Source: Symbiodinium sp. CCMP2592 (Eukaryota > Sar > Dinophyceae > Suessiales > Symbiodiniaceae). From it: 64,000 bases of DNA. How positions within the stretch are numbered: position 1 is the stretch's first letter; each line of letters starts with the position of its first letter. Under the pieces are notes generated by a model. The model was not told the DNA's origin. It saw only the letters and a list, made by a program, of their open reading frames with translations, and did no database searches. Shown piece by piece: positions 1 through 64,000 of this stretch. A program made the position numbers and the translations under genes. The stretch lies in NCBI GenBank assembly GCA_905221615.1, contig CAJNDT010003979.1, positions 570,501 to 634,500 on the forward strand, given 5' to 3'.

Positions 1-1183
1 GTGTTGCAAAATCTCCCGCGGTTGACTCCGTGGCTAATTTGGACAATGGATGGATGAGTGCTAGAGATGTTCCACCTGGGGTGCGGTAAAAGGGCGTTGT
101 TCTTGCAGCTGATAGAAGACACACTCCAGCAACGGTGTTGCAACATGTCCCACGGCTGTACAGATGGATGATGTGTCGTGCCAGAGATGTTCCACCTGGG
201 GCACGGTAAGAGGGCGTTGTTGTTGCTGCTGACAGATGACATGTTCCAGCAACAGTGTTGCAACATGTCCCACGGTTGACTCCGTGGCTAGTTGGGGCAC
301 TAGATATGGACGGTATGTCGTGCTAGAGATGTTCCACCTCGGGACGGTAAGAGGGTGTTGTTCTTGCAGCTGACAGATGACACGTTAGAGCAACAGTGTT
401 GCAACATGTCCCACGGTTGACTCCGTGGCTAGTTTGGACACTAGATATGGATGATATATGTCGTGCCAGAGATATGCCACCTGGGTCACGGTGAGAGGGC
501 GTTGTTCTGGCAGCTGACAGATGATGCGTTCCAGCAACAGTGTTCAACATGTCCCACGGTTGACTCTGTGGCTAGTTTGGACACTCTAGTTATAGATGGA
601 TGATATGTCGCGCTAGAGATGTTCCACCTGGCGCACGGTGAGAGGGCGTTATTCTTGCAGCTGACAGAAGACACGTGCTAGCAACAGTGTTGCAACATGT
701 CCCACGGTTGACTCCGTGGCTAGCTTGGACACTATAATTATAGATGCATGGTATATGTCGTGCAGATGTTCCACCTGGGTCACGGTGAGAGGGTGTTGTT
801 CATGAAGCTGACAGATGACACGTTCCAGCAACAGTGTTGCAACATGTCCCACGGTTGACCCCGTGGCTGGTTTGGACACTATAGTCATAGATGGATGATG
901 TGTCGTGCTAGAGATGTTCCACCTGGGGCACGGTGAGAACGTGTTGTTCTTGCAGCTGACAGAAGGCATGTTCCAGCAAGATTGTTGCAACATGTCCCAC
1001 GGTTGACTCCGTGGCTAGGTTGGACATTATAGTCGTAGATGGATGATATGTCGTGCTAGAGATGTTCCGCCTGGGTAACGGTGAGACCTGGGGCACAGTG
1101 AGAGGGCGTTGTTGTTGCAGCTGACAGATGACACGTTGCAGCAACAGTGTTGCAACATGTCCCACGGTTGGCTCCGTGGCGCT
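1..1183. repeat. Minisatellite, ~145-bp unit, about 7.5 copies
   Basis: Tandem, imperfect copies of a unit of about 143-149 bp fill the window start and run off its left edge. The marker GATGTTCCACCTG recurs near 65, 185, 328, 472 (altered), 618, 763, 911 and 1060; the first interval is shortened to 120 bp, and the last unit carries a small internal duplication of the CGGTGAG...CCTGGGGCAC part. Most units contain the perfect inverted repeat CCACGG-TTGACT-CCGTGG, for example at 270-287. Short frames here on the minus strand are repeated peptides produced by the repeat and are not genes. Confidence 0.95.
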
Positions 1184-1250
1184 AGTCTGGTTTGTGTGTG
1201 TTTTTGAATCTACTTCTTTCAGGGGGGTTCGCGATAGCTTGATCCCCTGA

Positions 1251-1475
1251 GACGTCGACCGCCAGTACGCCCTCGAGTCTTTTGCCGGCTGCCACTCGAA
1301 GAAAGGGGCCAGCGGCTTCGTGACCGTGGTCTATGCTTCCGACGGTGGTGTCGTCGGAGCTATGGCCTGGTCCGAGCTCAAGAACCGCAGCATCGAGATC
1401 GACGCTGCGGTGGGCGTGCGACATGGGCGATACGTTGCCGACTTGCTCGAGGGCATAGAGGCGGGCCCGGATGCA
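1251..1475 (+). CDS. Possible exon, hypothetical protein
   Basis: An open GC-rich frame runs from about 1251 (after the AG of CCCTGAG, a possible acceptor) through residues reading GFVTVVYASDGG and ELKNRSIEIDAAV. Codon third positions are GC-rich, as in the recognised exons, and no stop occurs before 1544. I do not recognise the product. The upstream stretch 1190-1250 ends in a pyrimidine-rich CTTCTTTCAG, so the acceptor could also be there in another phase. Chance remains possible. Confidence 0.3.
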
Positions 1476-1568
1476 GGAACACAAATCTCAAGAAGAAACT
1501 GGCGAAAGCTAGCCCACCAGAAAAAAGCGGAACAGTACTTGTAGCTACAATCGATCGTCGTTGCGCGA

Positions 1569-1730
1569 GTGAAATCTCGCCAGGCGCGCGTGCGGCGCGG
1601 GCGTGGGAAAAAGGTGGGCCTATTGGCCGCAGGCCGCTCTGGGGACATCTGGGAGTCCCGCGGCTTCCAGACGGCCCACGACAAGACCATGTACAAGCTC
1701 GTGGGCCAGGAGGAGGCGTGGTGTCGGTAC
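1569..1730 (+). CDS. Possible exon, basic hypothetical peptide
   Basis: A GC-rich frame reads through GRGKKVGLLAAGRSG and MYKLVGQEEAW. It could be a further exon of the same gene as 1251-1475, but no clear splice borders or known domain are visible. From 1730 the sequence turns into short AGTATAGCAGAGCA-type repeats and looks non-coding as far as 2130. Confidence 0.2.
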
Positions 1731-2134
1731 AGCATAGTTCAGTATAGCAGAGCACGGTATAGCAGAGTACAGCCTAGCATTTCCTGTAGCGTCGTACAGG
1801 AAAGCATACGTAGCATAGGGAACCCATCCAGCCCGTCCACTAAAAATCACGATCCTACGTAAAGAAGTGCTTCTACCATCTTCTGCCCACTGCTGCTTCT
1901 TGACATTGGCACGTCTGTTACAGAACAATTTACATACTTTCATTGGGGCCCCCATCAACTCCGGCTCCATTCAATTCTCCATGGCTTCATATGGCTTCTT
2001 TTGCTTGATGCTCGACCCTAGATCAGAGAAGCTTTCTTGTGGATCGTGGATCCAAAGCATCAATCCGCATGGGGACCTCTACAGGCATTGCCCGCCGCGG
2101 CGAAAGGCACCTCCTTGAGGGATGTCCTGGGAAG

Positions 2135-2172
2135 GGTTTGGGGCTTTAGGGTTTTAGGGTTTAGGGTGTTTT
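2135..2172. repeat. Degenerate telomere-like TTTAGGG tract
   Basis: Several TTTAGGG and TTTTAGGG units occur in a row in G-rich sense. Such interstitial tracts recur in the window (3066, 4175, 8438, 32331). TTTAGGG is the telomere repeat described for dinoflagellates and plants, but these tracts are internal and impure. Confidence 0.7.
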
Positions 2173-2363
2173 GTCGGTACGGAGGAGGGTAGTTTCGTGG
2201 GTTTAGAGGTTTTAGGGCTTTAGGTTTTTGGGTTTGTGGTTCAGGTTTTGTTTGTTTAATCTGGGTATGGTAGTACCAGTACGTATGTGGGTAGGTAATT
2301 AGGTAGGTGGGACGGTCGCCAGGCGGTAGGAATGTATGTAGGCATGTGGGTGGAAGTCAACCT

Positions 2364-2442
2364 TTTGGGTCCTTGCCATAACACGGCACCTAATTTTGGG
2401 GTACCCGAAACAGGACCATCATTTTGGACAACTACCCATGTA
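2364..2442. mobile_element. Degenerate MITE-like element, relative of 14632-14728
   Basis: This stretch aligns by eye with the element at 14632-14728. Shared blocks in the same order are GGGTCCTT, ATAACACGGCACCT (ATAATACGGCACCT there), GGTACCC, GGACC and TTGGACAACTACCCAT (TTTGACAACTGCCCAT there). The left terminal repeat is eroded. No coding capacity is present. Confidence 0.6.
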
Positions 2443-2499
2443 CGTGTACAATTCGGGTTACGAGCTCAGGGTATACGCATTTATGTAAATTTATTCGCT

Positions 2500-2605
2500 C
2501 ATCCTTTCGTCCTTCCATCCACCAATGCATACATAGATTTATCCATCCATCGTTCATCCACCCACCCATGCACCCACCCACGCAGCCATCCATCAATGCA
2601 TCCAT
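2500..2605. repeat. CATC/CCAT-rich simple repeat
   Basis: An imperfect array of CATC, CCAT and CACC words runs through this stretch. The overlapping open frames on the plus strand are threonine/serine/histidine-rich by-products. The rest of 2173-3065 shows no gene I can support. Confidence 0.85.
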
Positions 2606-3065
2606 GATCCGTTCATTCGTTATTCAGGCATGTTGCTTTGTCATTGTCTTGTTGTCTCATTCATTCGTTCATGGGTTCATTGTTCAACTGTGCATGTCAT
2701 GTGGCTGGGACCTCAGAGCTTTCTCGCAGACTGAAGCGGTGTAGTAGATTAGGATCAAGGCCCGAAAGGGGACCATAATGTTGAAGTAATGGCTGGAAGT
2801 TCGGCTTGCGACAAACTTCAGACCCGCATTGCATCAACAACTTAGAGTGCCTAGAGATCCGAAAGTATGCATCGCAGACCTAGCGCGACATCGCAAACCA
2901 TACGCCTCCAAGCCTAAACAAGATGCGGGGTCTGTAGCACCGAAGGCAGCGAACTCCTGACCGGCGTGACGACAGGGACGATCGGTACCCAGACAGGCCA
3001 TGCATCAATAAATGGAGGGGGTTGGGAGTTACAGTTACAGTGTATGGTGAAAGGGCATCACGGCG

Positions 3066-3110
3066 TAAAGGGTTTAGGGGTCTGTAGGGTTTAGGGTTCA
3101 CGGTTTCGGG
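3066..3110. repeat. Degenerate telomere-like tract
   Basis: AAAGGGTTTAGGGG, TGTAGGG and TTTAGGGTT units follow one another. The tract lies in non-coding sequence. Confidence 0.65.
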
Positions 3111-5900
3111 GCAGACTGACTACCTGTGGTTCGTGAAAGGGCAGTGTCGAGTTCGTTGTTCTTCTGGCTGTGTGTTTCGAGTGGGATTTGTAAGCATCTG
3201 TCAGCCATGCCCTGTACCGAGAGTTTAGCAAACCCTCCTGATTTTGAACAGACTGATCGGCTCAAACACCAAAAAAAAAGGAGCAAGCTCAGAGATTTCA
3301 CGCCTAGCCACAAACCCGAACCCTCATTCGGCCCCGAGCTGAACTCCGTTGATTACCGATAGGCATGATACCCCGCTCTTTTTTACGGCAACTTCTCTAT
3401 GTAACAGGTCCTAGCCACAGAACTGGAAATCCTAAAGCAGGAGTAGGGTATGACCCTAAAGGGAGAGTTCCTCGAACCGGAAGCCCAATACGGGAGATTC
3501 AGAAACCTTGGATCCGGATGTGGGCAGGAAGCGTTGGGATCCTTGTTCTTAGGCCCCAAGCCCCAAACCTTCGACCCATAGGGCACCCATACATAGCAGA
3601 TCCCCCGCCTCGAAAACACGTTGGCAAAACTTAGGATTTGTCGGCCCGGACAGCGCACCCCTGAAAGAAGTTCTGCGAGTCTTTCCGGATAACCCAATTG
3701 AGTCCTCGGGTTTACTGTTTTGGGTTTAGCCCTCAACATCGAAACCCGTACAGCAAAACCTCGGGTGTCAGGTGGCGCGACGACCACCGACGGGGAGGTC
3801 ACCGCACTGGCCCCAGTGTTGGGGCTTCCAGGTTGTGGGAGGTTCTATATGGGTTCTGGGTAAAGGTTCTGTGGTCGCTTTGTGGTGTTGGCTCTTCTCA
3901 AGCGTGGCATATGAGTTGGTGAGATCTACGATTATGGACCCGACTACAGACCGTAAGCAGTAATATCTTGAATGTGAAGATCTCACCAACTGTCTGCTAG
4001 TTTTAAGAAACCCTTATGCATGCCTTTCCGAACCCTTACAGCGTTCCGAAGAAACGTGATATCACTTCTGGAAAATTGAAGCTCCTGTAAAGTTACTATG
4101 CCGCCGTATGGAGCCCCCGTTAGCAACTGTAAGCAGGCGACCACCACACCTCAGGCAATAGTTGACCCCAGGACTGTAGGGTTCAGGGGTAAGCCCTAAA
4201 CCTCAAACCCCGAACTTCCCGAACCCTAAACCCTAGCGTTTAGAGATGGACGTTTCGAACTCTGGGGGTAGGTGGGTGCGTGTTTTCTGTGTAGTGCATG
4301 CCTGGAGTCGGCACGGGAGAAAGCTGCACTCGAGAAAGCCCAGGCTGATGAGGAGGCGTGTTTGCAGCATTTGCAGTAGGCGCTGAGGCCACTAGGCCTG
4401 CTAGGCTGCTAGTCACTGCCGGTCGCTGCTATTGGGGCAGCTTCGGCGACTTTACTTTTCAATGTGGTTGTGTTTTGCGAGCATTTCTTGCTACGAAGGC
4501 TCATGCTGCAGCTCTCCTGCCCAACCTTTTCGGTATCGGCAGGCAGGCACACATCGCTGCAGTGTGCGGATCCTGTAGTGGTCAGGATGATGATACACAC
4601 TAGGTCCGGTCGTGGTAGAGATGCAAAGGGTAGAATGACATTAGCAGCAGCGGCAGGCTGCAGGATGTCTTGTCTGTCATGCTCACTGATGAATTCCGTC
4701 TTCTGCGGTCTCCGGATGTTATTGTTGGCAGACACGTGCATGCCTTACGAAGACAAGCCACGGAACGGATAATTCTAAGAGCCGAGTTGCAGCACCCGGT
4801 GTCAGACTGCGAGGAGGTGATGTTCGGCCTTGCAGTCCAGTTGGAGCCAGCTCGATGTAGTGTGTTTCAAGTCAGAGAAGGATCGGCGAATCATGGGGAA
4901 TGTTTTCGCGCACGGCACATACTGGAATGACAAGTTTTCCGCATTTAACATGTAGTCTTCTTGGTGAAAGCTTCCACTGGTGCCCCAAGTGTGGCGAGGA
5001 CTTTGCAACCAATCCTCGCGTGATGCCTATAATTTCCTTACTACACTGTCCTACACCGCTCCTACTTGTAGGATTGTATTTCATGCCTACTAGAGGAGCG
5101 GTGTCGGGCGTACACGGCATGCGTGGTCCAAGACATTCACATTTGCAGGCGTGGTTTTCCGCGCTTTTAGGGAACATGCGCAGCTACAGGATCGAATGGG
5201 GAATAGTTGGCAAGCGACCTCAATTTCGCAAAGAGTTGCATGCTGCAGGGTTCATTCAACCACCTTTTTTCATTCGACAGCAAAAAAGTGCGACGTGAAA
5301 GGTCAGCAGGGGATGCTTGCCGATCGGTCCAAGCCCTGGGCTATGTTTGGCTGTTCAGTGTTGGGAGGAGGCTGCAAGGTTTCGGGGTTTGGTTCTGGAG
5401 TGCTCGCATGATAACATAGGCTGTGCCCTGATATTCCATTGTGTGCCCGGGGTTGGGGAATGTGATGTCTTTGATATCCGTCGTGGGCGGCGTGCGCTTT
5501 GCGAGCGAGTTTCACTTTATCATTGGTTTAGGGGGTTTGGTCACTCCTATCAGAAGCCAATTGATGTTTTGTCCATGGGGGTTGGGTCCAGTTACATATA
5601 CAACGTACTTATTGTGATTATGTTGTTTGAGCTGCAGGGGGGGTAACTTGTGTTTGACAAATATATTTAGCGAAGATATTATCAAGTACATAGAGATATC
5701 TGGTCTGAGTAGGCAGACATAGCAGCTATGATGATTTTAGTATAGCCCGTCGTTTCGCATTGATTGTAATTCGATCGATCCATACACGCCTACCCAACAG
5801 TTCCCACATCAACCAGTTTAAGCCTCCTGAAACCGTGAACAGCTCCTGTATAGCATCTGGCTGCATGCATGTTCATGATATTGACGTCAACTGAATCCTT
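3111..5900. other. No gene recognised
   Basis: About 2.8 kb of mixed-composition sequence. Open frames are short, conflict with one another and lack recognisable motifs. The only structured part is a telomere-like tract on the opposite strand at 4175-4243. It probably represents intron or intergenic DNA between weak upstream exons and the repeat-protein exon at 5918. Confidence 0.5.
4175..4243. repeat. Telomere-like tract, C-rich strand
   Basis: Repeated CCCTAAACC, CCCGAAC and CCCTAAACCCTAG words appear here, the reverse complement of the TTTAGGG-type tracts found elsewhere. The unit is impure. Confidence 0.6.
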
Positions 5901-5917
5901 CAGCTTGCCTCGCTGAG

Positions 5918-6475
5918 GTGCCACCAACCCCGATGTCACCGGTGAAGGATGCGACCTCTGCCTTCCAGAAGGACGCCTATGCCGACTTGGAGTTCACCAA
6001 CGACGTCGGCTACCTGTCGGATGGCACCCCACTTAGCAAAGCGGGCAACGCCCTCAACCACCCGGAGACGATCGGCACGGACAAGCACGTTGCTGGATCG
6101 CCACTGCCCCGTGCCAATCCCATGAATGCTGCTGGCGATGCCATCAACCACTCGGAGACGATGCAGCCGGACCCCATTATGCCCGGCTCGCCCTTGCCGC
6201 CTTCGATGCACGGCAAACAGTTCGAGCGCAGCTTCCAGAAGGACGTGTATGCCGACCAGGAGTTCTGCAACGACGTGGGCTGCTTGCCAGACGGCACTCG
6301 GCTGAATCGAGCTGGGAACGCCATCAACCAGCCGGAGAACATTGGACCGGACAGCAATGCTCCCGGATCGCCTCTGCCCCGGCCCCGTGCCATCTTCGTG
6401 AACTCCGTCGACTACCTCCCGGATGGATCTCGGCTGAATCGAGCTGGCAACGCCATCAACTATCCTGAGGCCGCA
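5918..6475 (+). CDS. Exon encoding a tandem-repeat protein (unknown function)
   Basis: A single open frame with strongly GC-rich third positions encodes about 186 residues made of four partial copies of a ~50-residue unit. The core of each unit reads like FQKDxYADxEFxND, VGYLxDGTxLxxAGNAxN, then PExIGxD and GSPLPR. Copies begin near residues 16, 66 (partial), about 105 and about 155. The frame is preceded by CAGCTTGCCTCGCTGAG, so an acceptor at 5903 or 5917 is likely, and the repeat ends at GAGGCC before GCAAGG, a possible GC donor near 6475. The frame stays open to 6616, but composition changes at the repeat end. Charged and Pro/Gly-rich; no catalytic motif. Family unknown to me, exon status likely. 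Confidence 0.6.
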
Positions 6476-7477
6476 AGGGGTCCAGCGCTTTTCGGCACAC
6501 TTGGGTTCAAATCATGTCAGCGGCATTCCGCAGGTGTTTGGTTGCTGGCACTTCGAGACAGAAAAGAGAATAAGATTCACCAATTCCGTATTCATAGGGT
6601 CATGAGAGTGCCCTAAACAGCCGCCGAGATCGACCCCCGTGAGGTTGGGAAAGACCTATCTACTAAGCTGTTTTTGCCTTGGTTTTCGCTTGCAATCCTT
6701 CTTCGACGAAGCCAATGACGAGGCATCAGGTAGTTAATGTTTGCGTGCTGTTTTCTGGCGACATCGGGCTGACCTGAGGAGCCATCCTGTTTTCTTGGGC
6801 GATTCGTGCTTTTTTGTAAGGTCCAAATCAAGGTTGGCCAGGGACTCACCAACAGAAGCAAGACCCCTTGCGCAGCTCAACCCGGAGAAACTTATGTGCC
6901 TTCCACACGCTTCCACCACAAGTTGTGGAGCGAGCTACAGCCAATGTCAGAGAGCATGTCGAACATGCTTACTTTGCAGGGCCACGCAATCCAAACCTCA
7001 GGTTCAAGCCCAAAACCAGGCGTTCTGAGCCCTGCTCCATGACCCGAACAGGCAACTCCTAGCATGCGGGCGGATGCAAAGCCATTCGTGCTTTGACAGG
7101 TGTCGACCATGGGCGTGATCTCCCTTGGCCAGGTCCAGGGGCCGAAGGCCTGAAGAGGGTCCTTTTTCAGTGCCCAAAAGCAGGGGGCCATGAGGCCTGC
7201 CTTCTCGTCTCTGTCACTCTTGGAGGAAGTGTCCCTGCAGCCAGTTGTATTCCAACCTAATGTCCCGGTTTCGTGGACGCAACCCGATACTCCGGAAAAC
7301 GCATGTCTGCGATACAGCATTTCTGCCGCCGGCATAGCCAAGCCTCCTTTCGCCGTTGCGGTGGACCTGACATCTTGGTCTCGCTTGCGGGGTAGTGTTG
7401 TTGAACGGCCGTTGGTGATGTCGCCTATCCCCATTGAGCATGCTATCAGAATCCGATTCTCTGATTGTACGTGTCAG
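6476..7477. other. No gene recognised; contains a 31-bp sequence repeated at 15959
   Basis: This is probably intron. The 31 bp at 7062-7092, starting GCATGCGGGCGGATGC, recur exactly at 15959-15989, the bridge of the 598-bp duplication. I could not assign the open frames at 6741-7062 or 7190-7470 to any family. Confidence 0.5.
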
Positions 7478-10400
7478 GCCATCAAGATGGTCGAGGAGGC
7501 TTGCAAGAAGGGCACCTGGGTGCTGCTGCAGAATTGCCATCTGTACAAGTCGCTCAGAAGGCATCAAGTGTCGGTGACACGTCATGGTAAATCGAATCGC
7601 ACAGGGATGAAGTAGGGTTGTGTCCTCCTGCAGAGTGTAGCAACCTGTTCCCATCTTCACATGATGGGAAACTACAGGGTCAGAATGTTCTTGGACCGCT
7701 CCGCATGCTTGTCTTTGATGTCCAACATGCTGTAACTTGTTCAAACGTTCCAAGCACTGCCGACGCAGTTTTTGCTGGAAGTGTGAGACGTGCGGCCGAC
7801 GCTGAGGACTTTCATGCCACAGCTGGAGAAGATGTGCGAGACTCTCGAGGAGTCCGCACCTGACTGCTTTAGTGGAGGGTAGTGGAGGGTTTCGTTTCCT
7901 GTTAGTTTGCAGAGCGTGGGTGATCGTGAAGCCCATCCTCAGGTCCAACATGATCCACAAGGACTTCCGCTTGTTCTTGACGAGCATGTCCTGCACTCGG
8001 GAGTGCGAATTCTGTTTGCAGCTGTTGCTCTGTGATGATGTTTGGTGCCAACAACACTCATAGACAGTTGCGAGTCAGGCCGGCAGCCTATTTCCCGGTA
8101 GCAGTGCTGCAGAACGGCATCAAGCTTACAACGGAACCACCAAAGGCTCGGTCGAGCCGCCCCGAAGTGCCAGGTCTAACTTGCAATGTCCCTTTCTCCA
8201 AGCAGTGCTGCACGATGTGCATTGTCCAAATTCGCGAAAGGAAAGCATCAATCCCCAATCGTTTTTTACGAAAAAAAGGACTTCTAAGTCACCCCTGTAT
8301 TCCTGCGTGGTTTCCTTTCGGGCAGTCAGCTGCCTCTTCATACAACCTGTGTGATCGGACAGGGTCTGCGCGCAAACGTGATGCGATCCTTCCTTCCGAT
8401 GACGGAAGACCAGGCTGAAGTTTTGGGCTTTGGAGAGCTAGGGTTTAGGGTGTCGGCCTTTGGGGTTTAAGGTTTAGGGTTTAGAGGGGACTTCGGCTCG
8501 TCTTCACTTCAGCGCTAAGCTGCTGACCCTTGGCCAGCTCAGCGACTCGTCGAAAGACAAGGAGTGGCGAAAGCTTCAATTCGGCTCGAGACCCAGATCT
8601 GCTCAGACTTCGGTGCTTGCGTGCTTGCTTCAGCTGTAAAGGTTCCGTAGTACAGGATCATAATGTCGTAGCTGCGTTGCAAAGCTAAAGTGTGCTGAGG
8701 CCTGAAGTTCTTCCACGCCGTCATTCAGGATCTTGAGCTGTCGCAAAGCCTAGTTTTGAGCAGGTAACGGAATCCGGTGTGACATGGCTCGTCTCGGCGG
8801 AACTTTCTGTCCTGGACCAGGAGAGGCGCAAATTCGGACCACTGGGATGGAACATCCGCCACCCGCCTAAATTCATAAGCCGGGGATTCAGCGACATCCG
8901 CCTCTCCGTGATGAGGCTACGAGTTCAACGACTCAGACCTGGAAACGTCTACCACGATCACCCACAACATGCTGGACTGACCTCGCAGAGTTCAGCTGCT
9001 GGGGTGCGTTCTGTGCCCTTGGCACAACGTTCATGTCACGTCACGGATGTTTGTGGGCAGGAGTTGGATGGACCGATCCCGTGGGACAGGCTCCTCTTCG
9101 TTATCGGGCATATCAACTACGGTGGCCGTGTCACCGACGACAACGACAGGTGCGGACTGCTTTCAGCGACAGTCTGCCATCGAAGACGTCGTGTGACAGT
9201 ACCGGTACATAAGTAGTACCTTTTAACTCTAAGAGTTGCGAGGGCCAACCAAGGCCAAGGCTCCGTCAGTCCAGATGCGGTCCTCTCAGCCTTTCGCACA
9301 GGAAGTGCTTACTCGCCATCCTGGAGAAGTACGTGACCCCAAAGATCCTTGAGTCCGGCTACACCTTCTCCGAGAGTGGAACTTACAGGCCGTGGCGGGG
9401 CCGCAGGTCCTCGCAGCAGGAACGGAAGGCACCCTGCACCGCAGGTGCCCGGACAATTCGGACACGGCCGACATCGAGTCCTGGCGGAAGTTTGTCCGTG
9501 CCTCGGAACAGTAACATGGGCCGAGGTGGAGTTTGCGCCCGTGAAATTTCAGGACCGCATGCTTTCACGTGTGTCGCTTGAGTTCAGTAAGATGATCTGT
9601 GAGCCCTCGACTGGCGCGTTTGATGCAGAGTGGCATTTTTCAAGTCGGTTCGGTTTGTTGTGTTGCAGCGCTCTTTGCATGGATTGAGGTTGCCAGCTTC
9701 CCCCTGGCGGAGCAGCCAGAGGACTGCATCCCAATTGCTAGAGTCGAAATGATGCTGGACACCCAAGACGTTCTCAAAGCGCTATTTTCCAGTTGCGATA
9801 GATGCGACGAGGTTCAAGCAGGTATTGTCTTTATGTCTGACCCTTCCTTGTTGTTTAAACGCAGTTCTTGATCTGTTTTCGTATTCTTGGATAGAAGCTC
9901 CACCGGAAGGGATTGCGCCGATTTTCGGCGTAAGTTGCTGTTACTCATCGGATTGTAGACTTCAGGTGTGGCAGATCCTTCGGCATGTGTACCTCTGAAT
10001 GTGAGACGTGCCACGAGGCACACTGTCGGTGCAGCTGCCGTGAGATGTTGTGACAGGTCTTCGGAATGCACGACAATGCGAACATCAGCTTCATGAGCTC
10101 GAGCCCTGGTTACTGGCTGGCGCTGGTGCATGTGGTTCTGAGTTCTGGGGGCTTCTCGCTTTGGGGTTTCAGGGTTTCCAGGTTTCGGGTTTAGGTCTTC
10201 TTCGTTGCGAGCTCGTGTTGTCGCCAAGGCCAGGAGTCCGAGAAAGTCCTGAATACGGTGCTGTCAATCCAGCCCCGAGAGGTCGGGCCTCAGATTCTGC
10301 GAGACGCCTTGCGTTGCGTCATCCTCTGCTAGTGCGTCATTGCGGTAATCCCCCCTTCTTCGTCGGGCTACTTGTCAGCGACCCGAGCCCAGAGCCTGCG

Positions 10401-11081
10401 GGAAAGTGCAAGGGTCCTAAACGGCCCTAAACCTGGCTTGAAGCATTTTCTGTTTGCCAGCTGCTTGCGTCATGGGACTGGGAGACCGGATTACAGGAAG
10501 CGACTTCGAGAGATCGCAAAAGCCTTGCTCTTCGTGAGGCCGGGGGTGGCGGAGGCAAGAGTTCGGAAGAGATCGTCGTCGAAATCTCGGCCGAGCAGGA
10601 GCTGGAGCCTCAGCGTCCTTGCAGTGCTCTGGCTGTGCAGAGAAATAAAGACAGAATGGAGGGTCTCAAAACCCCCCACTGGAAGATCTTCACAGCGGGT
10701 TCTGAAGATTTGAGAAGCTGGAAGCTCTCTTCTTGGTGACGTCATGACGTCATGCGCTTCCACGAGGTCGCGACTCCCGGAACGTCTGCATACGGAGAAC
10801 GCGCATCCGGATAGCTTTGCGATGAGCGAGGTCCGGAGTCCCGAGAACTGTGTTGTGGTTCTTTTCGGTGCAAGCATGAGTCTGCGGACTTCTAATGACC
10901 TAATCGCATGCGGCCGCAACAGGAGACCGGCTTGATGACATCCCTGGGAACGTGCCTCACACAGGCGCGGCACAGCTCCTTTCGGTGCTCATATTTAATC
11001 GCTTTTGTCATCCTTGCGAACGTCGCTGCAGGAGATGGCCCAGCTGACAATGACTTTGAAGCAGCTCCAGAAGGCCAAGGG
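7478..11081 (+). CDS. Dynein heavy chain, C-terminal motor exons (gene fragment in about 14 exons)
   Basis: Short exons encode, in the correct order, the conserved end of a dynein heavy chain (AAA5/6 and C-terminal region), the ATP-driven microtubule minus-end motor of flagella and cytoplasm. Exons, approximate ends: 7478-7555 (GTWVLLQNCHL); 7807-7871 (MPQLEKMCETLEE); 7942-7998 (FRLFLTSMSC); 8087-8145 (FPVAVLQNGIKLTTEPPK); 8512-8586 (SDSSKDKEWRKLQFG); 8821-8857 (ERRKFGPLGWNI); 8916-8986 (YEFNDSDLE); 9061-9149 (IPWDRLLFVIGHINYGG, then RVTDDNDR); 9302-9389 (KCLLAILEKYVTPKILE); 9444-9505 (DTADIESWRKFV); 9697-9721 (LPLAEQPE); 10057-10093 (VFGMHDNANISF); 10540-10620 (GGGGKSSEEIVVEI); 11032-11081 (EMAQLTMTLKQLQKAKG). 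All listed acceptors that I could place end in AG; some donors are GC. Joining 8857 to 8916 restores the family sequence NIRYEF in phase. Upstream P-loops and the last C-terminal exons are not visible, so the gene continues beyond what I can read or is incomplete. Axonemal versus cytoplasmic class is undecided. Confidence 0.85.
8438..8487. repeat. Telomere-like tract inside a dynein intron
   Basis: Words CTAGGGTTTAGGG, GGGGTTTAAGG and TTTAGGGTTTAGAGG follow one another between dynein exons ending at 8145 and starting at 8512, so the tract is intronic. Confidence 0.65.
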
Positions 11082-11110
11082 ACGGGACCCGAAAGATGGG
11101 ATAGGGGCCT

Positions 11111-11461
11111 TAATAATTAGAACATGGTTTTGGGGCTCATTATACTATCATTTTAACGCTACGCCGCCCTGTAGCGGCAGGTCGAGGGGGCAGTGGATGT
11201 TGTATACACCATGCTAGTGGGGCCTCTCAACCCCAACCTGCTCTTAGGGGGGAGGGGGGGGGGAGGGGAGGGGGGAGTGGGGAGGGGAGAGGGGAGGAGG
11301 GGGGGAGGGGGAGGCTTACCAAATCAGGTAAAATGAAGGGAAGCCGGGCAAGGGGGTGGCAAACGAACGCAAAAAACAGCATCTCCAAAGTTTCGGAGGA
11401 GGATGGTAACCCCGAAGACGCCTGGGCCTGTGGCCTCGGCGGATAATTAAGGCCCCGATAT
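11111..11461. mobile_element. Candidate MITE-like element with a G-rich core
   Basis: The ends carry an inverted repeat with core GGGGCCTTAAT (left near 11113, right near 11450 as ATTAAGGCCCC), and flanking ATA/TAT bases extend the match imperfectly. Between them, 11247-11313 is an almost pure G/A tract with many GGGG runs. No coding frame fills the interval. It lies just after the last visible dynein exon. A target duplication was not convincing, so this is a weak call. Confidence 0.35.
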
Positions 11462-11755
11462 TACCATGACTTGCGTCAGTAATTCCTGTCGCTCACCCTG
11501 CCAGGATGACGAAGTCTTCTTCGTCCCGAAGTGCTTCTCGGAGGCCGAGCCGTGGTTGTTTTTGTTTGTCGGTGATGCTGCTGCGACTTGTCTCGAGCTT
11601 TTCTACAGGGATGCTGAGCTTTTCTGGGGCAGTTTGCTCGGAGCGATTTTTGCGTCGGGCCTGCCCCGCAGGTGCAGATGCCAGCATCACGCCTCTCGCA
11701 CCTCGGCGCATTCAAGCGACTCTTGCTTTCGGAGCGTGGCTCCTGAAGTTACGTC

Positions 11756-11925
11756 TTGGACTTGAGAGACCCACCTCGTAGGTTCCAGCAACCCGCTCCG
11801 TCGAACTCCGATGGGCTGTTGGCCAACCGCGAATTCATGCGCGCAGTGGATGCCGCCAGAGAGCGCGCAGCACAGCAAAGAGCGGAGGCCGAACGTCTGC
11901 GGTTGCACTTCGCAGGACTTGTGGT
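11756..11925 (+). CDS. Possible coiled-coil exon
   Basis: A GC-rich frame reads DLRDPPRRFQQPAPSN, then LLANREFMRAVDAARERA and AQQRAEAERLRLHFAG, which is alanine/arginine/glutamate-rich and heptad-like. It may belong to a gene after the dynein gene or to another exon of it; no family signature is visible. The stretch 11926-12900 that follows shows no gene I can support apart from scattered short frames. Confidence 0.35.
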
Positions 11926-12904
11926 GCGTGTGTGCTGCTCTTCTGACGGGAGGCCGAGCGCCTGCCGGGAGGTGTCAAGAAGCAGGGGCAGGTATGCCTG
12001 GCGACGATCAACAAGGACAAAATGTACGAAGGCGACTCGCTTTTGCTTTGGTGCCACCCCACTTTGAAGCAGCGATTGGGACGCAAGACATGGACACACC
12101 AAGGCAAGATTGTCAAGGCCTTCAAACTGGGCAGCTTGTTCGCAGTTCTGACGTCCGACTCTGCACCCTCTTTGCTACTCCCCCCCCCACGGTACCGATG
12201 TTACGGAAGCTGGCCAGGCGTTTGTCAGTACTTAAGCTGGGAAGTATGGATTATGGAAAAGACGAAAGAAGGGATTCCTGCAGGTTGTTGCAACATAGCT
12301 TCAACTTTGCAACTTTGCACTTCGGGCGGCAAGTCTGCGTGCGCTTTTGCCGAAGTCGCTATGCGGTGCCTAAGGTCTTCTCTTGGACATCAATGCGGAT
12401 GTCTTGGGCTTGCTTCGCTGGAAGCATGTCCGGGGTGTGCCAAGGACTGCCTTGCAGAATGCTGTAGTCGCTCTGTGCATATTTGCATTTTAGGCTTCGG
12501 GGCGGGGTTGCAGACCGTTACGACCGTTACGGTTTCTGTCTGCCCTGCGCTGCTTCGGATTCCAGGAAACTCCTCAAGGAGGGCGGCCACCTCGCTAACC
12601 TTCGAGTGGACCAGGTGCCGTGGCAGAAGACGTGGGCACCTGTAGCCTCGCGCTGTTCAGCATGCTGTGCAATGCCTTTGCTCGCACAGACGCACAGAGA
12701 TGCCCAGCAGCAGGATCTGCCGCGAGAGTCTTGAAAACCTGAAATGGACCTTGCAACTTGACCGTGCAGTGAGTAGTCAGTCACGTACAGTTGCTGTCGC
12801 AGGTCGGAGATGCGAGGTTGACCTTGCGCCTGGAGTGTGCCGAAGTTGCAAGATGCTGTAAGTCCGGCTCAGCAGGTCTGTTCAAGCACTTCGTTGGGTC
12901 TCGG

Positions 12905-13183
12905 GCTGGGATGCTCGCTTATCGAGGCCGAGGCATTGGCCATGAAGGTCAGACTTTCGAGGAGGAGGACTACCCGGATGTAGTCGCCCGCGTCTACGAG
13001 TGGGCAATGGAGCCAAAGATGCTCCAGTTGGCGGAAGAAGCTGCTCCCACAGCTGTCAAGCGGCATCCCGGGCGAAATGGCCCGCGGGCAGTCGGCGACG
13101 GCGAGGGCATGCCCGTCCGCCCGCCTCCTCCCTTCAGCGCGAGCCGGTTTCACCGTCCCGGCAAGTGCGGGCCGCGCCAGTAG
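12905..13183 (+). CDS. Possible terminal exon, hypothetical protein
   Basis: A GC-rich frame encodes GMLAYRGRGIGHEGQ, FEEEDYPDVVARVYEWAM, then MLQLAEEAAPTAVKRH and a proline/arginine-rich tail, ending with a TAG at 13181-13183. Codon use matches the recognised exons. It may be the last exon of the gene represented by 11756-11925. No domain recognised. Confidence 0.35.
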   Translation, partial: AGMLAYRGRGIGHEGQTFEEEDYPDVVARVYEWAMEPKMLQLAEEAAPTAVKRHPGRNGPRAVGDGEGMPVRPPPPFSASRFHRPGKCGPRQ

Positions 13184-14631
13184 GGAGCCTTAGTATCAGA
13201 AGATCTTGGCACACAAGTTTCAACTGCATGAGCTCATCACGCATACAGCACCAATGATTCAGGGACATGGCTTCTTGGCTGGTGCCGGCACAAGGAGAAT
13301 CTCACTGAGGGGCTTGCTGATCCTGCAAAGCAGGGGCCCCTGCACTGAATCGTTGAAGATGCGGAGAAACGTCAGGTGTAGTTTATGAGCGGCGTCATCA
13401 CCAATCTCGACCGATCATGTGCATCGGAATCGTTAAGTTCGGGATAAGCACCAGAACTGAACTCGGTTGCAGGACAGGCTGTCAGGCACAGTTCAGAATT
13501 CGACATCGTTGGAGAGCCCGCCGCGCACCTTCGCCAGCAGCTTCTCAGCTAAGGCAAGTGCCCATTTAGTGAGAGCACAGACTTGGACCCTCAAGCGCCC
13601 ATACATGGCATGCACGCACGCGCACAATCAACACTGCCCGAGGCCTGCCGTGTTATATCCAGCTCGTTGTTCTGGAACATCCCCCACATCTGTACGTAGA
13701 GCATCAGGGCTGTCCTGTGGTTTAGCACATGGATTGAGGGTTTTGAGTTAGGGAGTGCCGTGAAAGCAATACAGGGCCGATGCCTCGAGTTCGACAAGGA
13801 GAACGTCGCACAGATTGTTGCCGAGTCTACCAGTAGCGGCTCGCGGTAGCGGATCAAGCAGTGCCGACAGCTGCCGATGCCGATTGTGTGATGAGCCGTG
13901 ACAAGCACGGCCCGCGCTGCAAAACTGTTCAGCTTGAGTTGTTGGCCGTGTTCTGCATCATTCTGTACCCTAGATTATCGGGAACTCCGACATCTGGCAG
14001 CAACGCACCACACACGCGCCTCTACCTGCAGCTATTTTCAGCTGAGCCAGGATGCCAGTGAGGTCAGAGCAGAGTCTTCACAGCAGGCGATTTCTTGTGC
14101 TGCTCCATTCCGATAATTACTGCACATCCGTCGACAGATTCCGAGTGCCTTGTGTCCCGCGGCCCGAGATGGCAGCCTGTGAACATCCGAAGGAGGCAGT
14201 GCCTCCGCCACTTTCAAAGACGTCCATGCAACGGACTAGTTCCAAAATGGGACTTCCTGGTCTGCAGCTCGTCAAGCACTTGAGTGGCAAGTGGGATACA
14301 GTTGAAGCCATGCAGGCAGCATGATGCCGCAACGTGAGGTCGATCGGATAGCATGATCGGTTAATTTCCTATGTCCTGTATGTTGTATGTTGTATGTTGT
14401 TGCTCAATGCTCGGCCGGCCGTAGGTTACTAGTAATTTGCAGCATGGCATACTTGTATTGAATCAAACTCCACGCAAAAGGGGAACATGTGGCTTCGTGG
14501 CTGCAGTATATATGTTAGGCAACCATGAATGATTATACATGATGCGATTGATACGTAGGTACGGTGTTTGTAGGTACGCGTGCACGTAGGTACCCACGCC
14601 TTTATATTCAGATATTGTATATGGCTGGCTG
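13184..14631. other. No gene recognised
   Basis: Mixed sequence with short conflicting frames. A TGTATGTTGTATGTTG repeat lies near 14378-14400. I see no domain and no convincing exon. Confidence 0.5.
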
Positions 14632-14728
14632 GTTGTCAAAATTAGGGTCCAATGCCAATTTGGGGTCCTTATTATAATACGGCACCTCATATTTAAGGTA
14701 CCCAAAAAGGGACCCTAATTTTGACAAC
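14632..14728. mobile_element. MITE-like element with 19-bp perfect terminal inverted repeats
   Basis: The first 19 bp (14632-14650, GTTGTCAAAATTAGGGTCC) are the exact reverse complement of the last 19 bp (14710-14728). With one small gap the match can be extended outward to ATATGG/CCATAT. The 97-bp core is AT-rich, has no frame and includes GGCACC and GGTACC words. A degenerate copy lies at 2364-2442. The superfamily is unknown; a transposase was not seen in the window. Confidence 0.75.
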
Positions 14729-15360
14729 TGCCCATATCGCACGCATGCACGAATGCGACGGTCCGAGGCCGGCTCCCGCCACATCCCAATCTCTTTCTTC
14801 TCCTGAAGCACCCTCGGCAGCCGCAGAGGCTCAGCGGCCTGGGGTCGGGGATCAGAGAGCTTTCTTTGGGAGTTTGTTGGGAGGTTATGGTTACTATGAG
14901 GGTACGAAACGGGTTACTGTAAGGGTTGCTATACCGGTGTTCAATACATCAGCAGTCATTTCCCAAAGTATCGCGGTCATGGTGCAGAACAGAAACACGC
15001 AAGTAATTCGAAGAGGCTTTGGTTGGGCTTGGCTGGCAGGCTCTTGAGCTTCCATCCCTTCTTGCAGATGCAGTCGCCAAGACCCTATGCTTCCTACGCC
15101 CTGTGCAGGCCCGAAGGGGCCCAGGTTCTTCGATTCTACGCTGTCTTTGGAGGGTTTTTTGGAGGGGAGACGTCTGAGGGAATCCGTCATGCACCTTCCC
15201 AACAAGTCTTCGCCCCATTTTTCCCAGATTAGCGGTATCATCTGCTAAGTAGGGAACCCTGTTGTTGTGCAAGGGTTCTTTGTATTCATTTTTTCCAAAG
15301 GATCCTTCTATTTTTGTATTTATGTGACTGTCGGCTCAGATGTCTTCAGGCAGAAGGATC

Positions 15361-15958
15361 GTGGGAACATGGAATACAGAAGTGGCTTCATGGAGGGAGA
15401 GAGACGATATGTTCCCACCAATCCACTTACAGGGATTTGTTCTAGCAATGGCTACGGCTCAAGGCTCAAGCCATATGGTTACGAGGTCCAAATTGGACAA
15501 GCCCCTAGGTTCGGGTTTTTGTCGAACCCCTCATGGATTCACAGTACCGACGTCTTCTAATTATCGTAATCCGAAACCCTTCCCATAAAACTTGCCTGAA
15601 GCCAAGCGCCAAGTGTTCTCCGGCAACATTCGTTTCGATTCACTTTCTAAACGGCTGGACGTCCAAGGTTTAGAGCTAAAGGGATCCACGGCGGCATCGC
15701 TTTGCGCCAGCCCGCGAGTCAGCATGATCATCCCCAAAAGCAGCGTCCGAACTCTTGGAGGCAATGGACTGCAGACCTCAAGCCCTTGCATTCTACAACT
15801 GAATCCTGATCCTGAACACTAGATAAACAGGCGGGGGCGGAAAACATGTTAGATAAACCTGCAATTCCTTTGAGTTCTACTTTTCCTTTGCTGCCCCCAA
15901 ACCCCGACGTAGTTTCTTTCAAACCTGTCCAGGCCGGGCTGCTGGTGGGCGACACTAT
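15361..15958. repeat. 598-bp duplicated segment, copy 1
   Basis: This segment is repeated at 16017-16614 with a constant offset of 656 bp. By eye I found one difference (C at about 15891 against T at about 16547). It contains frames that repeat with it but no recognisable domain. The copies are separated by a 58-bp bridge (15959-16016). Confidence 0.95.
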
Positions 15959-16016
15959 GCATGCGGGCGGATGCAAAGCCATTCGTGCTGGGAGCCCAGC
16001 TTTGGTTTCAGTCAGC
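15959..16016. repeat. 58-bp bridge holding a 31-bp sequence also found at 7062
   Basis: The bridge begins exactly at the copy-1 boundary with 31 bp identical to 7062-7092. The copy ends therefore coincide with an older dispersed sequence, which suggests insertion or template switching rather than simple slippage. Confidence 0.8.
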
Positions 16017-16614
16017 GTGGGAACATGGAATACAGAAGTGGCTTCATGGAGGGAGAGAGACGATATGTTCCCACCAATCCACTTACAGGGATTTGTTCTA
16101 GCAATGGCTACGGCTCAAGGCTCAAGCCATATGGTTACGAGGTCCAAATTGGACAAGCCCCTAGGTTCGGGTTTTTGTCGAACCCCTCATGGATTCACAG
16201 TACCGACGTCTTCTAATTATCGTAATCCGAAACCCTTCCCATAAAACTTGCCTGAAGCCAAGCGCCAAGTGTTCTCCGGCAACATTCGTTTCGATTCACT
16301 TTCTAAACGGCTGGACGTCCAAGGTTTAGAGCTAAAGGGATCCACGGCGGCATCGCTTTGCGCCAGCCCGCGAGTCAGCATGATCATCCCCAAAAGCAGC
16401 GTCCGAACTCTTGGAGGCAATGGACTGCAGACCTCAAGCCCTTGCATTCTACAACTGAATCCTGATCCTGAACACTAGATAAACAGGCGGGGGCGGAAAA
16501 CATGTTAGATAAACCTGCAATTCCTTTGAGTTCTACTTTTCTTTTGCTGCCCCCAAACCCCGACGTAGTTTCTTTCAAACCTGTCCAGGCCGGGCTGCTG
16601 GTGGGCGACACTAT
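16017..16614. repeat. 598-bp duplicated segment, copy 2
   Basis: Second copy of 15361-15958, in direct orientation. Downstream, 16615-17287 holds no gene I can support; a short CCCTAGGCCCTAAACCC telomere-like piece lies near 16828. Confidence 0.95.
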
Positions 16615-17287
16615 CCCCGCACTGAACGGATGTTCATGGGTTCCTGAATTACAGAGTGTTCGATAGATCTTACACCCCATTCATTGGCCCAAATTGCCAT
16701 CGGGTGTTGAGGCTTTGGGTCGTCAGGAGCAGGCTGGTGCTGGTACTGGTACTGACCCTGTGAGCTGTGCCATGTAAGTTGCTCCGGGTCCTCATGAGGC
16801 TATATACAGTTGACTCTGAACCCTATAAGCCCTAGGCCCTAAACCCTGAACTCCGACGCCCCGCCCTCCAAGACCTCGTCTAAGCCAATCTCCGCCCGCT
16901 AAGACGACCCCCCGCGAAAATGCGGCGAATACTTACGTTTCACCGGCCTGGCAGCTGTGGCGGGATTTCGAAAGCGACCCATCGAGCCCCGAGGAGCAGT
17001 TTACTGAGCTGCAGCACAGGACTGCGGCAAGAACGCGGCTTTGGTCCAAAATGCAGGAAATTTGCGGGAATGTGCAAGATTCAACGTCAAGAACAGGAGC
17101 AGTGTCGATACTCATGTCAATGAGAACTCGCATCATCGTCATGGTTTTTGATGCTGCTGGTTGCTGTTTGCGAAGTTTGTCACAAAGGCACTCTTTGCGC
17201 CACTGCCCCGACTTTTTCTTTGTCATAGCAGCCTTCTAGTTTGATTGTGACCCTTGAACTGCGGATAGATGAGATTGTAGGCTGGCC

Positions 17288-18076
17288 TTGTTATCTCTGC
17301 CGTGTTGGCGTGTTGGTTGTATTGTGAGTAGTTGTTCCGGGTATTGGAATGATAAGGCTCACTACCGCTACCATGTCAATGCGGTTATTGCTTCACTTGC
17401 AAGTCTCTGCAAGGACTGCAACAGCGATGCTAAGCGTTGCACACGCTGTTGTGCCAGCATTGTTCTCACGTGGCTACAGGGAGCTTGCGTGGCACGGATG
17501 GCAGCATGCCGTATGTCAGGTCAATACCACGCAACATTGGTGGCGAGTCCAGGGAAGAGCCACGGCCTCAGCAGTTTTGCTCACCATGTGACCTTGTCTG
17601 AGTCAGTACCGGACAGGAATCATTGGCAACACTGTCTGCTGTGCTGTTTGTTGCTAGCAGAGCACAACACTGAGCCAATCGCCAACTGATCAATCGTGCT
17701 GTTATGTTTGCCATTGCCCCCACCACACGTACACGCTTACGTAAACTTCGACTGTGCTGTTAAATGGGAGCCATTCGGGGTTCCATGCGAGCATTCGCCC
17801 GGAACCTTTCTGCTTCTTCATATGTCATTGGAGGATCAGGGTACTTGGAAAGGAGGTTCTGCTGAGACAATTACTCTATTTATTAGCCGGCTGCTATCTC
17901 TAGTTTTACAGCTAAGGCCTGTAAAGCCAGGCAGTCCTATCTTCCTAGCTATAGATGCTGTCAACTGTTCAATAGTACTCGTCTCCACTTCCAACAAGTG
18001 GTTACCCGGGAAATGGCGAGCGAACGAGGACCTTCTTCAGCAAGAAGCATCTCTTGGTCCTAATGCAGTCTGCTGA
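17288..18076 (+). pseudogene. Decayed coding-like frame, 263 codons with one internal TGA
   Basis: Two adjacent open frames of 133 and 126 codons (17288-17689 and 17696-18076) are in the same phase and separated only by a TGA at 17687-17689. Codons are less GC-rich than in the recognised exons. The first half is cysteine-rich (CKDCNSDAKRCTRCC); the second includes LLSLVLQLRPVKPGSPIFLA. No family recognised. It could be a chance run, but 260 codons with a single stop is unusual. Confidence 0.3.
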
Positions 18077-18365
18077 TTAGTGTCCCCCGCCCCGCCTCCC
18101 CCCCAAACACAATCCCCCCACCTGTAGCCAATATTATCCCCGCTGGATTGACTCCTGGGGGAGTATTGGAACAGCACGGTCCCTTAGGATCTCAAGGCTG
18201 TGCCCTGCACACGGTCAGTCAGCAAGTTTTTTTTTCTGCTACGCAGAGAGAGCTATGGCGTCAAGTAAAACCACTGGAGACAGAATGGGCAGCGGAATAT
18301 GTGCATGCGAGTACGCCACCATGCCATTGCTGTAAGTACCTACCCTTGGGGGATTTCAGGATTCA

Positions 18366-18430
18366 CCCCCCCCCCCCCATACTGAGGTCGGGGCAATTTG
18401 GTGGGGTGGGGGGGGGGGGGGGGGGGGGGG
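18366..18430. repeat. Homopolymer C13 and G23 runs
   Basis: A run of 13 C at 18366-18378 and a run of 23 G at 18408-18430 flank about 30 bp, which could fold as a hairpin or G-quadruplex. Run length is uncertain in any assembly. Nearby, TTCACAATTCCGGAACCCGC-like words repeat between 18505 and 18620. Confidence 0.9.
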
Positions 18431-18860
18431 CGGTTCTGGCTTCAGATGATTTTACACGGACGAAGGGGTCCAGACGATTTTGCGCCGAAATTTCGCATCG
18501 CCCGATTTTTCACAATTCCGGGGACCTCGTCAAATTGACTCCGCTGAATAATTTCCAGATGTTTTCACAGTTCCGGAACCCGCTAATATGTTCCGGATTT
18601 TTTCACAATTCCGGAACCCGCACCATTCAGGATACAACATTACATGTCAGAGGTTGCCTTCTCGCCGGCTTTATGTTTACTTTGCTGCAGCCATTTATCT
18701 GGTAGCGAGCGAGGACAGGGATAATGGCCAAGAACACGTATGCATCTAGATAACGTCATCAACTACCTATTTCGTTGTAACGTGCCAGTGTTATAGACCA
18801 CGGCGCACCACCACACAAGAGGAGACATAATCTTTGTAGCAATCCGTATGTTTCGCGCGG

Positions 18861-19625
18861 ATGCCAAGATGGGAAGCGCCGAAAGTGGACAGCCCCCCCA
18901 AGACCAACAATCCTTTTCCGCGCAGGGTCAAGCGTGAAGGCGCCCCCCTTGCTGGAGCAGCGTCCAAGTCACCTAAGGCCCCGCGAGTGGAACAGGAAAC
19001 CAAAGAAGAAGAAGTGGATGATGAGACTTGCGCAGGGGTGAAGCAGGAGGAATGCCCTGAGGATGGCGGGGACGGCCAACAGTCTGAAGTGCCATTGAAG
19101 GGCATCAACACACTGGACGTGGATTCAATTTTGACCAGCTTGCGATCTGGGCAAATCTCTGGAATGGCCGAAATCATGCGCCCACAGATAGGTTGTGATC
19201 TTTTCCAGCTGCCGCCGATGGTCGCCGTCAACATCTTCCATGGCCTCTATTTCGCAATGAGCTTCGAGGATTGTGGCTTCTACTTTGCAGAGATCTGCCG
19301 TCGAGGTTGGTTTGTTGCCACGCTCTTCTCTCCGAACTTCAACAACCGCTCATTCCGCGGTGACTGGCGTCACACCGTTCTTGAAGCACAGTGCTCAGCC
19401 TGTGAAGCTTTCAGGTCAGATCGTGAGGTCATGGAGATTTCCCATTGCCTCCCACCCGCAGTCGAAAAAATCAGGAAACGGTTCAGACTGGACAAACGCC
19501 ACAGGAAAGCCTTGCGTGAGAGAGGTTTGGAACCATCTCTGGTGCAACGTGAAATTGTTGCGGCTGTCTACATGGGCTTCCAGGACATCGGCTGCAGGAC
19601 CGCGCTATGGGATGGGCTTGCGTGA
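18861..19625 (+). CDS. Hypothetical protein, 254 aa, intronless
   Basis: A continuous 254-codon frame ends in TGA. The N-terminal ~60 residues are basic and proline-rich (PRRVKREGAP), then comes an acidic stretch around residues 50-75 (EETKEEEVDDE-like), followed by a compact, cysteine- and aromatic-containing domain from about residue 100 (DLFQLPPMVAVNIFHGLYF, then FSPNFNNRSFRGDWRH) and a basic helix (RFRLDKRHRKALRERG). Two VKxE-like sites resemble SUMO acceptor motifs. The composition change from charged tail to globular domain argues for a real protein. An out-of-frame ATG lies 13 bp upstream. I do not recognise the family. Confidence 0.55.
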   Translation: MPRWEAPKVDSPPKTNNPFPRRVKREGAPLAGAASKSPKAPRVEQETKEEEVDDETCAGVKQEECPEDGGDGQQSEVPLKGINTLDVDSILTSLRSGQISGMAEIMRPQIGCDLFQLPPMVAVNIFHGLYFAMSFEDCGFYFAEICRRGWFVATLFSPNFNNRSFRGDWRHTVLEAQCSACEAFRSDREVMEISHCLPPAVEKIRKRFRLDKRHRKALRERGLEPSLVQREIVAAVYMGFQDIGCRTALWDGLA

Positions 19626-22600
19626 GTGTAATCAACCACGTGGCATTACCGCAGAAAAAGGTAGTCTGCCGAATCCGCATTCGTGGCGCGACCTGCATTG
19701 CAACTGAAGATCCCCCCATGTCATGTCGTGTTGTTACTGCATGAGCCACAACGTCATATCGACTCTGAGGTCGATTCAGCTTCGACTCCTCGAGCGCCCC
19801 CAACCTCCCTGTGGCGATACAAGCGAAGTGTGCAAAGGCAAATGCAGGGTTCAGGGCTTAGGGATGAAGGGTTTAGGGGGCGAGAGGCTTGTGGATGGAT
19901 GGCACGCTTCCAGGCACTGCCCAATCAATAAAGTGTCATACCGACCCCACTGAAACTGAGACTGAAACCCACCTTGAGGTTGTACCATACCAAGCATTTT
20001 AGAATCGACTGTCGCAGTTTGACCTGTTCATAAGAAGGATACGCTTGTGTTCTCCCTAGGGTTGCTCTTTCTCCTTTAGGGATCTTCAGGGGTTTTCCCG
20101 CTTTTCCGACAAATGGCTTTGACGAGCATGCATGCTCCAACGCCGACGAGGCATACAGCAACTGCAGCCGTTTTGGTCCTTGGTCAACAGCTGCGACCAA
20201 TAAGTTCTCGGCACACACCGGCAACAGATGAAACGCATGCACCACTTGCTTTATGAGCATGGCCATTCGCAAATGGTTTGTGATGTGCTAATTAAGTTTC
20301 ATCTCCGGCATAAGGAACTTATCTACGTTGCGTTGCTTTCTGGGTTGATGATTCCCATTTGAGGCAAAGGCTTCATCGAATGACTTTGCACGTGAGTTTG
20401 CAGCGTGAGGGAAATCCGCTACAAAGCTTTGCCATGCCGTGTCTCACCCCGTGGTTTCCCCCTTTGAAGGCATTTGGCGGCTGTCAGTCTGAACCTAAGC
20501 TTTCCTCGGATCCCTGCGCATGTCCTAGTGGATCGTAGTGGCGACAGGATCTCTGCCGCGCGTGCCTGAACGGCCTGAACGGGATCTACCTGAAGGATTT
20601 GCAGGCCTTGCGTGTGCAGAGCGGGAGTTGAACGGAGTTAAACTATGAACGCTCTTCTTCTTCTTCTTCCTCCCTCCTCTTCGTGGCTGCAGGCGCGAAC
20701 GCAGCAGGAAGAAGGTACTCAAACCGCTGAAGAGGCCTTCGATTCTGAGGGTTCTCCGGTGGTACGAAGTGAAGTTCGCAAGCTGCCTACCCCTCGGTCG
20801 CGGCAACGTCTTCCGGCCGAAGTGCAGCGATCAGTTTTGCAAAGGGCCATTTTAAAAGTGGACTGTTGCGGAGTTTGCTCAGCCTCCAAAGGACCCGAAA
20901 CCGTACACATGCCGTACATCATATCAAGCTAAGAGCCCAGATTGCCTAAACCCCAAACACCCGGAGTGCAAGGTTGCCACGCGGCTCGTTGGGCGAGAGC
21001 GTCCAAGCTTTCCGGTGAACGAAGCTCAAAGCCGGCACCCGAACTTGGGGCGGCGTGGGCGTTTTATTGGGGCGGGTAGGATTCGTTATTTTCTATTGAG
21101 TTCCAAAATTTGCGGAGGACAAGGATTGTTGCGTAGGAAATCGACCCCTTTTCCAAGTGCGTTCCAAGGGACTAGGATTCTGGGCAGGAAATCAGACCTG
21201 GGTGTCGGGGAGAAATTGAAGGAATCGGCCCATATCGCAAAATTTGATCGAGTGAGGCCGCGCGTTTTGAACACGTGATGTGATAATTCCCACGTTTGGT
21301 ATGAGCAGTTGGTGTTTCTTCTTGGCTGCGCAAGGTGGGGTGGGGCCAGACCTCATCAAGACAACCGTGACGTCCGGCCGTGGGCTTTGCTTTGCGCTTT
21401 GTAGATGCGAGAGTATGCACGCTTGGATGCCTTGACTTGAGCAGGCATGTTTGAAGCTTCTTTGTCAATTCCGCCTGCTTTTGTCCACATCCATTCTCTT
21501 TGGTTGTTTCAAGTTTCTTGCCCCCACCAAGACACATGCTGTTAAGGGAGCAGTGGCCTTGCCGCATCTGCTCGATGCAGTGGAGATCCACAACGTCGGC
21601 GCCTGGTATCCCTTAAGCTGTGGAGCTGCATACGAGTGTTAGGTCACCCGCCCCAAGTCCACTCCTGCTTTTCTCAAAGTGTCGTATTTGCATTGGGAGT
21701 TGCACATCACCTGCATAACAATCATTTTTGCATAGCAAATGAAACACAACAATAGCGAGAGCAGCAGAATGCAGGATTTAGTGAACAACAATGACCACTA
21801 AACCATGGCAAGCACAAACCGGTCAAAAAGTTCATCATTTCCGTGTAAATGCCTGTCCAATTCTACGACACCGTGGCAGGCAAAAAAAAGTTTGAAAAGA
21901 TGACGAGAATGTTCATGTCAACGTCTGGCTCTCCTCTGAGGCCAGCATTCACGTGGAACTTTGAACTTTGACACTTTTGTGTCTGCCAGAGTTTCGTGTT
22001 TTCGAAATCTTTACACTGAAAGACAAGAATATTAAACAAAAGGCTACCGACTCTTTCCAACGCGCGCGCACGCGAAGCATAGCGACGTTCAGTTTTCAAT
22101 GACTGATGCAGAAACGTACATGCATGCATGGTAGCTTATCTTTATCGGCTCTAGTTTTTTTCACTACAGTGCGTATAGACAAAGCCCAAAACGTGAACCA
22201 GCGGGGTGAGCAGTGAGCGAGTGTCACTGTGTTCCGCGGTGTGAAGCGACCTTGTTGACTGCATCAGGTCTTGAGTCGTTCTTTCCCGAAGCAAGGTTTG
22301 GGATGATTTGGCGTAGCTTCTGAGGCCTCGCTTTGTGAACCTGAGCGTGTCACAGAGGCTGGCCGAGCCAGAGTCTGTGGCATCGCAGCCTTTGGAGCCA
22401 GTCCTCCTCTCAGTCGTTCGCAGCATTCAGCAAGTTGCAGGATTCAGCAAGGTTTCTGGGCCTTTGTTGGGTGAGGGAGAGAGAGCCTTTTGCCATCATG
22501 GGAAGTTCATGTTGTGGCGGATGTGAGGGGTCGGTGGTGCTCCCAGCCGGCGCAGAAGCTTCCATCAAGAAGGCTCGTGAAGCTCGGCCAATCTGGTAGC

Positions 22601-22970
22601 ATTGAATGCCGCTGGCCGATCGTGCAAGGCGCAGCGCAAGGCGCAGTGGATCATGGCCCAGGCAAGCACTGTCCTTTTCAGGAGAATCAGTCTACGCTTG
22701 TTTTTACGTCGTCACTGTGGGGGGTCAGGGGTCCAAGCGCGAAGGGTAGCACGCCGACAAAGCCAGCGCCCGAAACGCCTGTCTTTTGCGTGCTTTTACT
22801 TTTAGTTTGTGTTCAGAATTGTTGGCTGGTCTTGCGCTCAAGATCCCATGCTTGGCTGCAAAAGAATTGTTTTTTCTATTTTCTCTTCAACTCTAGCGTT
22901 TGATGCTCAACTTTCCTGCAAAGAATCAAATTCCAGCGACCCTGTGCTTTTGGGTTCTTTGTTCAGCATG
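19626..22970. other. No firm gene; a few weak frames
   Basis: About 3.3 kb with no supported gene. A telomere-like patch lies at about 19845-19880, GC-rich frames of uncertain status at 20545-20880 (for example CLNGLNGIYLKDLQALRVQ), and a CGCGCGCGCACGCG run near 22060. Nothing was assignable to a family. Confidence 0.45.
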
Positions 22971-22974
22971 ATCA

Positions 22975-24690
22975 CTAGTGTCCTTGAAGTTTGCAAAATC
23001 TTACAAACTTACAGTGTCCTTGAAATTTGCAAAGTCTACCATAGACATACAAAAATACACAAGTTCAAGGGTGGACACTGGCACTACAAACTTACAGTGT
23101 CCTTGAAATTTGCAAAGTCTACCATACGAAGACATACAAAGATGCGCAAATTCAAGGGTGGACGGTGGCGATACAAACTTGCAGCATCCTTGAAATTTGC
23201 ACAGTCTACCATACAAAGATACAACAACTCAAGGGTGGAAGTCAGCGTCAGAAGCTTATACGTGTCCTCGAAATTTGCAAGGTCTACCATGTCTAATTCA
23301 CGGGTGGACGTTGGCGTTACAAGCTTAAAGTGTCTTTGAACCTTGCAAGGTCCAAGACACAAAGATGCAAGAATTCAAGGATGGAAGTTGGCATTACAAC
23401 TTACAGTGTCCGTGAATTTCGAAAGTCTACCATACAAAGATACAGCAACCCAAGGCGTTGGCTGTACTAACTTAGAGTTTCCTTGAAATTTGCAAAGTCT
23501 ACCATGCACAGATACTATATTTCAAGGGTTGATGTTGGAGGTACACAAAGTTCGTCACACAAAGATACACAAATTCAAGGGCCAACGTCTACCACACAAC
23601 GATACTCAAAATCAAGCGTTGATGTTGTCGCTACAAACTTACAATGTCCCTTAAGCTTGCAAAGTCTATCATGCAAGGATACAGGATACACAATTTCAAG
23701 AGTGGACGCTGGCGCTACAAACTTGCAGTGTCCTTGAAGTTTGCGAAGTTCGCCCCACAAATTCAAGGGTGGGCGTTGGCGTTACAAACTTACAGTGTCC
23801 TTGAATTTGCAATCCCTACCATACAAAGATACGAACACTCCAGGGTGACCGTTGGCGTTACAAACTGACAGTGCCGCTCAGTCTACCATACAAAGATGCA
23901 AATATTCGAGGGTGGACGTTGTCGATACAAACTTACAGTGTCCTTGAAGTTTGTGACGTCTGACATTGCACAGATACAAACATTCAAGGGTGGACGTTAG
24001 CGTTACGAACTTTCAGTGTCGTTGAAACTTGCAAAGGCTACCATGCAAATATGCAAAATTCAAGGGTGGACGTTGGCGTTACGAACTTGCGGTGCCTGCG
24101 AAGTTTGCAAAATCTACCATACAAAAATGCAAGCATTCAAGGGTGGATGTTGGCGTTACAAACTTACAGTGTCCTTGAAACTTGCAAAGTCCAAGACGCA
24201 AAGATACAGGAATTCAAGGGTGGACGTTGGCATTACAAACTTACAGTGTGCTTGGAACTTGCTAAGTTATCTAAGTTTACCGTAACCATGCAAGAATACA
24301 AACATTCAAGAGCGGACGTTGGCGGTACAAACTCAGTGTCACAGTGTCGGTGATATTTGTGCAGTCTGCAATACAAAGATACAGTAGTTCAAGTGTCAAA
24401 GTCTACCGTACGAAAATACACAAATTCAAGGGTGGACGCTGGCGTTAGACAACTTGGAGTGTCCGTGAAGTTGGCAAAGTCTACCATACAAAGATACAAA
24501 AATTCAAGCGTGGGCGTTGGCGTTACAAACATAAAGTGTCTGTGAAACGTGCAATGTCTATCATACAAAGATACAAAGTGTACGTTGGCGTTACAAACTG
24601 AAAACTTACAGCGTCTTTGAAATGTGCAAAGTCTAACATGCAGAGATACCAAGTTTCAAGGGTGAATAATACAAATATTCAAGGGTGCTG
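22975..24690. repeat. Minisatellite, ~80-bp unit, about 20 imperfect copies
   Basis: The unit contains, in order, GTGTCCTTGAAATTTGCAA, AGTCTACCATACAAAGATAC, ATTCAAGGGTGGACGTTGG and CGTTACAAACTTACA. Spacing is 77-105 bp and copies differ by point changes and small gaps. The array ends where the sequence turns to ATTCAAGGGTGCTGTCCC near 24690. Frames on both strands across it merely echo the unit. Confidence 0.95.
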
Positions 24691-25084
24691 TCCCAAATGC
24701 CCAGTCCAGGTGAGCATGCGCGTGTCAAGTTTCAGGGGGTTTTGGAGTGGACGCGCGCGCGCGCGCAACGTCAGCCGCTCCATAAGCTTGCAAGCGTCAC
24801 GTGTTTTGTGAGATTCGTCCCGTCCGGAGAAGGAGTACGCAGTACGCGCTTTTGAACATGAGTGCTTACATGGTTTATGCCAGGTCCAGGAGATACAAGC
24901 TGGCGTTTCAGCGCGGGTCTCGAGACGTGCGTGCTGATTTTGAAAGGCTCTGGCAGTTGGACTTGGGAGCAGCAGGTGTGGCGGTTGCGCATACTTGTTG
25001 AGTGCAGATGGTAGAGTGGGGACATGTCAGTACATGCGGACACACTGTTCCTCACTTTGCGCATTCGGATTGTCGTTGTTGCAG

Positions 25085-25490
25085 ACATGGGCATCCTGGC
25101 ATCCTGGATCGCATGAGGCTCTTACCAACATTGCGAAGCCCATTATCAGGGTGGCCTCCTTGGGCCTTCGGGCAAAAGAGATCCGGCAGAACTTCCGTAC
25201 GGTGGCCCTTTGCAAGGCTGCCCATGCAGAGCTGGACCAGCTACTGGCGAACGTCGAGGGCATGCAGGCGGGGCCCGGGGCGGCGGGGCGCGTATTGCGA
25301 TCTTGGGGCATCCATCCGGCGCATCACAGGCCATGGAGGCACAGCTTGTGGATGTGCAATGCCAGCTCCGGAAATGGCAGAAGTGCCATCGCGGCCTCCA
25401 AGTGCTCGTCTCGCAGCAGGCCCCGTTCGTTGTTGCTGCACCGGCTTCCACCTCAAGCCTCGGTGCAGTGAGTGTAGTAGCCTCTGCTAA
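25085..25490 (+). CDS. Possible exon(s), hypothetical protein
   Basis: After GTTGTTGCAG an open frame reads ALTNIAKPIIRVASLGLRA then EIRQNFRTVALCKAAHAELD, and from about 25330 a different frame reads MEAQLVDVQCQLRKWQKC then HRGLQVLVSQQAPFVVAA. Both parts look like helical protein with GC-rich codons, so two exons with an intervening intron, or one frameshifted frame, would explain them. No domain recognised. Confidence 0.3.
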
Positions 25491-26598
25491 TGTTGTGCAT
25501 TTGGGCATTCGATGGCATTGCTGTAGCTTCAGCTTCTCGATGGGAAGAGAAGGGTAGAGATGTGCATCCTAAATCCTAGGTCCTAGGTCCTAGTGATGTC
25601 CACTTGGTGCATCATGGTGCTCTACAAAATGTTTATGACGATCATGACGCTAAATTTCGACAAGATTTCGAGAAGGCAGATTTGAAGAGCAAGGTTCGAT
25701 AGCGCCTGTGTCCCCCGGCAGGCGAAAACTTGAAAAACTAGTGAGACGTGAGACGACGCGTGCTTTCAAGATGTGGCATGCGAGAGACCGAAGAACACGA
25801 GTGAGTGAGGAAGCATTTCCATACCTGTGATGTACGAAAACGACTCGAAAGATGCAATATCCGACAATATCCATGGTCAGATTAGGTTTGCCATGATTCC
25901 TCTTCTTGGCCAGGAGGACTTTGGAAGAAGAGTTCGCGAACTTTTGGCAAGCAAGCTTGCTGGATGCTGCATCAGCGAGTTGCAGGCTGGAAGGGATTGC
26001 TCGATAAGCAAGCTTTCAGCAGCGAAGCGAGTACTGTAGATCGCGGAGCATGTCGTGTGGATAAGTCTGCCGTCTTTAAGGAAAAGCCCTCAGAAATTCC
26101 AGCCGGCTTGAGGCAAACAGCGCCATAAAACTGAGCAGTCAGCATATGCGTTTCATGCCGAAGGACCTCTCTTAATCATTCCTCGCCAAACCATCCCTAG
26201 CCTTGAGTTTAGTCTCCGCAGGGGCAGGGGACGGTAAGACCCGGTAAGAAGCAAGCCAAATGTTGATTTTTGCGCAGGGTGTGGGCTGGGGGAGGGCTAG
26301 GCGGAATTGTTGCTCCGGAGGACACCCAGCTTTTACAAGCGTGGCGGTGGCTACAGCCCATGCCAGTTGAATCACATGCGAGCAGTAGAAGGATCGGCCG
26401 CTAATCATTCTGTAGATTCTTTAGCTCAACACAGACTGGCAACCGCACGCGAAGCCACTGCTTGTACTTTCGTGGATCAGCGCAGCCCCGTGTCGCTTTT
26501 GCATGGTCTCGAACACGTCAGCTCTCCACGATGCGATTCCTGAGGAATAGCATTCATTACGGCCATTTACGGCCCAAAGTCCAGAGTTGCCGCGCTGA

Positions 26599-26990
26599 GT
26601 GCAGTACGACACCCCACCATGCCAAGCCGTTTGCATGACCCCGCACAAAAGACCCGCAGCTGATTTCGAGACATACGCCCATAAGGTTCAAGCAGATAAC
26701 ATCTCCATTTCGAGATTTCATCGTGATATGCGGAACCAATTTCAAGAAGCCCTGCGCAGGGCGAAGTTCGCGAAGCTCATGCCAGGCCCGGCCCATCAGT
26801 CATTGTTCAACTTCTCAGTTCGGCCGACGCTTTTGAGGCTTTCCGGTCTCGGTGGCGACAGCGATTTCGAGTACTGCACCGGCTGCGACGAATGGCGGAG
26901 ATCAATCTGCTTGATCACAGAAGATCTCCGAGCCATCCGTCAAAAATGCCCGCGGCCGGCGGAGCTCGGCGCGTACAATACTCCGAGGCT
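26599..26990 (+). CDS. Possible exon, hypothetical protein
   Basis: A frame reads KRPAADFETYAHKVQADN, then FHRDMRNQFQEALRRAKF, LRLSGLGGDSDFEYCTGCDE and RRSICLITEDLRAIRQKCP. The CTGC pair and the mixed helical character are protein-like. The frame remains open to 27192, but the last part looks like intron. Unknown family. The stretch 25491-26598 before it holds no recognised gene. Confidence 0.3.
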
Positions 26991-27235
26991 TCGCTCATGT
27001 TGCCTTGCATACCCCGCATCGCTTGTCGTGGTCTCCCCTGCCCCTCATCACGACCTCGGACAACTCCTTGGCCCTTCTCTAGCTTTCGTTGCCCTTGACC
27101 TGCCCTGCACTTGCTTGGGAATCTGTTTGCGATTGGCCGCGGTGCAGGTCAGGATCTCGCTCCAGGGAAGCCAGCGTTGGAGGAGCGTCTAGCAAAGAGC
27201 GGGAGGAAAGGGATAAAGAACGAAACACATAACCC

Positions 27236-27366
27236 CAACAACAACAGCAGAACCGCCACCAGCTGCAGCAGCAGCACCAGCACCACAATCACCAAGAAAA
27301 ATAACATAATACCAGACAGCAACAGGACGACGACGCCGACGACGAGGACGACGACGATGACCACAA

Positions 27367-27404
<38 letters not shown>

Positions 27405-27425
27405 ACAACAACAGCAAGAATGACA
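27236..27425. repeat. CAA/CAG/ACG triplet-repeat cluster
   Basis: Runs of CAACAACAACAGCAG, GACGACGACG and CAACAACAACAACAGCAGC type follow each other for about 190 bp. Opposite-strand leucine/valine-rich frames are by-products of the repeat. Confidence 0.9.
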
Positions 27426-28235
27426 ACCGCAACAATTCCACCGGGTCCAGTTCTGCTTCTTGGTTCGGGTTGCGGCCTTGTTGTCCCAGTGGGGCTGGTA
27501 TGTGAGTGCTTTTACTCGCTATTCTAGCATTAGAGCATTCGGAGTGCCCGCGGCGGCCGTTGCGAGTAGCGCACGGGACTTGATTAGCAAAGGAAGCAGA
27601 GAGCCGGCGACGTGGATGCCCCGTGCATGACAAGTTCTGATTCTTGACTTATAGGGTTTAGGGTCTAGGCCTCGCGCAAGAGACTTGATGCCTGCCGCTC
27701 AAGGAGGCTCTCCCTACCAGTGATGGCCACTCTGCAGCGCTCCGCATCGAGCCCGCCTCAGACGCTGCCAGCTTTTCAATGATGTAATTCGTTCCCACTT
27801 CCCCAAGGAGTTGGGTCTTCAGCTAGTGCAACTTGTGTTTTCAAGTGTTTTTCAGTTTTTTTCGGCGTGTCGTTTTGCTCCATGTTTCTGGCTCCTTCCA
27901 TGGCCGCTGTGCTGCTCATTTGCTATTCGATATCCTTTTTCGTTTTTGCCTTGTGGTTTTGCCCTGCAGCTGTGCGCTAATTTGTTGGGGTTGTCATTGT
28001 TCTGTACATTCTTGGTGTTCTGGTTGCCTGATGTGGTCTCTTCGTGCCTCGCTTTTCGTTGTCTGCTCTTTCGGAATATTACCTGACTGTCGGCGTTCGT
28101 GCGTTTTCGATACAACTGCCATTGCCGGCGCGATTCTGCGAACAAGGACGGCATCAAGCTCTTCGAATGGAAAACGTGAAGGACCTCGCCAAGTGCAGGA
28201 GCGCGAAGTGCGAGCAGGTGGGGGCTGGCTTGAGC

Positions 28236-28380
28236 TGAACAAAACCTAGTACAAGTAGTTGATAAATGAGTATATACACTGTATTTATAATCATGGGTGA
28301 ACATGCAAGCAGTTTTTTTTACACAACGGAACCAGTATCCCTGTCGAGAGCTGACCAGGTTAGATAAGTGCTTCACTGCT
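28236..28380. repeat. 145-bp dispersed repeat, copy A
   Basis: Matches 29506-29650 at a constant offset of 1,270 bp with three mismatches seen. It starts TGAACAAAACCTAG and ends CTTCACTGCT, is AT-rich in its first half and has no useful frame. No inverted ends were found, so it may be a SINE-like or other short interspersed unit. Confidence 0.85.
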
Positions 28381-29505
28381 GGACTCTTTGCAAGCCGCTC
28401 AGCACGCCCTCCCCCCCCAACCCCCCTTTCCAAAAGGTGTGCTGTCGCGCAAGCCCAACCGTGCAAACGCCTCAACACTCGGGTCACTCGGCCGCGACCC
28501 GCCACAGATGCCACGCGCACAGAGGCCGTGCTGCTGGGGTGCAGGGCGTCCCGAAGCAGCCCTTACAGGCATCTACTGAATTGTGAACCACACGTGCAGG
28601 CGGAGCTTTGGGCCGTGTGTCGCCTGAGCACCTTACCGGCGCCGACGATCTCCTTCTAAACCACCCGAAAAAGAGGATCACCTTATGGCAAGGATCCCAG
28701 TAAATGCACACGGCACCCCTTAATTTCAGAAACAACCAGATTAGTGGTGAAGGAGTTCGTAGTAAAGAGCCTGGTTGGGTGGGGTTCAGGGCGTGTGTTT
28801 TGTTGCATGCCGGAACGAGAGGCATGGCCAACACTGGCCGTGACGCTGGTTCTTTATAGTTCTTGAATTCGGAGCACACATCGCTTCAAGGCAAAATCAG
28901 TGCATTGCGCCTACACTTGCCTACGCCTACGTTGCGGTTTTGCCGTCGTTTTGAAATTGCAAAGTGGTATAGACTTGTGCCGCTCCGCCTCCGCGTCCGG
29001 GTGAGGGGAGCAAAAGACGAGGGTTGGTCCGTGGGTCGGCTCAGATTGAAGCAAAAGTTGGGCAGCGGACCGTGGAAAGGGGCACTAGAGGTGGGGAACA
29101 GCGGGGCTCATGGGGAACCTTGTCGTGCCCCACTGCACAAGGGAATGCCAGTTCCATTGAATGCCAGTTCCATGGGCGTTGCAGCTGCAGCGTAGTCTAC
29201 TTGCGAGTGGCTGCAGAAGCTCGACTCAACCTCACGACAGCTCGCCATAAGTCACAAGCACTCGCCATGGGGCTGCTCAACATTCTGAAAGGATGAAGAA
29301 GGACCTAGCTGACCCGGGGCCGTGAGTCAAAAGCCACGACAACATCTTGGAAATTACCACAATAAGGCCATCTCAGCATGGAAATTGCACGAAAGCACAC
29401 TGTGTGTTTCAGCTTGAGCTTTCATTCCTGCCTGGTTTGATGGCCTTCCCTGGTGGCTTTGCAGCCTTCTTCGCCATCTTGTTTCCGTCACGGTCTGTTG
29501 CGGAG
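28381..29505. other. No gene recognised between the two 145-bp repeats
   Basis: Contains a C-rich run at about 28408-28430 and short unassignable frames. Nothing supports a gene here. Confidence 0.45.
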
Positions 29506-29650
29506 TGAACAAAACCTAGTACAAGTAGTTGATAAGTGAGTATATACACTGTATGTATAATCATGGGTGAACATGCAAGCAGTTTGTTTTACACAACGGA
29601 ACCAGTATCCCTGTCGAGAGCTGACCAGGTTAGATAAGTGCTTCACTGCT
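29506..29650. repeat. 145-bp dispersed repeat, copy B
   Basis: Second copy of the repeat at 28236-28380, in direct orientation, three mismatches seen. Confidence 0.85.
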
Positions 29651-30835
29651 AGATTTCGGGAGCTTGCAGCCGGAGCTGATCGTTCACATGAAGAAACGCC
29701 ATGCAAACAAAAGAAGGCTATCCTTACACTGAAACGCTTGAACGACTTGATCGGTGCCTGCTCCTCCGGAAAAAAAGCAGGTGACGACGGGCGTTCAACG
29801 GTTGGGAGCGACCTTGATTGCCTCGGCTTGCTTCCATGAGTAGCAAGCCCCCTGCATGCCTGAGTGCAGACCTATGGTGCCACTGAGCAGATGTGACTGT
29901 GGCGGGTTGCATCTGCACTTCGCTGTGAAGGATTTCCGATGCCTGTCCACTACACAGGTCCCGCAGGCCTTTGCCTCTGTTCCAGATGTCTCCTACCATG
30001 CCCTGGCTTCGACTCAAGCGGGTAGCAACCACGTTGTCAGCTCGGTTGAGACTCAAACACATGTCCAGGCTCCAAAAACGGAGACAGTTGCGGGAATAGC
30101 GAGTTCAAGACAAGAGCGGACAGTAGTGATCTTTAGCTCCTTGTCATGCCCCAACTATGGTACTCTTGGGAAGTTGCCTTCCCAAAGCCAGAGCAGGGAG
30201 CTGAGGGAGCAGTTCGCCTGCATTCCGCCCCAAAGCTCACACTTCAAGGGCCTTATACGGCCTTGCATGTTGCAGACCAGAAAGAAATTTGTCAGCCGCA
30301 GCAGACAGAGGCGCTGGTGACATCATGGTACCCTCAGCATGCTTCTAAGATGGAGGAGCTCGAGGCAGGTTCGATGTCAGCAAGCAACCCGTGTGCCAGC
30401 TTGCCTCTATTTGGCATTCTCCCATTGCAGATCCTGGAAACCATTGCGGAGTTAGAACAAGTCCGCGCGGCAGTGTTGCCCTCTCAGGCTGGACCACGAC
30501 TAGCTGCGCCGAGCCATCTGTGGCGGGTTTAAAGAGTCAGCTGTCGAAAAGTTGGCCAGGCATGTTTTGGTTCATCGCTCCCCCTTCTTGTCTCCCTCCC
30601 TACTAAGCCCTTTATTTCATTATTGCTCAGAGGCCCACGCCTAACAATGTATATTCCGGGCCTCTGGTACGGTATTTACCAATATTCGTTTCCAGGGTCG
30701 GCGGAGGGAAATGTAAATCGGGGGCGGGGGTCTGAGATACATTTCTGCTGGCTGTCTTGGAAGGGTCTCGAGAAACGTCTTCTCCGGGCCGTTGGTCTGC
30801 AGAGAGTCTGACGGGGGGTGTCTTAAATATTTATT
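29651..30835. other. No firm gene
   Basis: Two overlapping plus-strand frames (29856-30320 and 30146-30532) compete, and neither has a known motif. The second contains EVAFPKPEQGAEGAVRLHSA and is slightly more protein-like. Confidence 0.35.
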
Positions 30836-31318
30836 TCAGCTGCTCCAAAAGCAGCCTGGCAGCCTGTCCTCTTCCTCCTCCTTCTCCTTCTTCTCCTTCT
30901 CCTCCTCCTCCTCCTTTCTTTTCCTCACCTTTTCCTCTTCCTCCTCCTGGTTGTTGGATTCCCCCCACGGGGACTTCCTCTGCAGGCGAAGTGGGCGAAA
31001 GCAGGTCCACTTCGTTCTTCTCGGCCTCCTCCGTGCCCTTTTTCCCAACGTCTCTTTGGTTTCGGAGCTCTTTTTTGCGTCCTCCTCCCGCGTCTCTTCT
31101 GCTTTTGTCGCGTCCTTCTCCGTCTCTTCTGCTTTTTTCGCGTCCTCCTCCGTCTCTTTTGTTTTTTTCTCGTCCTCCTCCGATTCTTCTGTAGCAGACC
31201 CGTCCTCTTTCTTTGTTGTTTTTGCACTCTCCTTCTGCACCTCTTCCTCCTCTCTCGCTCCTTCACTCGACTCCCCCTCCTCCTCTTCCTCCTCCTCCTC
31301 CCTCTTTACCCTTTCCAA
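30836..31318 (-). CDS. Lys/Glu-rich frame, probable 3' part of the KH-like gene
   Basis: A minus-strand open frame of about 160 residues consists of acidic/basic low-complexity sequence (EEEEEEEEGESSEGAREEE, KKAEETEKDATKAEETREED) and ends CFWSS then stop. It overlaps the end of the frame 32073-31306 by 13 bp in a different phase. The two may be joined by a short intron or a frameshift near 31310-31350; the character of the sequence is continuous across the junction. The purine bias alone could keep this frame open, so coding status is uncertain. Confidence 0.4.
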   Translation of the reverse strand: MERVKREEEEEEEEGESSEGAREEEEVQKESAKTTKKEDGSATEESEEDEKKTKETEEDAKKAEETEKDATKAEETREEDAKKSSETKETLGKRARRRPRRTKWTCFRPLRLQRKSPWGESNNQEEEEEKVRKRKEEEEEKEKKEKEEEEDRLPGCFWSS

Positions 31319-32073
31319 AGGCAGTTCCCGCGGCCTTTCTTGCCCACACTGTAGATTTCGGAGTCAGAGGTCGGCGCCTTCTTCCTGCTTGCCTCCTCCT
31401 TTTTTCTCCTCTTCTCACTGTTGTCCTCCTCCTTTTTCTTCTCCTCTGCACTTGCGGCCTTCCTTTTTCTGTCTTCAGAGTCCTCTTCCACCAGGAACTC
31501 GCTCTCGCTGCTCTCGCTTCGAAGCCGCTGCCTTTTCAAGCCTTGGAGTTCCTGTTGAAGGAAATCCACTTTCTGAAAAAGCTCGTACACGTACTGCTCC
31601 AAGAGCAGGATGCGGCCTTGCTCTTGGGCATGCGCATCTTGCTTTTTGCTGGCTTCTATGCCAGCAAAAGCCATGCGCACCGCTTCTTCCAACCCACGCT
31701 CGGGTCCCACCACCGTCAAGCCCCTGCCCCCCGACTGGCTCCTTCCACGGATATTGGCCCGACAACCAGTCTTTTGCAAGATCTGGTCCCTTGTCTCCTG
31801 CGACAAGGCGCCGCCCTCCGGCAGCTCGTAGGGGCCAGCGTGGTGGTCACCCCCCTTTCCTTTGCCTTCTCCTGTTCCTTCTCCTTTTCCTTTTCCTTCT
31901 CCTTTTCCTTCTCCTTTTCCGTCTCCTTTTCCTTCTCCCTTACCTCCCCCTGCAGCCTTTGCTGGTGCTAGTTTTGCCTTGGCTGCTGCTGCGTTTTCCT
32001 CCTCCTTCCAGTCCTCCTCGGCCCATGCCGCGCCGTAGTCCTGCCACTGCCAGTCGCCCCACCAGCCGGCCAT
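31306..32073 (-). CDS. KH-like RNA-binding protein with GKGE repeats and coiled coil
   Basis: 255 codons from the ATG at 32073, chosen because it begins MAGWWGDWQWQDYGAAWAEE and is preceded, on the minus strand, by TGCAGCC, a plausible splice acceptor; the frame is open further upstream to 32235. Residues 1-30 are tryptophan- and acid-rich, ~31-43 Ala/Lys-rich, ~44-74 a GKGEGKGDGKGE repeat, ~80-143 a KH-like fold (DQILQKTGCRANIRGR, GRGLTVVGPERGLEEAV, RMAFAGIEASKK), ~150-180 a heptad helix (ILLLEQYVYELFQKVDFLQQ), then a Lys/Glu/Ser-rich tail. KH domains bind single-stranded RNA or DNA. The classical GxxG loop is not obvious, so 'KH-like' is as far as I go. The stop at 31306 may be bypassed by an intron into the acidic frame downstream. 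Confidence 0.6.
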   Translation of the reverse strand: MAGWWGDWQWQDYGAAWAEEDWKEEENAAAAKAKLAPAKAAGGGKGEGKGDGKGEGKGEGKGKGEGTGEGKGKGGDHHAGPYELPEGGALSQETRDQILQKTGCRANIRGRSQSGGRGLTVVGPERGLEEAVRMAFAGIEASKKQDAHAQEQGRILLLEQYVYELFQKVDFLQQELQGLKRQRLRSESSESEFLVEEDSEDRKRKAASAEEKKKEEDNSEKRRKKEEASRKKAPTSDSEIYSVGKKGRGNCLWKG

Positions 32074-32330
32074 GGCTGCACTACGTAAAGTTTGAGTTTG
32101 CTGTCGGTCGTGGTTCTTTGCTGTTGGTCGTGCTTGTGGTGCCTGCTGCAGTTTGTTAGGTGTGAGCTGCATGCAGTCTGTGAAGTGAGGTTGCGTGCCC
32201 ATATATGCTACACGGCGATGCCGTGAGCGGGGCAATGCCTCCGCATCTGCTTGCTTGATGAAGGCGCAGCGCGGAACAATCAGTCACGGGATGCACTCAG
32301 GCAAAGCCTCGAGTTGCAGAGAAAAAATGG

Positions 32331-32495
32331 ATTTAGGGTTTAGGGTTATAGGGCTAAGGTTGCAGGGTTTGGGACAGAAAAGGTTGCTAAAACTTTACAC
32401 CCGGGTTTAGGATTGTAGGGCTAAGGTTGTAGGGCTTAGGACAGAAAGGGTTGCTAAAACCTTGAACCCTTTGAAACCTTCAAACCCTAAACTCG
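32331..32495. repeat. Telomere-like and AGGGCTAAGGTTG repeat tract
   Basis: TTTAGGGTTTAGGGTTATAG is followed by two copies of a ~75-bp unit (AGGGCTAAGGTTGCAGGGTT ... CAGAAAAGGTTGCTAAAAC) and then a C-rich inverted part (AAACCTTCAAACCCTAAAC). Confidence 0.65.
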
Positions 32496-35404
32496 AAGGC
32501 GACACCTTGCAACCCGGGTCCGGGTTGGACCCCGGGTTGCTCAGGTTCTAGGGGTTTTCCGGGCATGTGGTTTCTGGGTTTGGTGCTCCGGGGTTCAGAG
32601 GGTTTCTGGGTGGTGTGGTTGCCGATGCGGCATGTCATGGCTATATGACCCACGACCGGAAATGACAAATGCATGGGAGGAGCGCGCGTGCAGAGGTGGA
32701 AAGGCGGAATAACATGTTTGCACAAGGAGCAACAGCCACGTCTTTTGTGAACGTTGAGTCGAGCTCGTTTCCCAGATTGGGTGCATGCACAAAGATCAGC
32801 AGGCATGTCTGGACCAATGCATATGAAAAGTATGGAGTCGGAAGTCGGTGTTGTGGAAAGTTGTATGCGGTTCGCCCAGGCGTGTACAGACAAGTCTTTC
32901 GGGATTGGGCGGGTGCCAAGAGAAGAACACACTCCAGCTTGTCGGGTCCATCGGGCTCATGTATGTTTCCCCAGTGACAGTCTCGACGTGCGCGCGATGT
33001 GCCGTCATTCCACGAAGCAATGTGTTCATGCTTATGTAGCTCACAAGCGTTGAAGAAAAGATGGTTTTGCAAGACTACATGGTGAGGCAGGCCAGTTTGA
33101 TGTTTTTTGCCACGTCCACAGCCGAAGTGTATGAAGGTCTGGTATGGAGTGCCCACCGTCGAGCGTGTGCTTCCGCAATACGACGGCATGGCACTACATG
33201 CATGCACATTGTTACGGCAGTTTGCACGTGAGAAACGCGTGCAAGCAACGAGTTGCTGCCATACCAGCTGTCTGAGTGAATGTGGGTGCTTGTTCTTCTC
33301 GCCTGTGTCTGCATACAACAGGAAGCAAAACTGACACCGCAGATATACACAACAAAACCAGCACTGAGCTCAACTATCATGATGACTCTGAGAAATTTGG
33401 GCAGTCCTTTCAACAACCGAAGCGCTGTTACTCCAGTTTCCAATTCGTTCCTTCTCGGTCGATTCTTGTTTCCTAATTTTCGTCGCGAGGCCAGCCTCGG
33501 CAACTGAAGCGTCAGCCTTGCCGGCAAAGTAGCCGTCATCAGAGCCTTCTTGAGCACCTCCCTCCCAAACCTGTTCACACGGCGGAAGCCAAACTCGAGG
33601 AAACGCGCTTCCTTTTGAGCGGACAGCCTTTGCGGCCCTCGCGTCAACCTTTCTCGTCCTGCAGCTACCCGAGCCAAGTGCCTGAAGGCAAACACTGCAG
33701 CACTGCGCAACATCTCACAGCATGCTTGCAAAATTAGACAGCATGTGAAAGATATGTGTGTGTGTGTGTGCAACTGAATCTATCCACATGTGTTTACATA
33801 CATGCATACATACATACATAAAGACAGACGTTGCTGTAGCGCTTAGCCGGTTTGCATCATGGAGAGTTGGTGGTGTGCGGTCTTTGCAGACACGCAGCGC
33901 AGCCACAGCCAGGAGTCCGAGGCCAGGCGGCCAGACTCAGAGCGTGCGTGGATGCGTCAGCGGCGACTGATTCAGCCATGCTGAGGGTGAGGGTGGCCTG
34001 GATCGTTTCTTCCCAGAGTGCAGGGCCTCGGGGGTTTTCGCTGAAATCTGCACTGCAAAGGGCAACTCCAGATTCAGAACATGCTGTGGCTCAGGTTGGT
34101 CTCTGAACTTTGCACTTCCCTGGAGGCTCGCATGTCAAGGGCCTTTGCAGCAATTGCGCTTCCGCTGTTGGCCTTGGCGGTAGTCTTTTCTGTCATGCCA
34201 GGCCAAAGACGCACAACATTTGTGGGCTGCATCTTCGCAGATGCTGGATCAGTGTGGCGACGCGTGGAAGGCGCGGAAGTTTCAGTCCATACGCCTGGAG
34301 GCCGTCTTTTGTCAAAGCGGAAGGTTGTCCGGAAATGCTCAGTCCCGGGAGGAGGCCGCGCCAGTCGCCACGCGGGCCATGCAGCGCTCCACTGGGATCG
34401 GGGCTCAGGAAGACGGCAAGGCGATAGGGGCCCGGAGTTATGCGCACCTCTCTGCCCTGTATGCCGAGGCCAGACCTGGACATGGCGTCCATCACTCCAT
34501 GGCAAAGGCATGCTGGAAAGTCGCAGAGCTATCCTGGAATTCGGCATGGCAGCATACACAAGGTACGCGACATCGTCTCTGCGGTCACTGGGCCGGAGCT
34601 TGAGGAAATCGCACAGAGACACCGCTGATGGAGGCCAATCTGTGCTTCATGGACATTGCATGTGCATGACGACTGATTTTACCGTGCTGTCTCAGGCCGG
34701 TCTCACAAGAGAGGCTGAGCAAGGCCTGAAGGGAGGGCCCCTTGAGTCGCCTGGTATCCGCTCATCGTTGCTTCTGCGCCTTTGTCAGGAACTGGGCATG
34801 AAGCTCCCCATGACGCTGCAGGGACCTCGAATCAGAAGAGTGCAGCATGGAAAGTGCTAGCCGCATCCACCTGCCTTGGGCGGGAGCGGTGCGCTGTTTC
34901 AGGTGGGTTTCAGACCTTCCTGACCTGGGCGATTTGGATCGCATCGGGTCCGGCACTTGACCCTCACATGCCGCAGAAGGCTGCAAGTTTCGCTGATTGA
35001 AGGCTGGACTCGTCGGACGGAGGATGAGAAGGGTGACCGCTGGTAGGGCACGCTAGGGCAGCAGGAGCAAAAAGCGAAGCACACTGCGGACTCTGCATTG
35101 CAGTGTGCTAAAATGTGGTCATGTCGTGTGTACCTCCGCATCAGACCGTCTCAAGCATCTCGCAACGATGCATGACGACGGTGTAGACTACCGTACTACC
35201 CGAAACTCCACATTGGACATGCACCTGCCTAACTGAGAAGAGAGCTTCTTTGCTTTTGGGTGGCGCCTCAAAACTCTGCCTGTTTGCACCTCTTTTGCGG
35301 TAGCTTTGCTTGCTGCCTGTCCGGGTGAACCGCCCTTGAAGAGAAGAACCGCATGCTACAGGTTCCCACACTTCCGGCCCGGGTCCCATGCGACATGTGC
35401 GTCC

Positions 35405-35406
<2 letters not shown>
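32496..35406. other. No firm gene
   Basis: Several frames of 100-260 codons exist, the longest on plus at 34081-34860 and minus at 33075-33773 and 34074-34622. They overlap one another on opposite strands and carry no recognised domain. The plus frame at 34081 starts with a hydrophobic stretch (AIALPLLALAVVFSVMPG), but its remainder is Arg/Gly/Cys-rich and unconvincing. A (TG)n run lies at about 33755-33770. Confidence 0.4.

Positions 35407-35436
<30 letters not shown>
35407..35436. repeat. Poly-C run, 30 bases
   Basis: Thirty consecutive C on the plus strand. It could fold as i-motif or, on the other strand, G-quadruplex. The true length cannot be known from this sequence. Confidence 0.95.
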
Positions 35437-35437
<1 letters not shown>

Positions 35438-36484
35438 ACAAAACCGATGTGCAGGGCTCCGTGCCGGATCATCTTACATAGAGTGTGGCTAAACACGGAA
35501 GGAGCCGAAGACACTGGGCAATACTGGTTGGCCACTCGAAACCGCCAAGGTCGTAGTGCTTCAAATCATCGATGGGCTGCTCGAATTTGACCTGGGGGAT
35601 GCCGTGATGGGAGCTCCAACACAGACGAGTTGGCGTGTCCTTACGGTGACTAAGATCTTGCCCCGGCAATCGTGTCCTCCACACTCTCGGCGCCCGAAAT
35701 CACTCCAAGGTCGGCTGCGTCAGACACGACTGCTTGAGCTGACAGTCGCTGCTCGAACAACTTGACATCTTGCTTGTTCTCCGGCACCACACTCTTGACC
35801 ACCAGAATAGGCTGAGCATAATCCCAGGACGCCTCCAAGTGCTTCAAGAAATCCGTAAAGCGAACGAACTTTGAACCTTGGATATGCTGTCGAGCAAGCA
35901 CGGGCCTGTCGACAATGTTTCGGCTCAGGTGTAGTTGCACCCTGATCTGAGTTGGACGCTGCCGCGACGCCCTGCTTCACATACTCGCGTAGCAATTCGC
36001 CAAGTAATGTTGAGCAGGCCACCGGACAGCTACAGCAGCAGCCCCACATGTGCATTCGCCCTAGTCGCTGACATCCGTCTTATTAAGTCTTCTGCTGTTA
36101 TCTTCAGTGGGGCAGGAAATCTAGCAAGCATGGTCCTGCTCGCACTGGCGACTCCCACGACACAGTCCTTGGCAGCGTCCTGGGCAGCGACTTGGGGTTC
36201 GGCCGCGCAGCAGCACTGCAAAGGTAGGGAAGGGGGACAGGGGGACTCAGCAGCGAAAATGACGGTAGCAAATTCTACGACTAGTGATTGCACTGCTAGT
36301 ACTACGACTGCGAGTGGCAGGCAAAAGCAAGGGCAAGCAAGGGCAGCAACAGAGGCAGCATTTGCAACGGCAGCAGCCGCGACAACGAGACCACCAGCAC
36401 CAACAACAACAACAACAACAACAACAACAAGTACCACTGCCTAGAACATGACGACTGCCGGGTCAGCTCTCCTCTTCCTCCTTG

Positions 36485-36522
<38 letters not shown>

Positions 36523-39050
36523 CAACAACCACTACTGTAGCACGGTTGCACCCCAGCACCTCAACACGGTGGCTTCAACAAAGGGCTTCAGGCAGTGCCA
36601 GGCGAAGGGGTTGAGAACATGCAACAAGAGGGAAGAGGGTCACCTACAGAAGTAGCTTTGTAATGAGGTCAGCAGCAGCAATAGCAGGGACGAACAGAGT
36701 ACGAAGCACATCGGAGGTACAAGCCTTAAACATCCTCAGCCACAAACCTAGCTTCTTTATTCCCAATGCCTTGATGCAGAGATTGAATCTCTTTTTCACT
36801 TAAAAGACCAGCCAGCCAAGGCCGGACTCGGGGCAGGTACCCTGGCTGCCCGCGCTGAGGCGTCCTCGTTTGAGTGACAGCTGCTCGTGGTGTTGGTGCC
36901 GTAGGTTCTAGAGCTTTCGGGATAGTTTAGGGTTTTAGACTCGTTTTAGACTCATGGAATTCGGGGTTGAGGGGCTGCTGAAGTAGAATGGTCACTTTAG
37001 TTGTTTCCTCAAGCTCCTGAGCATGCGAATGATTATCGTACCAGTGACTTGAAATTGAACAGCTTGTTTTCGTTTCGATTAGTGTTAACGTAGATCCTCA
37101 TTTGCCTTTGCTCTTGCCTCGCCGAAGAGTGAACGACAGTGCGAACGCCCAATGTTGTGGACGACAGTAGAGCTGCTTCGCAGTTGTGCACTTCATGCGC
37201 TCATGAACAACTTTGTAGGGCCTTCCACGATGTGGGAGTACCTCGACTCGTGTGTCGGAATTGATCTGCTGTTCCTGTCCGCGCGACGCTGTAGGATGAG
37301 TGGCGTGGGAGAGGAGAGCGAGAGCATTGGCACCACAGGAGGGGAGGTTTAGGGCCCTGATCGCTTTGGATGATTGGTTCCCTGTTGCTATCAGGCACAA
37401 CAAACCGACGACCGTGGACGAGTTCCTGTGCCCGGTCTTGCAGGTTTCCATCGGAAGTTGTGTTTCCGCAGCAGTAGAGTGACTATCTAGTGCACCTAAA
37501 GTGAAGCTTTGTGCTCGGTTCAGATTTCGCCCGCAGCAGCTGCACTGGAGTTCGAGGCTGGATGCATGTAGGCAGGGGTGTAGTGCCTCCAGCACTGCCA
37601 CGCCCCGGCCAGGAGAACTGCGCTTCCCTCATCAAGACAACCGTGCAAGAGCTCCGACCGGCAGGCCAAGCAATGAGGGCACATGTTGCATGCTATGACG
37701 CTATGAAACTGCTGTTGCAATCACCAAACAAGTCTTAAGTTAGTCTAATACACCAGCTTCTTGCTCGAAGCCATACGGCAGTCATGCAGTTCCAGAAATC
37801 GTGGGAGCAATCCTTATTCGAAGTACTGTTTGTATGACCATGTGTGATTCGAAGTGCAACTAGCTCGAATCCCCATGGAGTCCAGGAGCTGCCGTGCCGG
37901 CGACCAGGCACGCATGTTCAGGTTTGTGTTTGACTACGGGTACTACTATACTGCCTCCGACGACGACGACGAAAACGAGTACTACCACCACCACCGTAGC
38001 CACGATTGATACTACGACGACCACTGCTGCAACAACAGCAACAGCAACAGCAACACCATCGCGAACAGCAGCAGCAGCAGCAGCAGCAGGAACAGGCTCA
38101 CCTCGACAGTCGGCGTCACTTCTTGACCGACAAGCAAATTCAAAAGTCGATGTGCTCTTGCATTGTCCAAGTGCTTAGCTGATCTACGCATTTTCCAAGG
38201 TTGTGTTTCTTGTAAGTTCAGTCAGCTGAGCAATCCTGGTCTGGCACGGGAGATCGATTTACTCGGATGGTTTGCAGGTCCATCGTCACCGAGCCACGCT
38301 ACTGGGCTTGCACATGTGGGACGACTGTCGGAGCCATCGGGTCGCTGGGGGGGCCGAAACAAGAGCGCCACGGGATCACGAACACGATTTTGGATCGAAT
38401 CCAATTTCACACGTGAAAACCTGACTTCCCAAAACAATGTCAGGGAGGGAAAGTACCGAAGGAGGCTGGTGAAGACGATGATTCCAGATGTTCCAGCCAC
38501 AAAAAAGTGCAGATAGCTTCACTGTTTTGACAAATGCACTCCAGCAAAACTTGCATCTATTTTCACAGCACTTCACTTCCACAGGAAGGCACACACTACG
38601 ATGGGCCAAATAGATGGGTCAGATCAACCAACAATAAGTACACATAATCAACAACTAGCTTCAAGGCACTAGACTCGTTTCAGAAGTCGCTTTTTTGAGG
38701 AGGCTTTGCCTGCTGGTAAGCTTCCGCCGGCGGCTGAAGCCTCCACGCATAAACCAGTTGCAGGCATGGTAAAGAGTTGACGCTGGTGAAGATGCTTAAT
38801 TACAAGACAGGATCCTTTGACAAAGCAGGAGTGGCGAAAGCGACATTCCCGCCGTTGTGTCATAGAGGTGTAGAGTTCGCTGCATATCTGTTATCTATCT
38901 GTGCTTGCAGCATTTGACTCCGCCCGTGCAAGGCGACTCCCCACACTACTGGGCCGCGGCCGGCAAGGGCAAGTTACCCTGGCCAGGCCACTTCCAATCG
39001 GCGGGACATGCATTTGTAGATGAGTAGTTGCGGCAGAAGTCACCGGAGGA
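35437..39050. other. No gene recognised; triplet repeats
   Basis: Contains (CAA)n at 36400-36431, (CTG)n at about 36487-36521 and a CGA/CCA/CAG/CAACAG cluster at 37955-38090. The frames at 37098-37601 (minus) and others lack motifs. The 3' end of this interval may be intron of the kinase gene that starts to be recognisable at 39052. Confidence 0.45.
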
Positions 39051-39051
39051 G

Positions 39052-42000
39052 AGGCGGCCAAGATGTGGCCATCAAGGAGTGCACGGATGCCGAAGACGAT
39101 GCCATCGTGCGCGAGTTGAGCATGCTGTCACGATGCCAGGGTTCAGATTATGTTCCTCCCTCAACTTCAGATAGCAACAGTCACCTGGATGACGGATGGC
39201 CTTGATTGTCGCATGCTCGTCCTGACTTACTTGGCGTGCTCGAACTCTGTCTCGTCCTTGCTGCTGCACTTCCTTCGTCTTGTCGTTTTGGGTAAGGGTT
39301 CGCAGTGGTTGACTCTTCTTGCGGGCGGGCGGGTGGGTGGGTACCTGTCGTTGGCGCGCGTCTACGGAGTAACCCGATGAAGTTGACGAGTCATTCTCTG
39401 ACAGATTCCTGTTTCGGGCGTGACGTCGCCCAGCCCGTTCCGATGCACCACTCATTGTACCAGTGAGACCGTTTCAGTTCCTAGCCGCTCAAGCATGCCT
39501 CTGGAAATATGTTACACGCAGGTTCCATCCTGATCCTCGTGCGACGGGGAGGCAGTAGTAGCGTGGGGACCATAGGTCGCATTACTTCAGCCATAAATTG
39601 GCGTACCATGCGGAAGACCTTACCTCCGTCGGTGACGATCCAAAACCAAACCGTTGAATGGGCGGGCGGGGGGTATCTTTGGTTCTGCTTGAGCAGGTGG
39701 CTTGGGACATGCAGGAACTGCTCCGGCTGTGGCTGCTGTTGGGGTTCGCTCAGTCAAGATTGTGAAGGCTGTTGGGAGCTTCTGATGTGCAGCTGGGCAT
39801 CTCCAAATCTGAACTCCGCTTCGGGTTGTGTCCACACAGTGGTCATATCCTTTGCAACGTTAAGAACAAGGCTGAGCATTTTCGCAGCGGCCAGATCGGA
39901 CACAACAGGTTCTATAGGCATGTTGCTCACAGAGCGCGGAGAGGGGAGCTGCAGGTGGGAAGGGAGAGTTGTTTTTGTGCCATTGAGGGAACAACAGCAG
40001 GAGCCGAGTCAGAAATTGAGAACACGGCCTCAGCATGCAAAGGGGACATCGACCGCATGTTTGCCAAAGCTCACTAGACTCGACTTTCTGCAGTGCATAA
40101 ATAATCAGCCGGATTGGATTATCCGATTATCCACTGCTTGGTGTTCTCGACCGAATGGTCAACCCCAGCTTCTAGACTCTAGACTTTCTTGAGGTTTGTT
40201 TCCACTTGTACAACAGACACCGCCAGGGAATTAGGACATGCATTTTGCAGGCCTCCTTGGAACTCATCACTGAAAGCTCCATGTGACCTAATTCGGCAGA
40301 GGCCCTGAAAGTTGCCAGCGAGTGGTTCGAAGCTACTCCCAGCAACAGCTGCGATGTTGTAAGAGTTGCTATGCCGTTGGCGGAACGGCCCTTTGTAGCT
40401 CCGCAGCTCCTTGCAACTGCAAATGCTCCATCTCCCGGACATCCTCGGCATAAAGACACGGATCACGAGTATGAGCAATCATGCAGATCGGGCGGGTGTC
40501 CTCTCCAGCACGATGCGAGGAAGAAGCTTGAGGTCCTTTTATTGCGACTGAGGTCGTCAGGTTGCTGGAACATGAGGTTGCCCCAGCCAGGCTCGTGATG
40601 GAGGTGCTGGGCAAGGTGTCCGTGCCAGTTCCTCGCGGGGCGGGGCTGCGCATGGTGCAGCAGCTTGTAGCCGGCGTCCGCTACGTGCACTGGATGGATG
40701 TTTGCCACCGGGATTTGAAGGCACGTGCTGCGGCCTCATGTTCTCCTGGCCTTGTTCGGCCCATGCAAGCCTACAGTGCGGGAGTCCCTCCTATGTCCGT
40801 AGGTCGACAACATCATGCAGACGACACGTGGCACCCTGAAGATCATCGATTTCGGCTTGGCTTCTCCAGCGGGGCAGTTCAACGACCGTGTAGGGACGCT
40901 GCGGGGGCCTCGGCCGTAAGCATGACCGAATTCCCAGCACCACAGCCATCACAGCGAGGCTTTCGTTTCTATTTGCGTTCGCAGTCTGCATGCGGACCAG
41001 ACTCCACATGAATTGACAAATGGGAGTTGATCTAAAGGTCCTTGTGGCAGCATTTATACACAACGACCACCGGCATGACATAATATGCCTCCGCGGAAGA
41101 TCCGCGATGCTTCCGCTACAGAAATTTTCTTTTCGCGAAAGTTATTGTGTTAGTCTACTTGCCTATGACTATTCTTAGTGCTAGTACTAGTACTAGCACC
41201 AGTACTAGTACTAGTACTACTGCTACTCCTACTCTTCCTATTCCTAGTCCTACTCTTTCTACTCCTACTCTCCTACTCCTGCTACTCTCCTATACTTTCT
41301 CTTGGGAATTGGGAACGTCTGCTTTTGGTCGTTTCGTTCTCCTCTCGCCCCTTCGGTTTAGTTAAAGTTTCTTTGATTCCGGGATAAACGAATTTAGATC
41401 AACCACCATATCGGTCATGCCCTCTCCCCCCCCGGCCCCCTCCCCTTCACACGGCCCCCCGCCACTTTGTTGCTGAGTTGTTGATGCGGTTGGTTGCATG
41501 TGAGGAGAGGATGCCTGGGGCCTGGAGCCTGCCTCGCCAGCTTTGTTTCCCCTTCGTTGCTGATGGATGTGTTTGGATTTGATGATGTTTGGAGCCCGTC
41601 CCATCAGCTGGGTTTACCTTGCGTCGCTGATGTGGTTGATGTGACGATGCTTGGAGCGCGCCTCGCTTGTCCATGTAGCCCAGGACGAACATGGCCCCAG
41701 AGATGTTTTCTTCACCGTCGTTTGACGGTAAGGCTGCAGACAGTTGGGCTTGCGGCGTTGCTGCATACGAGTCTTGTTCGCATTGAGGCCACATTTCGCA
41801 CCTCACAGTCAGCGCAGACACGAGCAGACATATTCCGCAGGTTTGCATTGCAGCCTGCTCAGTTGTGTATTCAGGAGGTAATCACTGGCCTTTACGTCTT
41901 CCGTTCCAGAACATCGCGAGCCAGCACCGTGCAGCAGTGCCTGGGCACTCCACTACATGTGTCAACATGCATATCGTGCACCCTGGCTGTTGGGCTACAA

Positions 42001-43180
42001 AATGCAGGCTTATTCAGCGCATCCAAGCTGGACCGTCGTCCGATGGGGACTTGGACTGTCCAGACGGTGCCTGTCTCAGATAAACTTCAAAACACCTCCA
42101 CACTAAAAGTCTGAACCTTCAGACTCTCAGCTTGTTTACGTTCTACAGCAATCACAACAGCAGATCCCCAGGCATAGAACAAGCTAATTGAGAACTTGAG
42201 CCTCCAAATTCTTCGCTTGTGTCCGACCGCTCTCAGCTGGCACGCCCACCACCTGAGAGGAACCGCTCCGACACGACCTAACAATATCATGTTCGTTGTT
42301 GGAGTCACCCGCCGTCCGTTGGATATCGACATATATCGACCCTTTGATGGCATGCTCTCAGCTGGCACGCCCACCACCTGAGGGAACCGCTCCGACAACC
42401 AAAATGACCAGGGCCGGACCGTGAAATCGACCGCTTGCCGTTCTGTCCATGTCGATTGTTCCCTAGTCTGAAAGCCAGCAAGGCCTGCGAAGCGATAAAG
42501 AGTTCATGCGAAAACCATGCAACATACCAACTGTCAGATGTGCTTTGTGTCCGAGGTCTCCCAATACTCCGATGCAGGGCTTAGTGTTGCTGAGGGTTCT
42601 AGGGTTTCGCAACATGCAGCAGGCGGCAATTTCAAAAGTTGCTACGGCTTTTGCTTGTGCTTTGCGGATAAGGAGCCTCTCACAGGATTGGATCGGGGTG
42701 GGGAGGGGGACAGTCTTGCGGATCTAGCCGAAAGACTTGCAGGCGAGGCAAATGCCCGAAGCAGATGAAGACTGTAAGCTTGTCAATACCACCAGGCTCG
42801 ATTCCACAGGTACCAAGGTGTGGAAGCTTCAGGAAAGCCCAAGGTAGGAATGTGCGCTTTGAGATTGATTCTTTGACGAAGGGGTCTTACAGAAACAAGT
42901 TCCAAGGTTTGGATGCTTGAGAATTCGAAATAAGGACTCTGAACCCTTTTCCTGTTAGCTTGTATAGGCATCCGAGAATTGGGCATGCAAGCTTGGACTG
43001 CTAGGTGCTCTTGCACGGGCAAGAACCGCACGGTATACCGTCGCCTGTACTTGAAAATCGTTTCAGGTTGGCGGGTTCAGCATGTGCTCACGGGCCTGCT
43101 GGTCACGGACCCGTCGCAGCGGAACTCGGCCAGCGTGGCAGAGTCGCAGCTGCGGTGGTGTGGCCACGAGTTGCCTGGCC
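39052..43180 (+). CDS. Serine/threonine protein kinase, CDPK/CAMK-like (exons)
   Basis: Four exons carry diagnostic kinase subdomains in order. 39052-39139 encodes GGQDVAIKECTDAEDDAI and a glutamate-bearing helix (VRELSMLSRCQ): the ATP-binding lysine of VAIK is codon 39074-39076. 40561-40720 encodes LLEHEVAPARLVMEVLG, then LRMVQQLVAGVRYVHWMD and the catalytic loop CHRDLK, followed by a GC donor (GCACGT). 40803-40915 encodes VDNIM..LKIIDFGLASPAG with the Mg-binding DFG and a GTAAGC donor. 43067-43180, after TTTCAG, encodes GLLVTDPSQRNSASVAESQL and RWCGHELP, the subdomain XI DPxxRxSA pattern, again with a GTAAGC donor. Subdomains VIII-X between 40916 and 43066 and the glycine loop were not located, so exons are missing from my reading. 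No EF-hand was seen. Confidence 0.8.
41161..41290. repeat. CTAGTA/CTACTC simple repeat in a kinase intron
   Basis: Runs of CTAGTACTAGTACTAGCACC and CTACTCCTACTCTTCC words. It lies between kinase exons, so it is intronic. Confidence 0.85.
41467..41680. repeat. Degenerate ~75-bp tandem repeat, three units
   Basis: Three imperfect units share GCTGATGxGGTTGATGTG, TTGGAGCCxGCCTCxxCAG and TTTACCTTGCGTCGCTGAT-like words. Intronic to the kinase gene. Confidence 0.6.
42230..42397. repeat. Direct repeat pair of ~43 bp
   Basis: 42230-42273 and 42355-42397 share CTCTCAGCTGGCACGCCCAC, CACCTGAG and AACCGCTCCGACA with one base gap. Intronic, with no coding meaning visible. Confidence 0.8.
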
Positions 43181-44700
43181 GTAAGCGCGCCCGCTGCTGC
43201 TAAAACACATTTCGTTTTGCGAGGTGCTGGCTTCCATGATCCTGTTGGATCACACATCGCCTTCCAATAAGTTGAAAGCAGCACCCTAAGCTCGAAGCAG
43301 CTCTGAAGTCGACAGACTTACGCCGCTGGCTCATACCAGAAGTGAAAAACATTACAGGTATGTCGGAACAAGGACCACATGCAAAGCATTCGCCAAGTCA
43401 TAAGTCGGGCCTGCCCAACCCCCATCACGGACAGCGACCAACACCGGAGAGTTTCCAGCACCCTGAGCGCTTGAGATCCGTGCACGTCCCTGCCAGCTAG
43501 CAGCTAGAGAGTGAGATCCGACGGCTTGGCCGGAGCCCGAGTCAAGACGGAGTTGTTTCGAGAGTTTGTGTGTGTGTGTGTGTGTCAGGTAGCTGAGCTG
43601 TCATCTGGCAGGTCGTAGCAGTTCGGAGGCTTGGTAGCCTTGATGCGGTGTTAGGGTGTTCCTGCTGCCACACACACACTAAACATCGGTTCGGGTAGAA
43701 CCACTTTTGCCGTGTGCTGAGCGGCCCCTTGTGTTCAGTTTTTTTTCTGGGTCGTTTCATTGTCTACGTGTGTGTAGCTTGTGCAGAGCGCGTTTTAGTA
43801 AGCTCGTTGTAGAACCCAGCCTGTGTCAGCCACGATGTCTGAGCAGCAGCAGCAGCAGCAGCAGCAGCGCAGGCGCAAGTTCTGTTTGCCCGTGGTCGAT
43901 TCGGAAAGCTCCCGGCACCGCACAACCGATCTGAGCGCTTGGTCGCAGTGTTCCCACACTTGTCTGTCCGGTTCCTGGCGATTCCAACTCCTTGCAAAAA
44001 AGCTTTTACTTGGCTCTCGGGATCGTCGATTTTAGTATTCGGCTTGCAGTACAAGTCATTGAATTTGGGGATGCTGCAATGTCGCACACAATTAAGAAAT
44101 TTTGAGACCCACTGGCTGTGCAAAGAAGTAGTGACACGACGACGAATGTGCCGAAAGCTTCGTTGACCCACCGGCAGAAGCCCTCGGGCCCCGCGCCTGC
44201 TATGACATCCCAAAGGTAGTGGCCAATCTTGAACGGAGGGATGCAGTTTGTGCTCGTTCGTTCTCACGGTGCGTGCAAGGGAGAAAACGTCTCCACATGT
44301 GCCGATTTGGGCCTCGAGGGTGTCCCAAAACCATTCGAAGCACGCCCAGTGCTTGAACAGGCAGATTTCTGGCGCGATCTCCGGAATAAAGTCTGGCATC
44401 TGCCATGTTCGAGACACACACGAGCTGCCAGCGAGCTAGAAGCCCTGCTAGCGATAATGTGAAAACAGAGCCAAGCCTCATGCATTCAGAGTACAACAAC
44501 AGGATGCTGCGAATCGATGCCCCTTCCTCCATGCACAAGATTGCAGGGCAACATCCATGCTTCACAATCATGCAATGGTGGCATTGTGCTCGCAGGCCTG
44601 GCAGTGCATGTTCCTCACATACAAACAATGCCCCATGCATGCCGGTGTGCATGCTGTGCATGGGTGGAGGGTTGGGGTGGGATGGGGTGGGTGGGGTTTC
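43181..44700. other. No firm gene; polyQ frame and (TG)n
   Basis: A (GT)n run lies at 43567-43585. At 43845-43868 a CAG run lies in a short frame beginning MSEQQQQQQQQRRRKF, preceded by GCCACG; it could be the first exon of a polyglutamine protein but no domain follows. Confidence 0.4.
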
Positions 44701-44719
44701 GACATATAGATGTGTCGTG

Positions 44720-44805
44720 TATATTATATATATATATATATATAATATGTGTATAGAAGCATATAGACACAACCAGAAATATGTGTACCAATACATGTAT
44801 ATGTG

Positions 44806-44839
<34 letters not shown>

Positions 44840-44926
44840 TATAAGAGAGACAGAGAGAGAGATAAAGAGTTCTCTGATGCATATGCACTTATATACATGT
44901 ATATAATATGGCATATATAATGTGTG

Positions 44927-44979
<53 letters not shown>

Positions 44980-44980
44980 C
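44720..44980. repeat. (TA)n microsatellite cluster
   Basis: Three (TA)n arrays at about 44724-44744, 44805-44842 and 44931-44977, separated by GAGAGACAGAGAG and ATGTGTATA sequences. The long minus-strand frame of Ile/Tyr residues across it is a by-product. Confidence 0.95.
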
Positions 44981-45409
44981 AGTGCACTGAGTCCTTTCTC
45001 ACTTCGTGCTGGCCTGTTAACGTTGGTAGGGCAACGGTGGGAAGATGTCCTCTGCTGCATGGCTGCAGATAGGAGTATCCATAGGGTACTTCGAGCTGCT
45101 CAGATTATTGCTTGCGGCAGAGGAACAACACGGACCCTTCGCAGCCTCTGATCTGCGTCTGGAGCATAGGTGCTGTCCAGGCTTCGTGTTGAAGCCATGC
45201 GCAAATGCCGTGTCATGCCCTCAGACCGAGGATCCACCTCTGGCATGCGAGTGTCCGGATGATCTGTCTCCATGGCCAGAAGGCATGGAGTTTTGCGCAC
45301 TGAGCCGCTGAGCCAAACCAAAGCCTGGAAGGCTACAATCAAACCGGAGCCGGGCCCTTTGCGCACATGCAGAGTCGCGGAGACGTAGTAGCCTGGTCAT
45401 GCCTTTGAT

Positions 45410-45690
45410 CTAGGGAACCGAGTTCCATGTGTTTCTCAGGCGTTGCAGCTTTCCCCCCGCAAACATGCTCTGGGAACCGGCTCGAGCTCACACGTTTCTC
45501 AGGCGCTGCACTTCTCCCACGTAAATAAAACTCAAACCAGGAACATGTGGGAACGTGCTCGAGTTCACAGGTTTCTGAGGCACTGCAGTTTTCCCATGTG
45601 AAAATGCTCAAATCACGAACCTGTGAGGGAACCGGCTCGAGTTCGCACGTTTCTCAGGCCCGGCACTTTTCCCATGTAAATATAAGATTG
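45410..45690. repeat. ~80-bp tandem repeat, about 3.5 units
   Basis: Units share GGGAACCGGCTCGAGTTCAC, GTTTCTCAGGCGCTGCA and TTTTCCCATGTAAAT. The first unit, starting near 45413, is shortened. Between 45690 and the retrotransposon no gene is recognised. Confidence 0.8.
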
Positions 45691-46429
45691 AACAAGCTCA
45701 GTAGCTCTGTGGAGCTTGCGGGAGTTGTCGTTTATCAGTTCATCTAAGTAGTAGTGACCCATGTCAAAACCGTGCCGCTGACCTTATCCGGTCCTTTCGC
45801 GATAGTTGCACGGAGGACGGAGGGGGGGGCCACAGAGGCGCTTAGCAGAGCGACCCGCTCCCGAGGGCCCCTCCCCTCCCTCCTTTGGACCCCCTTCCCT
45901 CATAGGTCAATCTGTTTAAGCAGCATGGAACAACATGGCAACTGCAGGAATGACGGCATCAAGTTGCGATTGTGGGCAGTTTGTGTACTGACGTTGCTTC
46001 ACCTATGTGTATTCACGCGGGTTTAGTGCGTCGTCCCGGCAGGATTCCATCAAGAACCATGCCAAGTGCATCTGTTGTCTATGCATGTCGACCTGTGCAA
46101 GCCATGCACCGCAGCACTTGCTCGTGTATTTACGCCGCCGAGCGCCGCATCTACGTGTACATGCTTGCTCTCACCTTGCCGAGCATGCACGAAAAAACGC
46201 ACGAGATCAACTCTGCTTGGTTGGTTTGCTCTAGCTTTCGTGGGCCTCTTCTCGAGTCCTACGTAAATCAGCTCCAATCACGAGAGCCAGCTGGACTGCC
46301 AGATCTGGCAGATTTTAGGAGACAAGCACAAGTAGAGCTTCTAGCGCAGGCCTCAGCGACACGAGCACGGCATACACATACAGAATTAATTCTTGACTGC
46401 ATGGAGATCTTAACACGAAGATCATGCAA

Positions 46430-46434
46430 GAGAT
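46430..46434. repeat. Target site duplication, left copy (GAGAT)
   Basis: GAGAT directly precedes the TG of the left LTR and recurs directly after the CA of the right LTR. Five bp is the usual duplication length for copia-type integrases. Confidence 0.9.
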
Positions 46435-46586
46435 TGTAGATTTTACCCTGCCTCCATTGCTATTTCTATGGTCCTTAGCTATGTCTTTACGCGACCGCAC
46501 TTGGCCCAAGTCCCCCGTGGAAAAAGGTCACAAGGGTTGACTGACCGGTAACTAGACGTGCCAAGCTGGTAGCCTGGGAAACTTCA
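46435..46586 (+). repeat. 5' LTR, 152 bp
   Basis: Begins TGTAGATTTTACCC and ends GGGAAACTTCA (TG...CA). By eye it is identical over all 152 bp to 58698-58849. No TATA box is obvious, and dinoflagellate promoters usually lack one. Confidence 0.97.
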
Positions 46587-46604
46587 GGTTATCAGCCGTA
46601 GTTA
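46587..46604 (+). other. Putative primer binding site
   Basis: The leader directly after the LTR starts GGTTATCAGCCGTAG and does not begin with the TGG expected for pairing to a tRNA 3' CCA end. Its complement contains GG-CTGATAA-CC, which fits a tRNA anticodon loop with anticodon GAU. Copia and Ty5 prime from half-tRNAs cut in the anticodon loop, so a half-tRNA primer is possible. The leader is only 26 bp long. Confidence 0.4.
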
Positions 46605-46612
46605 GCTCCGTA

Positions 46613-49600
46613 ATGGACATCGTGCCGTTCTCAACGGCCACGGGCAACAACGGTGACGGTGGTATTGGTGGTAGACAGGAGCAGGAAGCGAACCAGTACT
46701 TCTTGCATTTGTTGCAGGAGAATACTCAGGTGAACTTGTTCCTGAATGACCCCCGCATTCAAAGTGCCCTGGAGCTTCGTGCGGAACAACGACATCGATT
46801 TGCATTGGACAACGTGTACGCCGAAGCCAACGCATACATTGCACACCTAGAGGCAACAGCGGATGCGAATCATCGTCAACAGCTAGCATTTGTGAGCCAA
46901 TCCACACACCTGTTGGTGGGACAGCTACACAATGAAGTACGAGTGCTAGAGACAATCGCCCGATCAGAACGACAATCAGCCAATGAGCTGCAGGCACAGC
47001 TGGCACGCGCACAAAGGGAAAGTCATGATGAAAGGTCTATGGCCATGCAGTTTGATGCACATCGATCCGAGCTGGAAGCAGCAGCGCGCACGCTCACTGC
47101 GGAAAACAGACAGCATGAACGCCGTTTCGCGGAATTGCGCTCGAGTATCGAAGAAAACCACAGTGAGATGATTGCCTTTTTAGGGTCTGAGTTTGAGGAA
47201 AAGCTTCAATGGGAAGAAAACGAGTACTACCATAGGCTAACCTCTGAGGCACAGCAGTATGATAGCTTGGTTGATGACCTGCAGGACAGGAACGCGGAGC
47301 TTATAGCTGAGGTCGACTCACTCAGGACTGTCTTGTCGACAGCGGAGAGTAGCCCACCGCAAGGTGGTGCCGTGCCGGTGAAAGTCGATCCCAGTGAGAG
47401 CTCCAAACTTCAACCAAGCCCACCGCAAGGTGGTGCCGCAGCGCCGCTTGTTCAGGGTCCTAGCCATTCATGGATTCCGACCCTTCCGAACCCCAGGGAG
47501 ATTCCTGTGTCGCTTCGGACGGTTTTGGGAAGGACCCAACGGTATGACATTGGAGAGCCTGAGGATACCAAGGCCCACAATGTAGCGGTATCTGCTGCTG
47601 AACAGAGTGATAACAAAGAACCGGCAGAATCTACTGAAAACAAAGAGCCTAGCGTACTTCTCGCTGAAGCACTCAAGTCGGTTATCCAGAAGCCTGATGA
47701 TGACAAACCCAAGGCTAAGGAAGCTGAAACGGTGAAGCTACCCGACTTCCCTAACCCGGAGACTTATAGGAGCTGGAAGATCACGGTTAGGGAGGCCGTT
47801 CGGGCAGCATCGGACAGACCCGATGAAGCATTCAAATGGGTTCAAGAGGTTTACTCCAGGGACGCCGATGCGGAGAAGTTGAGGGACACGGGTAAATTCC
47901 TCACTTTGGACACGAAGATTCTTTCGGCGCTCTCGAGGGTTGCTAGGGGTGATCTTGGACGACAGATCATTAACTACAAGGAGTCTGAGGCAGCTGCTGG
48001 TAGGGCCGTTCGTGGTAGACAGGTTCTACTGATGTTCGAACACTACTTTAAGACCAACGAAGAAGCAGGCTCCCTCTACTCTGTAGAAGATCTTCTCAAG
48101 GTGCAGTTGAATGGCGATGACCTTAGCACTTTCATTCACAACTGGGAGTCGGTCATCGCGGGGTTGAATCACCAACCCGAGGAGACTACGCTGAGAGATA
48201 TTCTACTTCGTCAGCTTCGCAATGCTAGCAAGCTCAAGTTTGATCTGGAGGTTTACGACAGGGCTAAGGAAGGAACAGAGCAACGCACTTATGACTACTT
48301 GGTCAAATGCGTGAAAGAGCTATTGGCTAGAGATAGGACTCGCAAAAACCGCACAGCAATCGCCAAAGCTCATGGCGCCAGATTTGGTGCCCCTGCTCCT
48401 TCCGATACCCCGAACACCCCTCGCGGCCGAAGCCAGGACAAGCCCTGCTACGCTTTCCAGCGTGGGAAGTGCCCACGAGGTGATAAGTGCCCATACAAGC
48501 ATGTGAAGCCTACTCCTGAACAGACAAGGGGCAGAACACCTCCACGTACCCCTTCGAGAAAAGGTGGAGGTAAAGGCGGTAAAGGTGGGGAGAAGAAGGA
48601 TACCTCCAAGATTCCTTGCATCTTCTACCCCAAAGGCACCTGCAAGAACGGTAAGAATTGCCCATTCATGCACAAGGATGCCGCTCCCTCTGTCCCGGCC
48701 AAAGGCGATAAGGCTGGCAAGGACGGGAAGAGATCGCCCTCCGGCAAGCGCAGGCGACCCAGTAAGAAAAGGCCAAAGAGTGAGGACAAGCCAGCCGCTT
48801 GCTGTCTTTCCCTCACAGCCACCCTCACAGGTGAGCCACCGGCCGATGCTGTGAAGGCCTACGCAGTAGCAGCCCGCAAGGGCCCTGCCGGAAAGCCCCG
48901 AAGCAGGAAAGTCCAGTTCCTAAGGCCAGAAATCATTGACATCCCGCCTGAGGGTGAAGGCTGGAGCTTCGTACCAGACAAGCACAAGTTCGAATTCAGG
49001 TACAAGTCTGCGGAGCTATGCCCACCATCTATTCCAGAGGACACCGAAGAAGCTTTGCAGAATGCCCGTCACTTGGAATCAGCAGTGAACGGGATGAAGC
49101 TTAAGGTTCGGGTCAAGTGTAACTACAGGTGTCGGGGTAGAGAAGGATTCTGCATTCATTGCAAAGAAGCAATTCCCCTGCCCCAACTTGCTGCAGCGGC
49201 GGTGACAGGTGAGAACCTCGAAATCATCGCAGACACCGGTAGCGAGGAAGATCTGATTAGTCACTCTGATTTGGAGGCCCATTTCAAGGGCAAGGCTAAG
49301 AAGATTGCTTCCAACCCAGTGAGTTTGATCACTGCTAACGGACCAGTAGACGCTGATACCAAGCATGAAGTCTACATTGAGTCATTGAGGAACCCATTGC
49401 AGTTCGTTGAGCTCCCCAACACACCTGCAGTTTGCTCTGTAGGAAAGAAGTGCATGGAACAGGGGTTCTCTTTCCACTGGCCAGCGGGCGAGGCGCCATA
49501 TTTCATTTGCCCAGACGGTCAGAAGATGATTTGCCAACTCCGAGGCAATGTCCCCGTATTTGGCGACCGAGGACCATTGATGGCATGCTTAGCAGCAAAG

Positions 49601-49666
49601 TCCTCAGAATCTGATGGCAGCAAGGTTGCACCGACCTCTGTCAAGTCCGGTTCGGGTTTTCGGTAA
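46613..49666 (+). CDS. gag: Gag-protease polyprotein (ORF1), 1017 aa
   Basis: Capsid and protease precursor of the retrotransposon. The start is the first ATG, 26 bp after the LTR. Residues ~55-250 form a long helical/coiled-coil region (QLARAQRESHDERSMAM). Two sets of PPQGGA at ~249 and ~271 are encoded by hairpins. Residues ~375-590 are the copia Gag core (LPDFPNPETYRSWKITV; LLMFEHYFKTNEEAGS). Two CCCH fingers follow: C612-x7-C620-x5-C626-x3-H630 and C669-x7-C677-x5-C683-x3-H687, separated by a Gly/Lys-rich linker. They replace the CCHC knuckle usual in Gag and suggest RNA binding. A Cys-rich patch (CRGREGFCIHC) precedes the aspartic protease motif DTGSEEDLIS at D874. Ends TAA, but a slippery heptamer two codons earlier can redirect ribosomes into ORF2. 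Confidence 0.92.
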   Translation: MDIVPFSTATGNNGDGGIGGRQEQEANQYFLHLLQENTQVNLFLNDPRIQSALELRAEQRHRFALDNVYAEANAYIAHLEATADANHRQQLAFVSQSTHLLVGQLHNEVRVLETIARSERQSANELQAQLARAQRESHDERSMAMQFDAHRSELEAAARTLTAENRQHERRFAELRSSIEENHSEMIAFLGSEFEEKLQWEENEYYHRLTSEAQQYDSLVDDLQDRNAELIAEVDSLRTVLSTAESSPPQGGAVPVKVDPSESSKLQPSPPQGGAAAPLVQGPSHSWIPTLPNPREIPVSLRTVLGRTQRYDIGEPEDTKAHNVAVSAAEQSDNKEPAESTENKEPSVLLAEALKSVIQKPDDDKPKAKEAETVKLPDFPNPETYRSWKITVREAVRAASDRPDEAFKWVQEVYSRDADAEKLRDTGKFLTLDTKILSALSRVARGDLGRQIINYKESEAAAGRAVRGRQVLLMFEHYFKTNEEAGSLYSVEDLLKVQLNGDDLSTFIHNWESVIAGLNHQPEETTLRDILLRQLRNASKLKFDLEVYDRAKEGTEQRTYDYLVKCVKELLARDRTRKNRTAIAKAHGARFGAPAPSDTPNTPRGRSQDKPCYAFQRGKCPRGDKCPYKHVKPTPEQTRGRTPPRTPSRKGGGKGGKGGEKKDTSKIPCIFYPKGTCKNGKNCPFMHKDAAPSVPAKGDKAGKDGKRSPSGKRRRPSKKRPKSEDKPAACCLSLTATLTGEPPADAVKAYAVAARKGPAGKPRSRKVQFLRPEIIDIPPEGEGWSFVPDKHKFEFRYKSAELCPPSIPEDTEEALQNARHLESAVNGMKLKVRVKCNYRCRGREGFCIHCKEAIPLPQLAAAAVTGENLEIIADTGSEEDLISHSDLEAHFKGKAKKIASNPVSLITANGPVDADTKHEVYIESLRNPLQFVELPNTPAVCSVGKKCMEQGFSFHWPAGEAPYFICPDGQKMICQLRGNVPVFGDRGPLMACLAAKSSESDGSKVAPTSVKSGSGFR
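47352..47371 (+). other. GNRA hairpin 1
   Basis: GC + CCACC + GCAA + GGTGG + T + GCC. Stem of 5 bp extended by GC/GC across one bulged base. Codon phase 1, encodes PPQGGA. Confidence 0.8.
47418..47437 (+). other. GNRA hairpin 2
   Basis: Same 20 bases as hairpin 1, 66 bp downstream; phase 1. Confidence 0.8.
48818..48837 (+). other. Decayed hairpin (copy 15)
   Basis: GC + CACCC + TCAC + AGGTG + A + GCC, one stem mismatch next to an altered loop; phase 0, encodes ATLTGEP, parallel to ATREGEP at hairpin 11. Confidence 0.5.
48869..48889 (+). other. GNRA hairpin 3 (imperfect)
   Basis: GCCC-GCAA-GGGC with a GCA/TGC extension after a 2-base bulge; phase 0, encodes AARKGPA. Confidence 0.65.
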
Positions 49667-49688
49667 ACAGCTGCCCGCAAGGGCACGC
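49654..49688 (+). promoter_or_regulatory. Putative -1 ribosomal frameshift signal between gag-pro and pol
   Basis: The heptamer GGGTTTT (49654-49660) lies in the ORF1 frame as G GGT TTT, the canonical X XXY YYZ arrangement, two codons before the ORF1 stop. A spacer of 9 nt (49661-49669) is followed by the hairpin GC-TGCCC-GCAA-GGGCA-c-GC (49670-49688). The -1 frame has a TGA upstream near 49612 and is open from there through all of ORF2. A slip would give a Gag-Pro-Pol fusion of about 3,978 residues. An alternative outer stem AGCTG/CAGCT (49669-49673 with 49694-49698) also exists. Confidence 0.7.
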
Positions 49689-49689
49689 C
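49670..49689 (+). other. GNRA hairpin 4, in the ORF1/ORF2 junction
   Basis: GC + TGCCC + GCAA + GGGCA + C + GCC. It follows the ORF1 stop, is read in the -1 frame only, and forms the downstream structure of the frameshift signal. Confidence 0.8.
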
Positions 49690-49761
49690 GCACCAGCTAG
49701 GGGAGAACACGAACATGAACCTGAAGGTCCAGCTGGCGCGGCAGAAGATCCCATCGAAAAG

Positions 49762-52700
49762 ATGGCGAATTGCATTCCTCCCATTCCTGGGGTGGAAACG
49801 AGGCAACTGCTAAAGGCAGGTTGGACTGTCATCAACGGCAGCCCCGCTGCTAAGGTGGCACATTTCCCAAAGACGTTTCGAACACCGGCTCCTAAGTTCC
49901 CGAGGTATAGAATCCGGACTACTTGGGGATTCAAGGATGACGTGTGGTCTTTGTTGGAGGATTCAGTCAACATTGACGAATTGGACGGAATCTATGGGGA
50001 AGTACCTGAAGGGACTATTGCGACTATCACATTGTTTGCTTTGCCTGAAGGGGAAGTTGAGGCGCAAGCCGACAGCGATGTCGAGCCATACACAATGCCA
50101 AAGTCTAAGAAGGATGAAGCTTCCTTGAGGGCTGAGGCTGTGTCTTTGGAACATCGACTTACCCATAGACCAAAGAATCCGTTCTGTCCCATTTGCCAAA
50201 GGGCCAAGATGTATGCGCCCCAGGCGCGTAAATCTGGTGGATCCTCTACAATCTACAGTAAATCGTTCGGTGACCACATCACAGTAGATCACATCGTGAC
50301 CGCTGATGCCAAGGATTACGGGTTCCAAGATGAAACCGTGGCTCATGTTGTGAAGGACGTGTATTCTAAGTTTAGATACGTGTACCCTTCCAAGACAAAG
50401 TCTGGTGAGCAGTGCTACGAAGACATGTTGCACTTCCTTGGTACAGATGATGAGGTAAAGGTTATATATTCCGACAATGCGTTGGAGTTTGACTTTGCGG
50501 CCAGACAGCTTCGCGCTCGTCACAACACTTCTAGAGAGTATGTGAACGAAAACAAGGCCGTAATCGAGCGAGAAATCAGAACAATTTTGGAAGGCACACG
50601 GGCCAATCTAGTGCAATCAGGACTTCCAGATCGCTATTGGCCTCTTGCATCGCAACATCATGCTATGTGTCTTAACATCACTGCGAGGATTGACAATGGT
50701 CAGATTCCGTGGGAAATCAGGTACGGTGAAAAGTTCAACGGCATGCGCATCCCCTTTGGAGCGAAAGTCCTCTACTGGGCCCCGAAGAAGCAACGCAAGC
50801 CTGAACGATCCAAGTTTGCTGGCACAGGGATTGAAGGTATATTCCTTGGGTACCACATCCAACCTGGTTTTATCTTCAAGCTTGAGTACGTTGTTGCTCC
50901 CCTACACAACATCGAAGCCGCGTTGGAAAACGAAGACCTACGTGTGTTTCGGACTAAGAGACTGGAGCTACCAGATGGTGACTTTAAGTTTCCTTTGTTG
51001 CAAGAGCCTGCCTTGGATAAACCACCAAACCTTGATGCACAACATCACAATGTCCTTGATGAGCAAAACCCGCATCCTCCTCTGGAGGAAGGGGGGGGAT
51101 ACGATGAAGCCGCAATTCAGGAACAACTTAGCGAAGATCTGGATGAAATGTTCCCAGAGCTATTTGGTCCTGATCGTGATAAAGATCCTCCGCCGAAGGA
51201 CGCGAAAGAAGCCACCCGCAAGGGTGAGTCAAAGTCTGATTCCCGTGCAGCATTGCTTGATGATGTTCCGTTCTCTGTGAAGCAGAAGCTGAAGTCCAGC
51301 GCAGCAGTAGCAGCGCAAGAACCACCGTATGGTTATACGTGGAGTGGGGAATGTTTGGTCAAGAAGAACAACAAGAACCGCCCTAACGCTATTGATCATA
51401 CTGCATGGAAGGCTATGTCGAAAAGACAAAGAGCAACAGCAATTGCAGAACATGAGAAGAAGCTACATGAGGAGAATGAGGCACTGTATCGTGAAGCTGT
51501 AAAGGCGGTACCTGCAATGCCAGTCCTACATGGGTGTAGCGAGGAACATCGGGAACGACTCAAAGGGCTATATGACAAGAAGCTTTTTCAGATCGCAGAT
51601 GAGATGTATGCTGTTGTCGCCAAGGTCCTGTCGTCTAAGGAGATTGCAACAAACCCTAAGGCGCAGGCTGCCATGGACAAAGAATGGCAGAAATTGGTTG
51701 ACAAGGGCTGCTGGGTACAAGGCAAAGTCAGGGAGTTCGAGTCGGTTGCCAACGAAGCTAAGAAATCTCAAACCAAGGTTCACTTTGGCAATGTTTTCGA
51801 GATTGGTACCCTAAAGGGAGCCGAGCTGAAAGAAGGCGACCCCAACCGTAAGTATAAGGGACGTTCGGTATTTCAGGGAAATAAAGTACTTGATGAAAAC
51901 GCCGATCACGCGCTCTTTGCGGAGATGTCAAGCAGTCCTGCATCTATGGAAGCAGGAAAGATTCTTGACGTCTTTGGCTCACAACCTGGCTACATCATCC
52001 AGCAGGCCGACGCCAAGCAAGCATACACCCAAGCTTTGTTCCAAGGGGTTGCCACTTGGGTACGGTTGCCTCGCAATCGCTGGCCTAAGGCATGGCAGGG
52101 CATGAAAGATCCTGTTGTTCCACTCAAGTTGGCACTTTACGGACACCCCGATTCAGGGGGGATTTGGGAACATCATTGCGAAGCTGAGTTGAAGAAAGTC
52201 GGGTTCGAGGCAGTATTGACTGACATTTGGAAGAGTGTATTCTACCACCCGAAGAAGAAGCTGCTTTTAGTGGTGTACGTCGATGACTTTAAACTCGCTG
52301 GCCCTAAGAACTCTATCAAGGAGGGATGGGACTTGATCTCGAGCGTCATTGATATGGATCTTCCGGAAGCCATTGGTAGATACTTTGGGTGCATGCACAA
52401 GGAAGAACACAACCTCAAGCTGCCCAAGGAAGCACACCCTTTTCGTCACGTGTTTGAGCCCGAATCATCAGCTGCAACTCCTGCTAGAAAAGAAGACTAT
52501 TGGGACATTGACCCCGAGAATCTCATAGCAATCCGACATCACCGTTATCCTCGCAAAAGACTTTATGTCCCCAACGAGGATGATGCTAGAATGTTCCCGG
52601 GGATCGGCCCTCGGAGATACACTGTGGTGGCGAAAGCCACCCGCAAGGGTGAGTCGGAGGAAGTTGTTGTTGACAGTTGCAATCAAATGCGCGATCGCTG

Positions 52701-55700
52701 TCTTCAGGATTGGTGGGACGGCGAAACCTACTTCGACCTCGCAGGCCGGGAACAGTCTGATTTCGAGCTGGCAGTTGCAGCTGCCCGCAAGGGCAAGCCG
52801 GTTCGTAACAAGTCTGAGGCTAAAAAGGAGGCGAAGCAGAGCAAGTTTGTTACACTGTCGCAAGACGTTAAAGAGAAGCCCGGCGCGATGACCAAGCCAG
52901 TCACTCGCATCACGTACGATATGAAGGACTTTCTCGACTCTTGCGTTGATCGGTACTGCGAGCTTGCTAAGGTAGAGCGTAAGACCCTGAAACCAGCTGC
53001 AACCCCCTTCCATGAGCTACGTGTGGCTTTGCCAACAGCTTCCGAAGGAGAGAAGGCAGGGCGTTTGCAACCTATTGCTAGTAAGGTACTAATGAAGATT
53101 TTGTTCGCTGCTCGCATGGCCAGATGGGACCTTCTAAGGGCAACACAGTCTTTAGCGTCGAGGGTGACCAAGTGGAGCCCAGATTGCGACTTGGGACTTC
53201 ACAGGTTGGTTTGCTACATCAACTCTTCGCTTGATGTCACTATGAGCGGTTTCATAGGCGACAGCATAATGGATTGCAGACTGTGGTTGTTCAGCGATTC
53301 CGACTTTGCGGGTGAATTCGATTCAAAATCGACTACAGGATGTGCGATGTTTTTGGTTGGACCGAACACGTACTTTCCCCTCAATGCCTTCAGCAAGAAA
53401 CAAACATCTATTACAATGAGCTCTACTGAGTCCGAAGTTGTAGCAGCGAATCACGGTTTACGTGCCGAAGGTCTACCTTGCCTGAGCTTGTGGTATTTCC
53501 TATGGCGTGGAGATGCCGGCCGCAAGGCCGAGCCAAGGGCTGAGAGGGTGGATTCGATAGTTGCACGCATTGACCCTGAACTTGACGAAATTCGTTATGG
53601 GTCCACTAGACCGGATGGATTGTCAATCGCAGACATCAACGGCCTCTGTGTCCAGCTTCCTGAAAGTTTCGAGGTTAGACATATGGAGGATAACCAGGCG
53701 ACAATCACTCTTTTGTTGCTAGGGCAAGCTGGTGTTCTACGACATACTGATCGGACACAGAGGGTGAGTTTCTCATGGCTAAAGCAGCAATATGAGGTTG
53801 GGCATTTCAAGTTACTGAATGTTGGTACAGCCGAACAAGTGGCGGATGTGTTCACGAAGCCTTTCACTGAAAAGAACAAGTGGACGCATGCCTTGAAGCT
53901 TATTGGACATACATCCAGCGCGAACATAGCCGGGTGCAAACCCGAGTCGAAGGTCGAGGTTGACAACAAGGTTTCGGTAGCAGCAGCTCCGGATGCATCA
54001 AAGGTTGTCGAGGACTTCGCTCAACAATCGTTCGAGGCTAACGATTACAGCTTCAAGACCTTCGAAAAGCTAGCTGGGCTTATTCGTACCAATCTCAAGG
54101 CATCATTGGCAAAACCGCGAGCATTGATGGCTTCTGAGAACCCATCCAAATACTTGGTGTTCGGCGCTTGGGTCCATGGTGGGTGCTTTGGTATTACCAA
54201 CCGCACAAAACATTATCCATGGATTTGCAGGTATGTGAATGGATTTGTTAAGCAATCATCTCCGAAAGGGTTTACATGGACTTCGTTCGTGTTCAACTTC
54301 AATGGCAAGGCCCGCATCCACACGGATAAGTACAATCAGAAAGAATCGTACAACCTGACGTTCTCCTTCGGTAATTATACAGGGGGGACACTGTGGATTG
54401 AGGGCGCGAGCCAGTTGGGACCACCGGGAATATACACAGATGATCATGGCAAAGACCACAAAGGCTACAATTGCAACACATACCGCAAGCCCACTCTGTT
54501 GCATCCATCGACAAAACATGGTGTACAACCCTACACTGGCGAACGACATTCCTTCATCGCCTACTCTTCAGGGGGGTACCAGAAGTTCAACAAAAAGCAA
54601 AAACAATTCCTACATCAAGCGCAGTTCCTCTTGCCTACGGCTCAGTTGAAGCTCCCAGCTCAGAATGCAATGGTTTGTTTGAGGTGTGTTGGTTCCCCTC
54701 TCGATGAGGGGGGTAGGCTTAACAAACCGTGTTCTCGTTTCGAAAATGATTCGTTTGCACACACATCGCTCGAGTGCACAAACACACAACAAACTGCAAG
54801 CCTTGACCATGAAATCTTGGCTTTCTTTATGTGCACGCCTGCCATTGCAATTTCAGCTGGTTCTGATCTTCTCGACTTGCCCGAAGCGACTTCTACGATC
54901 CCCAAGATGGCAGCCATCGTTGTGAGCGACGAGTTCTGCAGGGTCAACACCTCCGAAGCAGACAGGAATGGGGTTACCAAGGCCATGAAAACCATTCTCC
55001 AATCCGCCGCCCTCAACAACGATATCATTTCGCTCGGCGCCGATCATGAGAGCCAACTCTTGGAGTCGGCGTACAGCTGCGTATCCACACAGTGCGCGGC
55101 TGGGGTATCCTTGACCCATGCCGACGCAACCACTGTGGCTCTGCGCCAGATGGCTGACCTCAGTGACGAGGGACTCGCCAAGTTGAAGCCAACCGCAAGG
55201 TTGAGCCCCAAGGCCAAGCGAGCCATCATAGTCGTGTCAGACAGCTCCACTGCACTTTGCAAGAAGAACAGGCGGGGAGTGTTCGTTAAGGCCGACTTGG
55301 ATGCGGAAGTGAACATCGCAAGCTTTACGCTGGGATGGGCGCAGACTCGCTATACCATGTGTTGGGGTAAAACCTTGGCGTGGATTGTCTGGCAGGTCGA
55401 GGAGCATGTGAAGGAGCTCAGGAGCAACTATCCGGACCACACCATCGACATAATCTGCTGGTGGTGCGGGAACGAGATCTCCGGCCAGTGGGGCTGCATC
55501 CCCACGCGGCTAGGACCGGGACTCGCCTACAGAGATCCCAATGTCACAACGGAGACCGTCGCACGGAAAGTGAGAAGGGCAGCGGATGTTTTAGCCGCCC
55601 TCGCGGGCGAGCCGGACATTGGTTTTGTGAAGGTGATTGGGCAGGTGGAGGCGGACTTGTTCCAACTCCACTCAGCCTATAACGACTTCAATGCCGCTAT

Positions 55701-58548
55701 GTTCGAAGAGTTCAGGCAGCGCGGTCTGCAAGTGCAAACCGCAAGCTCCTTGGTCGAAAAGCTGGAAATGTATGACAGCTTTCACGCCAGCGAAGACCCT
55801 CGCAACCGCGAGTTATTCCAGACCTACTTGCATGCGACCATCAATGCAAGCAGGAGCGAATGGCTTGCCCAGAAGATGGCACCCTGTGTCAGGGCTTTGC
55901 TTGTTCGCTATGAGCACTTTGAGACTGGCTCCGATGCCAACAATCCAGTGCTCGAGGATGTCTTCAAGCAGTGGCGTGCAGAGAAGGACCAGCTGATGAA
56001 CCCGAAACAGGCCAAGCCAATGCCGGTCACCCAGGAGGACAAGATGTGGGAAGCCCCAGATGCCGCTGACGCAATCGACGTCAATAAGATCTCCGAGGGG
56101 CCACCCATGGATAAAGCCATCCGCAAGGATGTGCCAAGGATCGGTGCAACCACGGACGTTAGTGCTGTGGCGGAATGCGTCCATGACATCGTTACCCAGG
56201 ACGCAGACGGCAAGGTGTCCTACAACACCCCGGGCACGGTGGAGCTGGTGGACGAGGGCGACCAGATCGACCCTATCCCCTCATCGATTGGACGTGTTGT
56301 TGAGCCAGCGCCTCCGAAGAAGACTAAGAAGTCTGATCGAGACGAGGATGCCATGCGCAGGCTCATGTTCATCGATGAAAGCGCCCCGCAAGGGGCTGCC
56401 ACTGTGCCAGAGCTTCCAAATGAGTACTTCTACAATGGCAAGAAGCACTTGATGAAGCCCTTCAACCCGGAGGACATCGTAGGAGACAGGCACGTGACAT
56501 TCAAACACGGAGACCTGAAGTTTCTCACCAAGCTGCTGCGTGGCCATGAAATGGACAGCTTCCCTTCATTGATCTTTGACCGTGGGTGCTGGACAGACGT
56601 TGACACTCTGCTCCAGGTCTTCAACACGGCACGAGGCGCACGCTGGGGTGTGAGGCAGCTGCTACGCGCAGCGAAAGCCGATAATAAGGGACGGATCAGA
56701 CTTTTGGGTATTGACGTGCCAATGAAGGACACCCTGGGTCAACCGCTATTCCCTGTCAGAGTGAGGATGGCCCAAGGGCATAACTCCAAGCTCATCGGCA
56801 ATAACCCGGACGCGGACTTCTTCCTCGCGACCAGGTTCTACAGCGGATTGTCCGAGTACGAGGCCGACCTGCAGAGCAGCGTCAGGGGGGTCACTGTGCT
56901 CTCCCGCGAGGATACCCCCCCAAAGCTCTTCCACCGCACGAATGAAAAGGGAATGAAGGGTATCCTCCGCGATGGAATGATCGCTGGCTCCGCGAGGTCA
57001 GACAGGTCCCACAACTACCTGTCCCCGTACAAGTTGGACGACACCCACTACAAGAGTGGAATGCGCTCCAACCAGCCGATCGAGTTGACGATAGACACGC
57101 AGCGAGCAATCGCCGCTGGATGCGTTTTCTTCGTCACGGAGACCGACGGCGTCCTCACACGGGACAATGTGCCTCCCGATTGCGTGCTTTCCGCCGTCGA
57201 CACCAGCAAAAAGAACCTCCCGCTCTACGTCGCCGAGCACAAAGAAGCCGCCCGCGAGGGTGAGCCAGAGCGCATTTTCCGCGCAAAGCGCGACTATGAG
57301 GAGGCCGCAGCAGCAAGCTCATCATCGGCACCGCCCCCAAAACAGGCGGCTATCGCTCCCAAAGCGATTGCTTCAAAGAAGATGCCGAAGGTGGTTCCCA
57401 AGCCCGCCGCAATCGCCGAAAAGGACGAAAGCATGGACTTGGATGAAGCCACCCGCGAGGGTGAGCCTGCTGATGCTGCTGGTGCATTCGACCTTGACGA
57501 AACCAAGGTTGAGGTTGAGGTCGAAGTCGATGAAGGCGATACAACGGATGCGGGTGAGGATGAGCCGTACCCACTTGGCTCTCACCCATGCCGAGAGTGC
57601 GCAGCAGTCGTTGCCAATGGCATGCTGTTCTGCCTCCGTTGCAAGGCTCCCCAAACGGATGACTCCAAGAAAATCACAAAGCGAGTCTTTGAGAATTCGA
57701 GACTCCGCCAGCGCCTTCTTGCCACCGCTGCGACCGGAGCCCAGAAGCCCATCGATGATCTCCTCGCGAGTGACCTTCGAGGCCTGGGCGAGGGACCAAA
57801 GAAGCGTGGTCAGATGAGCGCGGAGGCCGCCGCCATTCGTGACGCCAAAGACCGAAAGATCAGGGCCGCCAAGTTGAACTTTGACACCGTGTCCGACCGC
57901 TTCGAGAAGGACGCGCAGTTCAACGTGAGGATGATGCAAGAGGGCCGCAGCCTTGAGGACATGCAGAAATTCGATCACCTGTCGAACGCTGTGCTTCCCG
58001 ATCCAGGACGCAGTGAGGAGCAGCGCTACTTGCGTGCTGGCTCCCATTATGGTGGTGGCAATGTCCCGCCTGCGAAGCTGGTCTATTATGCCCACTGCGA
58101 AGTGGAGCCGTTGAGGAACTTGCGGTTTATCGATGATACCGCGGATGTCCCCATCGGCTTGACCTACCTCGGTGCATTCCTCCCTCCGCGACTCTATGCT
58201 GAGGTGGCAGCGGTGAACGATGCTGCGAAAAGGATCCTGACTTTCGACGGCGAAGTCTATGTGTCGGCTACCACAATTGAAGGCATCACAACTGAGATCG
58301 GACAGATTCTTACCGATAGCCTCCGTAGTGCTCAGGACCAGACAGCCCAAACGGAACGTCTGGCAGAGCGCAATCGCCAGGCTGCAGTCCAGAACCGCCC
58401 ATCCCAAAAGGGACGTGGTCGCACGACAGCACCTGAGCCCATGTACAGAGGCTATACTCAGGCCCAGTGGGACGAGTACTATCGCCAGCGTCGTGGAGGT
58501 TACACTCAGGCCGAGTGGGATGCATGGAACCGCACCCATAGGCGCTGA
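49762..58548 (+). CDS. pol: Pol polyprotein (ORF2): integrase, RT, RNase H, 2OG oxygenase-like, Tpt1-like, zinc ribbon; 2928 aa
   Basis: First ATG is 49762, but the frame is open upstream across the ORF1 stop, so translation by -1 frameshift from 49660 is likely. Integrase: H131-x3-H135-x6-C142-x2-C145, then D176, D238 and E269 (VIER). Reverse transcriptase ~640-960: D750 (QADAKQAYTQA) and YVDD at 839-842. RNase H: D1179 (SDSDFAGE), E1223 (STESE), D1310 and D1362 (VADVFTK). Canonical copia Pol would end near 1385. Beyond it: ~1440-1610 an HxD...H...R oxygenase fold (H1520, D1522, H1586, R1595); ~1790-2020 a region with SDSST, CGNE and D1965-x4-H1970; ~2240-2490 a Tpt1/KptA-like domain (R2260, R2335-x4-H2340, H2391-R-T, SGMR2435, VLTRDNVPPD); a C2610-x2-C-x10-C-x2-C2627 zinc ribbon; a C-terminal double YTQAxWDxxxR motif. 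Most copia Pol proteins lack all of these extras. Confidence 0.93.
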   Translation: MANCIPPIPGVETRQLLKAGWTVINGSPAAKVAHFPKTFRTPAPKFPRYRIRTTWGFKDDVWSLLEDSVNIDELDGIYGEVPEGTIATITLFALPEGEVEAQADSDVEPYTMPKSKKDEASLRAEAVSLEHRLTHRPKNPFCPICQRAKMYAPQARKSGGSSTIYSKSFGDHITVDHIVTADAKDYGFQDETVAHVVKDVYSKFRYVYPSKTKSGEQCYEDMLHFLGTDDEVKVIYSDNALEFDFAARQLRARHNTSREYVNENKAVIEREIRTILEGTRANLVQSGLPDRYWPLASQHHAMCLNITARIDNGQIPWEIRYGEKFNGMRIPFGAKVLYWAPKKQRKPERSKFAGTGIEGIFLGYHIQPGFIFKLEYVVAPLHNIEAALENEDLRVFRTKRLELPDGDFKFPLLQEPALDKPPNLDAQHHNVLDEQNPHPPLEEGGGYDEAAIQEQLSEDLDEMFPELFGPDRDKDPPPKDAKEATRKGESKSDSRAALLDDVPFSVKQKLKSSAAVAAQEPPYGYTWSGECLVKKNNKNRPNAIDHTAWKAMSKRQRATAIAEHEKKLHEENEALYREAVKAVPAMPVLHGCSEEHRERLKGLYDKKLFQIADEMYAVVAKVLSSKEIATNPKAQAAMDKEWQKLVDKGCWVQGKVREFESVANEAKKSQTKVHFGNVFEIGTLKGAELKEGDPNRKYKGRSVFQGNKVLDENADHALFAEMSSSPASMEAGKILDVFGSQPGYIIQQADAKQAYTQALFQGVATWVRLPRNRWPKAWQGMKDPVVPLKLALYGHPDSGGIWEHHCEAELKKVGFEAVLTDIWKSVFYHPKKKLLLVVYVDDFKLAGPKNSIKEGWDLISSVIDMDLPEAIGRYFGCMHKEEHNLKLPKEAHPFRHVFEPESSAATPARKEDYWDIDPENLIAIRHHRYPRKRLYVPNEDDARMFPGIGPRRYTVVAKATRKGESEEVVVDSCNQMRDRCLQDWWDGETYFDLAGREQSDFELAVAAARKGKPVRNKSEAKKEAKQSKFVTLSQDVKEKPGAMTKPVTRITYDMKDFLDSCVDRYCELAKVERKTLKPAATPFHELRVALPTASEGEKAGRLQPIASKVLMKILFAARMARWDLLRATQSLASRVTKWSPDCDLGLHRLVCYINSSLDVTMSGFIGDSIMDCRLWLFSDSDFAGEFDSKSTTGCAMFLVGPNTYFPLNAFSKKQTSITMSSTESEVVAANHGLRAEGLPCLSLWYFLWRGDAGRKAEPRAERVDSIVARIDPELDEIRYGSTRPDGLSIADINGLCVQLPESFEVRHMEDNQATITLLLLGQAGVLRHTDRTQRVSFSWLKQQYEVGHFKLLNVGTAEQVADVFTKPFTEKNKWTHALKLIGHTSSANIAGCKPESKVEVDNKVSVAAAPDASKVVEDFAQQSFEANDYSFKTFEKLAGLIRTNLKASLAKPRALMASENPSKYLVFGAWVHGGCFGITNRTKHYPWICRYVNGFVKQSSPKGFTWTSFVFNFNGKARIHTDKYNQKESYNLTFSFGNYTGGTLWIEGASQLGPPGIYTDDHGKDHKGYNCNTYRKPTLLHPSTKHGVQPYTGERHSFIAYSSGGYQKFNKKQKQFLHQAQFLLPTAQLKLPAQNAMVCLRCVGSPLDEGGRLNKPCSRFENDSFAHTSLECTNTQQTASLDHEILAFFMCTPAIAISAGSDLLDLPEATSTIPKMAAIVVSDEFCRVNTSEADRNGVTKAMKTILQSAALNNDIISLGADHESQLLESAYSCVSTQCAAGVSLTHADATTVALRQMADLSDEGLAKLKPTARLSPKAKRAIIVVSDSSTALCKKNRRGVFVKADLDAEVNIASFTLGWAQTRYTMCWGKTLAWIVWQVEEHVKELRSNYPDHTIDIICWWCGNEISGQWGCIPTRLGPGLAYRDPNVTTETVARKVRRAADVLAALAGEPDIGFVKVIGQVEADLFQLHSAYNDFNAAMFEEFRQRGLQVQTASSLVEKLEMYDSFHASEDPRNRELFQTYLHATINASRSEWLAQKMAPCVRALLVRYEHFETGSDANNPVLEDVFKQWRAEKDQLMNPKQAKPMPVTQEDKMWEAPDAADAIDVNKISEGPPMDKAIRKDVPRIGATTDVSAVAECVHDIVTQDADGKVSYNTPGTVELVDEGDQIDPIPSSIGRVVEPAPPKKTKKSDRDEDAMRRLMFIDESAPQGAATVPELPNEYFYNGKKHLMKPFNPEDIVGDRHVTFKHGDLKFLTKLLRGHEMDSFPSLIFDRGCWTDVDTLLQVFNTARGARWGVRQLLRAAKADNKGRIRLLGIDVPMKDTLGQPLFPVRVRMAQGHNSKLIGNNPDADFFLATRFYSGLSEYEADLQSSVRGVTVLSREDTPPKLFHRTNEKGMKGILRDGMIAGSARSDRSHNYLSPYKLDDTHYKSGMRSNQPIELTIDTQRAIAAGCVFFVTETDGVLTRDNVPPDCVLSAVDTSKKNLPLYVAEHKEAAREGEPERIFRAKRDYEEAAAASSSSAPPPKQAAIAPKAIASKKMPKVVPKPAAIAEKDESMDLDEATREGEPADAAGAFDLDETKVEVEVEVDEGDTTDAGEDEPYPLGSHPCRECAAVVANGMLFCLRCKAPQTDDSKKITKRVFENSRLRQRLLATAATGAQKPIDDLLASDLRGLGEGPKKRGQMSAEAAAIRDAKDRKIRAAKLNFDTVSDRFEKDAQFNVRMMQEGRSLEDMQKFDHLSNAVLPDPGRSEEQRYLRAGSHYGGGNVPPAKLVYYAHCEVEPLRNLRFIDDTADVPIGLTYLGAFLPPRLYAEVAAVNDAAKRILTFDGEVYVSATTIEGITTEIGQILTDSLRSAQDQTAQTERLAERNRQAAVQNRPSQKGRGRTTAPEPMYRGYTQAQWDEYYRQRRGGYTQAEWDAWNRTHRR
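51211..51230 (+). other. GNRA hairpin 5
   Basis: GC + CACCC + GCAA + GGGTG + A + GTC; phase 0, encodes ATRKGES. Confidence 0.8.
52636..52655 (+). other. GNRA hairpin 6
   Basis: Identical 20 bases to hairpin 5; phase 0, encodes ATRKGES between RT and RNase H. Confidence 0.8.
52780..52799 (+). other. GNRA hairpin 7
   Basis: GC + TGCCC + GCAA + GGGCA + A + GCC; phase 0, encodes AARKGKP. Confidence 0.8.
53515..53534 (+). other. GNRA hairpin 8
   Basis: GC + CGGCC + GCAA + GGCCG + A + GCC; phase 0, inside RNase H, encodes AGRKAEP. Confidence 0.8.
55188..55207 (+). other. GNRA hairpin 14
   Basis: GC + CAACC + GCAA + GGTTG + A + GCC; phase 2, encodes KPTARLS, a different peptide from the other copies. 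Confidence 0.8.
55594..55613 (+). other. Hairpin 12, loop TCGC
   Basis: GC + CGCCC + TCGC + GGGCG + A + GCC; phase 0, encodes ALAGEP. The loop is not GNRA on this strand (it is GCGA on the other), but stem, bulge and ends match the family. Confidence 0.7.
56116..56135 (+). other. GNRA hairpin 13
   Basis: GC + CATCC + GCAA + GGATG + T + GCC; phase 0, encodes AIRKDVP. Confidence 0.8.
56381..56400 (+). other. GNRA hairpin 9
   Basis: GC + GCCCC + GCAA + GGGGC + T + GCC; phase 1, encodes APQGAA. Confidence 0.8.
57247..57266 (+). other. GNRA hairpin 10
   Basis: GC + CGCCC + GCGA + GGGTG + A + GCC, with one G-U pair; phase 0, encodes AAREGEP. Confidence 0.75.
57448..57467 (+). other. GNRA hairpin 11
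   Basis: GC + CACCC + GCGA + GGGTG + A + GCC; phase 0, encodes ATREGEP. Confidence 0.8.
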
Positions 58549-58686
58549 GTCCTCATTCTGATTTGCTTCGGACCTGCAGGGCTTCCCCGTTGTGCTTTAT
58601 AAATGCTCGCTTTGGCAAATTCCCAAATCCGTTGAAGCCCAGGGCAACCTGGAGCCATGTACTATCCGCCTTAGCTCGAGCAGCAC

Positions 58687-58697
58687 GGCGAGGGGGG
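58687..58697 (+). other. Polypurine tract
   Basis: GGCGAGGGGGG lies immediately upstream of the right LTR, the expected place for plus-strand priming. The 150 bp between the ORF2 stop and this tract show no gene. Confidence 0.85.
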
Positions 58698-58849
58698 TGT
58701 AGATTTTACCCTGCCTCCATTGCTATTTCTATGGTCCTTAGCTATGTCTTTACGCGACCGCACTTGGCCCAAGTCCCCCGTGGAAAAAGGTCACAAGGGT
58801 TGACTGACCGGTAACTAGACGTGCCAAGCTGGTAGCCTGGGAAACTTCA
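58698..58849 (+). repeat. 3' LTR, 152 bp
   Basis: Identical by eye to the 5' LTR at 46435-46586, with the same TG...CA ends. Confidence 0.97.
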
Positions 58850-58854
58850 GAGAT
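58850..58854. repeat. Target site duplication, right copy (GAGAT)
   Basis: Follows the CA of the 3' LTR and matches 46430-46434. The empty site would read ...CATGCAA-GAGAT-CACCCGCC... Confidence 0.9.
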
Positions 58855-61800
58855 CACCCGCCAGAATCTTTCTCATGCGTGAACGTGGATTCGAGGGCAA
58901 GCATCATAGAGACGAATGGCCTGCGTGATTCTCAAAAAGGGAGACGTCGGAGGCATGGATAAAAGTAAGCGATTTTGGCTGCACGACGGCCACAACGACA
59001 ACCAGCCCCAAATGAAGAACTTCTGATTGGGTTGTTTACGAAAGTCATAGATGCTTGTACGGAGTAGACCAACGGGGTCGATGCGTCCAACATCAAGACA
59101 ATCAAGACAGCTGCTGCCGAGTAGTGCGGATGCAGTGCCAAAGACATCAACACTTCGATTATGACAGTCGTGCGCATCAGATCGGAGGCTCGTGCCACAG
59201 TAGCCGGAGGCCGTGCAGTTGACCATAAATTCGTAACTAAGATAAACGCTTGCTGCTTGTCCTGTGACGCCGGCAGGATGCTTCAATCCCATGACATTCA
59301 CACTCTTCCTGCGATTTGGTTGAGAGCAAGTTGAGGTTATCAGCAACGACGGGCCCGAGCAGGTGCAACACTCTTTGCATTCAGAGGAAAACCCTGCGGC
59401 TCCGAGCCGCTCGTGGCGGCGATCCGTGCCGAAGGAAGGCAGCTGGTACTGCGAAGAGGGCTATGGTGGAGTTCCTCAGGCGCAACAGTCGCATAAACGG
59501 GACCCAGGTGGGCATTCGTTGTGTGTGCTGGTGCGCCGTTGACGCTGGATGCCAGCCGGAGCTCATGTTTGAGGTGGCTTTACAGTTTGCCAGAGCGCGC
59601 GAGCTTCCCGGGTACATGCTTGTGGGAGTCATCTTTCTTTAGCATCACTATAGCCAAAGCTCTCCTTCTCTTGCAGGGACGGATTCGTGTTTCTTTATAC
59701 CAGTTACCAGCACCAAAGCTCTTGCAGGGATGCGCAACTCTGCAAACCTGCAAGTCCGAGCCTCACTTCAGCTCGCGAAAAACTGCTTTGCTCAGAGCAA
59801 ACCGGGCTCAAACAAAAGGCCGATGAACCTCACGACGATTCAGTGCCAGTATGCGTGAGACTTAGAGCTGCGCTTGCAGCTGCCGTAGATCTGCCTTTCT
59901 GTCGTGCTGCTAGTGGCGATTGTGCATAGCGGCATAGCAGTCGTGCTAGTGGATTGTGCATTGCATGCCGAGGACATCTCGAACTGCACTTCGCGGCTGG
60001 CTGGGGGTGAGACCTGCGAGGTGCGGCGAATGCTCCACCTGCCTACTGGTGCTATTTGTTATTATAGCTCTTGGTGCCATGGCACTTGGCTCCTTTTCGA
60101 AGCTTTCGTCTTTTCGCTCCACCGATCTCCTCACCGGCCGAATTACGGATTGGGAATGGGCAAAGACTTTTCGTCCACAGGTCGAGACTCAGACTCAGCA
60201 TCGCAGAACATAATGCTGGGCAGCTTAGATGACGCAGCAGGTTCTTTGCAGGCTCCCAGCTGTTGGAGACGGTGTCATTGCGTATTGGCCTGACGACAAC
60301 ACAGCCTCGCACTCAAGTGGACAGAGGACCATCTCGCAAAAAATTGCACAGTTCCTGGCAAGTCAGACAGTCGAGGTTCCTGAGCAAGAGCTGATGGCAC
60401 GAATCTCAGCAGGCAGAATGTGACAAGCAACGCAACCGAGTAGCGAGACTACGATCCGAACAATGCTGCAGTCTACAAACTAATTTATTTTCGCGAGACT
60501 AGTAGATGCTACGAGGAGAGCTCCTCATCGCCCTTCTCCACTTGAATTAAGGCGGCAGAACTCGACCCTTTGACTGGAGGGACGATTTATCGGCTCTGAG
60601 CTCAAAAGGGCTCGGGCTGTGGCTTCCCCTTCAAGACAGGTTGGTTTTTGATGATTCTGCTTCTCTTGACGCTCTGTTGCCAGGCCATTTCAGTTTCCCT
60701 TGGTGCGAGACTCCATCATTCTGCGCGGATCCGGATCCTCTACCTCCTGGCTACGTCAGGCGGACCTCGCCAGCCATATGGCCATGACATCTTTTCACCT
60801 GATGCACGCCATCTGTTGAAATCTGCTCGGTGTCCTTTCGCTTTTCCTTTCTGTGCAATCTCATTGTGGGAGTGACAATCGCGAGGACCGGAACAGAAGG
60901 TGGAACAGCTGAGGAGAATTAGGTGCTCGAAGCTCAGCCTCCGGCAGCGTGATGCCACATGCTTCGGGTGCAAACGGCTATTCCGCATCACCGCGAGTCA
61001 AACGGACTTGTGCCATTCGGACTTGCGTTGGCGGTCGTTTCACACCTGTTCTTGTTCGCTTAGCTTAAGATTCTTCTCAGCTCTCTTCTGCCTTGCGATG
61101 TCGTGTTCTTGTTTTCGATGCCAGTCAGACGTCAGATGTCGGCCGAGGTAATGTCGAACACATCTGATCCGCTGGCGGCGCCTGACTCCCAGCAGGTGTT
61201 GACGGGCGTATCTCAGAGCCGTGCCTCACTCAGGCGTGAACTGCAGTGGAATTGACGAGCGCATGATCGACACTTGCCGTCGCATGCTTAGACTCAGTGG
61301 GAAAGATAAATGTTCGAGCCGTCAGTTCTGCTACGTCTCTCCATCTCTGGGCTGTCCGAGGATACGACGTCTCCAATTGTCCCGAATTCTTTGACCCAGG
61401 AAGCACATGCGAGGCTGGGCAGGGCACTGCCGGCGCCAAAGGATTGGGCTGGAAACCTGGAAACGGGCTGTGGCGGCTAGCTATCTGGCTTTTTGCAGGT
61501 TTCCTGTCGAGAGCCCTTCTACATCGGCACCGGTGCAGCTTTGGCGACCTGCCCCAGCGTCCGACGCTCAGGGCAGAGCAGCAAACAGGTGCTGCAGACC
61601 TCCAGCCTTCATGCCGGCAACGCGGTGCATGCTTTAAGCCCCAGGACAACACAGACCCAGAGAAGCAAATCGAGTTTCCTGCGGACTTGGTATGTGATAC
61701 ACTCAGCAGTCAGAGCTGTGCTAATTGCCTGAATTCGCATTGTGGTGCGGAGGGACAGATCACATTGTAGAGCGAGAACGAAATGGCTCTTGAAGGCATT

Positions 61801-63270
61801 CTGGGCAACCGTCACTGAGGCACGAAGGCTTGCCCCGAGCCAGATCCTGTGCCTGCGGGCTACGAGAAGGCTGGGGAAGCGACGTGCTGTCTGTAGGTAC
61901 GGTAGCATAGCACGCCTTGCCCAGGTGAACGGCGAGTGGCCATGTGCAGCCGGTTACCTCGGGTCTGCTATCGCCGAATGCTTCGCCAATAGCTCGGCTG
62001 TGTCATCAGCTTTCCACGGAAATCTGCAATTGCACAGATGCCGTTACGAGTCAGAGCTTTGCTGTTATGCCAAGAACGTAAAGACACCCTCGAGAAGAAG
62101 GGCTGGTCCGCAGCCGTCGGTCTCCGACCTAGGTTGACTCGATGTTCAGCAGCAGCACAAGAACAGTTGTCTGCGTGGTGAGCAGCTCAGTCACATCCTA
62201 CACAAATCACCGCATGGCTGTCCCGACGTAGGTCAGACGTAGCGAGAGCAGTGCTCGAAAGCTCACCCGTAGCGGGAGCAGTGCTCGAAAGCATGTAGCT
62301 CACCGAACGGACTGTGGACTTATGAGAGCGGTGGAGCCACCTTTTGAGCCATAAGCTGCTGGTGGGAGCCATTTGCTCATGATGGTAATTAAGAGTCGAG
62401 TCTAGCATGTACGTTGGGGTGCCGCTCCACCCTGGCGCAAGAGCACACGGAATTGGTGTATGTTCTTCCTTTCATCATACCGGAAGAGTACAACTTCATC
62501 AGCTTTTTTTGTGTCTATATGGTGGATAAGTCACTGTTGCCCAGACTAGGTGAATACCAATCAATTGGTGCCGGGCAAAAAATGTCATGTGCGCCGGTTT
62601 GAAAATCTGCATCTGCTGGCCTTGTCGTGGAGCTTCATATTTGGGGGCTTTTTGTGAGTTCTCCACAGTATGTTAAGGAATGTTAAGGATGGTCGCTTGT
62701 AATATGTGATGGTTATATTATCATCAGGTGCTTAAGAAACCGACCAAAAACCAGACTGTACGGTTTTTCAACTAAAAGGCTAACCTCATCTCTCAGGTTA
62801 GGTCTGTGATTGTTTCTCCTTTGTAAGGCATCCATTCATTATACTGGCTAAATACAGCTACTCTCTTAATGTCTATAAAGCTGCAGATAGTATGGTTGAT
62901 AGATCCCCCAGCCAGATAGGCTGCAAACGCTATGCGTCGACTGCCTCGTCAGCATGTTATGCCACAGCAGGCCCATGATATCCGCCGCCTTCAGCAGTTG
63001 TTTAGCCTTTGTTCCCAGGGCCTGTTTGTTGTGGGGTTTGCACCATGCTTCGCTTCGCCACCTTGATGGCAATGATTGCTTGGGTCTTACACCAAGCATG
63101 GTTGTTGATTTCCTCTTTGCGTTGCGCTTTTGCTCATTTTTGGGCATCCGAACTTGAAAAGGTGCTGGTGCAGTCAGTTCGGCTTGAAGCTCACGACGCC
63201 GTTCGCATGTTCTGGAATGAGGACTTGGTGTCTGCACATGCAGCGAAATATTGAATTGTTTTAACCTGCA
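58855..63270. other. No gene recognised downstream of the retrotransposon
   Basis: About 4.4 kb with scattered short frames. The frame at 61297-61770 (157 codons) is the longest; it is cysteine-rich with no known motif and competes with other frames. A ~30-bp direct repeat (GTAGCGAGAGCAGTGCTCG) lies at 62239-62295. Exons may be present but I cannot support any. Confidence 0.4.
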
Positions 63271-63405
63271 GGAGGCTTATGCGGCCCAAGAAATGACGAT
63301 CGCATCATTGGAACTGGAATTGGAAAGGAGAACGATGCAAGGTGAAGACATGCTCGCTCGACTGAGGAGCTGCTATGATGCATCTCGACTGCGTGCTGGT
63401 TGTCG
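63271..63405 (+). CDS. Possible coiled-coil exon
   Basis: After TTTTAACCTGCAG the frame reads EAYAAQEMTIASLELELERR, then TMQGEDMLARLRSCYD and ASRLRAGCRG, a clear heptad-like helix. It ends in GT-rich, low-complexity sequence typical of intron. A CAAGGTGAAG donor at about 63340 is an alternative end. Gene identity unknown. Confidence 0.4.
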
Positions 63406-63607
63406 GGGTCGTGCGTCGCTCGTGCCTTTTTCTTGTGTCGCGTGTGCCGGTTTTATTTGTGTCGCTTGTGCCTTCATGTGTTGTTTTGTGGGTGGGGGCG
63501 GGGCGGGAGGGTGGGGGGCGCGCTTTTTTGTCTCTCTACTGAAACAACAACAACGTGGTGGTGGTTGTTTGATGTTCGTTGATTAGCGCAGCTCTTTATC
63601 ATGGGGC

Positions 63608-63725
63608 ATGGTTGGAGAGGATGCATCTCTAAGCATGCTGGAGCAACAGCTTCTTGGCTTCCATAAAGCCCTGAGCCCAGGCACAGTGCCCGCTGCCTTC
63701 GCAAATCAGTCCAGAGGACCCCTGG
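63608..63725 (+). CDS. Possible exon, hypothetical protein
   Basis: The frame reads MVGEDASLSMLEQQLLGF, then HKALSPGTVPAAFANQSRG. It might be the next exon after 63271-63405. No domain recognised; the rest of the window to 64000 shows nothing I can support. Confidence 0.3.
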
Positions 63726-64000
63726 AGTTCTGCTTTTATGCTTTCGGGGCTTGGATGTTAGGACTTACAGGCGTAGGGTTTAGGTTCTTTCGTTATCCAG
63801 AGTTGCGGCACGCGTGAGCATTCAAGGATTTGTTTAAGGGGCACGGCATGGGGCGTTAAATGCAAGACACGCAGTGTGTAGCGTAAGAAGTGGCTTTCGG
63901 GCCTTGAAGTTCCAAGTGGCGTTATGTATCTTGGAGTTACGGGACATAGCACAGATTGCGCGAAAATTATCGTTCGCAGAAAGCCAACTGTTTATCTGGC

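Follow-up and report, generated by a model that had tools for sequence, protein, structure and literature searches.

The window analysed here is a 64-kb stretch of Symbiodinium DNA. On its + strand lies a 12.4-kb LTR retrotransposon that bears all of the hairpins described below, and its assignment to the Ty1/copia type is based on the LTRs, a short target duplication and a reverse transcriptase of the RVT_2 type. The main features of the element, in window coordinates, are as follows.

46435..58850, + strand: Ty1/copia-type LTR retrotransposon with hairpins (153-nt identical repeats, termini TG...CA, GAGAT target duplication on both sides, RVT_2 match)
46435..46587, + strand: 5' LTR, direct repeat
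46613..49666, + strand: ORF1, gag-like (predicted start); two CCCH zinc fingers, then a basic K/R-rich stretch
49762..58548, + strand: ORF2, pol-like (predicted start); RVT_2 reverse transcriptase and, downstream, an RNA 2'-phosphotransferase (Tpt1/KptA) domain
58698..58850, + strand: 3' LTR, direct repeat; G-rich tract immediately upstream

Because the two LTRs are 100% identical to each other, the element probably inserted recently. Only 25 nt separate the 5' LTR from the predicted start of ORF1. The basic stretch of ORF1, which follows the second CCCH finger, is conserved, also in relatives. Upstream of the 3' LTR, the G-rich tract is, as judged by eye, likely the polypurine tract. HHCC-like and DDE-like stretches can be seen by eye ahead of the RVT_2 match, and no Pfam integrase match was obtained at 1e-3. 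The C-terminal half of ORF2 is 97% identical over its whole length to P0021, a protein of Symbiodinium sp. CCMP2592, to which the nearest relatives with a name belong.

Some further observations concern ORF2 and the surroundings of the element. The Tpt1/KptA domain (PF01885, E 7e-12; window 56518-57162) is also listed for many relatives, and to our knowledge such a domain is unusual in a copia element. Between reverse transcriptase/RNase H and KptA (window 53959-55791), two stretches resemble by eye a 2-oxoglutarate oxygenase (HxD...H) and an SGNH-like fold; a Pfam search of these stretches returned no credible match. Four gene models of CCMP2592 (P0014, P0023, P0030 and P0037), called Wrn, pntA, Mettl21e and NLRC3, include retrotransposon parts, and these names may be misleading. 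Upstream of the element, long (TA)n-rich stretches form inverted repeats (window 44699-44994), and an ORF on the + strand at window 5918-6616 contains several copies of a peptide repeat resembling, by eye, DVGCLPDGTRLNRAGNAINQPE.

A family of nineteen hairpins

An initial annotation of this DNA had reported a family of GNRA-tetraloop hairpins with at least fourteen copies, plus one decayed copy, embedded in the coding sequence of a retrotransposon between 47352 and 57467. We searched both strands of the 64-kb window for GC-N5-GC(A/G)A-N'5-n-G(C/T)C with a perfect 5-bp stem, and found 15 units on the + strand, none on the - strand and none outside the element. Together with four variant units (48818, 48869, 55594 and 57247) the family has 19 members, more than had been reported. 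In the following list they are given by stem (5' half) and loop, with coding phase where the unit is coding; all units other than the four variants come from the strict search.

47352..47371, + strand: hairpin CCACC, loop GCAA; phase 1
47418..47437, + strand: hairpin CCACC, loop GCAA; phase 1
48818..48837, + strand: variant hairpin CACCC, loop UCAC, closing C-A mismatch; peptide ATLTGEP, recurrent among relatives
48869..48888, + strand: imperfect hairpin AGCCC, loop GCAA, one mismatch; AARKGEP here in some relatives
49670..49689, + strand: hairpin UGCCC, loop GCAA; non-coding, immediately past the ORF1 stop
50068..50087, + strand: hairpin CGACA, loop GCGA; phase 0
51211..51230, + strand: hairpin CACCC, loop GCAA; phase 0
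52636..52655, + strand: hairpin CACCC, loop GCAA; phase 0; clean 6-residue gap in P0052, P0061 and P0067
52780..52799, + strand: hairpin UGCCC, loop GCAA; phase 0
53515..53534, + strand: hairpin CGGCC, loop GCAA; phase 0
53929..53948, + strand: hairpin CGGGU, loop GCAA; phase 0
55188..55207, + strand: hairpin CAACC, loop GCAA; phase 2; KPTARLSP kept in relatives
55594..55613, + strand: hairpin CGCCC, loop UCGC, perfect stem; phase 0; R-K (GCAA-type) peptide here in some relatives
56116..56135, + strand: hairpin CAUCC, loop GCAA; phase 0
56381..56400, + strand: hairpin GCCCC, loop GCAA; phase 1
57247..57266, + strand: hairpin CGCCC, loop GCGA, stem including one G-U pair; phase 0; peptides of relatives here of the R-(K/E) or the L-(A/T) type
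57448..57467, + strand: hairpin CACCC, loop GCGA; phase 0; peptide conserved although the linker around it varies
58090..58109, + strand: hairpin CCACU, loop GCGA; phase 0; AHCEVEP conserved
58637..58656, + strand: hairpin CCAGG, loop GCAA; non-coding, 3' untranslated region

Each unit has a tetraloop on a 5-bp stem of free sequence, and on the 3' side a single base bulges out before the G-C/C-G foot. The loop is GCAA in 13 units and GCGA in four, so that 17 of the 19 have the GNRA form, and UCGC or UCAC in the remaining two; the second loop base is C in every unit. Nine of the 19 units were folded singly, and all nine adopt the same hairpin, with 7 bp and a single bulged base on the 3' side. 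When unit 55594 was folded, 25 of 200 shuffles were at least as good. Both ORFs contain units, as do the interval between the ORFs and the 3' untranslated region, and the array spans 11 kb; the genomic RNA of this element thus shows a series of hairpins that share one loop type, which is one mark of dispersed packaging signals. Unit spacing was not significantly more even than random (P 0.08; two variant units were placed 1-4 bases off in this test, which is immaterial to spacing). Rfam covariance models gave no match up to E 1 in 46000-59500, so that the hairpins are not assigned to any RNA family known there.

The initial description is therefore right in its essentials and too narrow in several respects. 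The family is present in the range given and extends beyond it, to 58090 and 58637. Stems are indeed varied and paired, and the list of them lacked CGACA, CGGGT, CCACT and CCAGG (in DNA letters). A position within coding sequence applies to 17 of the 19 units, the exceptions being 49670 and 58637, and the coding units do use phases 0, 1 and 2 (for two variant units, phase 0 was worked out by hand).

Chance, composition and peptide

Dinucleotide shuffling of the element, repeated 200 times, never produced a strict unit. Codons were also shuffled synonymously, with the protein held fixed; 1000 such shuffles gave a mean of 0.04 units and a maximum of 1, as compared to the 13 observed in the two ORFs. 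The hairpins are therefore not accounted for by the encoded peptide, as had been argued from the start. Since the strict search itself demands pairing, a search without this demand provides a less circular check. Scanning the whole window for GC-N5-(GCAA, GCGA or TCGC)-N5-n-GCC yielded 17 matches, all on the + strand, with 14 inside the element and three outside. Inside, 13 matches pair at 5 of 5 positions and one at 4 of 5; the three outside pair at 0, 1 and 1 positions. We also counted hairpins with any loop (5 bp, 4 nt) in the element and found 22, against 12.6 (sd 3.8) in shuffles; 15 of these 22 have GCAA or GCGA loops.

The simplest alternative would be that the array reflects chance, composition or repeated peptide modules. 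Peptides resembling ATRKGE do recur, and counts are inflated when the proteins compared are related. Chance and composition are ruled out by the two kinds of shuffle together with the pairing found where none was demanded, and peptide-level selection alone by the synonymous shuffles, the use of three phases and the two non-coding units, and we consider the probability of this alternative to be negligible.

An alignment of the 19 units shows 97.0% of pair cells paired against 72.2% when shuffled (0 of 500 shuffles reached the observed value), both sides changed in 29 cells against 6.6 (0/500), a covariation score of 0.657 against 0.162 (0/500), five pairs with change on both sides against 2.8 (13/500), and 13 further pair types against 8.9 (2/500). 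Because 17 of the 19 aligned units were chosen for pairing at 4-5 of 5 positions, and all are copies within one element, these statistics describe the variety of the stems; they are less a test or a record of substitution history. In a covariance model built from the same units, the training units match by construction (E <= 1.3e-4), and the informative part is the lack of others in the window, where nothing else scores better than E 0.35. The model and the strict search thus both uphold, for the 64-kb window, the earlier remark that no copy was seen outside the element.

In viral contigs, the exact pattern was found in one contig (L001, of which 501 bases were examined) and a looser pattern in ten. 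Among these 11 loci, three (L001, L003 and L006) have one perfect unit each, and none has an array; we take these hairpins as chance rather than as related arrays, as they are single units only.

Conservation, codon use and loop ends in relatives

No DNA of relatives turned up in the viral contigs or genome contigs searched. Relatives were compared as proteins, and stems and synonymous changes in them are judged from codon compatibility, i.e. from whether codons can exist that would make a given peptide a perfect unit. In 141 related proteins, summed over four groups, there are 366 hairpin-compatible sites in the sense direction and 18 in the antisense direction (the reverse complement of the motif), while three locally shuffled protein sets had 16, 25 and 20 sense-compatible sites; as the proteins are related to each other, the site counts overstate independence. 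Sixteen near-identical proteins contribute 183 of the 366 sense sites and no antisense site. The other 125 proteins, including a few close CCMP2592 copies, have 183 sense and 18 antisense sites.

Evidence for pairing comes from 93 unique contexts that fit A-x-R-(K/E)-y-z-(P/S), gathered with no demand placed on x and y. In 85 of them x and y can be reverse-complement codons, whereas 2000 permutations of y gave 47.7 on average and never more than 58; the remaining eight are not complementary. The commonest x-y pairs are T-G (37) and A-G (21), and the most telling ones are I-D (11), G-A (3), D-V (2) and single cases of H-V, N-V and L-E. The second loop base can be read from relatives in one phase only, and there Q (GCAA) occurs 30 times against 5 in one shuffle, while K (GAAA; 5 versus 2) and E (GGAA; 8 versus 8) are much less or not enriched. 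Combined with the C found at this place in all 19 units, this rules out a generic GNRA loop and suggests that the fixed C is a base read by a partner. As a separate observation, the Gag of another subfamily has a recurrent peptide, A-T/P-P-K-G-Q-P, in 14 of the 141 proteins (P0098, P0100, P0102 and 11 more), at residues 179-343 in 12 of them and at 424 and 624 in the other two; judging by its sequence, a related hairpin, with CNAA as the loop, could be encoded there.

A second kind of coordinated change concerns the two ends of the loop. Among unique contexts with complementary x and y, 59 are of the R-(K/E) type, which needs a G..A loop, and 26 of the L-(A/T) type, which needs U..C (17 L-T, compatible with UNAC, and nine L-A, compatible with UNGC; three of the 26, ACLAAKS twice and AGLTTEP, look like chance). 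Mixed forms are nearly missing, with one R-(A/T), as R-T, and no L-(K/E); a Fisher value for this coupling ignores the relatedness of the proteins. Further contexts have other residues (six with R and four with L), and R-Q, which breaks the GNRA form, is seen at a unit in P0005 and P0066. Both loop types occur at three homologous sites, namely 55594, 57247 and 48818. According to published descriptions, UNAC loops mimic GNRA loops, with a U-C pair as the 1-4 contact (PMC5311481), and GNRA-like loops include UMAC, among them phage boxB (PMC12550061). The UCAC loop of unit 48818 fits the UNAC form. This unit had been called decayed, and its closing pair is indeed mismatched, but its peptide recurs in relatives. 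The UCGC loop of unit 55594, with G as its third base, does not fall within the published UNAC form. A swap between G..A and U..C would keep the loop fold and would be hard to explain except at the RNA level, and since UNAC loops mimic the GNRA fold, the coupled loop ends indicate selection on RNA.

This coupling also bears on a function at the DNA level, in which enzymes of the element, or chromatin, would read a cruciform or a hairpin formed by one strand of the cDNA. The sequence is palindromic as DNA, and DNA forms of the GNRA-like motif are described (PMC12550061); however, the units are restricted to the sense strand (15 versus 0) and the swap from G..A to U..C fits RNA tetraloop geometry, and we regard a DNA-level role as very improbable.

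Lastly, we compared the conservation of hairpin peptides with that of the 15 residues on each side, using 20 aligned relatives with coverage varying by site. Of the 13 ORF2 sites, 12 could be scored (50068 is unscored), and in 10 of the 12 the hairpin peptide is above its flanks, e.g. 0.86 versus 0.26 at 57448, 0.85 versus 0.53 at 58090, 0.75 versus 0.42 at 56116, 0.78 versus 0.54 at 56381 and 0.88 versus 0.66 at 55188. The two exceptions are 52636 (0.10 versus 0.40) and 52780 (0.69 versus 0.72). Many hairpin sites are maintained in relatives of about 55% identity. Site 52636 has six residues that are cleanly absent from P0052, P0061 and P0067, pointing to gain or loss of units, and its unit is identical to 51211 over 20 nt. 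In P0094 and P0103, hairpin-compatible peptides are found at private sites and at the very end of ORF1; this ORF1-end peptide is present in two of 23 relatives checked and absent from 21, and in the present element a unit lies just past the stop. At the site of 57448, P0055 reads ATREGREGEP, as if the hairpin were partly duplicated.

Turnover of this kind would be expected of a tiny mobile hairpin of about 18-21 nt, able to spread through the element by self-copying and tolerated in the reading frame, an explanation already entertained in the initial annotation. The clean difference at 52636, the 20-nt identity with 51211 and the private-site units, such as those of P0094 and P0103, speak for it. 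On the other hand, persistence at about 55% identity, with 10 of 12 scored sites better conserved than their flanks, and the upkeep of complementary codons and coupled loop ends after arrival speak against it. Within the window no copy lies outside the element. Mobility may explain gain but not upkeep; it can be at most part of the answer, and as the whole explanation we find it improbable.

A putative protein reader and comparison with known systems

Selection at the level of the hairpin is well supported, in this element and, at the codon level, in its relatives. The synonymous shuffles, the pairing found without demand, the complementary codons, the coupled loops, the non-coding members and the 10 of 12 conserved sites agree on this, and the original suggestion of selection or spread at the hairpin level has held up; as possible roles it had named packaging, tetraloop-receptor contacts, translation control and a mobile hairpin, with no choice among them. 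A stem that varies freely while loop, bulge and foot stay fixed is what a protein-binding hairpin would show, and the invariant C at the second loop position would favour recognition by a protein over generic GNRA docking. We therefore propose that a single hairpin, repeated about nineteen times along the RNA of the element, may serve as a protein-binding site; its loop has the form (G/U)-C-R-(A/C) in the GNRA fold, and a G-C/C-G foot follows the bulged base. The binding protein would read loop, bulge and foot rather than the sequence of the stem, and for this reason stems could drift by paired changes and loops could switch between GCRA and UCRC.

As to the reader, the main rival explanation is a host protein, acting in export, stability, localisation or translation control, for which the element would have accumulated sites in order to exploit it. 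The structural evidence (shuffles, unforced pairing, codons of the relatives and coupled loops) serves a host reader equally well, and as units lie in each ORF, in the interval separating the ORFs and further down in the 3' untranslated region, a full-length transcript carries them. Against it, the other 51.6 kb of the window contain no copy and give no sign of host use, although a window of this size is too small to settle the matter. We consider a host reader unlikely, albeit less so than the alternatives above.

The element's own Gag appears to us the most likely reader, through its two CCCH fingers and the adjacent basic stretch. We favour Gag because the RNA of a retrotransposon must be selected for packaging, because the 25 nt before ORF1 leave little room for the usual leader packaging signal, because ORF1 has CCCH fingers and a basic stretch, and because the array spans most of the RNA. 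With many such sites along its length, the full-length RNA would be picked out for packaging, and the sites would also nucleate the assembly of particles. Binding by CCCH fingers is mostly to single-stranded RNA, which counts against a CCCH Gag as reader of a hairpin. On balance, we put dispersed protein-binding hairpins that act most likely as Gag-binding packaging signals at close to an even chance, the protein reader, Gag as its identity and packaging as its result being successive steps of one proposal. A broader version is offered somewhat more tentatively: a clade of dinoflagellate LTR retrotransposons may have evolved a genome-long, sequence-degenerate RNA code, in which about nineteen hairpins of GNRA fold or UNRC fold are read by the element's own CCCH-type Gag and replace the leader packaging signal. 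In this version, further copies would arise at fresh sites, after which paired changes would maintain their stems, and coordinated swaps of the two loop ends would maintain the fold of the loop.

The array is of interest in several ways. The repeated unit is recognisable from sequence alone, complementary changes are seen between copies and between relatives, and the loop swap fits known tetraloop chemistry. The element could serve as a natural test bed for the question of whether a genome can be chosen for assembly through a large number of small hairpins, and hairpin and CCCH fingers together form a candidate for a new RNA-protein recognition pair. The array further illustrates how selection on RNA structure can write recurrent peptides into unrelated places in proteins, by which annotation can be misled.

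Phage boxB is read by the basic N peptide and acts in antitermination at nut sites, unlike the role proposed for the present array; in the present element, a basic K/R-rich stretch sits in ORF1 after the second CCCH finger. The two hairpins are alike in having a short stem and a GNRA-fold loop. For boxB, both GNRA-like and UMAC forms are named (PMC12550061).

The proposed mode of packaging resembles that of RNA viruses with multi-hairpin packaging signals in coding regions. Such dispersed signals are debated; each site is weak and hard to prove. In most alphaviruses, packaging makes use of 4-6 stem-loops in nsP1 whose loops have GGG at the base (PMC8233893). There, too, several stem-loops with a common loop feature lie in a coding region, where their role is in genome selection (PMC8233893), but they occupy one region of an RNA virus, whereas the present units extend over 11 kb of an LTR retrotransposon and have another loop and a bulge.

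Among retroelements, retroviral nucleocapsid zinc knuckles read exposed bases of psi hairpin tetraloops (PMC7599994). The likeness lies in an LTR retroelement whose Gag has zinc-binding domains, the reading of hairpins by Gag being putative in our case; retroviral psi, in contrast, sits in the 5' leader, where CCHC knuckles read it, rather than being dispersed as an array with CCCH fingers in Gag. Fungal GalEa copia elements, which lack a primer binding site, have a Conserved Hairpin Site directly after the 5' LTR (PMC5445492). This is again a conserved hairpin within copia-type elements, but a single one of unrelated sequence at a fixed place.

In the literature on dinoflagellate and Symbiodiniaceae repeats, hairpins and copia elements, and on dispersed packaging hairpins in retrotransposons, none of the matches listed, which mostly exclude subscription papers, describes an array of this kind; the main text of two dinoflagellate papers (PMC5890265 and PMC3229502) does not contain the word hairpin. 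Dispersed protein-binding RNA hairpins are known as a kind, and their putative occurrence in an LTR retrotransposon would be new.
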